A stretch of DNA of 64,000 nt from Antedon mediterranea. Lineage: Eukaryota > Echinodermata > Crinoidea > Comatulida > Antedonidae. The translations under genes were made by a program, and so were the position numbers. The stretch covers positions 11,419,001 through 11,483,000 of the forward strand of contig NC_092671.1 in the NCBI RefSeq assembly GCF_964355755.1, given 5' to 3'. Below are positions 1 through 64,000 of this stretch, piece by piece. Below the pieces are notes generated by a model, which saw only the letters and a program-made list of their open reading frames with translations, was not told the DNA's origin and made no database searches. Numbering within the stretch: the first letter of the stretch is position 1; each line of letters begins with the position of its first letter.

Positions 1-339
1 AAATCTCACTTTGGACTGTAACGACTTTGAAACCAAAACCTCGTTAAGAGCATCAATCACTTTACCTCCGGTTGAATAAAACCCTGGGGCTATAGCTATT
101 TCGATCGACGAGTCTTCTTCTTCTAATTCGTTATCGCTTATATTCACCAGCAATTTATTGTTGGTATCGTCGACGTTATACCACGTGTGGGGATAATAAA
201 TTTCGCTTAAACCAACCTCCCATTCACCGTACAAATGAATAGGCTCCGCCAGCTTGGTCGTGTATCTCGTAAGAGTATTTTCGGGAAAACAGTTCATGGA
301 ACTGTTGCTAGGTAAGAGGACGTAAAACTGAGCCGTCAT
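1..339 (-). CDS. Polinton-type element ORF of unknown function, cut by window edge
   Basis: The frame is open without a stop from an ATG at 339 to base 1 (113 codons), so the C-terminus lies outside the window. The N-terminus reads MTAQFYVLLPSNSS and continues with a conserved-looking stretch around GEWEVGLSEIYYPHTWYN. From memory, proteins that start this way (a 'FYVxLPSNSS' opening, then a 'GxWEVGLxEIxYPxTW' block) often lie beside F54H12.3-type integrase genes in virus-like DNA transposons of marine invertebrates. I could not check this, and no function should be assumed; a structural or morphogenesis role is only a guess. It starts 6 bp below the stop of the integrase ORF on the same strand, which suggests one co-expressed gene cluster. 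No signal peptide or membrane segment is visible. Confidence 0.6.
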   Translation of the reverse strand, partial: MTAQFYVLLPSNSSMNCFPENTLTRYTTKLAEPIHLYGEWEVGLSEIYYPHTWYNVDDTNNKLLVNISDNELEEEDSSIEIAIAPGFYSTGGKVIDALNEVLVSKSLQSKVRF

Positions 340-344
340 GATGT

Positions 345-1439
345 TTACCGGGCAATATTCTGAACCCAACTGTTGAACTTGGCCGGATAACCTAACCACT
401 TAACGAAATATTCCGTTTTCCCTCCTCGTTTTCTTTTCTTTATTACTTCTTCCACGCGATACGTATCCTTGTCGCTTTTGGATACTTTTTGCAATTCCTT
501 TTCGTAAAAAGTACCTTCTATGATTTCGCCGTCCCAATCCTCCAGTTTATATGTGGGAACGGTCGAACCGGTACGCTTACGTATCCTAAATATCTCCTCC
601 GTCCAGTTTGCCAGGTAACCTTTCTCGAAAGGCATTTTGTATCTACTTATTCGCACTTTATTACCCTCTTTGAACTTGGGCCGAACTTGTTTCTTTTGCT
701 TCATTTTATACAGATTTTCCCAAACTTCATGTTCGTTATCTTTTGTAACCTGTGAGGGCGCCATACCGATTGATCTGTGTTTAGAATTATTGTAACTCGA
801 TACCAATTTTGGAAGTACGTCTATATATTTTCGAGTAGCTTTTGATGTAAAGTATCTCCACATCCTAGTTTTCAACGATCTATTGAATCTTTCCACGACG
901 CTAGCTTTTGTTTCGTTATTGGTAGTGAAAAAATGTATATTCAACGATTTTAGGAGCGCTTGAACTTTACGATTAGTAAACTCTGTACCTTTATCAGTGT
1001 GAATTTTTAATGGCTTTCTTTTTCCAGATAATAGTTTTTTCATAGCAGTAAGCATAGAACCGGCAGATTTATTCTTTATAGGTAAAACCCATGCATATTT
1101 ACTAAGTACGTCTATACACGTAATAAGAAACGTGTTTTGTTTATTATACTTTTTTAAAGAAGACAAGTCAACGAGATCCAATTCCCACTGCTCGTCAATA
1201 GCTGTAACAAACACCCTGTTTCTCTGAAAACGTCTTTGAATAGGTTTATGAAGAGTGTACGTATCTTGTTTTTCTAACCAGTCTTGAACGTCAGTCTTTG
1301 AAATATTAGAGTCATTTTTCACGTTTGTATAAAGTCGATCGACACCCCCGAAACTACCAGGGTTTTTTGGGTCGTAGTACGTAGAACTTAATAGTCTGTC
1401 CATAACTCTCTCACTCGTTGAAATGAAACACTCACACAT
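345..1439 (-). CDS. DDE integrase with C-terminal chromodomain (F54H12.3-like, Polinton type)
   Basis: This is a 364-residue retroviral-type integrase of the family used by Polinton/Maverick and related elements to insert their DNA. The likely DDE residues are D88 (in ELDLVDL), D149 (HTDKGTEF) and E183 (SVVERFNRSLK), with 33 residues between the last two, close to the classic spacing of 35. The HSIGMAPSQV-like block after the core (SKHRSIGMAPSQV) is typical of the family. The last 40 residues form a chromodomain-like segment (YRVEEVIKKR ... YFVKWLGYP ... SWV), which in related integrases targets insertion to modified histones. The N-terminal block MDRLLSSTYYDPKNPGSFGG starts at residue 13 (ATG at 1403), so the true start may be there and not at 1439. 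The frame is intact and all catalytic positions are kept, so the element may be young or recently active. Confidence 0.85.
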   Translation of the reverse strand: MCECFISTSERVMDRLLSSTYYDPKNPGSFGGVDRLYTNVKNDSNISKTDVQDWLEKQDTYTLHKPIQRRFQRNRVFVTAIDEQWELDLVDLSSLKKYNKQNTFLITCIDVLSKYAWVLPIKNKSAGSMLTAMKKLLSGKRKPLKIHTDKGTEFTNRKVQALLKSLNIHFFTTNNETKASVVERFNRSLKTRMWRYFTSKATRKYIDVLPKLVSSYNNSKHRSIGMAPSQVTKDNEHEVWENLYKMKQKKQVRPKFKEGNKVRISRYKMPFEKGYLANWTEEIFRIRKRTGSTVPTYKLEDWDGEIIEGTFYEKELQKVSKSDKDTYRVEEVIKKRKRGGKTEYFVKWLGYPAKFNSWVQNIAR

Positions 1440-1709
1440 AAAACATTACTTTTAAAAAAAGAACAACAACATTTTTTTTTTTTTGTAAATTATCAAACAA
1501 TATTTTTTATTAACACACCGCACGAATCAAATATAGTACAATTGTAAATATAGTTTACATACATTTGGAATACAAATACTTTTAAAAATAATTGCAAGTA
1601 AATTGTACGTGAAAGTAATTAGAATAATCGTGAAAATAAAAGAATACAAATAAATTGTAAATGACGTCGGTAAACAAATAATTTGATTTAGAGTTCATTG
1701 TTAAGAAAG
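1440..1709. other. AT-rich gap between integrase and PC4-like gene
   Basis: About 270 bp of AT-rich sequence with a poly-T/poly-A run near 1470-1485. I see no ORF or RNA gene. It probably holds the integrase promoter/5' leader and the 3' end of the next gene. Confidence 0.5.
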
Positions 1710-2525
1710 TTATTTCAACATTGATGTAGGCCTGCGTCCTCCGTTATCGTTTTCGTCAACACCACCGTCGACGGTAACTGCTTTATCAACCTCTTCAATC
1801 ATCTTTTGTATTTCACCGTGTTGTTCGATTAACTTGTACCACTGTTTTTTTGGAAGGTTTATACCTTTTTTGCCGGGTTTAAACTCGCCTCCTTCTTCGG
1901 CCTGGTAACAACGGCGAATACATACAAACTGCTCTTCTTTCCAGTTACTAACTATCACATGTATTATAGGTGTGTCCGAAAGAGGGATTCTTACTGCCTC
2001 CACCAAGTTAATGTCTCTTTGCAAATCGTCTAGGGCTTGAAGAATTAAATCAATATTGGTAAAAAGTTTTTGCCACAACAGAACGGGTAAATTAATACCT
2101 ACAGGCCCAGGTTTGAAGGCACCATTTTCTTCCGTTTGATAAAATTCTCTGAGGCAAACATAAACAACTTCACCCCAGCGCTGGGCCACTACATGGCGTT
2201 TTTCAGACAGAAAAATCCTGTTTGTTGAGGTTATTGTAACCTTTGGTTCAGCACCGGTCATTTCGGTATAATCCTTGGCGCTCATTCCTGAGGCAGAGTG
2301 AAATGTTTTTTTACTTGTAGACGGCTTCGTTGCTTTACTCAAATCGTTAGATTGACTGTTGAAAAATTTTCTAGGATCCAATAATTTCGAGGAGTTAGAA
2401 GTCATCGTTGGTACTTTAAAACTGCTACACTCGTCAGTTTTAGAACTCCCCATAACTCTTTTCATAGTCCTACGAGCCTTCTCGCCAATTGCTAATTTTG
2501 GAGCAGGTACGTTTTTGAAACTCAT
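1710..2525 (-). CDS. Tandem PC4-like (transcriptional coactivator p15) protein of the virus-like element
   Basis: I place the start at the ATG at 2525 (MSFKNVPAPKLAIGEKARR), giving 271 residues. The frame is open up to an ATG at 2606, but that lies only about 10-15 bp below a TATA box at 2615-2624 and is probably upstream of the transcription start. The N-terminal third is Ser/Thr/Lys-rich and looks disordered. Two PC4-like domains follow: residues about 96-161 with FKPGPVGINLPVLLWQKL, and about 178-236 with FKPGKKGINLPKKQWYKL. The 'FKPGxxGINLpxxqWxkL' signature is the known C-terminal half of the PC4 fold, which binds single-stranded DNA and acts in transcription and repair. Cellular PC4 has one such domain and dimerises; two in one chain could make an intramolecular dimer. 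In this cluster it probably serves transcription or ssDNA binding of the element. Confidence 0.75.
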   Translation of the reverse strand: MSFKNVPAPKLAIGEKARRTMKRVMGSSKTDECSSFKVPTMTSNSSKLLDPRKFFNSQSNDLSKATKPSTSKKTFHSASGMSAKDYTEMTGAEPKVTITSTNRIFLSEKRHVVAQRWGEVVYVCLREFYQTEENGAFKPGPVGINLPVLLWQKLFTNIDLILQALDDLQRDINLVEAVRIPLSDTPIIHVIVSNWKEEQFVCIRRCYQAEEGGEFKPGKKGINLPKKQWYKLIEQHGEIQKMIEEVDKAVTVDGGVDENDNGGRRPTSMLK

Positions 2526-2611
2526 GTTGAGCGATTGTATGTAGAGTGATGAACAGAGAGAGTGAAACGAATGATGGTTGATAGTTCTGAATGATTTCGT
2601 TTGCATCAGGT

Positions 2612-2628
2612 CCGATATATATACAGTT
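2612..2628 (-). promoter_or_regulatory. TATA box of the PC4-like gene
   Basis: Read on the minus strand, 2615-2624 gives GTATATATAT. A start site about 30 bp further along (near 2590) would make the ATG at 2525 the first usable one. Confidence 0.5.
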
Positions 2629-2781
2629 GAGTACGGAAGTACCTTTTTAAAAGTAATTAGCCTAAAGCGTTGTTAATAGTTTTTCCTATCAATTGTCTCC
2701 CTACAACGCATGCGGATTAAAGCATTGTTAATTGTTTGTTTTCCGGTCAATCGTTTTTCCGTGGCACGTGCGAAACACGTT

Positions 2782-3333
2782 TTAGATATCCTCACACAAT
2801 AACTTATACAGGTTCTCTGAATTAGTCAAGGTATTTACGAGAAAGTAAACAAAATGTCTATACCGTGGTAATGAATATTCCTCGTACTTATTCATCTCGC
2901 TGTACACGGTATCGTCTGTAACATACTCTTTATCCAGAACCTCCCGATAAAAATAATCAATCTGTTCTTCTGGAGATTTCATTAAACAGAAGTCATGATC
3001 TTTTTGACCAGGCCTATCAAATTCGCAACCATAACAAGCCGCTTTACTTAACATCCAACACATGTTTAACATTTGAGAAACAAACACTTCTCTGGTTAAA
3101 TATTCCAATTTCAATAAAAATTCTCTCTCCACCTCATCTACGTACGTAAATATACAACTTGTAGCCCGGCTACCCCTCTCATCTCCTTCATCAACACCGG
3201 CGGGTACACCCTCATTGGTCCGCATGTACCGATCACCGATATCGTTACCTGTAACAACAGTCTCCTCATCATCGCTAATAATTATAACTGTATCTACACA
3301 GCTACCTAACGAAAAATCTATACTTCCAGACAT
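2782..3333 (-). CDS. Small element protein with SUMO-interacting motif and Cys/His cluster
   Basis: This 183-residue protein sits in the same orientation as the PC4-like and integrase genes and is probably part of the same element. The N-terminal region has VIIISDDEE (residues 16-24): a four-residue hydrophobic core followed by Ser and acids, which is the textbook shape of a SUMO-interacting motif. The middle has CYGCEFDRPGQKDHDFC, a C-x2-C-x9-H-x2-C arrangement that could bind zinc. The C-terminal half is mixed charged and aromatic, with no membrane segment. I recall similar 'CxGC...GQ..H..C(L)M' proteins beside the same integrase family in other invertebrates, but cannot verify it. Function is unknown; the motif suggests contact with SUMOylated host chromatin or PML-like bodies. 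Confidence 0.55.
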   Translation of the reverse strand: MSGSIDFSLGSCVDTVIIISDDEETVVTGNDIGDRYMRTNEGVPAGVDEGDERGSRATSCIFTYVDEVEREFLLKLEYLTREVFVSQMLNMCWMLSKAACYGCEFDRPGQKDHDFCLMKSPEEQIDYFYREVLDKEYVTDDTVYSEMNKYEEYSLPRYRHFVYFLVNTLTNSENLYKLLCEDI

Positions 3334-3424
3334 AGCGAAATACTGTAACTCTACGATAAAATAGACGAAACAACTGGAAAGGTCACAAAAAGCAGTCCCT
3401 CTTCTTACAATGTCTAAAAAGAAA

Positions 3425-3450
3425 CGGCTCTAAAATATAAAAAACAAAAC
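3425..3450 (-). promoter_or_regulatory. Possible TATA box of the 183-aa element gene
   Basis: The minus strand reads TTTTATATTTTAG around 3431-3443, about 100 bp before the ATG at 3333. The placement fits a promoter; there is no other support. Confidence 0.3.
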
Positions 3451-3559
3451 TATTGTACCAAACAAAAAGAACAATGAACAAAAGAAATTAGGAAATACTA
3501 AACAAAGGTGACCTATGCAATGGTCAAACCGCCTAAAAATAACAATAGCAATCCTCAAA

Positions 3560-3840
3560 CAAAGAACTACCTTCACTAATATATTTTAACCCAGGCCAAA
3601 ACGAAAACCCCGCCAAAATAACAAACCCCCTTCTCTAACAAAGAATGACCTTTCGCTAATTAATATTACAATAACAGGAAATTAAACAATAGAAAATATA
3701 ATATATACCCTAGGGATATGACATTCCTTTCGGGTCTGGTACAAAGAGTGACCTTTCACTAATTATTATTACAATACCTGGAAATTAAACAATAGAAATA
3801 TGAAATATGCCCTGGGGGTATGACATTCCATTCGGGTCTG
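3560..3840. repeat. Imperfect ~95-bp tandem repeat upstream of the element genes
   Basis: Blocks containing 'aggaaattaaacaatagaaa' and 'tatgacattcc' followed by 'tcgggtctg' recur at 3677-3740 and 3779-3840. A looser third copy of the leading 'cctttcgctaatta' part lies near 3650. The block sits between the 183-aa ORF and the duplicated SLC22 fragment, so it may be the element's terminal or promoter region. Confidence 0.5.
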
Positions 3841-3862
3841 AAGTCCTACATATACTACTCAT

Positions 3863-4362
3863 ATTCACCAATGTATTTAAAGACGTTATCAAACTTCATA
3901 GTGTGATACTGGCAGTATACTTATTCAACAACCAAACCTGACGCTACTGATCCATTGATAGGATTGGTTCTATTGTGTGTAAGCTACAGTTCTTACAAAT
4001 TAACATAGCACAAGACCATATATAGAATACCTTTAAATGCATCAGCGCGCAATTATTGTGTTTCTAGTAAATTGGTACTTATTCAACAACCAAACCTGAC
4101 GCTACTGATCCCTGGATAGGATTGGTTCTATTGTGTGTAGGCTACAGTTGTTACAAATTAACATAGCACAAGACCATATATAGAATACCTTTAAATGCAT
4201 CAGCGCGCAATTATTGTGTTTCTAGTTTGGTACTTATTCAACAACCAAACCTGACACTACTGATCCCTGGATAGGATTGGTTCTATTGTGTGTAGTTGTT
4301 ACAAATGTTAGTTATTAACATATTAACACAAGACTAAATGCATCACCGCGCAATCCCTCTTT
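3863..4362 (-). pseudogene. Detached SLC22 exon-1 start plus triplicated promoter unit
   Basis: Positions 3863-3900 match the first 13 codons of the SLC22 gene at 13005 (MKFDN then VFxYIGEY) on the minus strand. Similarity begins abruptly at 'catattcaccaatg' and the rest of exon 1 is missing. Upstream on the minus strand the copy continues into the same promoter DNA seen at 13006-13330. The ~155-bp unit (from 'acttattcaacaacca' to 'gtgtttctag') occurs about three times here, the third shortened, against two at the intact gene. This is a truncated duplicate of the 5' end of the transporter gene; the virus-like element lies on the side where the rest would be. Confidence 0.75.
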
Positions 4363-4394
4363 CAAGTTTAACTTAACTTTAACTATTGTACTAT

Positions 4395-4712
4395 TTTTGA
4401 AAACAAATGCTCCTGCGGGTCCCATGGACTCAACACCGCACAAATGATAGCATAAGAGAGGAGCTTGGTGTATCAAATGATTGGTTGCTGCAGTATGTTA
4501 AAAAGCAGAAATTGTGCTATTTTGGTGACATTAAGCGGAAAGATGGAATGGAGAAGCCAGTGTTAGAGGCTTATGTTACAGGGAAGAGAAGAAGAGGAAG
4601 ACCAAGATGCAAATGGAAAAGAACTATAACAGATGTGTTTGACTCTATGGAGCAAGCAAGTAGGATGACAGAAGACAGGCGATGGTTTCAGAATACTGTT
4701 AGAGAAGCTTTC
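4395..4712 (+). pseudogene. C-terminal fragment of a non-LTR retrotransposon reverse transcriptase
   Basis: The translation includes LRVPWTQHRTNDSI, YVKKQKLCYFGDIKRKDG and GKRRRGRPRCKWK. This 'W.xHRTN.si ... kkrkL.yFGHi.R.d ... GkRgRGRPr..W' tail is characteristic of RT ORFs in several LINE clades. Only about 100 codons remain, and the copy breaks into a T-rich stretch at about 4710. A second copy lies at 16165-16467. The fragment is dead because the catalytic RT core is absent. Confidence 0.75.
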
Positions 4713-4745
4713 TTTTTTTTTTCGAGTGTGAAAATCTCCTCTTGA

Positions 4746-5512
4746 GGATGAAGTCTTTCTCATGATTGTTGTCCGTGCTTAAAAAATGCCTAATGCAAAA
4801 GCTTTCGATAATTTAGAGCTCACTTGTAATCAAGCTATATACATATTAAATAAAATCATAAATCATGAAAATAAACAATGCTGATACTTCTGTTTTTCGT
4901 GATCATTACATCACACATCGTGCCCAGCAGACTCTAACCCCGATATTTATTCTGTAGAATAGATATGTTCGAAATGGATGACACCATTTAGTTTGTCGTT
5001 AAAGTTAGACTGGAAGATGAACTAAATTTTGTTTTGGAAAAGACTTTGATATGTAAATTTGAAGTAGTTATTATTATTATATTTTTCTGGATAGGCGAAA
5101 ATTAAAACGAAGTTTTAAAAATTTGAAATTGTAAGTAATTCATGGTATAAGTGATAGATTCTACTTTATTTCTCCGTTTATAAAAATATTGTTTTAGATA
5201 CTATTTCTAAAATTAAAAATAAATTGTCATTAGTAACATTATTAGTTTGCTAAAACACACATACTGTATATTTATATACTAAACATAAATGTAAACCTAT
5301 AGTAGGTTATTTTTTAATTAGCTACAAGTACAACATGTTACTGCTATTTGACATATTCCCTTCTATACATAAATGTTTTGAACACATTGCTTAGTTTCAC
5401 GGCGATTTAAATATCTAGATACAACCCAAACCCAAACGAAATTAACTAAAGCTGGCATGAGAACCAATATAACGATTTAATCACTATTTCAAATTGCAAC
5501 AGTTTTTTATTC
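4746..5512. other. AT-rich spacer, no gene seen
   Basis: About 770 bp between the LINE fragment and the end of the first transporter gene. There are no convincing ORFs or RNA genes. It probably includes the 3' UTR of the minus-strand SLC22 gene. Confidence 0.5.
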
Positions 5513-8500
5513 TTAAGTATTGGCTGCTCCTTGCATCTGAAGACTTTCAAAATCTTTATTCCCTCTTATGTTGTTTTTCCTGTAATAATAAAACAAGAAT
5601 ATAAGTTACACGGTGTCATCGGTAATCGGAAATAAGTTTAAAGGTAAAAGTAAAGTACTGTTTTTACCTTGTAATCATTTCAGCTTCTTCTATAGTCTGC
5701 GGCATTGGCACATTTAAAGTTTCCGGCAGCAGAAGTGCCACCAGTCCAGAAGTCACTGACGTAAAACTGAACGCCACCAGCGGCAGAGGTGCCCATACTT
5801 TTTCGAGGAAAAGAATCTGTGGGGCAAGCATCCCAGCCACTCGTGAAAAGAGAGAGCATATTCCTAAACCGGTGCTCCTGTAAACACATAAAATTACGTT
5901 GTAAGTGTCACATGTATTGACACAATGTGCACCAAAAGAACGGGTGCTGTGTTTTTTTCGTAAAACCAATCATTTATACAAAGGCCAGAAAACATTCAGG
6001 AATTAATATTATTGTACGAACTTAGCATATATTATTGCTTGTGAAAATAAATGTATTTAACTTGCCTAATATTCGTTGGAAAAAGTTCAACAGTATATAT
6101 ATAAACAATTCCAAATGCAGATGTAATGAAAAACTTGCCAATCATTGCTAAAGATGTTCTGAAAGCCACGAGTGTTACCGCTGAAGATGTACAAACATGA
6201 TTATTATTACTCTAAATAAATGGCTTTATAAAAGCAACACGTTGCTCAAAAATTGAAAATTCGAATCGACCTGAAAAATACATTGTTAAATTACCTTAGT
6301 AATATTTGTAGTATAATAAAAAGGTGGAATTCTGATTGTCGGTTTAGAATTAATGTTCTTTGCCTCTTGTGTTTATATATATATATATAAACACAAGAGG
6401 CAAAGAACATTAATTCTAAACCGCCCGGTGATATACTGAAATTTAATTAATTAATTTGAAACGATAAAGATGAGGAAATCTGTGAGAATGAGAAAAAGTC
6501 GCCCCAACCGCCGAGACTCGAACTCGGCCCGCCTGCTTGATATGCAGATGTCTTAACCATTAGACCACTGGCGCTTTCATGGTATTGTTCGAACTCGATT
6601 GGATAACGACTCTTTAACATTCTCGGCGTGGTACGGCGGAACAGCACTAGTCCTCAGTTGTACGCACGCGTGGTCTAATGGTTAGGACATCTGCATATCA
6701 AGCAGGCGGTCAGAGTTCGAGTCTCGGTTGGGGCGACTTTTTCTCATTCTCACAGATTTCCTCATCTTTATCGTTTCAAATTAATTAATTAAATTTCAGT
6801 ATATCACCGGGCGGTTTAGAATTAATGTTCTTTGCCTCTTGTGTTTATATATATAAAAGTATCTCTTCGGAGATCCCGCCTCGTGAATAACAAGGCCAAA
6901 AGCCATTAAGTCGCGTGCTACAATGCATAGTGATACCGGACCGATAGACAGACCGACAGACCGACAGACAGACAGACAGAGAGACCGACCGACCGACATA
7001 GTGAACTATACTGACCGAAATTACTGAAGATGTTTAAAAATGTTGAAATGTTTAAAAACATTTATTTTTTTTTAATTTACACGTGCGTAGCCTGTCACTT
7101 TCGACGTGCTCGTATAACGTAATTTCGAGTTGAAAAGTAAGTCAAGAAAACAGAAATAGGGCAAAAAGAGTGCGCAATAACATTTAACACGCAGTGCGCG
7201 CGCAAAAATATGCGCACTCATGGCAATTTTGTAAACGCTTAAAATGGCCTGAAATGTACTCTTATTTCATCGAAAATAAATTTTGAAAATGTTAAGCGCG
7301 CGTCGTACGCATGCGTTACATGCGCTACGCACGTAATTGTATTGCCATATGATGATTTATGCCCTGAAATTTATGAGTACCAAATTTTATTTAATTGTGA
7401 TTCATGGTTGTGAAGATATGATTACAAACGTGATTTCGTTAAATCGTGCGTAGACCGCGTAATTTTTTATTGCGCACCGTGAAAACATAACCACATTGAT
7501 TCCTGGCCATAAGGAATATACTGTGAAAAATTGACCTAGCTAGATTAAACTGATATCAAGATAAGGCCAGAAAGCGATAAAACGCATAGTGATACCGGAC
7601 CGACAGACAGACAGACAGACAGACCGACAGACAGACAGACAGACCGACCGACATAGTGAACTATAGAGTCGCTTCCACGTGACTAAAAATACTGAAAGAT
7701 GAGGGCGTATCAATTTGATCTCTGTTGCGCGTGCGTACAACTGAGGACTAGTGCTGTTCCGCCGTACCACGCCGAGAATGTTAAAGAGTCGTTATCCAAT
7801 CGAGTTCAAACAATACCATGAAAGCCCCAGTGGTCTAATGGTTAGGACATCTGCATATCAAGCAGGCGGTCCGAGTTCGAGTCTCGGTTGGGGCGACTTT
7901 TTCTCATTCTCACAGATTTCCTCATCTTTATCTACTACTGGTTTTACAACGCTACTCATGCCAGTGAGGGAAGGGTGATGATGTGGGTGGTTTAACTGCA
8001 ATAATAAAGATTTATACATAATATACGGCGAGTGAAAACGCAGCTCTTTATCCGTTTAAAAAAAAATGTATATTATATCCAACCTCTGCAACACAGATTG
8101 AAAAAAAAATGGATCGAATTTCTGTTATGAGGATACAGTACTTGCCTTTACGACGCCTGAGGGAATAGACACTTGTGGAACAGAGATTGGAATGTTCCAT
8201 TCCTCGCAAATCAATACATTTGTATAATCGTATATTAAATCTATCAAAATAGTATTTTTTAAAGAAAATCGGCCTGTCTTCAACATTATGATGGTGTACT
8301 CTAGCTGTTCAACCGGTTTTCAGCTATTAAAAACAATTATCGTAGGAGGAGATAGGAAAATGCGAAGCCTCCTCGCATTTTTGTGGCGGGTATTTTTCAA
8401 GATGGACATCCATTAGACAGTGTATACCACGGTCGGAAAACACCCCTATTTGGGGCAAATCGTTGAACCTAAATTCGTTTTAATCATCAATAACTAATTA

Positions 8501-11500
8501 TCTAACTTAATTTAATTAGTAAACAGGGTTACATCAGGTGGTTAAAATCAGTACCGAAAGTACGAACCAACTTTATATACCATCGAGTAAAAATTATAGA
8601 AGTAAGGCGCGATTTACCGAATTTTGCCCTTACGTAAATTTATATATATATATATATAATAGTACCGTATGCTATGATTATAATCCTAATTTAGGCTAAA
8701 TTCGGACACTATTTGGTGGTGGTACGTGACTTTCAATAGAGCATGCATCGATGTTGAACTAATCTAGACTTACGAATCCAAATATTGATGAAACAAGCAA
8801 CACCACCAGCAACGAGGGTACCTGCTAGTGAACATCGTCTGCCCAGCATCTGAATAAAGAACCAAGTGAACAGGTAGGCAAACAACTCGGTAACACCACC
8901 CAAGAAAGTTCCAATGTATACGTCGACGTTTAGACCCTCAACACCATACGTCAAACCATAGTAGGCAAGGTTAACGGCAAACCTATTTTAAACATTAGTT
9001 TAAGCAACATTTAGTTTTAGTTCGAATCTATGAAAAATATATCTCTGATATGGCTGTAATGACATGGCATTACACTTTTACCTTTTTTACTTTTTCGGTC
9101 ACAGAGTTTTAGAGCGGAAAATAGTTTTAATACACAAATAAACAAGAAATATGTCGTACCAACTATATGTTATGTAAACAGTTTTTCTTCTCATCTGTGG
9201 ATATCGAAGTATAATCAACGGACTAGTCTTGGTACTTTCACTTGAATCCTATAATAAAAATTCATGCGTTTTACGTTACATTTTGTTTTATTAACTTTCT
9301 TTTATTCAATTAAAGATGTATTGTCCCAAAAACATGAAAAATAAAATTAGACTTTGAATAGATTATTTTGTAGTTTTAATAACGTTTTCGTAGAAAACAA
9401 ACTTACAAAATTAATGTTTTCACTTATAAAATGACAAAATAAATGGTTAAATTCAACCAAAAACGTATTGGCAGCCAATTTAATAATGTTTGCTTTAAGC
9501 TACAATTTTTAGGTAAATACATTTTTTCGATTACATATTTTGGTATAAGTGGATAACTATTAGGTGTTAATGTCACCTATTATCCACTTATACCAAAAAT
9601 GGCATATTCAAAAACAAAATGTTAAGAATAATTTTTTCAGGGTGGTGTGTGGCGGTGTCAATACATCTTTAAAAACATATAAAATTACTATTACGATGAC
9701 ATTTTGCCAGCGAAAATGTTTCAACTTACACATCCAACTTCTAAATTGGCCAATATGTCATCTGGTAAATCTCCAACTTTATTTCTTTTTGCAATTTTTT
9801 GAATAACAAGCTTTGCTTCTTCAGTTCTCCCCTTGGCAAGAAGCCAGCGAGGTGACTCTGGAATAAAACTGTAAACACGATCAAACTAATTTAGAAATTA
9901 ATTACTAGATTACCTACAAGCCACCGAAACATATAACATAAAAATATTATAATACCAACTTTGATTGACCATAATTATTGTTTAAATATCTATAAAAAAA
10001 ATTGTTACCATATGCGAATTAATTCACAGAGCTAATATTCACATGATGCTCCCGAAACAAAGTCTTAAGTTTTTATGAGTGGAGTTCTTTTTTTGATTGT
10101 CATAAGAAAAAAAAGTGACACTTTACACGATTTGAACAGTATGACCCTACTGTACGATCAATATACAAGGCTACAACTAAACTTTACAATAGCTAATTAT
10201 TATTTCCTGTGTACATTCATTTAAGGAACATATGTAATATATCAATTCACAAATTACACTTTACATGCTTTCCGTTTTTAATTTATAAAAGTACACTTAT
10301 AATACATTGGTTCTTACAAGTAAAGCAACAGCAGAGGGGAAAGGGAAATGCTGAAAGTCATGAGAAGCTTGTCCCATGATCTAATGAAATAAGCAATCAG
10401 AGCTAACATCATTATGCCAAAGCACCAATAGATCGTCACAATGGTAGACATCATGGCTCTTCTTGATGGAGCAACTACTTCCGTAACTGAAAATAATAAC
10501 AGAGAAAAAACAACATTTAAATACAAATTGTCTGTATGGTATTAAATTATCGGGACAGTCTACGAAATATATTGGAAATGTTCATTGTATGCCCGTGACG
10601 AACAGTTATCTCATCAAAATATTATTATTCAGCTTAAAAAGTCAGGACATTTACCGGGTACTTATACAGGGTGTTGTTTTTATCAGACATGGTACTGTAG
10701 TAGGGACCTTAGAAAATTGCGACGACCAACCTATAGGGCCTACGCATACCGTGCCGTTTTCGTCCCTTGTACCTCCATGCCCACAATGCATTACCTATGA
10801 CGTCAATCGAAAACTTCTTAATTATATCGTCTCAATATTGAGGAGATTTTACGTGAATGTGGGTACACTGTGCAGTATTACCTATCTTCAGATCTGAATA
10901 TACCATTTGAATTGTTTTTGTTCAGGTGGTCATAGTTTTTGTAATATATATAAGTGGGTTTTTTTTCGCAACGGTTTAGATTATGAATTTTAAAGATAAA
11001 ATATTATTCCTACCGTATGTAAATACTGAAACATATAACCCAATGTCAGCTAATCCGCCCAGGAAGCGGAAACTCACATACATCACATATGATTTCGACA
11101 GACTGCATAACATCGTGAATGATAAAGCCAATGCAAAGCCTAAAAACACTCCTTTTCTTCTTCCTAGACTAACAATTGAAGTTTATAAAATATAAGTAGT
11201 GTAATGAATGAATGAATAAGAATCACACAGTAGTCCAAGATTACTTAAGATTAAACTACACTCAAACATGGATTAAGGAATAGACTCGAAAGCACATATA
11301 ATTAGGAAAATCGCGAAAACCATTTAAAAAAAAAGAACAATCAGAGAGTTGCAACATCCACCAGGAGTAACAGGTATCAAGAATCGTGAAAAACATACTT
11401 CTTGTATAGTTACGGCCTAAAATTAGTAAAAGAATAAAAAGTGGTCTAGAATGGCATGATACTATTATGAAGGTACCGAATTCTTTCATTTATCTAAAAC

Positions 11501-13005
11501 TTACAAATCACAAAGAAGTCCGAATAGAATAGAACCAACAAAGAAGCCTGCTAGGTACAACGATGACGCCAAGGACACCAAATAACTGTCTTCACACACC
11601 AGGTCAAACTACCAAAATATAATGCATATTATATAAATCTTTATTGTTGACACTAATAAGGCATTGTTGTGATGTTTTGGAACAACTCCTGAAATATAGG
11701 TAACAATGATTTTAGAATGATTGGAAAATAATATTCATCTGGTTTGAAGATACGATATTTTAACAATCTATTTTGATTCGTTTTTCGATAAACCAAAATT
11801 AGTTACTGACCTGACTAACAGTTTCACTACTCCTTTCACGAACAGTCAGGCAGGTCAGTAACTAATTTTGGTTTGTAAAAATACTATATTTTTAAAATAA
11901 TGATTTTAGAAGTTATATATCATAATATACGGTAATGTGGGCTGAAACGGACGGTAAGTATATAGGCCTACTGTTGTTGGTGGCATTCAGTATCATTTAT
12001 TCGGTCTATTTCAATTATACTTTTAAAAAAACCCTGAAATTGGGAAGACTAGGATTAACATTAAATGATCTATTATTGCTGTTATTTCAAATGGCAATCA
12101 AGTAGGCCTATTCTTTTTTTCATGGGAAATCGTTTGAACTCACTAAGCTTGCTCATATACCAGGGATGAGTTAATTTAACTCTTCTCTGATCATATTGTT
12201 TTTCACATAAGTATTCACCACGAGCTAAACTTTATTGTTCATACACAATGAAAGTTTTTAATATAAGCTACTCCAACGCAACCGTTTCTAAAATCTAAAA
12301 CTAATCTCTATTTTGATTTGTAATAATCTCACTCAATAAGTAATCCACACAATAGAGCATGCATTAGGAGAGACACCGTTACTTTAAGCAGTCTATAAAT
12401 GCCAATGGCTTATTGTTAATAACTTATCAGTGTGTATACAGTATTAATACATACGTCATATGGATTAGTATGTCACTTCGAAGTTTGTTTTTTGACCAGC
12501 ATAATGTGCAAAAAAAACCAATGTTATCTTTAATTCAACATTATATCTATTTAATGTTTTTATGGTTTTATTCATCTGTAAACCATAATCCTTCTTTCTT
12601 AAGATTTGTCCTACCTCTTGATGAACACAAAATAAACAATCTTACCTCAGACACAATAGTGGAATCATACCGTGATCGATCGTAAGCCCATCCATGTTCA
12701 CAATCAATCAGTTCAGTCGTATCATTTGCATACATTCTACATTGTGTTTCGTTAATTAATAGTGTCCCCTCATCATCAGGTGGAAGACTCATGCTATCGT
12801 TTGTATTCCAGCAGTCACCGAGATAAAGCTCGCTACAATTAGCTTCATCTGGAGGCTTGCAATGGTGATCCATATTTCCACTGATAAACACGGTTGATAT
12901 ATTAGTAAACGAATTCAAAAATATAAGACAGCATATTGACAATGTCACCAGTTTGTGATAGAGACCATATTCACCAATGTAGTTAAAGACGTTATCAAAC
13001 TTCAT
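5513..13005 (-). CDS. SLC22 family organic ion transporter, copy A (10 exons)
   Basis: Coding exons in transcript order: 13005-12646, 11608-11505, 11168-11014, 10486-10318, 9868-9730, 9248-9160, 8982-8774, 6180-6066, 5877-5668, 5579-5513. All join in frame to 538 residues, and exon sizes 104, 155 and 169 are the usual SLC22 sizes. It is a 12-helix major facilitator of the plasma membrane, in a family that moves organic cations, anions or carnitine. Seen: a large first extracellular loop with Cys and N-glycosylation sites (NIS, NCS), the TM2-TM3 loop motif LCDFLGRRKG, the family motif PESPRWL in exon 5, and the last-helix end LPETLNVPMPQT. Substrate cannot be told from sequence; cation/carnitine type is inferred. 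Exon 8 ends AG|GCAAGT, a GC donor, where copy B has GT. The tail is short and ends in NT, with AATAAA on the minus strand right after the stop (about 5504-5510). Intron 7 holds the SINE cluster at 6.3-7.9 kb. Confidence 0.85.
6341..6425. repeat. Near-perfect 80-bp palindrome around a TA run
   Basis: The arm 'ggtttagaattaatgttc...cttgtgttta' is followed, after a short (TA)n centre at 6380-6395, by its exact reverse complement. It forms the outer end of a repeat whose other copy lies at 6815-6855; half of it also ends the TA run at 13793-13825. It lies in intron 7 of SLC22 copy A. Confidence 0.85.
6426..6860. repeat. Head-to-head inverted pair of tRNA-like SINEs
   Basis: The minus-strand copy (about 6375-6575) and plus-strand copy (about 6661-6860) share the tRNA-like body, the 'ctttttctcattctcacagatttcctcatctttatcg' tail, 'aattaattaatt' and the palindrome arm, in opposite orientation. 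The plus copy has lost the 5' acceptor half ('cacgcgtggtctaatgg'), so neither copy is a clean tRNA. The whole would fold into a hairpin of about 200 bp per arm. Confidence 0.75.
6945..7000. repeat. (GACA/GACC)n microsatellite
   Basis: Runs of 'gacagacagaccgac', preceded by 'gcatagtgataccggaccga'. A second copy with the same leader lies at 7584-7652, so the microsatellite travelled as part of a larger direct repeat. Confidence 0.8.
7584..7660. repeat. Second (GACA/GACC)n microsatellite with the same leader
   Basis: The same 'gcatagtgataccggaccgac' leader and 'cgacatagtgaactat' exit as at 6927-7008, in direct orientation about 650 bp apart. Confidence 0.8.
7824..7895 (+). tRNA. tRNA-like sequence with intact cloverleaf (anticodon position reads ATC), probably a SINE head
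   Basis: By hand this folds completely: acceptor GCCCCAG with TTGGGGC (7 pairs, last G-T), D stem GTCT/GGAC, anticodon stem TCTGC/GCAGG with loop ATATCAA, and T arm CCGAG-TTCGAGT-CTCGG. A T5 run, the Pol III stop, follows at 7898-7902. The loop has T at position 33 and would read ATC (Asp codon GAT), which is odd because animal Asp tRNAs use GTC. The body looks more like a Glu-type tRNA. The same unit with the same flanks occurs at 6.5 kb, 6.7 kb and 20.1 kb, so it is better called a tRNA-derived SINE head than a working tRNA gene. Confidence 0.5.
8402..8640. repeat. ~230-bp dispersed repeat, copy 1
   Basis: 'attagacagtgtataccacg' through 'gtacgaaccaactttatata' is repeated in direct orientation at 13425-13610 with a few percent differences. 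Both copies sit next to TA microsatellites (8640-8658 and 13640-13793), so the TA run is probably the element's tail. Confidence 0.75.
9312..9668. repeat. MITE-like family 1, copy in SLC22-A intron 5
   Basis: It starts 'gatgtattgtccc' and ends with a GGG-rich stretch then 'caatacatc', giving terminal inverted repeats of about 10-12 bp. Inside are 'aacatgaaaaataaa', 'acttataaaa', and 'taagtggataactatta' followed by its complement. Other copies: 30760-31095, 32256-32560, 38960-39280 and a shortened one at 50050-50240. Confidence 0.7.
10530..11010. other. Intron 3 of SLC22-A, no feature recognised
   Basis: It contains plus-strand open frames of 71 and 102 codons (10585-10897) that overlap each other and resemble nothing I know. 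I treat them as chance. Confidence 0.4.
11793..11877. repeat. Inverted repeat with ~27-bp arms
   Basis: 'aaaccaaaattagttactgac' at 11793 is matched by 'gtcagtaactaattttggttt' ending at 11876, with about 30 bp between. It lies in intron 1 of SLC22-A. It could be a small hairpin MITE. Confidence 0.8.
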
Positions 13006-13019
13006 AGTGTGATACTGGC

Positions 13020-13328
13020 AGTATACTTATTCAACAACCAAACCTGACGCTACTGATCCCTGGATAGGATTGGTTCTATTGTGTGTAGGCTACAGTTGTT
13101 ACAAATTAACATAGCACAAGACCATATATAGAATACCTTTAAATGCATCAGCGCGCAATTATTGTGTTTCTAGTTTGGTACTTATTCAACAACCAATCCT
13201 GACGCTACTGATCCCTGGATAGGATTGGTTCTATTGTGTGTAGGCTACAGTTGTTACAAATTAACATAGCACAAGACCATATATAGAATACCTTTAAATG
13301 CATCAGCGCGCAATTATTGTGTTTCTAG
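13020..13328. promoter_or_regulatory. SLC22-A promoter made of two ~155-bp tandem units
   Basis: Two nearly identical units lie directly before the ATG (minus strand). Each has, on the minus strand, AATTGCGCGCTGATGCATTTAAAGG, then TTCTATATATGGTC (a TATA-like box) and CAATCCTATCCAGGGATCAG. The unit nearest the gene puts its TATA-like box about 115 bp before the ATG. The duplicated fragment at 3.9-4.36 kb carries about three such units. Confidence 0.55.
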
Positions 13329-13637
13329 TTGTTATATCTAAAATCCTGTAGTGACTCTTTCTCGGCTAAATTTAAGACTTATTCTCAAAACGGATATGAC
13401 CAATGAAGTGTAATTACAAAAATTAGACAGTGTATACCACGATCGGAAAACACCCCTACTTGGGGGGAAATCGTTGAAGCTAAATTCGTTTTAATTGTCA
13501 ATAATTAATTATCTAACTCAATTTTATTAGTAAACATGGTTACATCAGGTGGTTAAAATCAGTACTGAAAGTACGAACCAACTTTATAAACCATCAATTA
13601 AACAAGTAACGCGCAACTTTAAATTGTAAAATATTAG

Positions 13638-13797
<160 letters not shown>

Positions 13798-14214
13798 ACA
13801 AGAGGCAAAGAACATTAATTCTAAACCCCCATTTTATAAATGCAACCTTTAGTTATCGACACAGTGACATAGCATAGTCATCGCCTCCACAATTATATTA
13901 TTTTGTTTGCCAAGTATATTACTTGCTTTGGGTGTTTGTACGTCCACAATTTATTTTCAAGTTATCATCCTGAATTTATTTTCAACAGCCAATGAAAATC
14001 GATATATTGGTGACGTAATAAACCTTATTCATATTGAAATATCGAGTTATCTTTATAAAAAAAGCTTTTTTAAACTAAATACAGTATTGCCCCACGTTGT
14101 TCAATGAAAGTGTCTTATTAATAAGGGTTTTCCTTTAAATAGGGGTGTCCTGTTTACGTTCTTTCAATGTAAGTAGTTTATCATTATATATATATAGTAT
14201 ACATATATAAATTC

Positions 14215-14345
14215 AAAGGAAAATTACTGAAAAAATGACAATGCTGTGGGTAACAGTGGCTGGATCTCAATGGAGATACAAAAAAAAGCGAAAAGCTAAA
14301 TCAAAACGATAAAGTAAAACAGCCAGAAAAGTTAGCAGAGCTTTC
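14215..14345. repeat. Penelope-like element terminal repeat, 3' copy
   Basis: 'aaagcgaaaagctaaatcaaaacgataaagtaaaacagccagaaaagttagcagagct' recurs at 15870-15960 on the far side of the RT fragments. Partial copies occur at 17340-17400 and 19085-19180 (inverted) and at 58340-58435. Such pseudo-LTRs are usual for Penelope-like elements. Confidence 0.7.
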
Positions 14346-14368
14346 GGGCAACACTAGCCCTTCATCAG
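14341..14368 (-). ncRNA. Hammerhead-ribozyme-like core in the Penelope-like element repeat
   Basis: The minus strand reads CTGATGA, one base, GGGC, a 7-nt loop, GCCC, then GAAA: the two conserved hammerhead boxes around a 4-bp stem II. After GAAA comes AGC-TCT-GCT-like sequence that could be a minimal stem III. I could not draw a convincing stem I. Hammerheads in the terminal repeats of Penelope-like elements are established. The other copy (about 15905-15945) has AAAA in place of GAAA and is probably dead. Confidence 0.5.
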
Positions 14369-14709
14369 TGCAAGTGAAGGAATTTGGATAACGTCATAGT
14401 ATAAGAACTGGCAAGTGCTGCCTGGGTGAACAGGAATAAAAGAAATACAACAAAAGGTGACAGGGTGGAGTCAAAATAAGAGAAGAAAAAAAAAGAAGGT
14501 AGCTTGGTAGAGATATAAACAATTCTGGAATGAAACTAAGAAATGGTGGTTTAATATTGAAACTTAAATTTTGATAGTCAATGGAATAATTTTACCGATC
14601 TGGGAGTATGTACCTAATGTTAAGTCCAAAAGGTTTGTGGTTTTGAGTTGTAATTCCAAGTGGTTTTCTTTGTCTTTGCGAGTTTTGTCGCTCTATTTGA
14701 CATCGTGGT

Positions 14710-15836
14710 CTATTGCAATAACTCTGAAATTTGCAATCGAGTGACCAGCTGAATTAAAATTATGTCATGAGAGTTAATTTCACTCTTAAATTTGGATCTG
14801 ACTAATATATCACGAAGGTTGGGAGGTCTACGAAGTGCAATAATGTGTGGTTCCGGAAAAACAGTCATGAGACGTTCTATGGACTGTATAATGGCCATAT
14901 GTTTCTCAATAATAGCCCGTAATGGAGGCAACCTATGGTGATAAGTTGTGACCAATGGCACTCTGATCGAATTTGGCTAACGTGGTTTGTACATCAGTGT
15001 TTGACATCGAGGAATATCTTTTGCTTTCTTTATAGCAGTTTCGATGTATTCCTTCTTGTAATTTCTATTCCGGAGATGTCCGGTTAGTTCTTCGGTACGA
15101 TTCTGAAAATCTAAATCTAAAGAACAGATACGTCTGACGTAATGCTTGACTGTACGACGGTATGTTTTTAGTACAGTGTCGGGGATGGCAACTGCTAGGG
15201 AGCAGGTACATATTTTATCCGTGGGTTTACGGAATAGGTCAGTTTTGAGTTTACCATTTTCTATGGTCACTATAGTGTCCAAAAAATCAACGCTACTAGT
15301 GGATTTGGTAGCTGAAAATTTGATAGTTGGGTGGGCTGAATTAATATTCAGAAGAAAAGATTCCAACTTATCTTCACCATGAGTCCAGATCATGAAGATG
15401 TCGTCAATGTATCTAAAGCAAACAAGTGGTTTATTAGGTTGGAGGGACAGCAATTAGGCCTCAAATTGTCCCATAAATAAATTGGCAAAAGATGGCGCCA
15501 TTTTTGTTCCCATCGCTGTGCCATGAATTTGAAGGTAATGGTCATTTCCAAAATAAAAATTGTTGTTTGTTAAAATCAACATGAGCTCGTAAATGAGCTT
15601 TAGTGGGCGTTTTTCCTGGAATTTGTTTGTAATTTAAAATACATGCGTCGACTCCCTCTTCGTGAGGGATATACAACGATGAAACATCTAATGTAACCAG
15701 GTAAATTTTGAATTTGGTTAATTTTGCGGATAAAGTCCGTGAGGTCCTGAATGTATGAAGGGAGATCAGTCACATATGGTCTAAGTAAATCATCCACATA
15801 TTCAAAAATTTTCTCTGTAGCAGTGCCATTGCCCAA
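14710..15836 (-). pseudogene. Broken Penelope-like retroelement reverse transcriptase
   Basis: Three minus-strand open pieces line up as one RT: 15836-15600 (TEKIFEYVDDLLRPYV, ... [13 protein letters not shown]), 15453-14977 with the catalytic FRYIDDIFMIW block plus SVDFLDTIV and LFRKPTDK, and 14961-14710 (YHHRLPPLRAIIEKHM ... RRPPNLRDILVRSKFK). This is the conserved order of the Penelope-like RT from the YxDD motif to the thumb and linker. Pieces lie in different frames or are split by stops, the palm upstream of YIDD is incomplete, and no GIY-YIG endonuclease is seen below 14710. It is flanked by terminal repeats. It lies between SLC22 copies A and B. Confidence 0.85.
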
Positions 15837-15869
15837 AATAATGGGTCTACCAGGATTGCCTGCTTTGTG

Positions 15870-15960
15870 CTAAGTCAAAACGATAAAGTAAAACAGCCAG
15901 AAAAGTTAGCAGAGCTTTTGGGCAACACTAGCCCGTCATCAGTGCAACTGAAGGTACTTG
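15870..15960. repeat. Penelope-like element terminal repeat, 5' copy
   Basis: It matches the block at 14290-14385 ('gtaaaacagccagaaaagttagcagagct', 'gggcaacactagccc', 'tcatcagtgcaa'). The pair brackets the RT pseudogene in direct orientation. Confidence 0.7.
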
Positions 15961-16164
15961 GTATATATAGTACAGTATATACTATATACAGGCTGAATGC
16001 CTGAAAAACGATGTTTTCTTACCGTCAATTGCCTAATTTCTTAATAAATTTGTTTAATATACATCTTTTATTCACCCTCAGCAACATCGTGTTCTACATT
16101 CTTCATAGAATACCTCTAGTAATAAGTTTAACTTTTAAATATTGTACTATTTTTTTTGAAAACC

Positions 16165-16500
16165 AATGCTCCTGCGAGTCTCATGGACTCAACACCGCAC
16201 AAATGATAGCATAAGAGAGGAGCTTAGTGTATCAAATGCTTGGTTAAAAAGCAGAAATTGTGCTATTTTGGGCACATTAAGCGGCAAGATGGAATGGAGA
16301 ATACAGTGTTAGAGGCTTATATTACAGGGAAGAGAAGAAGAGGAAGACCAAGATGCAAATGGAAAAAGACTATAACAGATGTGTTTGACTCTATGGAGCA
16401 AGCAAGTAGGATGGCAGAAGACATGAGATGGTTTCAGAATAGTGTTGTTAGAGAAGCCACGCGCTGATCAGAGTTTGCTTTACCGACGACGACGACGACT
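16165..16500 (+). pseudogene. Second non-LTR retrotransposon 3' fragment, with (ACG)n tail
   Basis: Homologous to 4405-4712 (the same GKRRRGRPRCKWK and SMEQASRM blocks) but with a 13-bp deletion near 16243 that shifts the frame. After the stop it ends in 'cgacgacgacgactattatttaatt', the likely simple-repeat 3' end of this LINE family. The copy at 4.4 kb lost this end. Confidence 0.75.
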
Positions 16501-16811
16501 ATTATTTAATTAAATTGTATTATATAATAAAGCTTACAAATTGTGTTTTTGTCTTTTATTCACCCTCAACAACATCATGTTTCTACATTCTTCATAGAGT
16601 ACTTCTTTTTAATGTAACTTTTAAATGCTTATAATTCAATTGTATTACTTAATCTATATTCCATTTTGTGTTTTTGTCTTATCTAATTTTGTTTACATGC
16701 CGTTAGTGTCTGGCCAGGAACCATGCACGACACCTTGGATTTTCTTTTGAACGTTGCCTCGTTGAAATAGACAAGTACCACAGTTCAAAGCTACATAATC
16801 AAATTATTTTT

Positions 16812-19800
16812 TCAAGATTGGTCTTGTTGTATTGTGGTATCTTTCTTCACTCCATTCATCTGTCTGTGAGTTTTTCTGAAATAAACATAATCAAATAATA
16901 ATGGTATCATCAGCTAGGCATTGTAAATATTTCCTTAACATAATTATGTATTATGACATAATATTACCTATCAGTTACATTAGGCTTATTTATCAATATA
17001 ATTTGACTATGATCGGAGTTTTATTAAACTGAAGGTTTAAGTGCGAATATTTTAGTCAATTTAGAACTCCTACCGTGTAAATAACTCGGCTTCTTGTATA
17101 GTCTGTGGTAGAGGAACATTTAAAGTTTCAGGCAAAAGAAGTGACAGAACACCAGAAGATGCTGCTGTAAAGCTAAACGCCACCAACGGTAGTGCTTTCC
17201 ACACTTTTTCAAGAAAGATAACTTGAGGAGCAAGTACTGCTGCCACCCGTGACCAAAATGAACAGAATCCTAAACCTGTGGTTCTAGATGCAAAACACTA
17301 TATGTAAAATATAACATATTGATTTCTCTAAGTACGCTCACGTACACTGATGAAGGGCTAGTGAATTTATTTCTGGCTGTTTTACTTTATCGTTTTTATT
17401 TAGCTTTTGGCTTATTCTATTTTGAATATTTTGACTCCCTCAAGATCCAGCAACTGATAGCCACAACATTGTCATTTTGTAAGTCATTATTGTATAGGCT
17501 TATTTGGTAACCACTCATAACCCATAATAGAATGGTGTTCTACTACAGTATATAATAATGTTAGCAACAATTAGGCCTTTTCTCAGGCATAGCTTACCTA
17601 ATACTGGTTGGGAATAGTTCAGCTGTATATACGTAAACAACCATAAAAGCAGCTGTAATAAAGAATTTTCCAATCATAGCTATAGTCGTTCTTACAGCTA
17701 TAAGTTCCAAAGCTGTAAATAAAAAGATGAATCTTTATCAAAATGACGATGCTTTCTTATTTATGATTAGACCTATAACGGTAGAAACCCGGAACTCTTC
17801 TATTCAGGGCACCCATATTAAGGTACCATACATTATAAAGGGGCCCTTTTCCATGAAACCAACGAAGGGCAATATTACATTAACAATATACGGCCAATAT
17901 ATATCCAGTGGAAAATGTATTAAGTCAGAAGATGTCCTCTAAATAAATATAGTTTCTTTATACAGCTCTGTCTAACACTATCTAACTTTATGTGACAAAT
18001 TTCATATCACTATCATTTTTGGGCATATCACACTTGTTTTGTCAAACTTTTGATAGTGTAGACAGAGCTTAACCCATACGGCGATTATAATGACATACGG
18101 AAACGAAATTTTCTTCAAGTAAGTAACTACTATATGACTTAAATTATGTACAAATTATCAGAAACTATAATTATAATAATAAATCAGCTCACGTATCCAT
18201 ATGTTGACAAAACAAGCTAATCCACCAGAAACTAGACTCCCTGCCAGAGAATTACGTCTACCAAATCTTTGAAGAAAGTACCATCCACACAGATTTGAAA
18301 GTAACTCAGTAACTCCGCCAACGAAGGTTCCGAGGTAAACGTCAACATTTAGACCTTCAACACCGTATGTCAGGCCATAATAGCCCAGGTTAACTGCAAA
18401 CCTTTTTATAGATAAAACAAATAATAAAGGTACTTGTAATTGTAGACATTTAATTTGTTTTGTATACCTAGTATCGGTGCAACGAGAGTAGCAGGACCCT
18501 TCCTTTTGGAAATCCATTAAAAGTACACTTTTATACAGTAACATACCTTAGGAGAATTCATGTTTTAAACTGCAGCAAACGCTTATTGACCGTGAAGCCC
18601 CTATTATTCAAAATAATTAAGGACACACTCGTATCAATTTACTTGGGGCTTGAGTTTTTTGTTTGTTTTGTTTTTGCACTTTGAGTAGGCCTAGGCCTAC
18701 AGTCAATTAATATTTCTTATGTTGTTTAAATTAATTTAATTGTTAACAGCCATGAATTTATACAAGAATAATACGTACCAGCAGTATGTCATACAGGCTG
18801 TTTTCTTCCTCATCTCAGGATACCGGATAATGTCAAGAGGATTGGTTTTTATTTTTTCTGAATCCTGTAAAGTAAGAATAGGCCTATATATTTTTTAATT
18901 ATCTGAGCTACCGAATCAATCCGCAATGAAAGTTTAATTTGTTAAGACTCTTGATTGCTTCTTAGATGATTCTTATATAGATAAGTTATTATATATTTAT
19001 ATATAATAAGGAACCATATATTATTAAAGGGCCCTTTTCCGTAAAACAAACACAAGGGCAATATCGTTCTAACAACTAACTCACTTGCAATGAAGGGCTA
19101 GTGTTGCTTGAAAGCTCTGCTAAATTTTGTTCTGGCTGTTTTAGTTTATCGTTTTGATTTAGCTTTTTGCTTATTTATTCTCCATTGAGATCCAGCCACT
19201 GATACCCACAGCATTGTCATTATTCTCAGTAATTTGCCTTTGAATTTGTATATAATAACTATAAAGCAAGTAATGAACTAGTTCAAATTTTAAAGAAAAA
19301 ATTCAATGTTTATAGTTAGTTCCTCCTTCTAAAACAGTTGATAAACCAAAAACTATTAGTGCAACGACACAGTGGCGCTTACGTTGACATCTAGATTGTC
19401 CAATATTTCATCAGGAACATCTTTAGCGTTGTTTCCTTTGGCAATTTGACGGATAACGCGTTTTGCTTCTTCTACTTGACCGTTAACTAGTAACCAACGA
19501 GCTGACTCCGGAACGAAACTAAAAGAAAATGCGTCATTATAAACATTATTAATTGATTCTTTTTATATAGATTTAAAGTATTTGTTCAAGTAATTGGTTT
19601 ATTAGGTTTCATTACACAACTGTGTACTATACTTTTTGTGTATAAGCTTTGATTCCGAGATTTCCTCCTTCCATTTTTTTTATTCGTTTTTTTCTCTTTG
19701 TACTTTTCTTATTTATGTAATGTGTATGATAAATGGAAATAAATAAATAAAGAAAGAACTGCACAGTATTCTTACAGATAAAGAAGTAGAAAAGGCGATA

Positions 19801-22184
19801 GTATGATGCTGACAACAAGAAGTAGTGTGTCCCATGCTCTGATGAAAAATGCTATTACAGAGAGAATCATTATCGCAAAGCACCAATAACAACCAAAAAT
19901 GGCTGAAACCTTGGCTCGTTCAGAAGGAGCAACCAACTCATTCACTAAAAAATAAACGTAGTCCAAAATTAGTGGAGGAAAAAACAATTAATATCTTCTG
20001 TTTCAGACAGAAAATAATTGGGTATATATTATATATTATAATAAACTTGAAACGATAAATATGTGGAAATCTGTGAGAATGAGAAAAAGTCGCCCCAACC
20101 GAGACTCGAACCCGCAACCTTCTGCTTGATATGCAGATATCCTAACCATTAGACCTGCATTGGGGCTTTCATGATATTGTTCAAACTCGATTGGATAGCG
20201 ACTCTTTAACACTCTCGGCGTGGTACGGCGGAACAGCACTATTCCCTTAATTGTACGCACGCGCACCAGAGATCAAATTGATACGTTTATATTATAATAA
20301 ACGTTACAAATGTTATGCCCGGAGCTGCCCTTTAACATATACCTGAATGGGTTAGATAGTAAGAAAGTGTAAATGAGAGAGGGTTTTTACTTACAATATG
20401 TAAAGTTTACAATAGCTAAACCAATATCAGCTGCTCCTGCTATAAATCTGCAAATAGCGTAAAACCAGTATGATGTGGATAAGCCTGTCAGGACACCCAT
20501 TAAAAGTAACAGAAAAAAAGATAGAAAAGTTGTCTTCTTTCTTCCAAAGCTACATAATAAAATATAACATTAAGAGTCTAATTTTAACGTTTACTCTTAA
20601 CCATTATGGTTGGTATACATTTGGCTGGTATACAGTACGATAAACTCAGCATAAAGCTTACTTATTAAGGGGGCTTTTTACTGTGAAACAATCACGATGA
20701 GTGTTTTTTGACCTATCACAAGCGATGGATTATTCGATCTGTCGCTTGTAATTGGCCAACTCGCTTGCGTTGCGTTTAAGTTCATGCTTTGCGTCTAGAG
20801 ATCTGTGGCCGTATTCACCATTCCCACTTAGGAAACAATTACCCTTAAACCATTAAAAAATCTCCTATTAAAGTGAATACAATTTAAGAAAAATACTTAA
20901 ATATTTATTACGTTAAGTGAAATACTTAATATTTAAGGGAAATATCTCACTTAAGTGTGATTGGTGAATACGACCACTGGGAACCAATCTTATCTTTGTT
21001 GAACCCGAATGTGTCCTCTTAAATGTTCTATTTCATCACTTAAAGCATTCAATTCTATCAATTATTACTAATTCATACATCCTGTTCCAATGAAAATAGA
21101 TTTCACATCACGAGTTTTGAAAGCGCCATTTGTGAACGTCATTAATATATATATATATACAGTATATGATAGGCATAATAATATTTTAACATCAATAAAA
21201 TCCGGAACAAAGTAGTCAAGAGCTGTTTATAATGATTACATTGCTGCAACCCAATTAATACAAATTTACTGCATAAAGCACGAGTAACGACAGAGACTTG
21301 CTCCAAGTTATTGTATTTTTTACTCTCTACAGCCCACTATGTAGGTCGGTCGGTTGGTCGGTAAACACTAACTTGAGCACGCGACGGTAGCCGTGTATAT
21401 GGCCTTGTTTATGTTAGTATAACAGTATAACTCATTGATTTTTGTCCGATTCCAATTCAAGTATAAGTATGGCAGGCCACGTGTGCCAAAATGGTTATTT
21501 TTTTTTTAAATATATGAATCGCCGTCTAGAACAAAGACTATAAGAGATCATAACAATTACAATAACTCACTAATCACACATGAATCCAAATAGTAATGAT
21601 CCAAAAAAAAATCCACCAAGGTACATCGATTGCGATAATGTTACTTTGTAGCTGTCTTCACAGACCAAATCAAACTACAGTAAAAAGAAAGATGAAATAT
21701 GAAGTGTACATACAGTACATATTGAGAGAATAGAGATGACCAACTGTCACTCATGAACAGTCGGCATCCAACCACTATATTTTGTTATTATTATAAAAAT
21801 AAGCAAAATGCAGTTTCTTACCTCTGAAACAATCGTAGACTCAAATATTAATCTGTCATAGGTCCAGCCATATTTACATGTTGTCGTTTCGGTCTTATTA
21901 TCATCTGCATACATTCTGCACTTGGTTTCATTAACCAACAGTGTCCCCTTATCATCTGGTGGAAGACTCATGCTACCGTTGGTATTCCAACAATCACCGA
22001 GATAAAGCTCGCTACAATTAGCTTCATCTGGAGGCTTGCAATGGTGATCCATAGTTCCACTGATAAACACGGTTGATATATTTGAAAATGTATTGGAAAC
22101 AACAAGAGCACACATCAAGAGTGAAAGGAGTTTTTGATAGCGTCCATATTCACCAATATAAACGAAGACGTCGTCAAATTTCAT
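16812..22184 (-). CDS. SLC22 family organic ion transporter, copy B (10 exons)
   Basis: Coding exons in transcript order: 22184-21822, 21674-21571, 20549-20395, 19944-19776, 19518-19383, 18864-18779, 18401-18193, 17712-17598, 17283-17074, 16875-16812. They join in frame to 536 residues with the same phases as copy A; exons 2, 3, 4, 7, 8 and 9 have identical lengths. The extracellular loop is nearly identical to copy A over FISGxMDHHCKPPDEANCSELYLGDCWNTN, while other parts have diverged. It has DYFGRKK in the TM2-TM3 loop, PESARWLL where A has PESPRWLL, and LPETLNVPLPQT near the end. The tail ends RQMNGVKKDTTIQQDQS. Exon 7 uses a GTGAGC donor and exon 8 a normal GTAAGC donor. It is a tandem paralogue, probably a multispecific organic ion carrier at the plasma membrane; substrate unknown. 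Confidence 0.85.
17960..18073. repeat. MITE-like family 2, copy in SLC22-B intron 7
   Basis: Ends are inverted: 'cagctctgtctaacactatc' at the left and 'gatagtgtagacagagctta' at the right, with 'gggcatatcacactt' inside. Other copies: 32808-32932, 36372-36533 and 42028-42151. The termini look like TTAAGCTCTGTCTACACTAT. Confidence 0.8.
20085..20235 (-). repeat. tRNA-derived SINE copy in SLC22-B intron 3
   Basis: Same body and flanks as at 7745-7940, on the minus strand. The acceptor stem GCCCCA/TGGGGC is kept, but there is a 3-nt insertion before the D stem and the T stem is mismatched (GCGGG against CTCGG), so the cloverleaf is damaged. Confidence 0.7.
20808..20985. repeat. MITE-like family 3
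   Basis: It begins 'gtggccgtattcacc' and ends 'ggtgaatacgaccac', giving inverted ends, with 'ttaagt'-rich inner repeats. A second copy lies at 34268-34402. It lies in intron 2 of SLC22-B. Confidence 0.75.
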
Positions 22185-22313
22185 CGTGAAGATTGAAAAG
22201 ATGAGTAATTAATACAATAAAAAAAGAGTTAAAACAAGAGCATATTTAGTTTCTGGTAATATGTAGTTTCTCAGAGAATCAGAGTCACGCTTAGGCCCTG
22301 TCTCTGCAGAATT

Positions 22314-22332
22314 TTACATTTATATAAAAGCA
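22314..22332 (-). promoter_or_regulatory. Candidate TATA box of SLC22-B
   Basis: The minus strand reads CTTTTATATAAATG about 130 bp before the ATG at 22184. Unlike copy A, no tandem promoter units are present. Confidence 0.4.
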
Positions 22333-25300
22333 TACGCACATAAATTATTATTATTGACTGAATAACTGTTTTTCCGTACCATCAATCGTAATAAGAATTA
22401 ATAGTATGCCAATATAATATAATAGAAGGTATGAAGTATACCGTACGTGTATTTATTTGGATAACAGTGTACTGCTTTAGAGTGACATTTTTAGTTATAG
22501 ATGTATACGAGTGGAAAATGCATTAGTAACTGTCCTCACTCGCAGCTCATGACATAAAAATATAGGTAAATAAAAATGAAATAATAAATGAACGAGTTAA
22601 ACATTTCTATAATATATAAGTAGATAGAAAAGTAGATAGAAAAAAAAAATCTTTTCGAAACCTTGATTTTTTTTAATGGTATCAATTTGATTAATATAAC
22701 CAGTTTCAATAACGCTTAATAGGAGTAATAAAATGTTGCAAACGTACATTGAGAGCAGGAAATCTGGCAAGTTAATCGTTTTTGTTCAGCGACTAAATAT
22801 TATTATGAAGGTCATATAAATTTTAACTTGAAAGAAAGGTTATGGTTTTACTTGTAGTGCTTTTGCTATCATGAGAAAACGTTTTACGACGCACGCACTT
22901 TTAAAATCTTGGCCAGTGTTGTTGAGTCTACAAGATTTTGAAATGGAACGCGTCTGTAGCAATAATATTTTTTTAAATATTATTATTTAGAAAATAAATA
23001 GTGTACGCAGCCAATAAAAAATATTAAAATCAATGACATTGGGACTTCCCTCCATTGTGACTTCGTCGTGATGATTTTTCGAATTTCGTTTTGGCATTGA
23101 ATTTGTCTATGATTCGACAATGAGCCTGGGGATATAATAACCACATAACGACCTTCCTTTTGACGCACAGGGGTACGTTTAAGCACCCATATTATGGAAT
23201 AAAGTTATTTCCTGACCAGCTTCTGCTAAGCTGTCAGAATTAATTTCTTTCAGTCTTTATACACATTAAGCAGAATCTCCAAACGCATTTGTAATCATAC
23301 AATTCAATATAGCGCGTTATCGTGTCAATCGTCGCTTATGATTGGCAGGTACCTGGAAAAATTGCTGATAACACATTTAACAGCCAATCAGAATCATTAT
23401 GTCACACTGACTTTTATAACAATAATTTCAATTGTTACTGCATCGTAGACTTCATAGCTACTCTGGACATTCTTTAAGGTAGGCCTACGTATTTTTGCAT
23501 TTATTTATTTATTTTTTTATTCATGAACTTGTCAACTATAATAATATGTCTGTATAGACAGAACAGTTAAAAAATGTAAAACATATTTCTTTAAACATTT
23601 TATATGTCGCCATGAACTTATCAACTATAATATAGAAAGAATAGCTAAAAAATGTAAAACATATTTCTTTAACATTGTATATTTTGTCATCAACATTAAT
23701 ACACCAACGTAGGCCCTACTGTTGCTAGGTCTTGTAATTTGACTTTGTTTGTAAATTGATATAGGCCTACTAAATCCCACTTTGAGAATCGTGTTCTCCG
23801 TTTTTATTTTAATGATTAAAGTTTAATTCAATTGTAACAGTAGAACACCTCCTTTCGGAACACCACTATTATGGGGACAATTTCGGGTTAAGATGAACGA
23901 ACGAGAGATAACTTCAGGCAACACCTACTATTATAATCCTCTTAAAAGTCTCTACCGCATGTGAAATACCACTGTTCTTCTATTTTTTGTTCTCTAAACA
24001 GCTGTAAGCCAATATCATTTCCTGATAGTTAGGGAGCTCATGAATATTCATGATAGTTAGGGAGCTCATGAATATTCCTGATAGTTAGGGAGCTCATGAA
24101 TATTCATGATAGTTAGGAAGCTCATGAATATTCATGATAGTTAGGGAGCTCATGAATATTCCTGATAGTTAGGGAGCTCATGAATATTCCTGATAGTTAG
24201 GGAGCTCATGAATATTCCTGATAGTTAGGGAGCTCATGAATATTCCTGATAGTTAGGGAGCTCATGAATATTTCTGATAGTTAGGGAGCTCATGAATATT
24301 CCTGATAGTTAGGGAGCTCATGAATCATTTGAAGTAAAAATACTAGGCTTTGTGTTGGTTAAATGCTATACCCTCTCTTATATTATTGAATATTATCATA
24401 AGGTGAGGGAGAAAATACAAATGTCACTCAAGGATTAGATATTCGTAACTCATTTTGTTGTAAGAAAATGTTCCTTGACCTGGTTAATCCATTACCAGAT
24501 GAATCCTCCACGCCCGTCGGATTGTCACCGATGTCAAGCACATAAGTTACCGGTTGTGACAATTATGACTTTTATCTGTCTCATTTCACTGATGTGCATC
24601 GGTCATTGGCCCACAATGCGGTTACAATGCTAATAATGGTTTGTAATGATTTATTTTAAAGTTCTGAATTGTGTTTCCAACCTGACTAAGCAAAAGTGCA
24701 AGTTATTCTGATTTGGGATTCGAACTTAGATTTCTTGATCAGTCGTCGAGTATTACACGTTAGCCCATCGTTTGCGCTTAAGCCTATTTTCCAGTCGACG
24801 TTGCGGCGCGTTGCGTTGAATTGACCGGATTCAACGTTTCTACAGGAAAAGGGGGTAAAAATAAACGCTTAAAATCGTTAAAATCTGCAATCGTTCAAGT
24901 TGAACTCGGTTCAACTTCAACGATACGATTGAATTCTGATCAATCAAATTGGTTTACAAATTACGTCATCATAGTTTAGTAAGATTTGAGTCCAAATGCA
25001 GGCGTAGGCTTATTGTTTGTGTATACTAAATACTGTACTTTTTGAACTAGTTCTGTTACTTACTTACGAAACGACATTTTGCTATAGATTTCATACGAGA
25101 TTAATGAGTTTATAGATATTACAATTACGTATCTACTTCTAATTGAACAATGTTTGTTTGTGGAGTGTTTCGTTATTATTTTTAAAACGTGACATCAGTT
25201 CAGAAAGTGGCGCCAACTCTAAAGAAATGTCAGACGTTGTGTTTATATATGAACTCTTATGATTAGTATTAGTTAATGTACATGTATTACATCTGACCAC

Positions 25301-26362
25301 ACCCTATAATGATTGACTCAACGGAAATCGAGTTTCGTGGTTCAATTTAAATTTAAGTATTAAAACAATTCAGTCGTATATGTGCCGTGCCGCTGTCATT
25401 ATAAACCGTAACCATTAAGGTTTGTCTTGTGATTCATACTAGGCTATATTTTGTTTATTTTTTTTACCATGTGATGTTTTAATTCCTCACTAATAACTTC
25501 ATTAATCAATATAATCATTGCGATAACAATTACAAATTTCAATGAGTTCATTTTGTTTAGATACCGAACTTCTGATAGAAATAAATTTTGTTGTTATTAT
25601 GATTAGAACATTTTGTTGGTACAATTACGTCGTCTAATTTCCAAATGTATTTAAAAGGTACATTAGTATAGGTCTGATAGTGAGTATTGTCCTTACCGTA
25701 ATATTTACTATTTCACACTTGACCTTTCATTTCAATTTTTGTTTATTTTTTAAATGATGTTAAATTTATGCTTTAAAGGTTTGTTTGTTTGTGAAGTAGG
25801 CCTATACAACAAGTTTTATTGTTTTAGAAAGTTCAAGAAAAAAAAGTAATATTGAGGGCGCTTTTGTGTATTTTAATTTTCTCAGGTGGTTTTTTGTCAA
25901 AATTAGATGACACCACTTTATCTGTCACATTATTTAGTACCATAACCAAACAATATTTACCGTAACCAACTAAACGTTTTGCAACAGATGAGTGTACATG
26001 TTTCGTATGCTACTTTATGAATCACCTGATGAAGAGTGGAATAATCGAGGTAGATTCACAGTACAAAGTACACAGTACAAGCAGGCTAAAACAAACATAC
26101 AAAGACACACTAGCTACCACTTCATCCAGCCAAGTCATATCCAGCTAAATCGGCAGCCTACTACAGTACTACCAGACTAGCACCAGACAATTTGAGTAAA
26201 AAGGTAAGGTATTGTACATTGATTGATATTTTGCATTGTTTTCACATAGATTGGATCAAAATGTTTACAGAAATATTGTGTTTGTAAGTTTTTTTTTTTA
26301 TTATTTTATGTTTTTCTTAAATATTTTTTTGTTCAATAAAGATTTGATAGCTGCTGAATACA
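22333..26362. other. Intergenic spacer of about 4 kb
   Basis: AT-rich DNA between SLC22-B and the EGF/SEA gene. Apart from the 28-bp array it holds scattered TAGGCCTA words, a tRNA-like B-box stretch near 24715-24780 (minus strand, 'aagttcgaatccc') and short chance ORFs (for example 22983-23186 and 25992-26180). A 5' UTR exon of the EGF/SEA gene may end at the 'aaaag|gtaagg' donor near 26203. Confidence 0.45.
24020..24326. repeat. 28-bp tandem array, 11 copies
   Basis: The unit is 'ctgatagttagggagctcatgaatattc' with one or two variants. Each unit contains the restriction-type palindrome GAGCTC and a 'catgaatattcatg' palindrome in some copies. Units abut without spacers, so it is a minisatellite and not a CRISPR array. 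Confidence 0.95.
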
Positions 26363-29300
26363 ATGAAGGCAGTCACATTAATGGCAGTGCTGTTTTTGCA
26401 GCTTGTTTCAAAAGGTAAGGTACTATCTGTCGTATACTATTCTAATAATGAATTAAAATGAGTTAAATGGGGAGATTATTTTCATGGGTTATTCATGCCA
26501 CTGAACTGCAACCAGTAGATGTATCCTTGCCATTTGATTGGTTAATTTGATATCACATCTGTTCATTATTAGTTCTATTGCACCGTAAAAGTTCTATTTA
26601 ATGGTTATTTAGTCCTAATTCTATTTACACAGTAGCTTTTAAAAACTGTTCATTATTAGTTCTATTGCACCGTAAAAGTTCTATTTAGTCCTAATTCCAT
26701 TTACACAGTAGCTTTTAAAAGAAAACATTTTTTAAAATTTTGCGTCACTCAAGAATGTTGCCGTTTCCAATAGACCAACCTTGCTTGTAAAATATGTTCC
26801 ATCTATAACTGTTTTACTCTGCAGCAAAAAAAGTAGCGCTATTTTATTGAATCTCCATCTTGCCTTCAACATTATTGATTAAAAAGATGCCTTGGATTAA
26901 TTGAATAAAAGTTTAGAATAGTAGTTGTGATTTTAAAAGAAATGAACGTTTTGTATAATTGAATAAAAAGAATGAAAACCTAAATCGGCTCAACGAATAC
27001 AACAAAAATATAAAACATTAAAAAATCAGATTAATTAAAGCCAACACATTTTAGCTCTAATCACCTCAGTCACTGACTAGGAAGTTGACTTATTATTTTA
27101 AAAATTAAAGCAGCTAAAGGAATTACCTGCTACCTTTGTTTGATTTTGATCTACAGAGTTGTGTGATCTGTAGTTTTTAATGCAATGTCAATGTCCTGTA
27201 ATTTTTGTATCCAGTGCTGTGTATCAAAGCTTTTATAGCTTCTATACTTACCATTTTTAATTATGTAATATGACTTCCAGGATGTATATCAGCCAGTGTT
27301 CTAATGCTCAAACCTATTCATGAATTATTTATACAAAAATTCATGTAATTGTTTCATTAATTCATCCTCAGTTGAGAATAAATTCGTATTTAAGCCTCCT
27401 ATGGACCCACAACAGCGGGCACAACAGTCACACACCGGAGGATGATCCTACTCTTTCCAAGTTATTATGATAATAATAAGCTATGCCTATTAAGAATACA
27501 AAAAATATTTGGCACAGACAAGTCTCGAACCCATGCCTCTCACACGCTAGCTTCGATCGTTACGCCATTTCCCTCTCTACTATTTATTATATTTAAGTGT
27601 TAAATAACACTTTTTTCCGAATTTTTACCATTTTTCTTTCTGTTTTTGAAGGATATGTTTTTATTGAAGACGGCCAAGTTTAGTTTACATTTAACTGAAT
27701 CAGAATAATTCAACAACTTCCACACGTTCAAGTCTGTTAGCAAACGGACCACACCCTTCGCAGCTGCTAAACATTAAAAAGAATATTTTAAATGACCTAC
27801 ATATCTAACATCAAATAGTTTGTAGTCTGTTGATCCCTAACGTGTGCGTGGATTGAACCGTATACGAGTCACTTAGTTTGACTAATTACGACCAACAATC
27901 ACTTCCATCAGTCTGGGCCACCTGCTTACCACGCACAGTGGTGTGTAACCACCACGCCCTTTTTACGACAGTTTAGTAAATGACGGACTATTAAGTTTTT
28001 TTGTTTTGGTATTCTAGTTGTCTTAAATATTTTTTGATAAATCTGTAATTTCTGTAATTATTCTCACAGGTGTTTATCCATGATGTGCAGTTGTTTTTTC
28101 CCTCTTGGCCAATATCCAAATCTATATTGTCAATTCTTATTTTGAATATAAACTTTAAATTTGATGTATTAAACTTAGTGATTCAAAGTTTCAGTGTTTA
28201 GAGTTCAGAGTATAATAGAAAATCAACTGATCAACTTGCCAGCTTTCATTCATTAGGTTTTTTTTTTATCTAGATAGTACTCGCCCACTCCTCTCTCCTC
28301 TTTATCCCCCCACCTCCTCCTTTTTATAGTCTTGATACTACTGTAGAGTAGTTTGATATACAATTTAACTATACAAAAATATGACAATATTACAGAAATA
28401 CAGACATTTCAAAAAACACAAACAAAATATGTACAGTTGTTCAAACCCGATTCGATGATAGTCGTGACCTATCACATTTGTAGAATTACTAAGTATTTAT
28501 TTAAAAAAGAACAATTTTACTTTTGCAAAGAATTTTGGGATATTGAAATTTATCTGGAACTCTTTTAAGTTGTACTTGTAGTTTATTAAAACTTATTTTT
28601 AAGAGTTTTATATTGGTTACGCCCAAGTTATCATTATTATTATTATAATTCATAATGACATATTTGAATATCTCTTTTCACCTTATTATTATAATGTAAT
28701 TACTACAAACAGAAAACATGAGTAATTCCAGGGTTCCAGTAGCTGTAATTTAGCATTTTTTTTTTTTACGGGAATTGAAAGATAACCAGGCAAATTTCCT
28801 TTCAACAAGCCAATCAATATTGCCAAGATCTTTTAAACCAGGTTTACACGCCGTTTATAAACTTTCTATAAGTTGATATTTCCCATTCAGAATCAATCTG
28901 TACTGTATAATCATTCCCAGAGTGACTCCTCCTTTTCCTTTCAATTTGCTACTAACTGATTGTACGATGATCTCTCCTGAGAGTTCAAATCATAAAAAAG
29001 TGGCCAAGCGCGATTTATTATCACTTTTATCAATATCTACAAGTGTAGGCTTACCACCTTGTCATGTATCAAACATTCTGCGTTTTATCTAATGAATTAA
29101 GTTATATACAGTAGCTCAGGAAAAATTAATTTTAACTTAATGAAATTTAATCTAAACAAGTTTAAAATAGGAATAATGTTCTGCTATATGTGTTTTAATG
29201 GATAAAAATAAAAATATTTCAGTTGAGATATTTAAATATATATTCTGCAGTTTACGTCGACTGTGCCCCCCCCCCCCCCCAGGTCCAACCCTAGGGAGAT

Positions 29301-32300
29301 TGTGAGCCGTGAATAGAACGGTTTTAAAAACTTTTTTATAATATAATGTTAAAATGTTAAATGTTATATTATTCAGGTCTTCAAACTTAACTGGAAACTG
29401 AGGAATACTATAATGGCCTTTTCCAATTCAAATCTAAATACCTGTATGATTCTTATAATAACTTATGTAATATCATGTGACTTGCTCTTGATTATAGCAA
29501 CCATAAGTACATTTAGGCCTGGTTTTTCTATACTAAATATTTGCACAGGCTGTGAATTGGGGAGGTGTACCTAACCTTTGGACTACCTTTAAGTACTTTT
29601 CGGCAATCTTCTGATAAGAAATCATTAATTTTAAGTTAAAAATTAATTTCTTACGAGACTCAATGTATTTACATTGTATTGATGTGAAGTAAGGTATTTT
29701 TGAATTGAAAGTCTTTTTGTAATAGGTTCATGATTAATTGATAAATATTATATAGATATAAAATATACTTGATTTATAACATGCATGTGTGTGTTGCCAA
29801 TTGATTGGTTGGTATTATTTGGATGTATTTCACATTTTGGTTCTTTTTTAATTTATAAAACTTTGTACAACATCCTTCGGCTCCCACTTCTTGTCCAAAT
29901 TCTAAGCACCATATTTTTTAAAAGCATTATAACCTTCAGCAGGTGTATTAACAAAAAAATATGTTTTATATTCATGTAAAAGGTGTACTTGTTTAATTAT
30001 TAAATAGACCCATCCATCATGAAGTCATGAAAATATTTTATCCATTCCATGAATATAAAACAATTTCTGAATGATAGCTCTAGTTATGCATGCTTAAACT
30101 GATCCAAATTATATTTAACTTTACATCCGTAGTTTGTGCTTGTGTTAGTTAACTCCCTTATTTATACCTCAATAACCAGACATAAGTTCTGATTTTGCGT
30201 TTGAATACAGTACAAGCTAACCGCAATGAAACTGTGATGGACCACAATTTAAGAAAAGAGCCTGATTTTTTTTATATATTATTCATAGTTCTCTTGCTAT
30301 CCAACTACTTGACCTAAATATGACCCTGATTTGCATTATCCTTGGTCTGTCAAACACCATTCAATTTAAAGAAGAATCATATTTAAGTTATTGATGAGTG
30401 TAGTATCTTGTCATTCACACACCTGTTTATTGCTGTCACCTACAAGTAAAATTGCTCATTGTCATCACGACACAACTTGTCATCACATACAGGCTTTACA
30501 AGATTTAATCTTTTTAAAGAGAGTGTACTTAAAGTATTCAACGAGACATCATGATTGATCTTATAAGATGCACTTCTAATGGGTTCGGTTTGTGAATCGG
30601 AGCAGGGTGTGGCGCTGGTGTTCACAAACATCTTAATGAATCATTCTGAGAACAGTGACCATGTGCTCATTTTGTACATCATTCTCGCACTAAGACTCTT
30701 AAATGTGATGAATAAGCATCGGCGTCAAATAAGCACTGAAACAAATCATCACCTTGCTTAAAGATGTATTATCCCCCAAAAATATAAAAAAAGAAGATTA
30801 ATAAAATCAGACTTTAAATATGCCATTTGCAGTTTTAATATAAAAATTATTCACTTTTGCAAAAAAAAAATTAGGTCACTTATAAAAAAAACAAAAGAAA
30901 CTTAATTAGTTAATTTTAACCAAACCATTATCTGTCAGACAATTTAGGTATTTTTTGCTTTCAATTACATTTTTTTCGGGTAAATATTTTTTTTTTTCGA
31001 TCAAGTTTTTGGTCAAAGTGAATAATATTATGTGACTTTAAAATGGCATATTAAAAAAATAATTGAAAGCAAATATTTTTTAGAGGGACAATATAATTTT
31101 AAATGTGATTATCTGGTGGGGGACAGTAAAAAATAACAGGCGACACATATAGCGCATGAAAAAAATACCTTCTGATGAAACGTATTATAATAGCAAAACA
31201 GCATTCCAACAGGCGACACGTCCTATGGCGCATGAAAACGATACCTTCTGTTCAAATGTATTATAATAGCTATGTTATTTCCTGTAAGACTAACTAAGGT
31301 GCGGTTCACTGGTAACATATTTAATGAATCATACGTACACTAACCTATCATCTATCATTCAGTTAATTAATGTCAGTAAGGGTGTGTCCTTTTAATGACT
31401 CTGGATCAGGAAGTGTTTCCACCAATTCAAAAAAGATTCAATGACTTTTACATGTTTCTTTTGCCATGTTTAAATGACTTTCGAAACTAGTTACTGTGAA
31501 TAATATATGTAATATACTAGTTCAAATATTAGATCTTTTACTGTAATAAGTTACTGTATATGTAATGGATTTACAGTACAAAGTACATAGAAACATAATT
31601 ACTACCCTGAATTTTTTTTTTATAGGTACTTTCGTGATGAGCCAAAATCCTACCACAATGCTACCATTGACTTCAATTCAAAGTAGGCCTTTAATCTTTT
31701 TTTTGGGGGGGTGAGTGGGGGGGGGGGGTGTCTGGATTTTTATCCACCCATACCCCCCTCCCCCCCCCCCAAAAAAAACCAAAATTATTACTCTTGTTTA
31801 TCACTGTTTATGTGGAAATTAAGGAGATAGGATTATACTTTAGATTGCATTAATTTATTTACCAAATTCTTGTGTCTAACATTAACCTAAAATTGTATAG
31901 GCCTACAGTATAATAGTGGGTGGGATTATACTTGAAACATATAGAGTAATTACTTTGATTTGTATTTTTCATTGTGTATTGTTACAATTCTTTGCTTTCT
32001 TATTGTTAACAGTGACAACCGATACAACTACAAGGTATAGACCGATCACACCACCTCCTCCACCGCCACCACCACCAGCACCACCGTCCTCTCTGTTTCC
32101 ACCAGTAAACAGTACAACGATGGCACCACCTACCAGTATGACACCAGTAAACCCAACCAACAGTGTTCCAACGATTACAATCACTAGTAATCCAAGCACT
32201 AGTGTTCATTCAAGGACTACAGGTAACGTTGAAATACCAACAAATTGTAAAAGATGTATTACGGTCCCCCAATAACATGAAAATTGAAGATTAATAAAAT

Positions 32301-35300
32301 CAGATTTTAAATTGGCCATTTTGCAGTTTTAATGAAATAATTATTTCACTTATAAAAAGACAAGAAAAAACGGTTAATTTTAACCAAAAACCATTGTCTG
32401 ACAGATAGTGTATTTGCTTTAAATTAAATTTTTTCAGGTAAATAATTTTTTTTATCCAGTTTTTAGTCAAAATGAATAACTATTATGTGACATTAAAATG
32501 GCATATTCCAAAAAAAAAATCTGAACAAAATAATTTTTTTTAGGAGGACAATAATATATTCTCTTGTATTGTATTTTTTTTAAATTTGGATCCGCCTATG
32601 CAGAGCAGTTAATGGTTCAAATGGATATTTTTGTATTTTCACAGTAATGACAAGCAGAATGGTTCCAAAAACTCCAAGTGTCATGCCAAGTATTACTCCA
32701 ACTTCTATGACTACTCCAGGTTTGCATAAAACATTTAATTTATTATTATTTATTAAAATATCAGTCAATCAATGTTAGTATAAAATGGGCAGACAATCTG
32801 TGTAAGGGTCTGTCTACACTGTCCAACTTGATGTGACAAAAACATGTGGACATGATGATGTCATATCACTACCATATTTGGGCATATCACACTTTTTTTG
32901 TCAAACTAGTTTGATAGTGTAGACAGAGCTTAAGGGTCATACGTAGGATTGAGTGTGAACCCTCAACCCCCTGGCTACTGGCTTGATAAGCATGTACTGT
33001 AATAATAAACTTATTATTTTTGTTTTCAGTTACTGATTATTGCAAGGAAGAGAACAACTGTGAACATATTTGTGTTAATATTAAAGATGGTTTCAGATGT
33101 GAATGTAACGCTGGTTATATGCTGCAGAAGGACCAAGCTAAATGTAAAGGTATGGACAACCTTAAATCAGAAATACTTTTTGTCAATCATTAACATGTTG
33201 GCTTAATAATAGAGTCATCCAACAGCAAGTAACTAATAGTGATAATTTCTGAATTAATCCTGAATGTGATAAACAGTAGTCATGCCAATAAATTCATATT
33301 TGGAGACTAATGACTGGTTCACTAATTCACTTGGATGCAACGACATAGGGGCAACAAATGTGAGTTGATCAATCACATGAAACAGTTCCGATGGCCCTTC
33401 GTGATTGGTCAAGTTACCTGCAGTACAGTACGTCCTTGTGTTCTGTCAAAGAGTCGTTGGCACTACAGTAAGTCACGATTGAAGAATGAACCACAAAATA
33501 TTACTAAAGATCTAAATCTGTATAATTAGCATTGATTCCAAACAATTCAAAAACATCTTTAGTAATATTAAAATCAATCATTTTTAACCCCCTCCCCCTC
33601 TTTTTTTTTTATAGATATAAATGAGTGCAATTCAATTTATAATGATTGCCCATCAAACTCAATGTGCGTCAACTCTAAAGGAAACTATACATGTATATGC
33701 ATTGAAGGTTTTGAGGAAAATGACAAAGGGCAATGTGATGGTATGTATGTAATACTTTAAAAATGTTTTTACAGAAAAGTAAAGTTTGAGAAACAGGTTA
33801 TAATGCTTCAACCGTCGTGTGGGGTATTACACCAGAAGACAGTTGTCACATAACAACTTAAACGTTCAGAAATGCTAATCTTTATCTTGTTTCCTCTTTA
33901 GAATCAGATGGTGTACCGCAAACCTTACTTTATATTAATGAATGTGTTTTTAAAATTTGTTTGCATCTCTCTTTTTCTAAAGATGTTGATGAGTGTTCTG
34001 CGATTCGCAATCCATGTCCAAGCAACTCTGCGTGTGAAAATACTGAAGGCTCTTACATTTGCAATTGTAATGAGGGCTATTTTGAAGAAGATGACAGCTG
34101 CACAAGTATGCTTTGTCTTGTATTTTAGGCCTACAGTAGTTGATAATGATACTATGTTAATAGTGGTTACCTAACCACCAATCCCAGGTGGGAGCCAACT
34201 TGGTTTATAACTTGGCACTGGCAGAATACAAAAGATAGACCATTGGGTTAAGTCATGACTTCATTTTTAGGCCATATTCACCTATCAAACTTAAGTAAAA
34301 TATTTTCCTTAAATATTAAGTATTTCCCTTATATTGTATTCACTTGGATAGGAGATTTCTTTGTGTTTCCATTAAATGGCATGTTGAATATGGCCACTGG
34401 GTCCTAAACATATCTACAGTATTTTATTTTAAAATCCTATAAAATCCTATATACAGTAATATATCTGAATTAATTGAATTTCTTTTTGAAGACATTGACT
34501 ACTGTGAGATGGGTAATGACTGTGAGCATATATGTGTAGATAGAATATCCACTTACTCCTGTAGCTGTTATCCAGGATATTCACTCAACTCTGATGCCAA
34601 GACTTGCACAGGTTTGTATAAATAGTAGTAGAAAAGCTTTGGGACACAACAAAGTTTACCCTTGGGGTGTTTCAACCTCAATAGGGGTTAATGGCTGTAC
34701 TGTCTAAGTATATTGTTCCGTGTTTGTTTTACAGGGAAAATGCCCCTTTTATGGGTGTCCCTTGAAAAGGACCGGTGTTTCCTGAATAGGGTTGTCTCCT
34801 GAATAGGGTTGTCTCCTGAATAGGAGTGTCTCCTGAATTAGAGTGTCTTCTAAACAGCAGTGTCCCAAAAGAGGGGTTCTATAGTATTCAATTTGTCTTT
34901 ATTTCAATGTTTATTCTCATCTTCAGAGGATGGAGTTGAATGCTCATTAACCTGCGTCAATGGTTTTTGTGTGACTGGATTTTTTGGTGACAGGTGCGAG
35001 TGCTCACCTGGATATGTAAATGAAAATGACACTTGTGTGGGTGAGTAAAGCAGGCTGTAACCATGTAATGTGCATTAAAAGGCAGACTACACCAAAATGT
35101 AGATGATATAAAGGGGTGCATATATAGAAACAAAATTCACAAAAACACTGTTGATTACACTTAATTGGTTACCCTTACATTTACAGTAATTCAGTAGCCT
35201 GAAAATTCTTTTACAATGATGTAAAATGACCTAGACTTTAAATTTAAATAAAATTATACACACTTAACTGGAAACAGGAAATTTGGATTAGGCTATCTAC

Positions 35301-38300
35301 AGAGCCACAAGAGCCAGAAGTACAACGCCTACACTGATCAGCACACCGGGAGACCTCCTACTTTTTTTTCATGAGCAATAATATTATGTTCACAGGACCA
35401 TCATCCCATCCAAAGGACAACGCAATGAAAGTAAAGCATCGTTTTTACCTCAACCAAGGAAATTAGCCTAAATCACACACAGCATTAAGACACACACAAA
35501 TATATATATATATTTCCCCGGAGAAATCTTATGTAGGAGAACTTTACAGTAGGCACTCTCGGAGTGGCTTCCTAGTATAAGGATATAATCAATATGGCAC
35601 ATACAAGCTTGAATTCATAATATTCATATGCTTGTCCAATTTTATGCTATGTCACTCTTGAGTTCTCTGAATTTTCCTTCTCTATGTCAATACAATAAAG
35701 GCAACATTTTGTGTAAAAATAATATTTTTTTCTTCTGCAGACATTAATGAATGCAAAATTCCTACCTCAATTCCTGACTTAATTCTTCGAAAATGTGATG
35801 GTCTCTGCACAAATTTTGACGGTACTTATGAGTGTAGATGCTTGAATGGACAGATACAAGCGCCTGATGGACGAACATGCATCGGTAATATTTGATTTAC
35901 AATGTGAAACCTACTGTACAATACATGTTTTAGTGATTAATCCAATTTTGTCATACCGTATGTTTTATATGTGTTATATAGACAAATGCGTGTTGTGGAA
36001 TTCCTAAACGTGTTCAGAGATAGGCTGTTTTCTAAACAATGCCGTTTTGAATCATTTGTAGATCGCACCTAATATAGAAATTAAAGGATTTACTTGCTTA
36101 TTATATTCAATGTTGTTTTTTCAGATATTGATGAATGTGCTCATGATACATTGAACGATTGCGCACCACCATCAGAGGGCGGCAATTGTACCGATTTAAT
36201 AGCCCCACTAAGGTACAAATGCTCTTGTTTATCTGGATACCAAGGAAACGGCAGATCATGTGAAGGTAAGTGGAGTGGAGCTGTAGCTTGGTGGTTGACG
36301 CGCTTGCCTTCCAACCCTAAGGTCCACAGTTCAATCCTGACCTAGTGCCAGACGTGCCACTCCCTAAACTTCAAATGAGACTTAAGCTCTGTCTACACTA
36401 TCAAACTTTATGTGACAACAAAATGTGAAATGCTCATATACGGACATGATGTCATATCACCACCATATTTGGGATTATCATTACCATATTTGAGCACATC
36501 ACACTTGTAAAACTAGTGTAGACAGACAGAGCTTGTTGATAAGCAAGATAAATTATAAAATAGTCCATATATCCATCCTGTAATTGGTGAGTTACTTTAG
36601 TAAAAATATTTTTTTTATTTTTTATATTGGAGACTCCAATTAGGTTTATTTATTACTTTACAGGTTACTTTTTAAAATGTTAGTTTATAAGTCTTCTGTT
36701 CAGCTGTATACCATTTATGCATGTTCCTTTAAATTATTTGAATTTATACCACTCAAAACTAACCATATCACAAAATAGTAATGGATACTTGTTCAGTTGA
36801 ACCGTGTGAGGGTGAAAATATGATTTGTGAGAATTATCCTGGAAGTCGAAGATGTTATTGTGAACCAGGTTACTATAAAACTGAAAGAGGAGATTGTCAA
36901 AGAGGTAGGAATGGGTCAAGCATCTTGAGAAGGGAAATTATCTATATGAGGGTATTAGGAAAGCTCCATTGCACATATGCATCATCAAATATTTTCCTTT
37001 AATACAAGCTCATACTCTTCCCCTACCCCCCAATCCATCATTTTGGAAAAACCACCAAATCAATTTAATGTTTATACTGTGAAATATGTTACCATTACAA
37101 TTTGGTTTATGCTTAATGCAAACCTTACACAATACAGTGGAACCCTCTATTAATGGGAAATCTTTAGGACCATCAAAGTATCCCCTTTTAGAAGTGCCTT
37201 GATCGTAGTTTTTAAAAGGGATTTTTCCCTTTATTTGTTTCACAAGAGAGATTCTTCAATTGAGGTGTCCCAAATGAAGTATTCTACTACTAATAATCAT
37301 TGAAGTAACATATTGTTATTTATTTTGAATTTAATTTTTCTTTTGTAGTTGAGCAGACCTATTCTACATTTGTAACTTTGGATGGCCCACAGGACGTGTT
37401 TACAGATGAGTTAAAAGATAAAACTAGTGATGCTTACATACAGATGGCCACAGATATTGAATTGAGTGTATGTGACATTTATTCGGCCCTGATAAACAGG
37501 ACTTCTCCCTCTGCTCGTTAAAATGCATTATGTGAATTTCTCATTTAATAAGAATTTAAATATATATAATGTATTGTTCCCTCTATGCCATTTTAATGTC
37601 GCGTAATAGTTGGGGTTTTGGATAGTAGGGAAAATTATAACCCAGGATGGTCTTGTCGAAGATGTTATGGATTTTTTAAATCAACACCAAATTGTTTTAT
37701 TTTATAGCTGGAAGCTGAGTTTCAAGAGAAGTATGGAGATGCATTCTTAATGTGCACAGTTGAGTCTTTTGCGTAAGTTACATTTTTTATTCTTGATAAT
37801 ATTGGAATATTGAATCATAACACCCATAGAGTTTTCATCAATCAATACTTTTGATTTTTAGTTTTCTATGATAATGTGTATGATTTTTGGTTAAAATTAT
37901 GATTTTTTTCTAACAGGTCTGGGAGCATTGTAGCGAATGTTGCAACATTTTTTAATGCAGAATACAAAGGAGACTTAGCTGAAATAAACACGTTTATTAA
38001 AGATGACGCTATTTATTGTGACAAGGGCATCTGTAATATTGGAGATATCACTAACGTTAATTCCGCAAAAACAGGCATTGAAGGTATTTTGTAAAATCAG
38101 TTTTGTATTGTTTCATTGCTAATGAAGATGAGGGAACACTAATTATCATCATCAAATAAAAAGACTAAAAAAAAACCTACTCATTCATGTTTAGCCAACA
38201 CATTCTGTTATGTGTATACATGGACCATTCAAGTAAATCAGACAGACATAAATCTCTATCCTTATCAAACTATATAACTTAGTTCCAAAGATGCTCATTA

Positions 38301-41300
38301 TACTTTTTTACATTGTTGCTTTTCATTGTTAAGTTCCATGTTGAATGTCTGTTGAATTTTAAATGGTTTTAATAATGTTTTTTGTATAGTTCTGCTATTA
38401 AGATAAGATAACTTTATTTCTTCCACAAAGTGGAAATAATGGTCCTAAAGTTATCAATATCAAGTCATAAAGTCAAATCATCTACAAAATTTAAGTATCT
38501 ACCTATTGCAGTTGTACTGGATGATATTAGGGGGAACAAAGGAGATAGATTGCGAATCTATTTGAGTCTCATCCTACCGCTTGGATTGGATGAAGAGGGT
38601 GGGAGACATCCATAACAATGATGTGACTATGATTTTTCTTAAGTTGCTCGATGTAAATGAAGCAATATCAAATGTGAATATTGTTTTCCACACTAGATTT
38701 AGATGAGTGTGCAATTAGCAAAGCCTCAGATATTGAACTGTGTTTGCCACACTCTATGTGTATCAATGAAGTCGGTTCATACACATGTGCCTGTATGGAA
38801 GGATTTCAATCTGTACTCAAGTCAAACAAACAAGTATTTTGTGAAGGTTAGTAACATGAATGGACGAAAATGGGAAATATTAGGCCTATGGTAATGTCTA
38901 AGAGACAAAATGTGTCTTTTTAAAAGTAACCATAACTATTTGTTGATAATACATTAAAGAAAAACAAGAAATATGAAGATCACGAAAAACATGAAAAATG
39001 AAGATTAATTTTAAAAACTACTTCTACTTCTGTAGAAAAAACAATAAAAAAATAATGTTTTGACTTATAAAAAGTCAAATTCCACCAAAACCCATTGACT
39101 TCCAGTCAATGTGACTATTTTTTGCTTTAAATTACAGTTTGTTTAGGTAAATATTTTTTTTAGGTAAATTTGTTTTATTTTCAATCCACTGAATTTTTAG
39201 TGAATAACTATTATTTGACCTTAAAATGGCATATATAAAACAAATTTTAAAAATTATTTTTTCAGGGGGACAATACTTAAAGACTTTAAGAAATAAAATG
39301 GTTATCAACTATTTTACATTAAGGTTTTTTATTATTTGTATAGATTTAAATGAATGTGAACAGAATTCAGGCATATGCTCATCAAAGATCAACAGCTACT
39401 GTGTGAACACATACGGAGGTTATGAATGCCAGTGTGAACCAGCTTTTAAGGACATTCATGGTGTATGTGCTTGTAAGTATATTCATAAAATATTGGTGCT
39501 TTGGTTAATAGATTAAATAATGCCCCGCTTTGAATAAACACCCCCCCCCCCCCCTATAGAACATCATTTTGAATAAAGTACGCTCCCCTCAAATAAACAC
39601 CCCCCCCCCCTATAGAACATCATTTTGAATAAAGTACGCTCCCCTCAAATAAACACCCCCCCCCCCTATAGAACATCATTTTGAATAAACGCTCCCCTCA
39701 AATAAACACCCCCCTCCCTATAGAACATCATTTTGAATAAACGCTCCCCTCAAATAAACACCCCCCCCCCCCCTATAGAACATCATTTTGAATAAACGCT
39801 CCCCTCAAATAAACACCCCCCCTCCCCTATAGAACATCATTTTGAATAAACGCTCCCCTCAAATAAACACCTCCCCCCTCCCCCCTATAGAACATCATTT
39901 TGAATAAACGCTCCCCTCAAATAAACACCCCACCCTCCCCTATAGAACATCATTTTGAATAAACGCTCCCCTCAAATAAACACCCCCCCCCCTATAGAAC
40001 ATCATTTTGAATAAACGCTCCCCTCAAATAAACACCCCCCCCCCCCTATAGAACATCATTTTGAATAAACGCTCCCCTCAAATAAACACCCCCCCCCTAT
40101 AGAACATCATTTTGAATAAACGCTCCCCTCAAATAAACACCCCCACCCCCCCCCCCCCCTATAGAACATAATTTTGAATAAACGCTCCCTTCAAATAAAC
40201 ACCCCCCCCCTATAGAACATCATTTTGAATAAACGCTCCCCTCAAATAACACCCCCCCCCCCTATAGAACATCATTTTGAATAAACGCTCCCCTCAAATA
40301 AACACACCCCCCCTCCCCCTATAGAACATCATTTTGAATAAACGCTCCCCTCAAATAAACATCCCCCCCCCTCCCCTATAGAACATCATTTTGAATAAAC
40401 GCTCCCCTCAAATAAACACCCCCCCCCCCCCCCCCTATAGAACATCATTTTGAATAAAGTACGCTCCCCTCAACCAAATAAACACCCCGGGTCTTTATTT
40501 ATTTGAATAAATTGGTACATAATAAATAGTACATTGATAGATTGAACATCAACCCTCTTTCTGTTACAGCTGTTTGTGATATTATGGAGTGTGAAAATGA
40601 AGCAACTTGTGTTATCACAGGTGAAGGCAAAGAACCAGAAGCAGTATGCATGTGAGTAGGTGCTCACCTCAATTCCTATATGAAGTATTAATTTGCTTCA
40701 GTGACCTGGGCTGCTGGTTGAATGCCCTTCGCCTCCCCTGCTTCAGTCCAGGGCTGTTGATTTATTGCCCTCTCTCAAGCTTGCATCCATTAAAAATGTG
40801 CACAAAAGTTAATGTTAAGGAGAACTTTATTGAACCTATATGTCTCTGACCCTACCATAAATAATACTATAAAAATATACTATCAATAAAACTGGAATCA
40901 TCAAAAAATTAACATTAATAGGGTTAATACAGTACATTAAACTTTCATTCATATTTAACTAATTTACATACAGGTGCCGATCTGGTTATCAAGGAGAACG
41001 TTGTGAGGAAAAATCAGGTGAATATTTTATTTGTGTGTATTATTACTGTACCATACACCCTTACACAAATTTTGTAAAATACAAGATAAATTGTTACTTA
41101 TTCTTTCATTATTCAATATTTATGATGGAGACTACAATAATAACATTTGTTATCCTTTTGTTTAGATTTATATAAAACAGCAGTAGGTGTCGGTGTCTCC
41201 TTTGTTTTGCTCAGTTTCCTGCTGTTATTAGTCATCATTGTTATGGCATGTAAAAAGCAATCGGGGTAAGTCCCATAATCAGCAGTAATCTAAGTCACTT

Positions 41301-41833
41301 CTATTTTATAAACCAAAAACTGTAGAAATAAAATATACACATTCATTCATAATTCAATTTTAACTATTAAAATTGATGTAATTAGTTTTTCTTAAATAAC
41401 AATATTCAAATTGATAGTTTGGTCATTGAATTATACCAAGGCAATCTAACAACAGGACACTGACTTTGCCGTGCCCGAATGCCACAAATACCAACAGTAC
41501 TGTACTATGTACATATTCTCTACGGTCACCAGTGTCTGTTTAAGGGGCATGTAACTGATCGTGTCGCTGCCACAGATAAACCTTTCGATCTCCAAAGCTC
41601 AGCATCCTGTTGTTAAATTGCCTTAGAAATAATTTTAAAAATGAAGTAGTATTGAAAGATGGTGTATATCTAATACATATATTTTTTATCATTTTAGTAA
41701 AACATACCCTGATGAGGACCAGTATATAGATGAAGGATGGGATGAGGGCAAAGGTCATGAAGAAAAACAAAAGGCAAATGGAGGTCACACAAATGTGGTC
41801 ATGATTGCAGGAGATGTGGACAATGAACCAAGG
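26363..41833 (+). CDS. EGF/SEA-domain single-pass membrane protein (21 coding exons seen)
   Basis: Exons: 26363-26414, 31626-31682, 32013-32222, 32645-32719, 33030-33149, 33615-33740, 33983-34105, 34492-34611, 34927-35040, 35741-35884, 36125-36265, 36779-36904, 37349-37467, 37708-37772, 37917-38083, 38697-38846, 39344-39472, 40570-40651, 40974-41017, 41166-41265, 41698-41833. All join in frame to exactly 800 codons. Order: signal peptide MKAVTLMAVLFLQLVSK, Pro/Thr-rich mucin-like stretch to about 131, eight EGF modules (about 132-469; several calcium-binding with DxDEC/DINEC starts), a SEA domain (about 470-586) with G533-S534 at the usual self-cleavage place, EGF 9-11, one helix (GVGVSFVLLSFLLLLVIIVMAC) and an acidic tail. 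EGF exons are mostly phase 1-1. This EGF-SEA-EGF-TM layout is that of membrane mucins such as MUC13/MUC17. Likely a cell-surface adhesion or barrier protein. The end of the tail is modelled at 57132-57236. Confidence 0.8.
26415..31625. other. First intron of the EGF/SEA gene
   Basis: 5.2 kb. It holds a duplicated block near 26560-26720 ('ctgttcattattagttctattgcaccgtaaaagttctattta' twice), a C14 run near 29267-29280 and a MITE-1 copy at 30760-31095. No gene is recognised; open frames at 28353-28568 and 29785-29979 look like chance. Confidence 0.5.
27500..27575 (-). repeat. Possible tRNA-derived SINE head
   Basis: The minus strand has an A-box-like 'tggcgtaacgatcg' and a B-box-like 'gggttcgagactt' about 40 bp apart. 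No full cloverleaf could be drawn. It lies in intron 1 of the EGF/SEA gene. Confidence 0.3.
31695..31780. repeat. Poly-G / poly-C inverted runs
   Basis: 'ttttttttgggggggtgag' with a long G run is followed about 40 bp later by 'cccctcccccccccc' and A8. The two runs are complementary, and the G run could also form a quadruplex. They lie just after the donor of exon 2 of the EGF/SEA gene. Confidence 0.75.
32256..32560. repeat. MITE-like family 1 copy
   Basis: 'gatgtattacggtcccc' through 'taggaggacaataata'; same inner blocks as 9312-9668. Intron 3 of the EGF/SEA gene. Confidence 0.65.
32808..32932. repeat. MITE-like family 2 copy
   Basis: 'ggtctgtctacactgtccaac' against 'ttgatagtgtagacagagctta'. 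The cleanest copy in the window, with arms of about 20 bp. Confidence 0.8.
36276..36535. repeat. tRNA-like SINE head joined to a MITE family 2 copy
   Basis: 36283-36345 has A-box 'tagcttggtgg' and B-box 'agttcaatcctg'. It runs into 'ctaaacttcaaatgag' and then the MITE ends (36372-36533). The same junction ('aatcctgacctagtg' ... 'taagcctcaaatgag' ... MITE) is seen at 41970-42151, so the two parts move as one unit. Confidence 0.55.
38960..39280. repeat. MITE-like family 1 copy
   Basis: 'gatcacgaaaaacatgaaaaatgaag' through 'tttttcagggggacaatactt'. It ends about 65 bp before the exon at 39344. Confidence 0.6.
39524..40492. repeat. ~53-bp tandem array with C-runs, about 18 copies
   Basis: The unit is 'tatagaacatcattttgaataaacgctcccctcaaataaacacc' plus a C run of 6 to 17. 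Unit sequence is highly conserved while the C tract varies, as expected of slippage. It fills most of the intron between exons 39344-39472 and 40570-40651, ending about 75 bp before the acceptor. Confidence 0.95.
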
Positions 41834-42336
41834 GTGAGAAATTACATTTCATTAGTCCTTTTGTTACACTTTTTCAGCACTGATTGGTCACAGCATTGGA
41901 ATTTACTAATTTGTAGTGGAACTGTTGGTGTTAATGTGCTTCATGCCTTCCAGTTCCAATGGCCAGTGTTCAATCCTGACCTAGTGTTCGGTGTTAACTC
42001 ACAACTGCTTACTCCATTCTCTAAGCCTCAAATGAGCTACACTATCAAACTAGTGATGTACCCAGATATGGTAGTGATATGACATCACCATGTCCATTAT
42101 AATGGGCACATCACATGTAACATAATGTTTGATAGTGTAAACGGAGCTTAAGTTCAACTAATGAATAAGCACGATAATCAGTTTATCCATCCTTGGCGAG
42201 TGTTTTGCTGTATAGTGTTGGATGTGTATAATTTGTTTTTATGTCAACTACCTAACTACATGTGCCTATCTTGTTTGCATTATATTATACAAAATGCTAA
42301 ATTTCAGATAATAACATAAACGAGGGTTTCTTTTCT

Positions 42337-42802
42337 GCGAGTTGCGAGTTGCGAGTTGGAAAATGCGAGTTGCGGGTCGGAAAATGCGAGTTGCGAGTCG
42401 GAAAATGCGAGTTGCGGGTCGGAAAATGCGAGTTGCGGGTCGGAAAACGCGAGTTGCGGGTCGGAAAATGCGAGTTGCGGGTCGGAAAACGCGAGTTGCG
42501 GGTCGGAAAATGCGAGTTGCGGGTCGGAAAACGCGAGTTGCGGGTCGGAAAATGCGAGTTGCGGGTCGGAAAATGCGAGTTGCGGGTCGGAAAATGCGAG
42601 TTGCGGGTCGGAAAATGCGAGTTGCGGGTCGGAAAATGCGAGTTGCGGGTCGGAAAATGCGAGTTGCGAGTCGGAAAATGCGAGTTGCGGGTCGGAAAAT
42701 GCGAGTTGCGGGTCGGAAAATGCGAGTTGCGGGTCGGAAAATGCGAGTTGCGGGTCGGAAAATGCGAGTTGCGGGTCGGAAAATGCGAGTTGCGAGTCGG
42801 AA
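42337..42802. repeat. 21-bp minisatellite, ~22 copies (orientation 1)
   Basis: The unit is 'gaaaatgcgagttgcgggtcg', with 'gcgagtcg' or 'aacgcg' variants. Because 21 is divisible by 3 it is open in several frames on both strands, giving false proteins of 155-215 residues. The same unit occurs in reverse at 56533-57080. Confidence 0.95.
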
Positions 42803-44989
42803 ATTGTAAAAATAATAATTTTTCAAGGAGGTCGTACCATCCAAAAAAATAAATACATGAACCAAACAATCAGTAAATAAATTACAATTTAAATTTTGTT
42901 TAGTTTTTTTCATATTATGACCTGCTTAACAATTATAGACTAGTGATTCCTTTTTTAACATGGATGTTTAAAAATGGTTGAAATGAACTTATTTTGTATT
43001 TCAACACAAAACAATTATGTTATTGATACTTTATATTTTGAAATAATATAATTGTAAATATAGTAGATTAAAGTTATTATTTAATTTGTTTGCAATTACT
43101 GATGATGATACAATTACTAATAATGATACAATAAATTATGTACATGTATTTTTGCCTTGTTAAATGAGAAAATAATAATAAATTGGTAAGAAAAACTCAC
43201 ATTAAAAAGTACAGTTAGTATTGTTATTATTAGTATTGCAGGGAGGTGTTTACAGTATTTAGGTAAGCTGATTAATTATGATGGTTGGAGTCATTAGTAC
43301 TACCTTGTGTACAGCAGATACCATAAATAGGGCAAGGAAACACATACCATACCTACAGATAATGGTCAAATTTTCAAAGCTATATTATTTTCTTAGAAAT
43401 CATAGTCAATTCTTTATGTTTATAATATTTTTTTGTTAAACATTTTCAGACAAACTGTCCATAGATACATATAAATACATATGAATACAAAAAAAAGAGA
43501 AGAAATACACAGTTTATTATGTGTAACACCCATCAGCAAATCATGGAGAAGACCAATTAATGTATCTATTGAAATATAGTGCATCTCTCCAATTAAAATA
43601 CATTCTGGAATCTAACCATATATTCATAATCTAACATTTTTTTTGCTTTTCATAATTTTGGAAAGAAGACTGTAAATTGTCAACCTAAAAAATTCATAAG
43701 AAGATGGAATATTGTTTTCTACAAATAATTTTCTCTGACTTAGAATAGATATCGGAGTTGACAACAACAACATGCGGAATAAACACAAATTCATGCTTTA
43801 GTATGTACACGTACAGTACAGTAGGCATCTGTCAAATGTACTATGTGTATTTAAAGTAACTTTAGCAGGGTACAGATGTAAATACTGAAATCACTGGTTT
43901 GTTTTTAGAGAAAATATAACTTATAACTAAGATAATTCAAATTTACTTGAATTGAATTGTTGAATTTAGGTGACAATAATCATTGATCTGCGCCCACAAT
44001 TACATAGGAGAAGGAATTATTATTACTTATATACAGTATTGTTTGATGAAATGTGTGATACAGTAGGTGAAATGAAGTTGTATTTTAGTTGTTGTTCAAC
44101 GCGATGATCAAATATACAACACACTAAGAATGTAAAATTAAACTGTACATTTTGTATTGCAAGTGAAAAGATGCAGTAGAGTCGATCGCATATAAAAAAA
44201 CACTTGATCCTCAAATAAATGAATACACAGAATACATTAGAAAGTACTGGAATCAACACAGTGTTGCTTGCTTATGAATTGGTTAAACTGACTGATTAAA
44301 TGAGGAGATTGCACCCTTATTTATATCTTATTGATATATGGGGGTGCCAATTATGACTTCATCGCATAACTTAGAGATGAGAATAGTTAGTTTTTAGATG
44401 AAACTTAAATGACATCATCATCTTTAAGAAGAAATTATAGATGACATCATACCAACTTTAAGTCACAATCCCTTTTGGTATAGTACACAACAAGTGTCCA
44501 TGACAGGTAAATTTATGGGCCCTTTGGGAGTACCTAGTACAAAAGTCTGCATAGTGTAGTGCTGACTTATACAAGTAATAATATGTTAACAATTATATGA
44601 AAATGATTGTGTAAATAATAAAGTTAAAAGTAAATGCATTAAAAATCATGTGGTGGGCTAAACTGTCAGGCTTCTTATATTTATTAGTAGGTAGCAGACA
44701 CAAATCTACAATGTGGACCTTTATCAAAGCAGTCATTAATTGTTTTAGTAAAAGATACCTGCCCCAGGGTGGGAGTTAATTGCTTCATGGAGACCATGAT
44801 GGAGAATTCATTATCTTTTAAACCTACCACCAACCCCACCTCAGCTCCTCCTCCCAACCAAGATCCACATGCCATACATCCCTGAGATGGTTCAAATGTA
44901 GTAAATTTTAAATCAGATTATTTGATACAACATTACCTCTAAATGCCAGTATTTCCTTATACATGAACATTCAAACAAACAAAAATAAG

Positions 44990-45306
44990 CGAGTTAAAAA
45001 AAAATCTGCGAGTTAAAAAAAAATCTGCGAGTTAAAAAAAAATCTGCGAGTTAAAAAAAAATCTGCGAGTTAAAAAAAAATCTGCGAGTTAAAAAAAAAT
45101 CTGCGAGTTAAAAAAAAATCTGCGAGTTAAAAAAAATCTGCGAGTTAAAAAAAAATCTGCGAGTTAAAAAAAAATATGCGAGTTAAAAAAAAATATGCGA
45201 GTTAAAAAAAAATCTGCGAGTTAAAAAAAAATGTGCGAGTTAAAAAAAATGTGCGAGTTAAAAAAAAATCTGCGAGTTAAAAAAAAATCTGCGAGTTAAA
45301 AAAAAA
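44990..45306. repeat. ~19-bp tandem array 'gcgagttaaaaaaaaatct', ~16 copies
   Basis: The unit begins TGCGAGTT, the same 8-mer that opens the 21-bp minisatellite unit, followed by an A7-A9 tract. This suggests a shared origin of the arrays. Confidence 0.95.
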
Positions 45307-46429
45307 TGCTTGATTTAAAAACATAAATGTTATATATTTATCAGTTATAATTGGATAACCCTTCTCTTTTAACATTTTAGTGAGCCACTTGAGTGTTCAT
45401 TTCGATTTTAATCTTTTGGATTTTGAACTCTTTACTTTGTTTTGTTTTTGTCTGATGAAATAAATGAAAAAATATACATATTTGAAAATTCTCACTCTGT
45501 TTATATATATGTGTATGTGTGTGTGTGTGGGGGGGGGGGTATTAAGGTGGCACATAAGGAGATACTGGCATGTTTGCATTAGTAGTTATTATTTGTTTTT
45601 TGTACTAAAAACAAGTTAAATTAAATCAATGGCAATCACATAGATAAAAGAAGATAAAAGTTACAACGCAATCAAGTTTAAACTATGTTATGTCCGACAG
45701 CTTCAGGCCCGTAGCCAGGGTGGATTTTTTATGGTTCGGGTGAAAGTATTTATTCTCTCGTTACTATCATCATTATATCATTACCATTAAAATTATAATT
45801 TTACATTGTTTCATTATCCACATAAGTGTACATTGATTCATTGTATTGATTGAAAACATATTTTCACAAATCATATTAAAGAAGAAACTTGATGTAAAAA
45901 AATATTGAGTAATACAGTAGCCTGGATTTATTTATATATGTTGTGAAGCTTTTAACGCTGTGTAGGCTACCCATCCTAGTAAAAAGTAAAAAAAAATCAC
46001 TTGTGCCGCTTCCTTTATATAGTAAGGGCAACAAGGGCCTTGTATATAATTACTAGCCCAGATACTAGCCAGGGCGGGAGTACGTTGTTGCATTGATGAA
46101 AGTTTAGAGAATTGACTGTCAATAGAAATAATGATATATATTTCAATCTTTTGTGGTGGTTTCCCATCTATTTTTATAAAATGTAAATATTAATCAATGC
46201 AGAAAGAAGTAAAAATAGAATGTAACATTCTCGGCTGTATATTAAATAATACAGATGTTTATAACATCTGTATTAACTGTGTAATGTGTCATATTGGATA
46301 CGGTAATGATTGAAATTGTTTGGCTCGCCTTCATAGGGTCAACTATATTGTGTTTTGAGAATATACCCTTCCCAGCATGTCAAGCGAGCTGCCTAAATCT
46401 TCTTTAGGTTTCTATTTTCGTATATTTGA

Positions 46430-46625
46430 GTCTCCCTTTTCCTATATTTTCCTACTTTTTGTATATTTGGGTCTCCCTTTTCGTATATTTAGGTCTCCCT
46501 TTTCGTATATTTGGGGTCTCCCTTTTCGTATATTTGGGGTCTCCCTTTTCGTATAGTGGGGTCTCCCTTTTCGTATAGCGGGGTCTCCCTTTTCGTATTG
46601 GGTCTCGGGTCTCGGGTCTCTGGTC
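46430..46625. repeat. ~22-bp tandem array 'gtctcccttttcgtatattt' and 'gggtctc' run
   Basis: About eight units of varying length, then (GGGTCTC)n near 46600-46630. It ends about 370 bp before the kinase-fusion ATG, so it may sit in that gene's 5' region. Confidence 0.9.
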
Positions 46626-46994
46626 TCGGGTCTCTAGTTTCGAAACACCCGTCAAAACCTACCGTATTTAAAAAATACCTGGCCAACCTAAAATCAAAAG
46701 TGTATGGTTTTTGTTCATTAATGAAAACTAATTGATCACAGAAGCTTGTACTAGTAGGCCTACTAATAACATGGGTGGCATAGCTTATCAGAATAGTGTC
46801 TACATATCGTCTATTGCCTTATCTAATCATTAAAACCTCAGACTCAACCATAAATTAAATCTGATCCATCCTCATTGTCTTTATTTTGTATTACTTTTAG
46901 AGCTAAATGATTGGACAATTAGTTCAATTTTGGGGGGTTAAGTAAAAAAGTTGACACAGAAAGTATTTAGTTCATGAGATGATCACAAGTCATA

Positions 46995-49900
46995 ATGGCT
47001 TTCAAAATTCCTACATTATCTGTATCTAAGAAGAAAGTGTATGATATTTCAGGGATTCAAAAATTTGATTGGAGCGAAATCTCATTTCCAAATGAGATTG
47101 GGCGCGGGGCATTTGGTATTGTACATCGAGCTACATACAAAAACAAACTAGTTGTGGTAAAAAAAATTATTACCGAGGATGAAGAATACAAAAAAATGAT
47201 GGCCAAGGAATGCAAACTAATGAGTGCTCTTCAACACAGGAACATAGCAGATTTTAAAGGAGTGTGTGAACAACCTTACTCTATTATGGTGGAGTACTTA
47301 TGCTTTAGCTTTAATCCATTTGGATTTGCAAAACAAGTTAATGATCTCTCTCAGTGGTTAACTGCTATTGACCAATTAGAGGATGCATCAGATATGAATG
47401 ATTTCTCGTCAATAATTGTTACGGACATTGCCAATGGACTAGACTATCTGCATCATCTTAACATTATACACAGAGATCTAAAACCACAAAATGTGCTAAT
47501 CTCCAACAGGCATTATTCTGAAATTAACTGTGAAACTTCAGAATTTTACAGGGAATTTCAAAAGTGTCCCATTCATTGTAAATTGACTGACTTTGGGGAA
47601 AGTAGATCTGACTTCGTTCAGACTAAATCACTTGTAAACAATGCAACAGAAAATGTCCATCGTGGATCTATGCCATATATGGCTCCTGAAATCCTAACAC
47701 ATGAATCACAGTTTAAAGCAAGTATAAATGATCTGAAGAAAATCGATATCTGGGCATTGGGAATGACGATTTATAATATCTGCAATCCTGGGGTAAAATA
47801 TCCATATGAGCTTGACACACAGGAAAAAAGTCAATTTCGGTTTCAGAAGTTTTTGATAAATCAATTAAAGAATGGCAAGCGCCCATCACATTCTACAAAA
47901 TACAGTGATGTTCAAAAAACAAAATGGAAGAAGATAATGAATATATATTTTCGGTGCACCATAGTAAATCCACTAGCCCGTCCAAAAGCTTCATGGATAG
48001 TCCGTGAATTAAAAAAATGGTAAGTACAGTTTATTTTGTGACTATAAAATCAATAATTCTTTGTAATTTAATATAGTGCATTTATTGTCTTTGTAATTTT
48101 ATATTATTAAAGCTCAGGCAGGCATGATTTTTATTTATTATTGTCGGAATACATGTACATAAAGAAAAAAATTATGGTCAAATAATTAAGAATTTGCCAG
48201 ACAAACTTTTTCAGTAGTTATGTAGGTATGCTTTAATCTGATTTACTCAACTCTAGAAAGTTATAAAAGTGCAAACAAATTATATATGAGGATATATAGT
48301 GGATAAGTTTTGATATAGCACAAATATAAAAATCTGAAGTTAAATATAAACACCAAAAATAACAAATTCAAGTTAATAGTCATCTGATACATTTTTTTAC
48401 CAAACCGCTTTGTAAGTTAAGAATAAAATGAAAAGTGAATTTTATGTTCAGTGTTGAAACCTATCTAAATTGTCATTCTATTACAGTGGTGGTGCTAGTA
48501 CTAGTAGTAACATTGATGACTGCATTGACATTTCTGAAGATGAAGCCAAGTCTAGTAAAAGTGTACCTCATGAAAACAAGAGTCTTAATGAACATGACAT
48601 TGACTGCAGGTAAGAACAGATAATTCTGGGTTATTACATCACAAATTGCGTAGTACAAGACCACAACAATTTATATTATAGAACGTTACAAGCTATAAAT
48701 TATCTGCTGCTAACTTTAAGATAAAACAATTGATATTACTCAATTTAAAGTAAACTTTGCCTAAAATTTTAAATCCATTCTTTATTTTATTAATTAGTGA
48801 CATTGATGACTGCATTGAAATTTCTGAGGCTGAAGCCAAGTCTAGTAAAAGTGTACCTCATAATGAACATGACATTGACTGCAGGTAAGAACACTAAACA
48901 AAAATTAATCCATTATAACATTAAACAGTAATTCTATTATAATGTATTCTCTATCCCTAGACAATTACCTAATTTACAATAACTGAGCCGAACAGAAAAT
49001 AACTGTTAATGATCTGTATAGAGAGCAATTTTTGTTTTTCATTTCATTGGTCGCTTGCATTATTCTATTCTTAATGATAATAATAATAATAAAGTTATCG
49101 GAAAACGGAAAACTTGATTACTTAACAAGTTCGTTTCAGTATACAAGACTATTTACAAAAAAAACAAACAATTAAAAAAAAGTAAAAGAAGTAAAAAGAA
49201 TGTGACTAAACCAATTCTTTATTTTATTAGTAACATTAATGACTGCATTGACATTTCTGAGGATGAAGCCAAGTCTAGTAAAAGTGTACCTCATGAAAAC
49301 AAGAGTCTTAATGAACATGACATTGACTGCAGGTAAGAACAGATAACTCTGTGTTATTACATCACAAGAACAAACCCTTAAAGACCACTTTATATTAAAT
49401 TGACTACATCATGATTTAGTAAAAAAAATTTCCAGTATATTATAGGGAACTTTAAGATTTCTCATATGTCTGTATTCAGTTTACATCTGCCTTATATTCC
49501 TACTTTTTTTCAATGCTAGTAAACTCTATATAGGATTAGTGTTATCTGAAAGATCTTTAATTTAACATGATGTATTGCAAATAGTAACAAAAGAGGTATG
49601 GCAAGGGAGAAGGTGAATGCTGCCATTAAGGATAAAACAATTGATATTCAATTAAAGGTATTTTTCGAAAACTTAGCCTTAAATGTTTATTCTGTTCTTT
49701 ATTTTATTAGTAACATTGATGACTGCATTGACATTTCTGAGGATGAAGCCAAGTCTAGTAAAAGTGTACCTCATGAAAACAAGAGTCTTAATGAACATGA
49801 CATTGACTGCAGGTAAGAACATTATTATGAAATATGATCTTTATTTGATGATTTCAATAAAATTCTTTGCTAATGTAACAATCTCTAAATAAATATGTTA

Positions 49901-52900
49901 AACTGACACCCAATTATATAATTTAATTTATTTTATTCTTTCAGTACTGCTCAACAGGCTTTTCAGTACAGAAGACCTACTAGTGAATTGACCATGGTAT
50001 GCTAATAATTTGTTTCTAGTTTTATACATACAGTAATTAACAAAATTTGTAAAGCTGTATTGTCCCCAGAAAACATGAAATATGAAGATAAAATAGACTT
50101 TGTAGTTTTAATTAATAAAGTTAATCACTTCCATAGGGAAAAAAAGCCAATCTGACCATTGTTTTGCCTTAAATAACAGTTGTTCAGATAAAAAATAATG
50201 TTTGGTCAAAGTGAATAACTATAACTATATTCAACAAAACAACTTAATTTAACGTTTTTTTGTAAACTTTGCCTGAAATGTTTATTCTGTTATTTATTTT
50301 ATTAGTTTCTAATTTTGTTATGATACAGAGAAATCAGGATTTTGTTATAATGGGAGATTTTCATCAGGCTTCCGAGGAACAATTCTTCCATGATGCTGCA
50401 GGTTCTCAGTGCTGCTCCATAAGTATAATGGCGATAGTATTCAGTAAAATGAAAGCATCAGTTAATTGGACTAAAGATATCATTCATGATATAATGATGC
50501 AAGGTGACGCTGTCCATGTGTCAGCTTTAAGAAGGTTGGGATGGCCAGATAAACGAAGAGAAAAAACACTTGATGTTGATGAGCTACCAGAAATTTGGAG
50601 CTATACAGTAGATGGAAAACATATGAAAGCCAGTGTTGGTACGCTTGAAGGTGGCAAGTTTGGCTATAGTTTACACAATTTGCTAACCGAGTCACTTGTC
50701 ATCAATTCATGCTCTTATCTGCTAAGAATTGCAGATAAATGCACTGCCATCATAAAAGATTCCAGTGAAGGATGGAGTCTATTTGACAGTCACGCCTGTA
50801 ACTACAAAGGGCAACGAGACCCTGATGGTGCAGCAAGTATGACAAGGTTTGGGACAGCAACAAGGTTAATTGAACATTTAGCAACATCATATCCTGATGA
50901 TGGACGACAAATTGATATTTTTCCAGTTTATGTGCAGATATTAGGTGAAGATGAAGGTAAGCAATCTGAGTTTCTAAAATCATTATATAGACTGAGTAAT
51001 AAAATTAAAATAATGATAGTAATTTATAATTATTAAAACGCTTAATTGCACACTGTTAAATTTGCAAGTTAAAAAGGAATTAAATCTTCCAACCCTCTAT
51101 TATTAGCATCTATTTTAAAACAATTTTATAATTTGGATTTAATTTAAGTTATTACATATTTTGAGGTGAAATTTCCATTTAAATAATAATCATGATAACA
51201 AACTTTCTTGTGTTAGTATCGCATTAGTTGCAAACATTTCAGTTTTGATGACATCATCAAGTCCAAACACGGATCACTTAACTATACACTATTATATAAC
51301 ACATAAATAAATTCATGTAAATTTACAGTATTGGACAATTGTGGGTCACATGATTTTAATAATTTCCATACAAAATAATGTACCATAATTGATTAATGTG
51401 ACATTAACAATCAATTTTATTTATTTTAGATAATGAATCTGATTTGAACGATACAGATGACAGTTCTGACTTCTCGATGAGATATAAAAATAAGAAATAT
51501 GACAAAGAGCACTGGAAAGAATGTATGCCAAAACAAGTCAACACACTGCCCTTTGATATCAATGGCTTAGAAGTTTATCATCTTTCCTGCAGTAAACAAA
51601 GTGAAATGATGAAAGTTTCAAAGGACGGAAGGCCATGGAACCGTTACTGCAAGACTTCACGAAAACACTTTAAGGGGGTACGACGTATTGCACACTGTAA
51701 AGGATCGCCAATATGTAACAACCCGGAGTGCACATATCTGAAAATGTATGGGTGTCAAAACAGAAGCCAATTCGGTAAAGAGACGGGCATATTAGTGTGC
51801 TACACATGTGGGAAGGCAGCAGATCATGTAAAATGTTATGCCACGAAGGTATGGGAATACAGTAACGACATGGTGGTTGTTATGCATACTGGCTTCCACA
51901 CATGTGTAGCAAAAAAACCAAATGTTTCTGTGGCCGTCATTGAAAAGGATATAAAACAGCATCCTGGTCTCAAGCCAAGTGCCATCGTTTCGGCCAAAAT
52001 AAACGCAATCATGACCTCCAACAGCTTCAAGTGGAAAGATGTGGATGAGTTAGCTGAAAGATATAGTGAAATGAAAAGAGTCCACAATGCAAAGGAAAGG
52101 TTGAAGCAGGTGATGTTGCCACTTGGTGACAATTTTGAAGCTCTCGCGGATTTTAAACAGAAATGCGAGGAAAAGGATAAGTACCTAATATATCAGATAA
52201 ATAACAGGACCTTTAACAACAAACATAGTTATGTTTTCAAGTCCAGCAAACAAATGGCAGAACTGGCTCTATCAATGGACAGAGACCAAGATGGCATATT
52301 GTCAGGTGAATATGCCTATGTTGACGGCAAACATAACCACTGTAGAGGTTATGTTACGATCACATTATGGGTTTACCATCCAGTAATGAGACGAGTTGTT
52401 CGCCTTGCAGTGTGTGACACAGAGAAAGAGGACACCACTAACCTTGAAACATTTTGGAATGTTTTCAACGAGATGCTCTCTAACGCTGCTGGACGAACAG
52501 TAATTTTCAATCCCTGTGGTTTTGTTGCAGATGAAAATCATGCCAACTGGAAAAGTATCAAGAATGTGTTCGGCGATGATGGAGTTCGTAGAACTGTATC
52601 CTGCGAATTTCATTACAAGCAAAGTGTACAACGCCATTCAAAAAAAATTCCGCAAGATGATGCTGCACAATTCATTGAGATTGCAAATTCTATGCTCACT
52701 GCATATTCCCTTACTGAACTTAATGAAGCATGCAAAGAAATGACCAAGTTCACTGAGAAGCATCAAGTTCTTCAGAACTGGTATTCCTGGTGGTATGCTC
52801 GAAGAAGTCATATTTTTCGGGCTTACAAACCAAGTGATGCACCAGTTTCAAACTTGGCTGAGGTAGGGCATGCTAAAATGAGTGTGTCAAAGCAAAAAAT

Positions 52901-53492
52901 GTCCCTTTTAGAAGCAGCTAGGCAAGACGTAATCGATGCCATTAGACAACAAGCTGAGATTAACGGCTTCAAAGAAGGTCAACATAAGGGGGGCAGAGGA
53001 GAAAGAGCAAATAAGAAAAAAGCGTTGAAATACCGCAATGAAAAGAAGAGAGCTGCTCAATATGCAGAAGAGGTGGAGCATCTCTTCATTCCAGATCAAG
53101 GGTCTCATCGTCCGCCAGAACCAAAAAGGAGAAAATTAGCAAAAAGGGCACCAGTGAACAATGACGAGCATCCAGTATGTGTTTGTTTTTCAACGATGGT
53201 AATTAACCTTAAAACATGCTATGGGTGCAAAGAAAGATTTTCAGATCGCTACAGAAAAGAGCCAAATGATGTCATCTTAAAAGTCAACCTGAAAAGGAAA
53301 TATACAAAAGATGGCAAAGAACATGTAGCATCGAAGGTATCTGCAGCCTACTTTCACCTAAACATGAACTGCGTAAGGAAGGTTAAACCGTACGCAGAAA
53401 TCAACGAGATAGTCATTCACAATGAGGTAAAAGCACTCTTAAGAGCAGGACACAAACAGGTTTTAAAAATATTTGGAATGAAAGCAATATAG
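46995..53492 (+). CDS. Protein kinase - 4x SUMO-interacting motif - cysteine peptidase - MULE-like transposase fusion
   Basis: Exons: 46995-48019, 48487-48609, 48798-48884, 49231-49332, 49711-49812, 49945-49996, 50329-50956, 51430-53492. All join in frame to 1,393 residues; an in-frame TGA lies 15 bp before the ATG. Kinase, 31-341: glycine loop GRGAFG 36-41, K56, E72, HRD 159-161, DFG 199-201, APE 230-232, D251, all present, so probably active. Residues 342-479: four repeats with CIDISEDE-type SUMO-interacting motifs. Residues 507-700: papain-fold peptidase of the C76/OTU-like kind, with GSQC525C, GTLEGG and FD650SH652 as likely Cys and Asp-x-His residues. Residues 790-866: Cys/His zinc motif (HCKGSPICNNPEC ... 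FHTC). DDE core: D1005 (YVDGKH), D1074 (VADENHANW), CEFH 1098-1101, E1184 (NLAEVGHA). A C-terminal TCYGCKERF motif follows. It is either a domesticated transposon fusion or a transposon that captured a kinase. No terminal repeats were found. Confidence 0.75.
48487..49812 (+). repeat. Fourfold tandem exon duplication (SUMO-interacting motif exons)
   Basis: Exons of 123, 87, 102 and 102 nt, all phase 2-2, share the NIDDCIDISEDEAKSSKSV peptide and the donor context 'gactgcag|gtaagaac'. The introns are also alike near the acceptor ('tctttattttattag'). A further copy of the acceptor DNA without its exon lies at 50260-50306. Exon 2 has D-to-E and D-to-A changes and a 15-nt loss against copies 3 and 4, so it is the most worn. 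Confidence 0.85.
50050..50240. repeat. Shortened MITE-like family 1 copy
   Basis: 'ctgtattgtccccagaaaacatgaaatatgaag' through 'gtcaaagtgaataacta', in the intron before the peptidase exon. The right end is missing. Confidence 0.5.
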
Positions 53493-56400
53493 ATTTGGAG
53501 GCTGCTATTTTTTAAATAATATTAAAATACAGTGTGATCACTACCCATGAATACTTATAACTTGACATTTTATTATAAATACATCATGTAAACTTTTGGA
53601 TCTCTGTGTTTTTGGGGGGTTGGCTGGGGAATGTGTTTATGTTGAACAAAGCTACAATATTTTAAAATATATCTGTTCTGTTAAGGGTATGTTCAGACTC
53701 ACAGTGTACGGTTTGTTATCTGACGCAAGACGTCAAGGTGTTCAGACACAACGATCAACATTCCAATGCTTGCATTTAAAACACTCTGATAATCAGATCT
53801 AAGCAGATTGAACTATGTATACATTCATGATGAAAAATGCATTACAGTTTACATTTTAAAGTTGTTTTTTGATATTTTTATTTATACAGTATAATGTTAC
53901 CTTCAAAATACTGATTTGTTCTTACCACTTGCAGAATTGCATTCTAATTCAAAATAATTTCAAACACAATTAGCACACGGCCAATTATCTGATTATTACA
54001 GTATTGTATTTAATTTATGAAAATATATCGCTGACGTGAACTTTACTTTAAAATTTAAAACCTGATAGTTTGACGGTCAGCGATCTCGATGTATGCCTGC
54101 TATTAACCGTGGTCGTGTCTTTTTATTGGTTAAGGTTAAAATCACTGATGCCTCACTGGATTAGCATTATTAAATCTACCCTCTTCTTCAAGGGTTATTA
54201 ACGCAACTGGTGCGGCGTAACAGCTCCCTAACGCTAATCCGTGGCCTAGTTCACACACAAAAATATGTACGCCGCTTACATAATGCCACCTTAACTGAAC
54301 ATATCCTAAAGCAAACATATTCCTTATTATCTTTAGTTACAGAATTATAACAAACAAGTTCTTATAAACAGTAACTTAGGTATCATTTCGTTCTATCTTG
54401 TAATACACAGTGCTTTGAAACATGAGGTTTAATTAATAACCATAAACTTAAATATTGTTTTTAATTCTGTACATTTTTTATTTTTAAGAAAGGTTTTAGA
54501 ATTCAATATTGTCTAGAAAACAATTCTTTTTTAAGGGATTTACAGTACAATTATTAAAATGACTGTAACTACAAAATTTGTAATATATCTACAGTATTAC
54601 AATTTTGGCCTCATTTGGAGGAGGCGGATATGGTGAGGGGTGTGAAGAAAGTTTGGTTCATGTTAAGCTTTGACTTTGTTCTACACTGCATTATAAAGTG
54701 ATTTTTTTTTGCTTTGCACCATAGGTCTAAATGTTTATAATAATAATAATAACAACTTTATTTTAAAACGGATGCAACACTTGGATCACCAGATTGGTGT
54801 TTTTCACAAGGCCGTTACTTACTACAAAACTATTTACACAAGTTATCATTTACAGTACATAATGATTTCATGAAAAACAGGGTTTCAAGTATATCTTACC
54901 TTCATTTATTATTTTTTTAAATATATGTATATTAGGAGCTGTAATTGCATTTGAGTTTATAGCATTTAAACTATTCCATAACTTTGCTATTGATCTAGTA
55001 TTATATGTTTGTTTGCGTTCATAGAATCTGTTTCTTAAGTAGGATGGTGTTTATTTATTTATTATGTTTAAGAGCTATAATGTTTTTTTTACCATTTTCA
55101 GGTAAATTATGTATGTTTTTATGAAACGCTGTGAAAAGGGTTTAGAATTTAATATTGTCTAAAAAAACAAAAACATTTTTTTTAAATCTTTTATTTACCA
55201 TTTAAGTATGTCAGGGATCTACAGATATAAATTTAAATGTTGATCTTAAAATGTGACTTAAGATTGTAAAATTGTCCTTGACAGGAATGGGGAAGGTGGG
55301 AGATATTATGTTATTTTATAATGTTATTTTTTCTTTCAGCATGCTTTAGTATCTAGTATTTTATGAATTTAGTATTTTATGAAGCTATGCATTGACTGTG
55401 TACATGATCACTGTACTATCAGAATTATCTTGTTGTATGGCTGAGGTTGTAAAAATTACTGTAACTACTGCAACGCCTACACCTCCACCAGATTGTGCAT
55501 ACAGTCTATGCCCCATGCCGGGATAAGGAATAAGAAAGGTTGTTTAGTTCATGCTAGCTTTTCTTTTCTTGTGTTCTACAATGCAGTGCAGTGACAATGT
55601 TCAAGTATTTGTATGTGGTCAACTATTTAGTCATGATCGTTATGTTTAAAAGTTAGGTTTTACTTAACCCTTTGAAGACACAAATGACTGAGGCTAAATG
55701 AAGTATTTTTAATAGGTTTAACTTTCTTTTTCTTTTTGGTATGTGATACGTACTATACTACAGTACAGTACTATGTTTTTACCAATTTGGTATGGATGAC
55801 GTGGGTTGAAATTAACATGAAGGGGTCACTTTAAGGGGGCCTGGCCTGACATGACATTTCCGACCTGATATTTTATCAGTTTTTGTTTTTTTGTTATGTC
55901 CTCACACACTTATGTTTGTACAAATTTTGGTTCATGGAAGAGATGTAGGGAAATAAACCATTTTTGGAGGTTTTCAAAGAGGTCTGGAGACCAGACCCGA
56001 CCCCCGGGGTCAGGCTGGCAAACTTTTTTTTAAAATGTTTTTGGTATAGTATTAACATTAAGGGGTCAAACCTTCTGGGTTGTATGGGGTTAAATCATAT
56101 GTTACGGGCTCTTGGCCTATACTCATCTCGTGGAGTTTTTGCCTGAGAAACAGTGTTTCTTCACCAAGTGAATCTAATCTAGGCCTACCTCCAATGCTTA
56201 GCCTAGAACTGTAGTAAGCACTGACTTAACTAAAACATAAACAAGTTGAGCATTCAGAAACAAATAATGCTAAAGTGAATAATAAAAAAATATTGTAAGC
56301 AGTGTTAAGAAAATAATTAAATTTCTTGCCATTGTCATATATGCCACAATAGGTTAATTTTGGTGATCATCCTACACTATGTACAGAGTCTACACACCTG

Positions 56401-56528
56401 GGTGGGTTGTATCATGTCGCACTGGTCGCAGATCAAATATAATGATTAATTATTTCATATCACATGCTCAAGCAATTTGTTTCTAACATCCACAATACAA
56501 CCCACTCTATTTTGTTTAGGTAGGACTG
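53493..56528. other. Right part of the long intron after the nested gene
   Basis: 3 kb of AT-rich DNA. 'aataataataataacaacttta' at 54735-54850 resembles 49075-49165 (a SINE tail). Short ORFs at 53596-53802 and 55964-56146 have no recognisable content. The nested gene's poly(A) site must lie here; I found no clear AATAAA close to its stop. Confidence 0.4.
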
Positions 56529-56532
56529 GTGT

Positions 56533-57080
56533 ATTTGACCCGCAACTCGCGTTTTTCGACCCGCAACTCGCGTTTTTCGACCCGCAACTCGCGTTTTTCG
56601 ACCCGCAACTCGCGTTTTTCGACCCGCAACTCGCGTTTTCCGACCCGCAACTCGCGTTTTCCGACCCGCAACTCGCGTTTTCCGACTCGCAACTCGCGTT
56701 TTCCGACTCGCAACTCGCGTTTTTCGACTCGCAACTCGCGCTTTCCGACTCGCAACTCGCACTTTCCGACTCGCAACTCGCACTTTCCGACTCGCAACTC
56801 GCACTTTCCGACTCGCAACTCGCACTTTCCGACTCGCAACTCGCACTTTCCGACTCGCAACTCGCACTTTCCGACTCGCAACTCGCACTTTCCGACTCGC
56901 AACTCGCACTTTCCGACTCGCAACTCGCACTTTCCGACTCGCAACTCGCACTTTCCGACTCGCAACTCGCACTTTCCGACTCGCAACTCGCACTTTCCGA
57001 CTCGCAACTCGCACTTTCCGACTCGCAACTCGCACTTTCCGACTCGCAACTCGCACTTTCCGACTCGCAACTCGCAACTT
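56533..57080. repeat. 21-bp minisatellite, ~26 copies (orientation 2)
   Basis: The unit on the plus strand is 'cgactcgcaactcgcacttt', with 'cgacccgcaactcgcgtttt' variants at the left. This is the reverse complement of the array at 42337-42802. It ends about 50 bp before the candidate last exon of the EGF/SEA gene. Long false ORFs of (FPTRNSH)n or (ASCESES)n cross it. Confidence 0.95.
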
Positions 57081-57131
57081 GCATTGAAGTAACACTCAAC
57101 ATAAACTTGTTGGAATTTCTTTGTTTTTCAG

Positions 57132-57236
57132 TATGTGACAGTACCAAAAGAAGGTTCCAATGGTACGGCACTATCAACACTCAACAAATCAAGTGCATCC
57201 ACTGAAATACAAGTTGAACCAACATCCTACTTTTAA
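57132..57236 (+). CDS. Candidate last exon of the EGF/SEA gene
   Basis: A T-rich stretch and 'tttttcag' precede 35 codons (YVTVPKEGSNGTALST ... VEPTSYF) ending in TAA, and AATAAA follows at 57245. The exon must be entered in phase 0, which is exactly the phase left by the donor at 41833. The peptide is hydrophilic with many Ser/Thr, fitting a cytoplasmic tail, and ends in S-Y-F, the form of a class I PDZ ligand. With it the protein has 834 residues. The alternative is an unrelated gene's exon; the 15.3-kb intron is the main doubt. Confidence 0.5.
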   Translation, partial: YVTVPKEGSNGTALSTLNKSSASTEIQVEPTSYF

Positions 57237-57859
57237 CAAATGCCAATAAATCTTAATTCCAGAAATTTAGTAACATGATTTATTTTTGTGTTTTTTTTCT
57301 GTCACACTGAAAAATATTTAAATTGTAGCTGCTGATTTTATAACAATTTCTAGTATTAAACTATACTGTATATTAAACCCCGTAAACACAAAAACTAAGT
57401 AAATTTTAATTTTTGGTCTTCTTGTAAAGAATTCTAAACTTTGTCATATTATATTAATAATGAATTTATATCATCTTTTTTACAGCTTATTTCTTTAAAA
57501 TTTAAGATTTTAATCACTTTGTTCTTTTTTATCTTTTGATCATTTTTGATTTCAAGAAATATGAAAGCAATAAATTTGTATTTGTAAAGATAGGCAATAT
57601 CATATTTAAATAAATTTATAAACAAATATATGTATGAAAATAAAGTAATAATAAATTATTTTGAATCTTATGAGAAGTAATTGCTTTTATTGTTGTTATT
57701 TGATGTTGTTGACTGCGGAGATGTTTGAGAATTAGAATCTCAAAAAAGATAACTAACAGACAATGGTATAGTTTTATTTAATTAACTTACGAAGATGAAG
57801 AAGAATTTTTACAAATGATAAACAACGTATTTTGATAAACGAGTGATGAATAAAGGGAT

Positions 57860-58520
57860 CAACCTGAGTTTTCGGCATGTATTGAATATAGGACTATTCC
57901 ATTATTATTTATAGGGGTGTTAGTCAATATGTTGGGTTGGGTGTGCCAGGCTTGTTGAGGCTTCTATTGTTCGTGTCATTGTGCCAATTGTTTTGTATTT
58001 CACTGTGTTTGATAAAAACAAACAAAAAACTGCTGCTGTAGTTAGCCTATGTGTCTGTAAATTATATCGTATTTTACACTATATTTATATAGCCTGTAGG
58101 CCCTAACATGTTTTTCTACCGTCAACAGTAAAATCATATCATGTTTTATTTTACATTTCATGTAATATTATTATTATTTTTTTTTCTCAACAGCCGAATC
58201 AAGTTATATAGCCTCTTACAAATAACAAGAAAAAATACATTCAAACGTTATTCACAATAAGGAGAAAACATATACAACTTATTTAATTTATGTTTTAATT
58301 TATATAATCCAAAGGCAAATTAATGAAACAATGACAATGATGTGGGTATCAGTGTCTGGATCTCAATAGAGATACAAAAAAAAAGCGAAAAGCTAAATCA
58401 AAACGATAAAGTAAACAGCCAGAAAAACAATTTATATAAATACATCCATGTTTGTTTTTTTCTCAACAGTTTATGACTTTAAAAAATTCAGTACACTTAA
58501 AGGCATAAGATTAAGCAAAA
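57860..58520 (-). repeat. Inverted, worn copy of the 629-bp repeat, with a Penelope-like insertion
   Basis: It is the reverse complement of the unit at 60113-60741: 'gatcaacctgagttttcgg' at the left, then 'ctcaacag...ctacaaataacaagaaa'-like sequence near 58190-58235. A piece of the Penelope-like terminal repeat ('ggatctcaatagagatac ... aaacagccagaaaa', 58340-58437) is inserted within it. Confidence 0.75.
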
Positions 58521-58764
58521 CATACATTGTGTAACATATTTAATTTAAGGTATATATGTTTTATTTCATCGACCCAGTTTTAAGTGTTATTTAGTAGTGT
58601 CATGTTTGGTTCAACTCAATGAGTTAGCAATGTTCGTGAGGTTCTCTCTCCAGCTGATCCTGACACAAAAACTAAAATAGTCAGAAATAAAATTGCAGAA
58701 CTTTCTCTCATGCAACACACACTAACCCTTCCCCAGTACAGGATATATAGGGCCTAGTACACTG

Positions 58765-59255
58765 TTAAAAAAATTCTTATAAAAAAACGGTAAATTACTG
58801 GCAATCTGGACGCCAGTAATTTACCGTAATGTAGAATTACAGGTACTGTTGAAAATAAATTACTGTAAAACTACAGTAAATTACTGTTGGTCATAAAGTC
58901 GGTTGCCTACCGTAATGTAAAATCACAGGTACTGTTGAAAATAAATTACTGTAAAACTACAAATTACTGTTAACTTGAAAGTCAGATGTCAACTATAACG
59001 TAAAATCACAGGTACCGTTTCTAATAAATTACTACAGTATATTACTGTTTATCTGAAAGTCTGTTTGTCAACAATAACGTAAAATCACAGGTACCATAAA
59101 ACTACAGTAAAATTACTGTCGATTTCAAAGGAAGTGGTCTACCATAATTTAGAATAATGTTTATAAATAACTGTAAAACTACATTAAAATTACTGTCGAT
59201 TTCAATGGGCAATGGTAATGTAAAATCACAGGTGCCGTTATTAATAAATTACTGT
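58765..59255. repeat. Degenerate ~120-bp tandem repeat of 'aaattactgtaaaactacagt'
   Basis: About four worn units contain 'taatgtaaaatcacaggtaccgtt' and 'aataaattactgtaaaactacagt'. The left end has a 16-bp-arm palindrome 'acggtaaattactggc' / 'gccagtaatttaccgt' at 58788-58828. Confidence 0.8.
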
Positions 59256-60112
59256 AAAAGATTTAGTGAATTCAAACCAAACAAAATATTACAAAAATAT
59301 AAATACCATACAGACAAAATAAATACATGCCAATCTTATTTCAATAACTGATAACAATAACAAACTCCATTATAACATTTCTTTTTCTACTTGTCTAAAC
59401 ATCTTGTTTCTGTCATGTTCTTATGTTCTCTACAATGTTCATTGTATCTGAACTTGATCTGGGATTCTCTGTAAACGTTTCTTTTTTTTAAATAAACAAT
59501 AACATTTTTATAAATCTATGCCTATATTACATAGATGTTTTCAATCTTCAAAGAACGTCTTCTATTAAAATCTGTTTATCACCTATATTTAGATTGATTT
59601 CAATATAAAATATTTAAGTAATTGATATTTACAATCGATCGAAAATCTTTAAAAAACCAATCTATTAAAATTAGACCTACAGTACCATCTATGCTTGATC
59701 ATTAAATAATTAATATGGACGTTACAATCATCAAAATATGCCTTATATTAAAATGACCATCAAATAAATGGAAGGTTTATTCCAGAGTACAGGACCTGGA
59801 TGTGGTAGATGGAACAGTAAACCACAGTAAGAATGTTGTTGATCCAATAACAGGATTCCACACTCAAAACATAGAATCCTACTGGAATCGTGAAAAATTA
59901 AAGTTAAAAAGAATGGGTGTAAACGGGAATGGTTACCGGAATACCTTGACGAATTTATGTGGCGAGAAAGATATGGCATAATATAAATTAAACAGATTAA
60001 GTAAGTTAAAATAGATGTTCCTTGTGCCTTATTAAATAATGTTAAAGTTCTTGTGCCTTATATTTGAATAAAGTTTGAAGAATGTATCTTTCGATCTGCT
60101 TTTGTTTTTTTG
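59256..60112. other. AT-rich DNA without a recognised feature
   Basis: Two short open frames (59157-59351 plus, 59743-59979 minus) show no family features. The block 59755-59990 is richer in codon-like sequence but has no splice or protein support. Confidence 0.4.
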
Positions 60113-60741
60113 CTTCTGTAATTGTTTTATTATTTTTGATTTGATATCTGCTTTTTACATTTATTTTTGTTGGTGTTTTCTTTTGAGCACGTTTTTGTTA
60201 CTGAAAAACAACTTTTAGTTGAGTTAAGTATCCGTGATTAAATAAAGCTTATTATTATTATTATTATTATTATTCTATCGATTTTTTTCTTGTTGTTTGT
60301 AGAGGCTATTTGCAACTGTTGAGAAAAAAACAAACATGGATGTATTTATATAAATTAAAACATAAATTGGATATTTTATATAAATTAAAACATAAATTAA
60401 ATAAGATTAAAATATATATGAATCTTTTTCTTGATCTTTTCTTGTTATTTGTAGAGGCTACTTGATTTAACTGTTGAGTAAAAAAACATGTTAGGGCCTA
60501 TAGGCTACTGTATATAGTGTAAAATACGATATAATTTACAGACACATAATAAAAGCTATAGGCTAACTACAGCAGCAGTTTTTTGTTTGTTTTTATCAAA
60601 CACAGTGAAATACAAAACAATTGGCACAATGACACGAACAATAGAAGCCTCACAACCCAACCCAACATATTGACTAACACCCCTATAAATAATAATGGAA
60701 TAGTCCTATATTCAATACATGCCGAAAACTCAGGTTGATCC
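60113..60741. repeat. 629-bp direct repeat, copy 1
   Basis: From 'cttctgtaattgttttatta' to 'aaaactcaggttgatcc'. By eye it is the same as 62853-63481, with constant offset 2,740, so there are no indels. It contains 'aataaagcttattattatt', the tail style of a SINE or other retroposon. Confidence 0.9.
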
Positions 60742-61326
60742 CAATTCATTGCATAGTATTTTGAAAAGTGCATATTTTGGTCGTTTTTAAAAAATGACCA
60801 AATTTTGACCTCTTTATTTGACATAAATGGTTACTATACGTCTAAAAGATAATAATTAATAACCCAATATACGCGCATATATAGAAATTTTATTGCATAA
60901 TAACAGTATTTTTGAAAATGTGCAGAACACAAACATTTGATTCTGCGCATGCAAATTATATGATATAGTAAACAGTTATATCGACATTTAGCCATTTTTT
61001 CTAAATTTTTCAGAATAAATGGCCTAAAATGTATTGATTTAAAATGCGCAGACCATTAGCCTATGTCAAAAAATAAAATTTGGCCATTTTTCGAAAATGT
61101 CCTGTACTATATATAGTACGATAACATTGCTGAAAGCTCTAGTTAGAAAATGTGATCGGCAAGGAACTATAACGAACATAATGCTTAATAACATCTTTGA
61201 TAAAAGGAGACTTTAACGAAATTTGTGACAAAATATTACCCCTAATTATGGTTTATAAAAGGATCTAAATTTATTTGAAATAGTAAAAATACACAATATA
61301 TGTTTAGGTGAACAAATATCATGAAT

Positions 61327-62298
61327 TTACAAAGCAGTTGTATTGGCATAACTGTTAGGCCTACTAATACTTGCAACAACACTAGGCCTATAAAATTTGG
61401 AGAAACATGGTTCCAATAAACGTTTATATCCGCTGCGGAATTCCGGAATGCGCCACCAATAAACGAACGGATTCAACGCCGAATTCAACGGCAGTAACAC
61501 ATGACTAATATCGTAAACCACAGCTTGAAATGTATTTTTTAAACTAGTACCAGTAGTGGTATGAATAACGTACATCATGAATAACTGGTTTGGTAATAAG
61601 CAACAGCAAAGCAGGCCGAATAAAATAGCAAATGTAACGAACAACGATTTTAATCGTGCATGGCGAGCATTCACAGACGCACATCCTCTTTCAAATGTAT
61701 CACTTTGGCGTTTTACGAATCCAAAGATAATCGCATACATCAGTCCAACAACGCAGGTCATTGAAAGGTATATAAAATACACAGGTTGCATATATTTTCT
61801 ATCTTCTACTGCGAAAATCAGCAACATACTCATCCCACTGATAAATATAAGTGAAAAGATCCAAAGACAAATGCATGCGATTGTTAACTTGCATTTAGTA
61901 ACGACATACCGATAACGGAAAGGTGCAACAACCACGGCTAAGAATCGTTCAAAACTAACGGCAAACACCCAAAGTAAAGAAAACATAGCGTTGGTTGTGG
62001 CATCAAGACTTGTCAGGGAATCCGAACCATTGTGTGTAGTTGACATCAGTGTCGCAAATACACCGACGAGGAAGTCTGCAACTGCAAGATTTGCAATCAG
62101 AACATTCTGACGTTTTCTGAGTTGTCGGATGCAACATAACATAAAAAATGTAATCATATTTGTAATGATTGCAACAATGCCAATTATAATTGTTAATATC
62201 CTACAAACCTCAGTCACTGGGCTCATATTGAAAATAAATAAGTATTTGACATCAGAAAAAAATATTGGTTCATCGGTTGCATTCGAAGAGGAAGACAT
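61327..62298 (-). CDS. Rhodopsin-class G-protein-coupled receptor, single exon
   Basis: 323 residues with seven hydrophobic helices. N-terminus MSSSSNATDEP carries a glycosylation site. TM2 has NLAVADFLVG (the usual D2.50). TM3 ends in SFERF at the place of E/DRY, TM6 has CCCLLPNQ where CWxP is usual, and TM7 has NSALNPFVYWW, a variant of NPxxY. The expected Cys at the start of TM3 and its partner in the second extracellular loop are not visible (loop reads AVEDRKYMQPVY), so the standard disulphide seems absent. The tail is short, with Cys in EPCFSKF as a possible palmitoylation site. It is a plasma-membrane receptor; ligand unknown. Amine/adenosine/melanocortin-like relatives are possible, but I cannot place it. 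It lies between two 629-bp direct repeats. Confidence 0.85.
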   Translation of the reverse strand: MSSSSNATDEPIFFSDVKYLFIFNMSPVTEVCRILTIIIGIVAIITNMITFFMLCCIRQLRKRQNVLIANLAVADFLVGVFATLMSTTHNGSDSLTSLDATTNAMFSLLWVFAVSFERFLAVVVAPFRYRYVVTKCKLTIACICLWIFSLIFISGMSMLLIFAVEDRKYMQPVYFIYLSMTCVVGLMYAIIFGFVKRQSDTFERGCASVNARHARLKSLFVTFAILFGLLCCCLLPNQLFMMYVIHTTTGTSLKNTFQAVVYDISHVLLPLNSALNPFVYWWRIPEFRSGYKRLLEPCFSKFYRPSVVASISRPNSYANTTAL

Positions 62299-62852
62299 GG
62301 CCTAATATAGCCACATAAACTTTAGCGAGTCAAATTCACTTATCGATCCTTAGAAACTTATCTCCACCACTTAGATGCGTTCATTCATACTAACCAATGT
62401 AAACGGACGCTTACGGATGTTTCAGGTAAAAAACGTCAATTTCATGAGCAAAGCTGCATGCAGCGAATCCACTTTGTTAAGGAAGAGAATTGCATCAAAT
62501 CCACTTTGTTACTGAAGTATTCCATTGTTTTGTCTATATATACAGTATAACTGTAACATAAAACCTAGCTACCCTCATAAATGTGCATTTTCATAATATC
62601 AAATTAACTGTATTTGTTTAACTTAAGGTCGGAACACAAAGCTATAACATTTTATGGCTACGTTCCATGATTCAACAGGAAAATCTAGGACAAATTTAAA
62701 TTTGTCCTAGATTTTAAAATGTTTTAGATTCCAGACATTTGTGACTTTTTCATTGGGTGTGATAACAATGTATGATTTCAACATAATAAATTAGTAATTT
62801 TAACAGCCGGAATGTATGATAGATAGTTGAAAAACAATTAGGAACATTGATT
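62299..62852. other. Upstream region of the GPCR gene
   Basis: It contains a short imperfect duplication 'gcagcgaatccactttgttaa' / 'gcatcaaatccactttgttac' (62460-62512) and the inverted pair 'aatctaggacaaatttaaatttgtcctagatt' at 62680-62712, a clean palindrome. No gene is seen. Confidence 0.5.
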
Positions 62853-63481
62853 CTTCTGTAATTGTTTTATTATTTTTGATTTGATATCTGCTTTTTACAT
62901 TTATTTTTGTTGGTGTTTTCTTTTGAGCACGTTTTTGTTACTGAAAAACAACTTTTAGTTGAGTTAAGTATCCGTGATTAAATAAAGCTTATTATTATTA
63001 TTATTATTATTATTCTATCGATTTTTTTCTTGTTGTTTGTAGAGGCTATTTGCAACTGTTGAGAAAAAAACAAACATGGATGTATTTATATAAATTAAAA
63101 CATAAATTGGATATTTTATATAAATTAAAACATAAATTAAATAAGATTAAAATATATATGAATCTTTTTCTTGATCTTTTCTTGTTATTTGTAGAGGCTA
63201 CTTGATTTAACTGTTGAGTAAAAAAACATGTTAGGGCCTATAGGCTACTGTATATAGTGTAAAATACGATATAATTTACAGACACATAATAAAAGCTATA
63301 GGCTAACTACAGCAGCAGTTTTTTGTTTGTTTTTATCAAACACAGTGAAATACAAAACAATTGGCACAATGACACGAACAATAGAAGCCTCACAACCCAA
63401 CCCAACATATTGACTAACACCCCTATAAATAATAATGGAATAGTCCTATATTCAATACATGCCGAAAACTCAGGTTGATCC
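62853..63481. repeat. 629-bp direct repeat, copy 2
   Basis: Same sequence as 60113-60741 as far as I can compare by eye. The pair encloses the GPCR gene and about 2.1 kb in total. Confidence 0.9.
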
Positions 63482-64000
63482 GAATAAAGTATTTTGGCAA
63501 ACGACTAATAAACAACATATATTTTCCAAAGCGAATATTACAAATTATAAGTACAATTTTTCAAATCATCCCCTGATGAAATTAATTGATGTATATTTGG
63601 CGCCCTCTGGATAAGTCACCTGCTTAATATATTAATGTTGCCGAGCCTTTTTTTGCAAAACAAGAAAAATGAGTTCGTAAATTAACAATAAAATAGTTTT
63701 TTTTTGTCGAGGTATAGTGCATTTATTTTATCATATAAGGTAGAATGAATGTAAAACTACCTATTTAAAGTGTTTTTTAGCATATATGTATTTCCTATTT
63801 CGTGTTGTAAGCCTAGCTAGCCAGGCACCGGGCCTAGGCTAGGCCTAGCCGTACACTCTAGGTCTGGGCCAGGGGCCTTGGCTAGCTAGGGCGGCTAGGC
63901 CAGGGTGGTAGGCTAGGTATACCTAGGCCTAGTACTGTACGTAGATCCCTACTCAATACTGTACTTTGCACCTCAATCTCGAGTTTAGGCGCTAGTTCCG
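63482..64000. other. Window end with a TAGGCC-rich cluster
   Basis: 63815-63945 is locally GC-rich and made of overlapping 'taggccta', 'gctaggc' and 'ctagcc' words. No gene is seen. Confidence 0.5.

Follow-up and report, generated by a model that had tools for sequence, protein, structure and literature searches.

Cysteine peptidases of the VTD type are known to sit on transposons, namely on Helitrons and Helentrons (Erven et al., 2022; PMC9741609). According to the available text of that report, the order Asp-x-His is invariable among VTDs, and in several Cnidaria VTDs are found fused to various regions, including transposon-associated domains. The pairing of a deubiquitinase with a transposon-type protein is therefore not new in itself. 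The partner of the Helitron VTDs is a Rep-helicase, and the word kinase is absent from the main text of the report. The VTDs of the zebrafish Helitron, the second of which is represented by structure 8ADD, reacted with ubiquitin probes, and two of the three also with NEDD8, with no reaction to SUMO1, SUMO3 or ISG15 probes. The authors of the report suggest that proteins needed for transposition are in this way shielded from the proteasome (PMC9741609). Kinases have also been described in connection with transposons. In the TET-carrying IS3EU transposons of fungi, an alpha-kinase gene adjoins the transposase gene in the opposite orientation (PMC12730594), and protein kinase belongs to those domains that are associated with most of the transposon or viral domains (PMC12062965). 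In tetrapods, host-transposase fusions arose via splicing, with 106 fusions reported from 94 events (PMC8616336; all four sources as far as their available text goes).

A gene of the crinoid Antedon mediterranea can be compared with each of these systems. It was rebuilt from the sequence at positions 46995–53492 on the forward strand of the window, by which is meant the whole stretch of 64,000 nt of DNA that was analysed. Its exon grammar and its catalytic residues were directly observed, with a protein kinase, a set of repeats, a VTD-type peptidase and a body with a D/D/E set following one another in a single gene model. Like the VTDs of Helitrons and Helentrons, the peptidase has Gln-Cys and Asp-x-His and aligns to 8ADD, whereas it is accompanied by a DDE-type body and an upstream kinase instead of a Rep-helicase (PMC9741609). 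The likeness to the IS3EU elements is that of a DNA transposon with a kinase aboard; however, the kinase of those elements is an alpha-kinase encoded by a separate, opposite gene, whereas here an ordinary protein kinase is found in the same reading frame (PMC12730594). SETMAR-type fusions (PMC8616336) and the described kinase-transposon proteins (PMC12062965) likewise join a host-type enzyme to a transposon domain, but here three enzyme parts, a deubiquitinase included, would be carried on one chain.

The original prediction held that the four parts of this protein are foreign to each other. Kinase, VTD and DDE transposase together were not found in the literature searched (largely open-access journals). 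The parts taken in pairs are less foreign than stated, since VTD-transposon and kinase-transposon pairings are described in the available text of earlier reports (PMC9741609; PMC12062965; PMC12730594). What would be new here is the occurrence of a kinase, a VTD and a DDE-type body in one gene model, the pairwise links being already known. Judged by its predicted domains, the gene would be best filed with the transposon-derived multi-enzyme proteins as a class. The preferred reading, to which a probability of roughly 0.4 is given, is that of one gene of DNA-transposon descent, made up of a kinase, a repeat linker, a VTD and a MULE/hAT-type DDE body. The transposon ancestry is suggested by the VTD type of the peptidase together with the DDE residue grammar.

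The eight exons encode 1,393 residues followed by a stop at 53492, and the seven introns are all of the GT-AG type with agreeing phases, as had been predicted. Exon 1 (46995–48019, + strand, as are all exons) starts at 46995, where its open frame has its first ATG, and holds the kinase domain (residues 1–341). It is followed by four repeat exons at 48487–48609, 48798–48884, 49231–49332 and 49711–49812 (exons 2–5) and by the short exon 6 (49945–49996), encoding a bridge of 17 residues with an ATG at its end. Exon 7 (50329–50956) encodes the VTD-type, herpes tegument-like cysteine peptidase, and exon 8 (51430–53492) encodes a Cys/His-rich N-part, a DDE transposase-like core and a tail with further Cys residues before the stop. 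Donor sites were scored against the donor consensus MAG|GTRAGT. Six of the seven donors agree with it at 8 of 9 positions; of the 3,597 GT sites that the + strand of the window holds, 0.7% reach this score. The donor of exon 1 is GTAAGT, and the + strand contains four copies of CAGGTAAG, one as the donor of each repeat exon.

Read from stop to stop, the open frames have lengths of 346, 256 and 694 codons, which would exceed chance in such DNA, chiefly in the case of the 694-codon frame; the window is AT-rich and animal-like, with a G+C content of 28–39% per 2-kb step. Codon usage of the kinase and of the peptidase-transposase parts has a correlation of 0.825, an agreement which lends weak support to the model because a GPCR correlates nearly as well with each part (0.784 with the kinase, 0.802 with the peptidase-transposase). 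As far as can be judged from the sequence, the multi-part gene model is real, intact and unusual, and in the preferred reading it would be expressed as one mRNA.

Exons 2–5 are copies of a single exon with the core DCIDISEDE. This core reads CIDISEDE in exon 2 and CIEISEAE in exon 3, which carries a 15-nt in-frame deletion, the sole indel observed in this set. Compared by blastn together with some flanking intron, three of the six pairs of repeat exons are 96.5–99.2% identical and the other three, those with exon 3, are 78–83% identical. The introns between them are far more divergent than the exons in both length and sequence. Exons 2 and 4 have open frames free of ATG and must therefore be preceded by another coding exon, the nearest long one upstream being that of the kinase. 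The frame of exon 5 is open back into intron 4 as far as an ATG at 49598, so a shorter protein could begin there. It is suspected that the repeats represent a flexible acidic linker, which arose when a phase-2 exon was duplicated in tandem along with its intron.

Profile searches with exon 1 gave scores far above the cut-off for Pkinase (PF00069; 121.7 bits, cut-off 31.7), and also above it for PF07714 (109.8 bits, cut-off 23.1) and Pox_ser-thr_kin (20.2 bits, cut-off 19.7). The motifs of protein kinases, namely a catalytic Lys, HRD, DFG and APE, are complete, which confirms the earlier description of the kinase residues: Lys56 lies at 47160, HRD at residues 159–161 with Asp161 at 47475, DFG at residues 199–201 with Asp199 at 47589 and APE at residues 230–232. 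A search of the PDB at E 1e-10 returned 246 distinct sequences, the best 60 of which include CTR1, ULK1/2, MAP3K5, ABL1 and RIPK1 as top matches. Exon 1 therefore encodes a plain kinase with no clear close relative in the PDB. The whole kinase domain is contained within one exon, and an unspliced read past the exon 1 donor gives a Trp and then a stop. In the preferred reading, exon 1 encodes a serine/threonine-type protein kinase of predicted activity.

The peptidase was assigned from two matches of exon 7, one to the Pfam family Herpes_teg_N (PF04843; E 0.001, 19.2 bits, below the cut-off of 25) and one by sequence to PDB entry 8ADD (E 0.004). The 8ADD alignment covers residues 14–186 of exon 7 and pairs Gln-Cys with Gln-Cys and Asp-Ser-His with Asp-Ser-His. 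The Cys and Asp-x-His expected of the peptidase are thus present as Cys525 (50410), Asp650 (50785) and His652 (50791). Other matches of exon 7 were weak, consisting of a dehydroquinate synthase (E 1.2) and three PHROGs with no assigned function (E 0.22–0.28), and there was no match in NCBIfam. The original prediction had named C76 or OTU as the likely families and had left a choice between deubiquitination and deSUMOylation. An OTU or deSUMOylase reading was rejected, the two best matches being those given above. The deubiquitinating alternative agrees with the VTD type of the sequence, while deSUMOylation by exon 7 is unlikely considering the lack of reaction of the Helitron VTDs with SUMO probes in the available text (PMC9741609). 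Exon 7 resembles a VTD and is predicted to be a deubiquitinase of this C76-like type, which is a better fit than the broader reading first proposed. A single-sequence structure model of the peptidase reached a pLDDT of 31 and was too poor to use.

Within exon 8, the D/D/E set and the CxxH were found as had been described, with Asp1005 at 52323, Asp1074 at 52530, a CxxH ending in His1101 at 52611 and Glu1184 at 52860. A cluster of Trp residues at 1157–1161 lies between the CxxH and Glu1184, and the resulting order of D-69-D, CxxH, W and E is that of the MULE and hAT transposases. The distance of 69 between the two Asp residues is the same as that between D214 and D283 of Muta1, an active MULE of mosquito (PMC5225508). 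Other distances differ from those in the available text for Muta1: the His of the CxxH follows the second Asp by 27 here vs 24, the Trp precedes the Glu by 23–27 vs 18, and the His-Glu distance is 83 vs 112 (PMC5225508). Exon 8 is also unlike MULEs in giving no Pfam MULE match and in having a very long N-terminal extension. Among 5,000 shuffles of the sequence, the pattern was reproduced in 15 with hydrophobic residues demanded before both Asp residues and in 326 without this demand. The tolerance windows were fixed after the residues of exon 8 were already known, and these figures are therefore to be taken as support and not as proof.

No transposase family was matched at its cut-off by exon 8 or its parts. 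In Pfam, the whole exon gave nothing up to E 1 and its C-part of 430 residues nothing up to E 10, and three smaller parts gave merely Toxin_TOLIP (E 4.2) and DUF6062 (E 0.02), far below cut-off. Matches to FliH of NCBIfam (E 0.056), to a PHROG without assigned function (E 0.029) and to a PDB chain (E 0.72) look like chance. The N-part of the exon is rich in Cys and His, as expected of a zinc DNA-binding region, but no known zinc finger in Pfam was matched. From its motif spacing, and with no profile match, exon 8 resembles a MULE/hAT-type DDE transposase. No relatives were found for exons 8, 7 and 1 among viral contigs or for exon 8 among prokaryote contigs, in collections that are poor for animal genes. 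A second single-sequence model had a pLDDT of 41.7 and was unusable, with no Foldseek matches at E ≤0.001. The strands and helices of this model follow an order that an RNase H-like fold would allow, but this was given no weight.

The joining of exons 1–8 into one gene depends on the junction of exons 6 and 7, which combines the weakest donor and the weakest acceptor of the gene. The donor of exon 6 agrees with the consensus at 6 of 9 positions and is among the best 16% of GT sites, and the acceptor of exon 7 is among the best 14% of 3,237 AG sites. An unspliced read past exon 6 gives Met-Val-Cys and a stop at 50003, six bases beyond the donor. An AATAAA is located at 50114, inside intron 6, and the peptidase frame holds ATGs at 50278, 50320 and 50350, which precede exon 7 or lie at its start and the last of which is directly followed by the aligned VTD part. 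All of this would suit two adjacent transcription units, the first comprising the kinase and repeats and ending after exon 6 at the 50003 stop, and the second encoding a VTD-transposase from one of these three ATGs or from the one upstream of exon 5, at 49598. In that case the chain of 1,393 residues would be an artefact of joining. Such an arrangement, although a serious rival, is considered somewhat unlikely. The acceptor of exon 6 is strong, with a score in the top 1.7% of AG sites, and the reading frame is kept along the chain. For a random exon of 52 nt with the composition of an intron, an open frame would be expected in 19.4% of cases, and its phase would then have to match as well, with a chance of one in three. 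AATAAA is also common in this AT-rich stretch (8 in 9 kb), and the gap of just 332 nt is made up in part of sequence related by homology to the introns of the repeats. The homologous stretch (50168–50305, + strand) lies directly before exon 7 and corresponds to intron 4 (49555–49710; score 90 vs at most 53 in 60 shuffles) and partly to intron 2 (score 69 vs at most 48 in 60 shuffles). The homology of introns 2, 4 and 6 suggests that the repeat array extended up to the peptidase exon, as would be expected had exon 7 by then followed the array within one gene. The chances that exons 1–8 are one gene are put at about two in three.

Two further alternatives to the preferred reading concern the origin of such a gene, and both would agree with the fact that no convincing transposon ends were found around it. 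Precedents through splicing are described in the available text on tetrapods (PMC8616336) for a SETMAR-type fusion, in which a host kinase gene would have captured a VTD-transposase by splicing and would now act as a host regulator. The retained catalytic residues are also in line with this. However, animal host kinase genes do not usually have their kinase domain in one exon, as is the case here, and the DDE set is intact, which is not expected where only DNA binding was retained; a host fusion is thus judged unlikely. The other alternative is a decaying transposon copy which lost its ends, is open in its frames by recency and has no function at this locus. This is very improbable, as the frames of 346, 256 and 694 codons are still open and the only indel of the repeat exons keeps the frame.

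The search for ends covered 43501–50329 on the left, a range which includes insertion inside the kinase gene, and 53492–56999 on the right. Target duplications of 3–11 bp were considered, those with fewer than three kinds of base being left out, and six shuffled controls were used; a MULE would be recognised by terminal inverted repeats flanked by target duplications of 8–9 bp. No inverted repeats with target duplications of 3–10 bp scored above the best of the six controls. With an 11-bp duplication, one candidate had 11 of 20 matches vs 10 for the best control, and it was given no weight because it is A/T-rich. When 38001–46994 was compared with 53493–62000 by inverted blastn, the 40 matches listed were all minisatellite. 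The inverted minisatellites at 42343–42803 and 56537–57076 were tried as long terminal repeats and rejected, their flanks being dissimilar by eye. The blastn comparison was also made after masking of six tandem-repeat stretches, with 50328 as the new limit of the left side. Among the 25 of its 32 matches that were listed, the best are a dispersed repeat in intron 3 (49072–49216 to 60269–60120, E 1.6e-8), a similarity of 71% between 45889–45944 and 58482–58427 (E 8e-4), and A/T-rich matches. Fourteen inverted pairs of at least 25 nt were present within 44000–56000. One of these, a 33-nt pair of 76% identity at 49551–49583 (intron 4) and 53571–53603 (behind the stop) was rejected, since its score was reached by 38 of 200 shuffles.

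If the preferred reading of one transposon-derived gene is correct, the most likely mechanism would be that the transposase body carries the protein to DNA, where the VTD may remove ubiquitin from the protein and its partners and so give the protein a longer life, and the kinase may phosphorylate the transposase or nearby host factors and so set the activity of the transposase. The new kind of chromatin regulator and the transposon with a host-control module of the original prediction are both conceivable readings of such a gene. It is only tentatively suggested, as a rather doubtful proposal, that a single transposon-encoded or transposon-derived protein with an in-line kinase and deubiquitinase could control phosphorylation and ubiquitin turnover of its DNA-bound complex. 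A VTD-DDE-kinase chain, if true, would make the idea that transposons carry deubiquitinases for protection from the proteasome testable in one protein.

The repeats had also been predicted to form a SUMO-binding and SUMO-reading block. Three strict patterns for SUMO-interacting motifs were used, namely SIM-a, SIM-b and SIM-r, and none of them has a match in the whole protein of 1,393 residues. As the strict patterns fail, the repeats are not called SUMO-binding here. With Cys permitted at the first position, three matches were obtained, in three of the four repeats, and a SIM-like core with Cys at its first position is a possible feature of these exons.

Shortly after the eight-exon gene model for the kinase, repeats, VTD-type peptidase and transposase-like body (46995–53492, forward strand), imperfect inverted ends (26 nt, 77%) were found at 53671–54320 with 598 nt between them, and this stretch is perhaps a small non-autonomous element of TTAA type. 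These inverted ends start with a sequence resembling TTAAGGGTATGTTCAG. Three minisatellites lie around the gene, at 42343–42803, 44977–45307 and 56537–57076, and all share the core TGCGAGTT. The 21-bp unit is nearly identical in the first and third of these, which flank the gene on both sides in opposite orientation. A repeated stretch was also present in two copies spaced by approximately 2.7 kb (60153–60416 and 62893–63156), and a portion of it has a 71% match inside intron 3, at 49072–49187.

Near the left edge of the window, three adjacent open frames on the reverse strand (345–3429), two of them with Pfam matches, seem to belong to a large mobile element that carries an integrase. One encodes an integrase core with a chromodomain and another a protein with PC4 domains. 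The third encodes an acidic protein that had no Pfam match; by eye, its VIIISDDEE stretch is similar to a SUMO-interacting motif.

Two reverse-strand frames, much alike by eye (12568–13026 and 21747–22208), have the appearance of initial exons from transporter genes that were duplicated, presumably of SLC22-like type; a Pfam search with the former gave no match. A transporter fragment was located at 18158–18547. Nearly identical tandem units of approximately 155–158 bp occur at two sites 9 kb apart (3918–4295 and 13024–13330). An open frame at 61327–62301 on the reverse strand matches rhodopsin-type GPCRs (Pfam 7tm_1, 61 bits).
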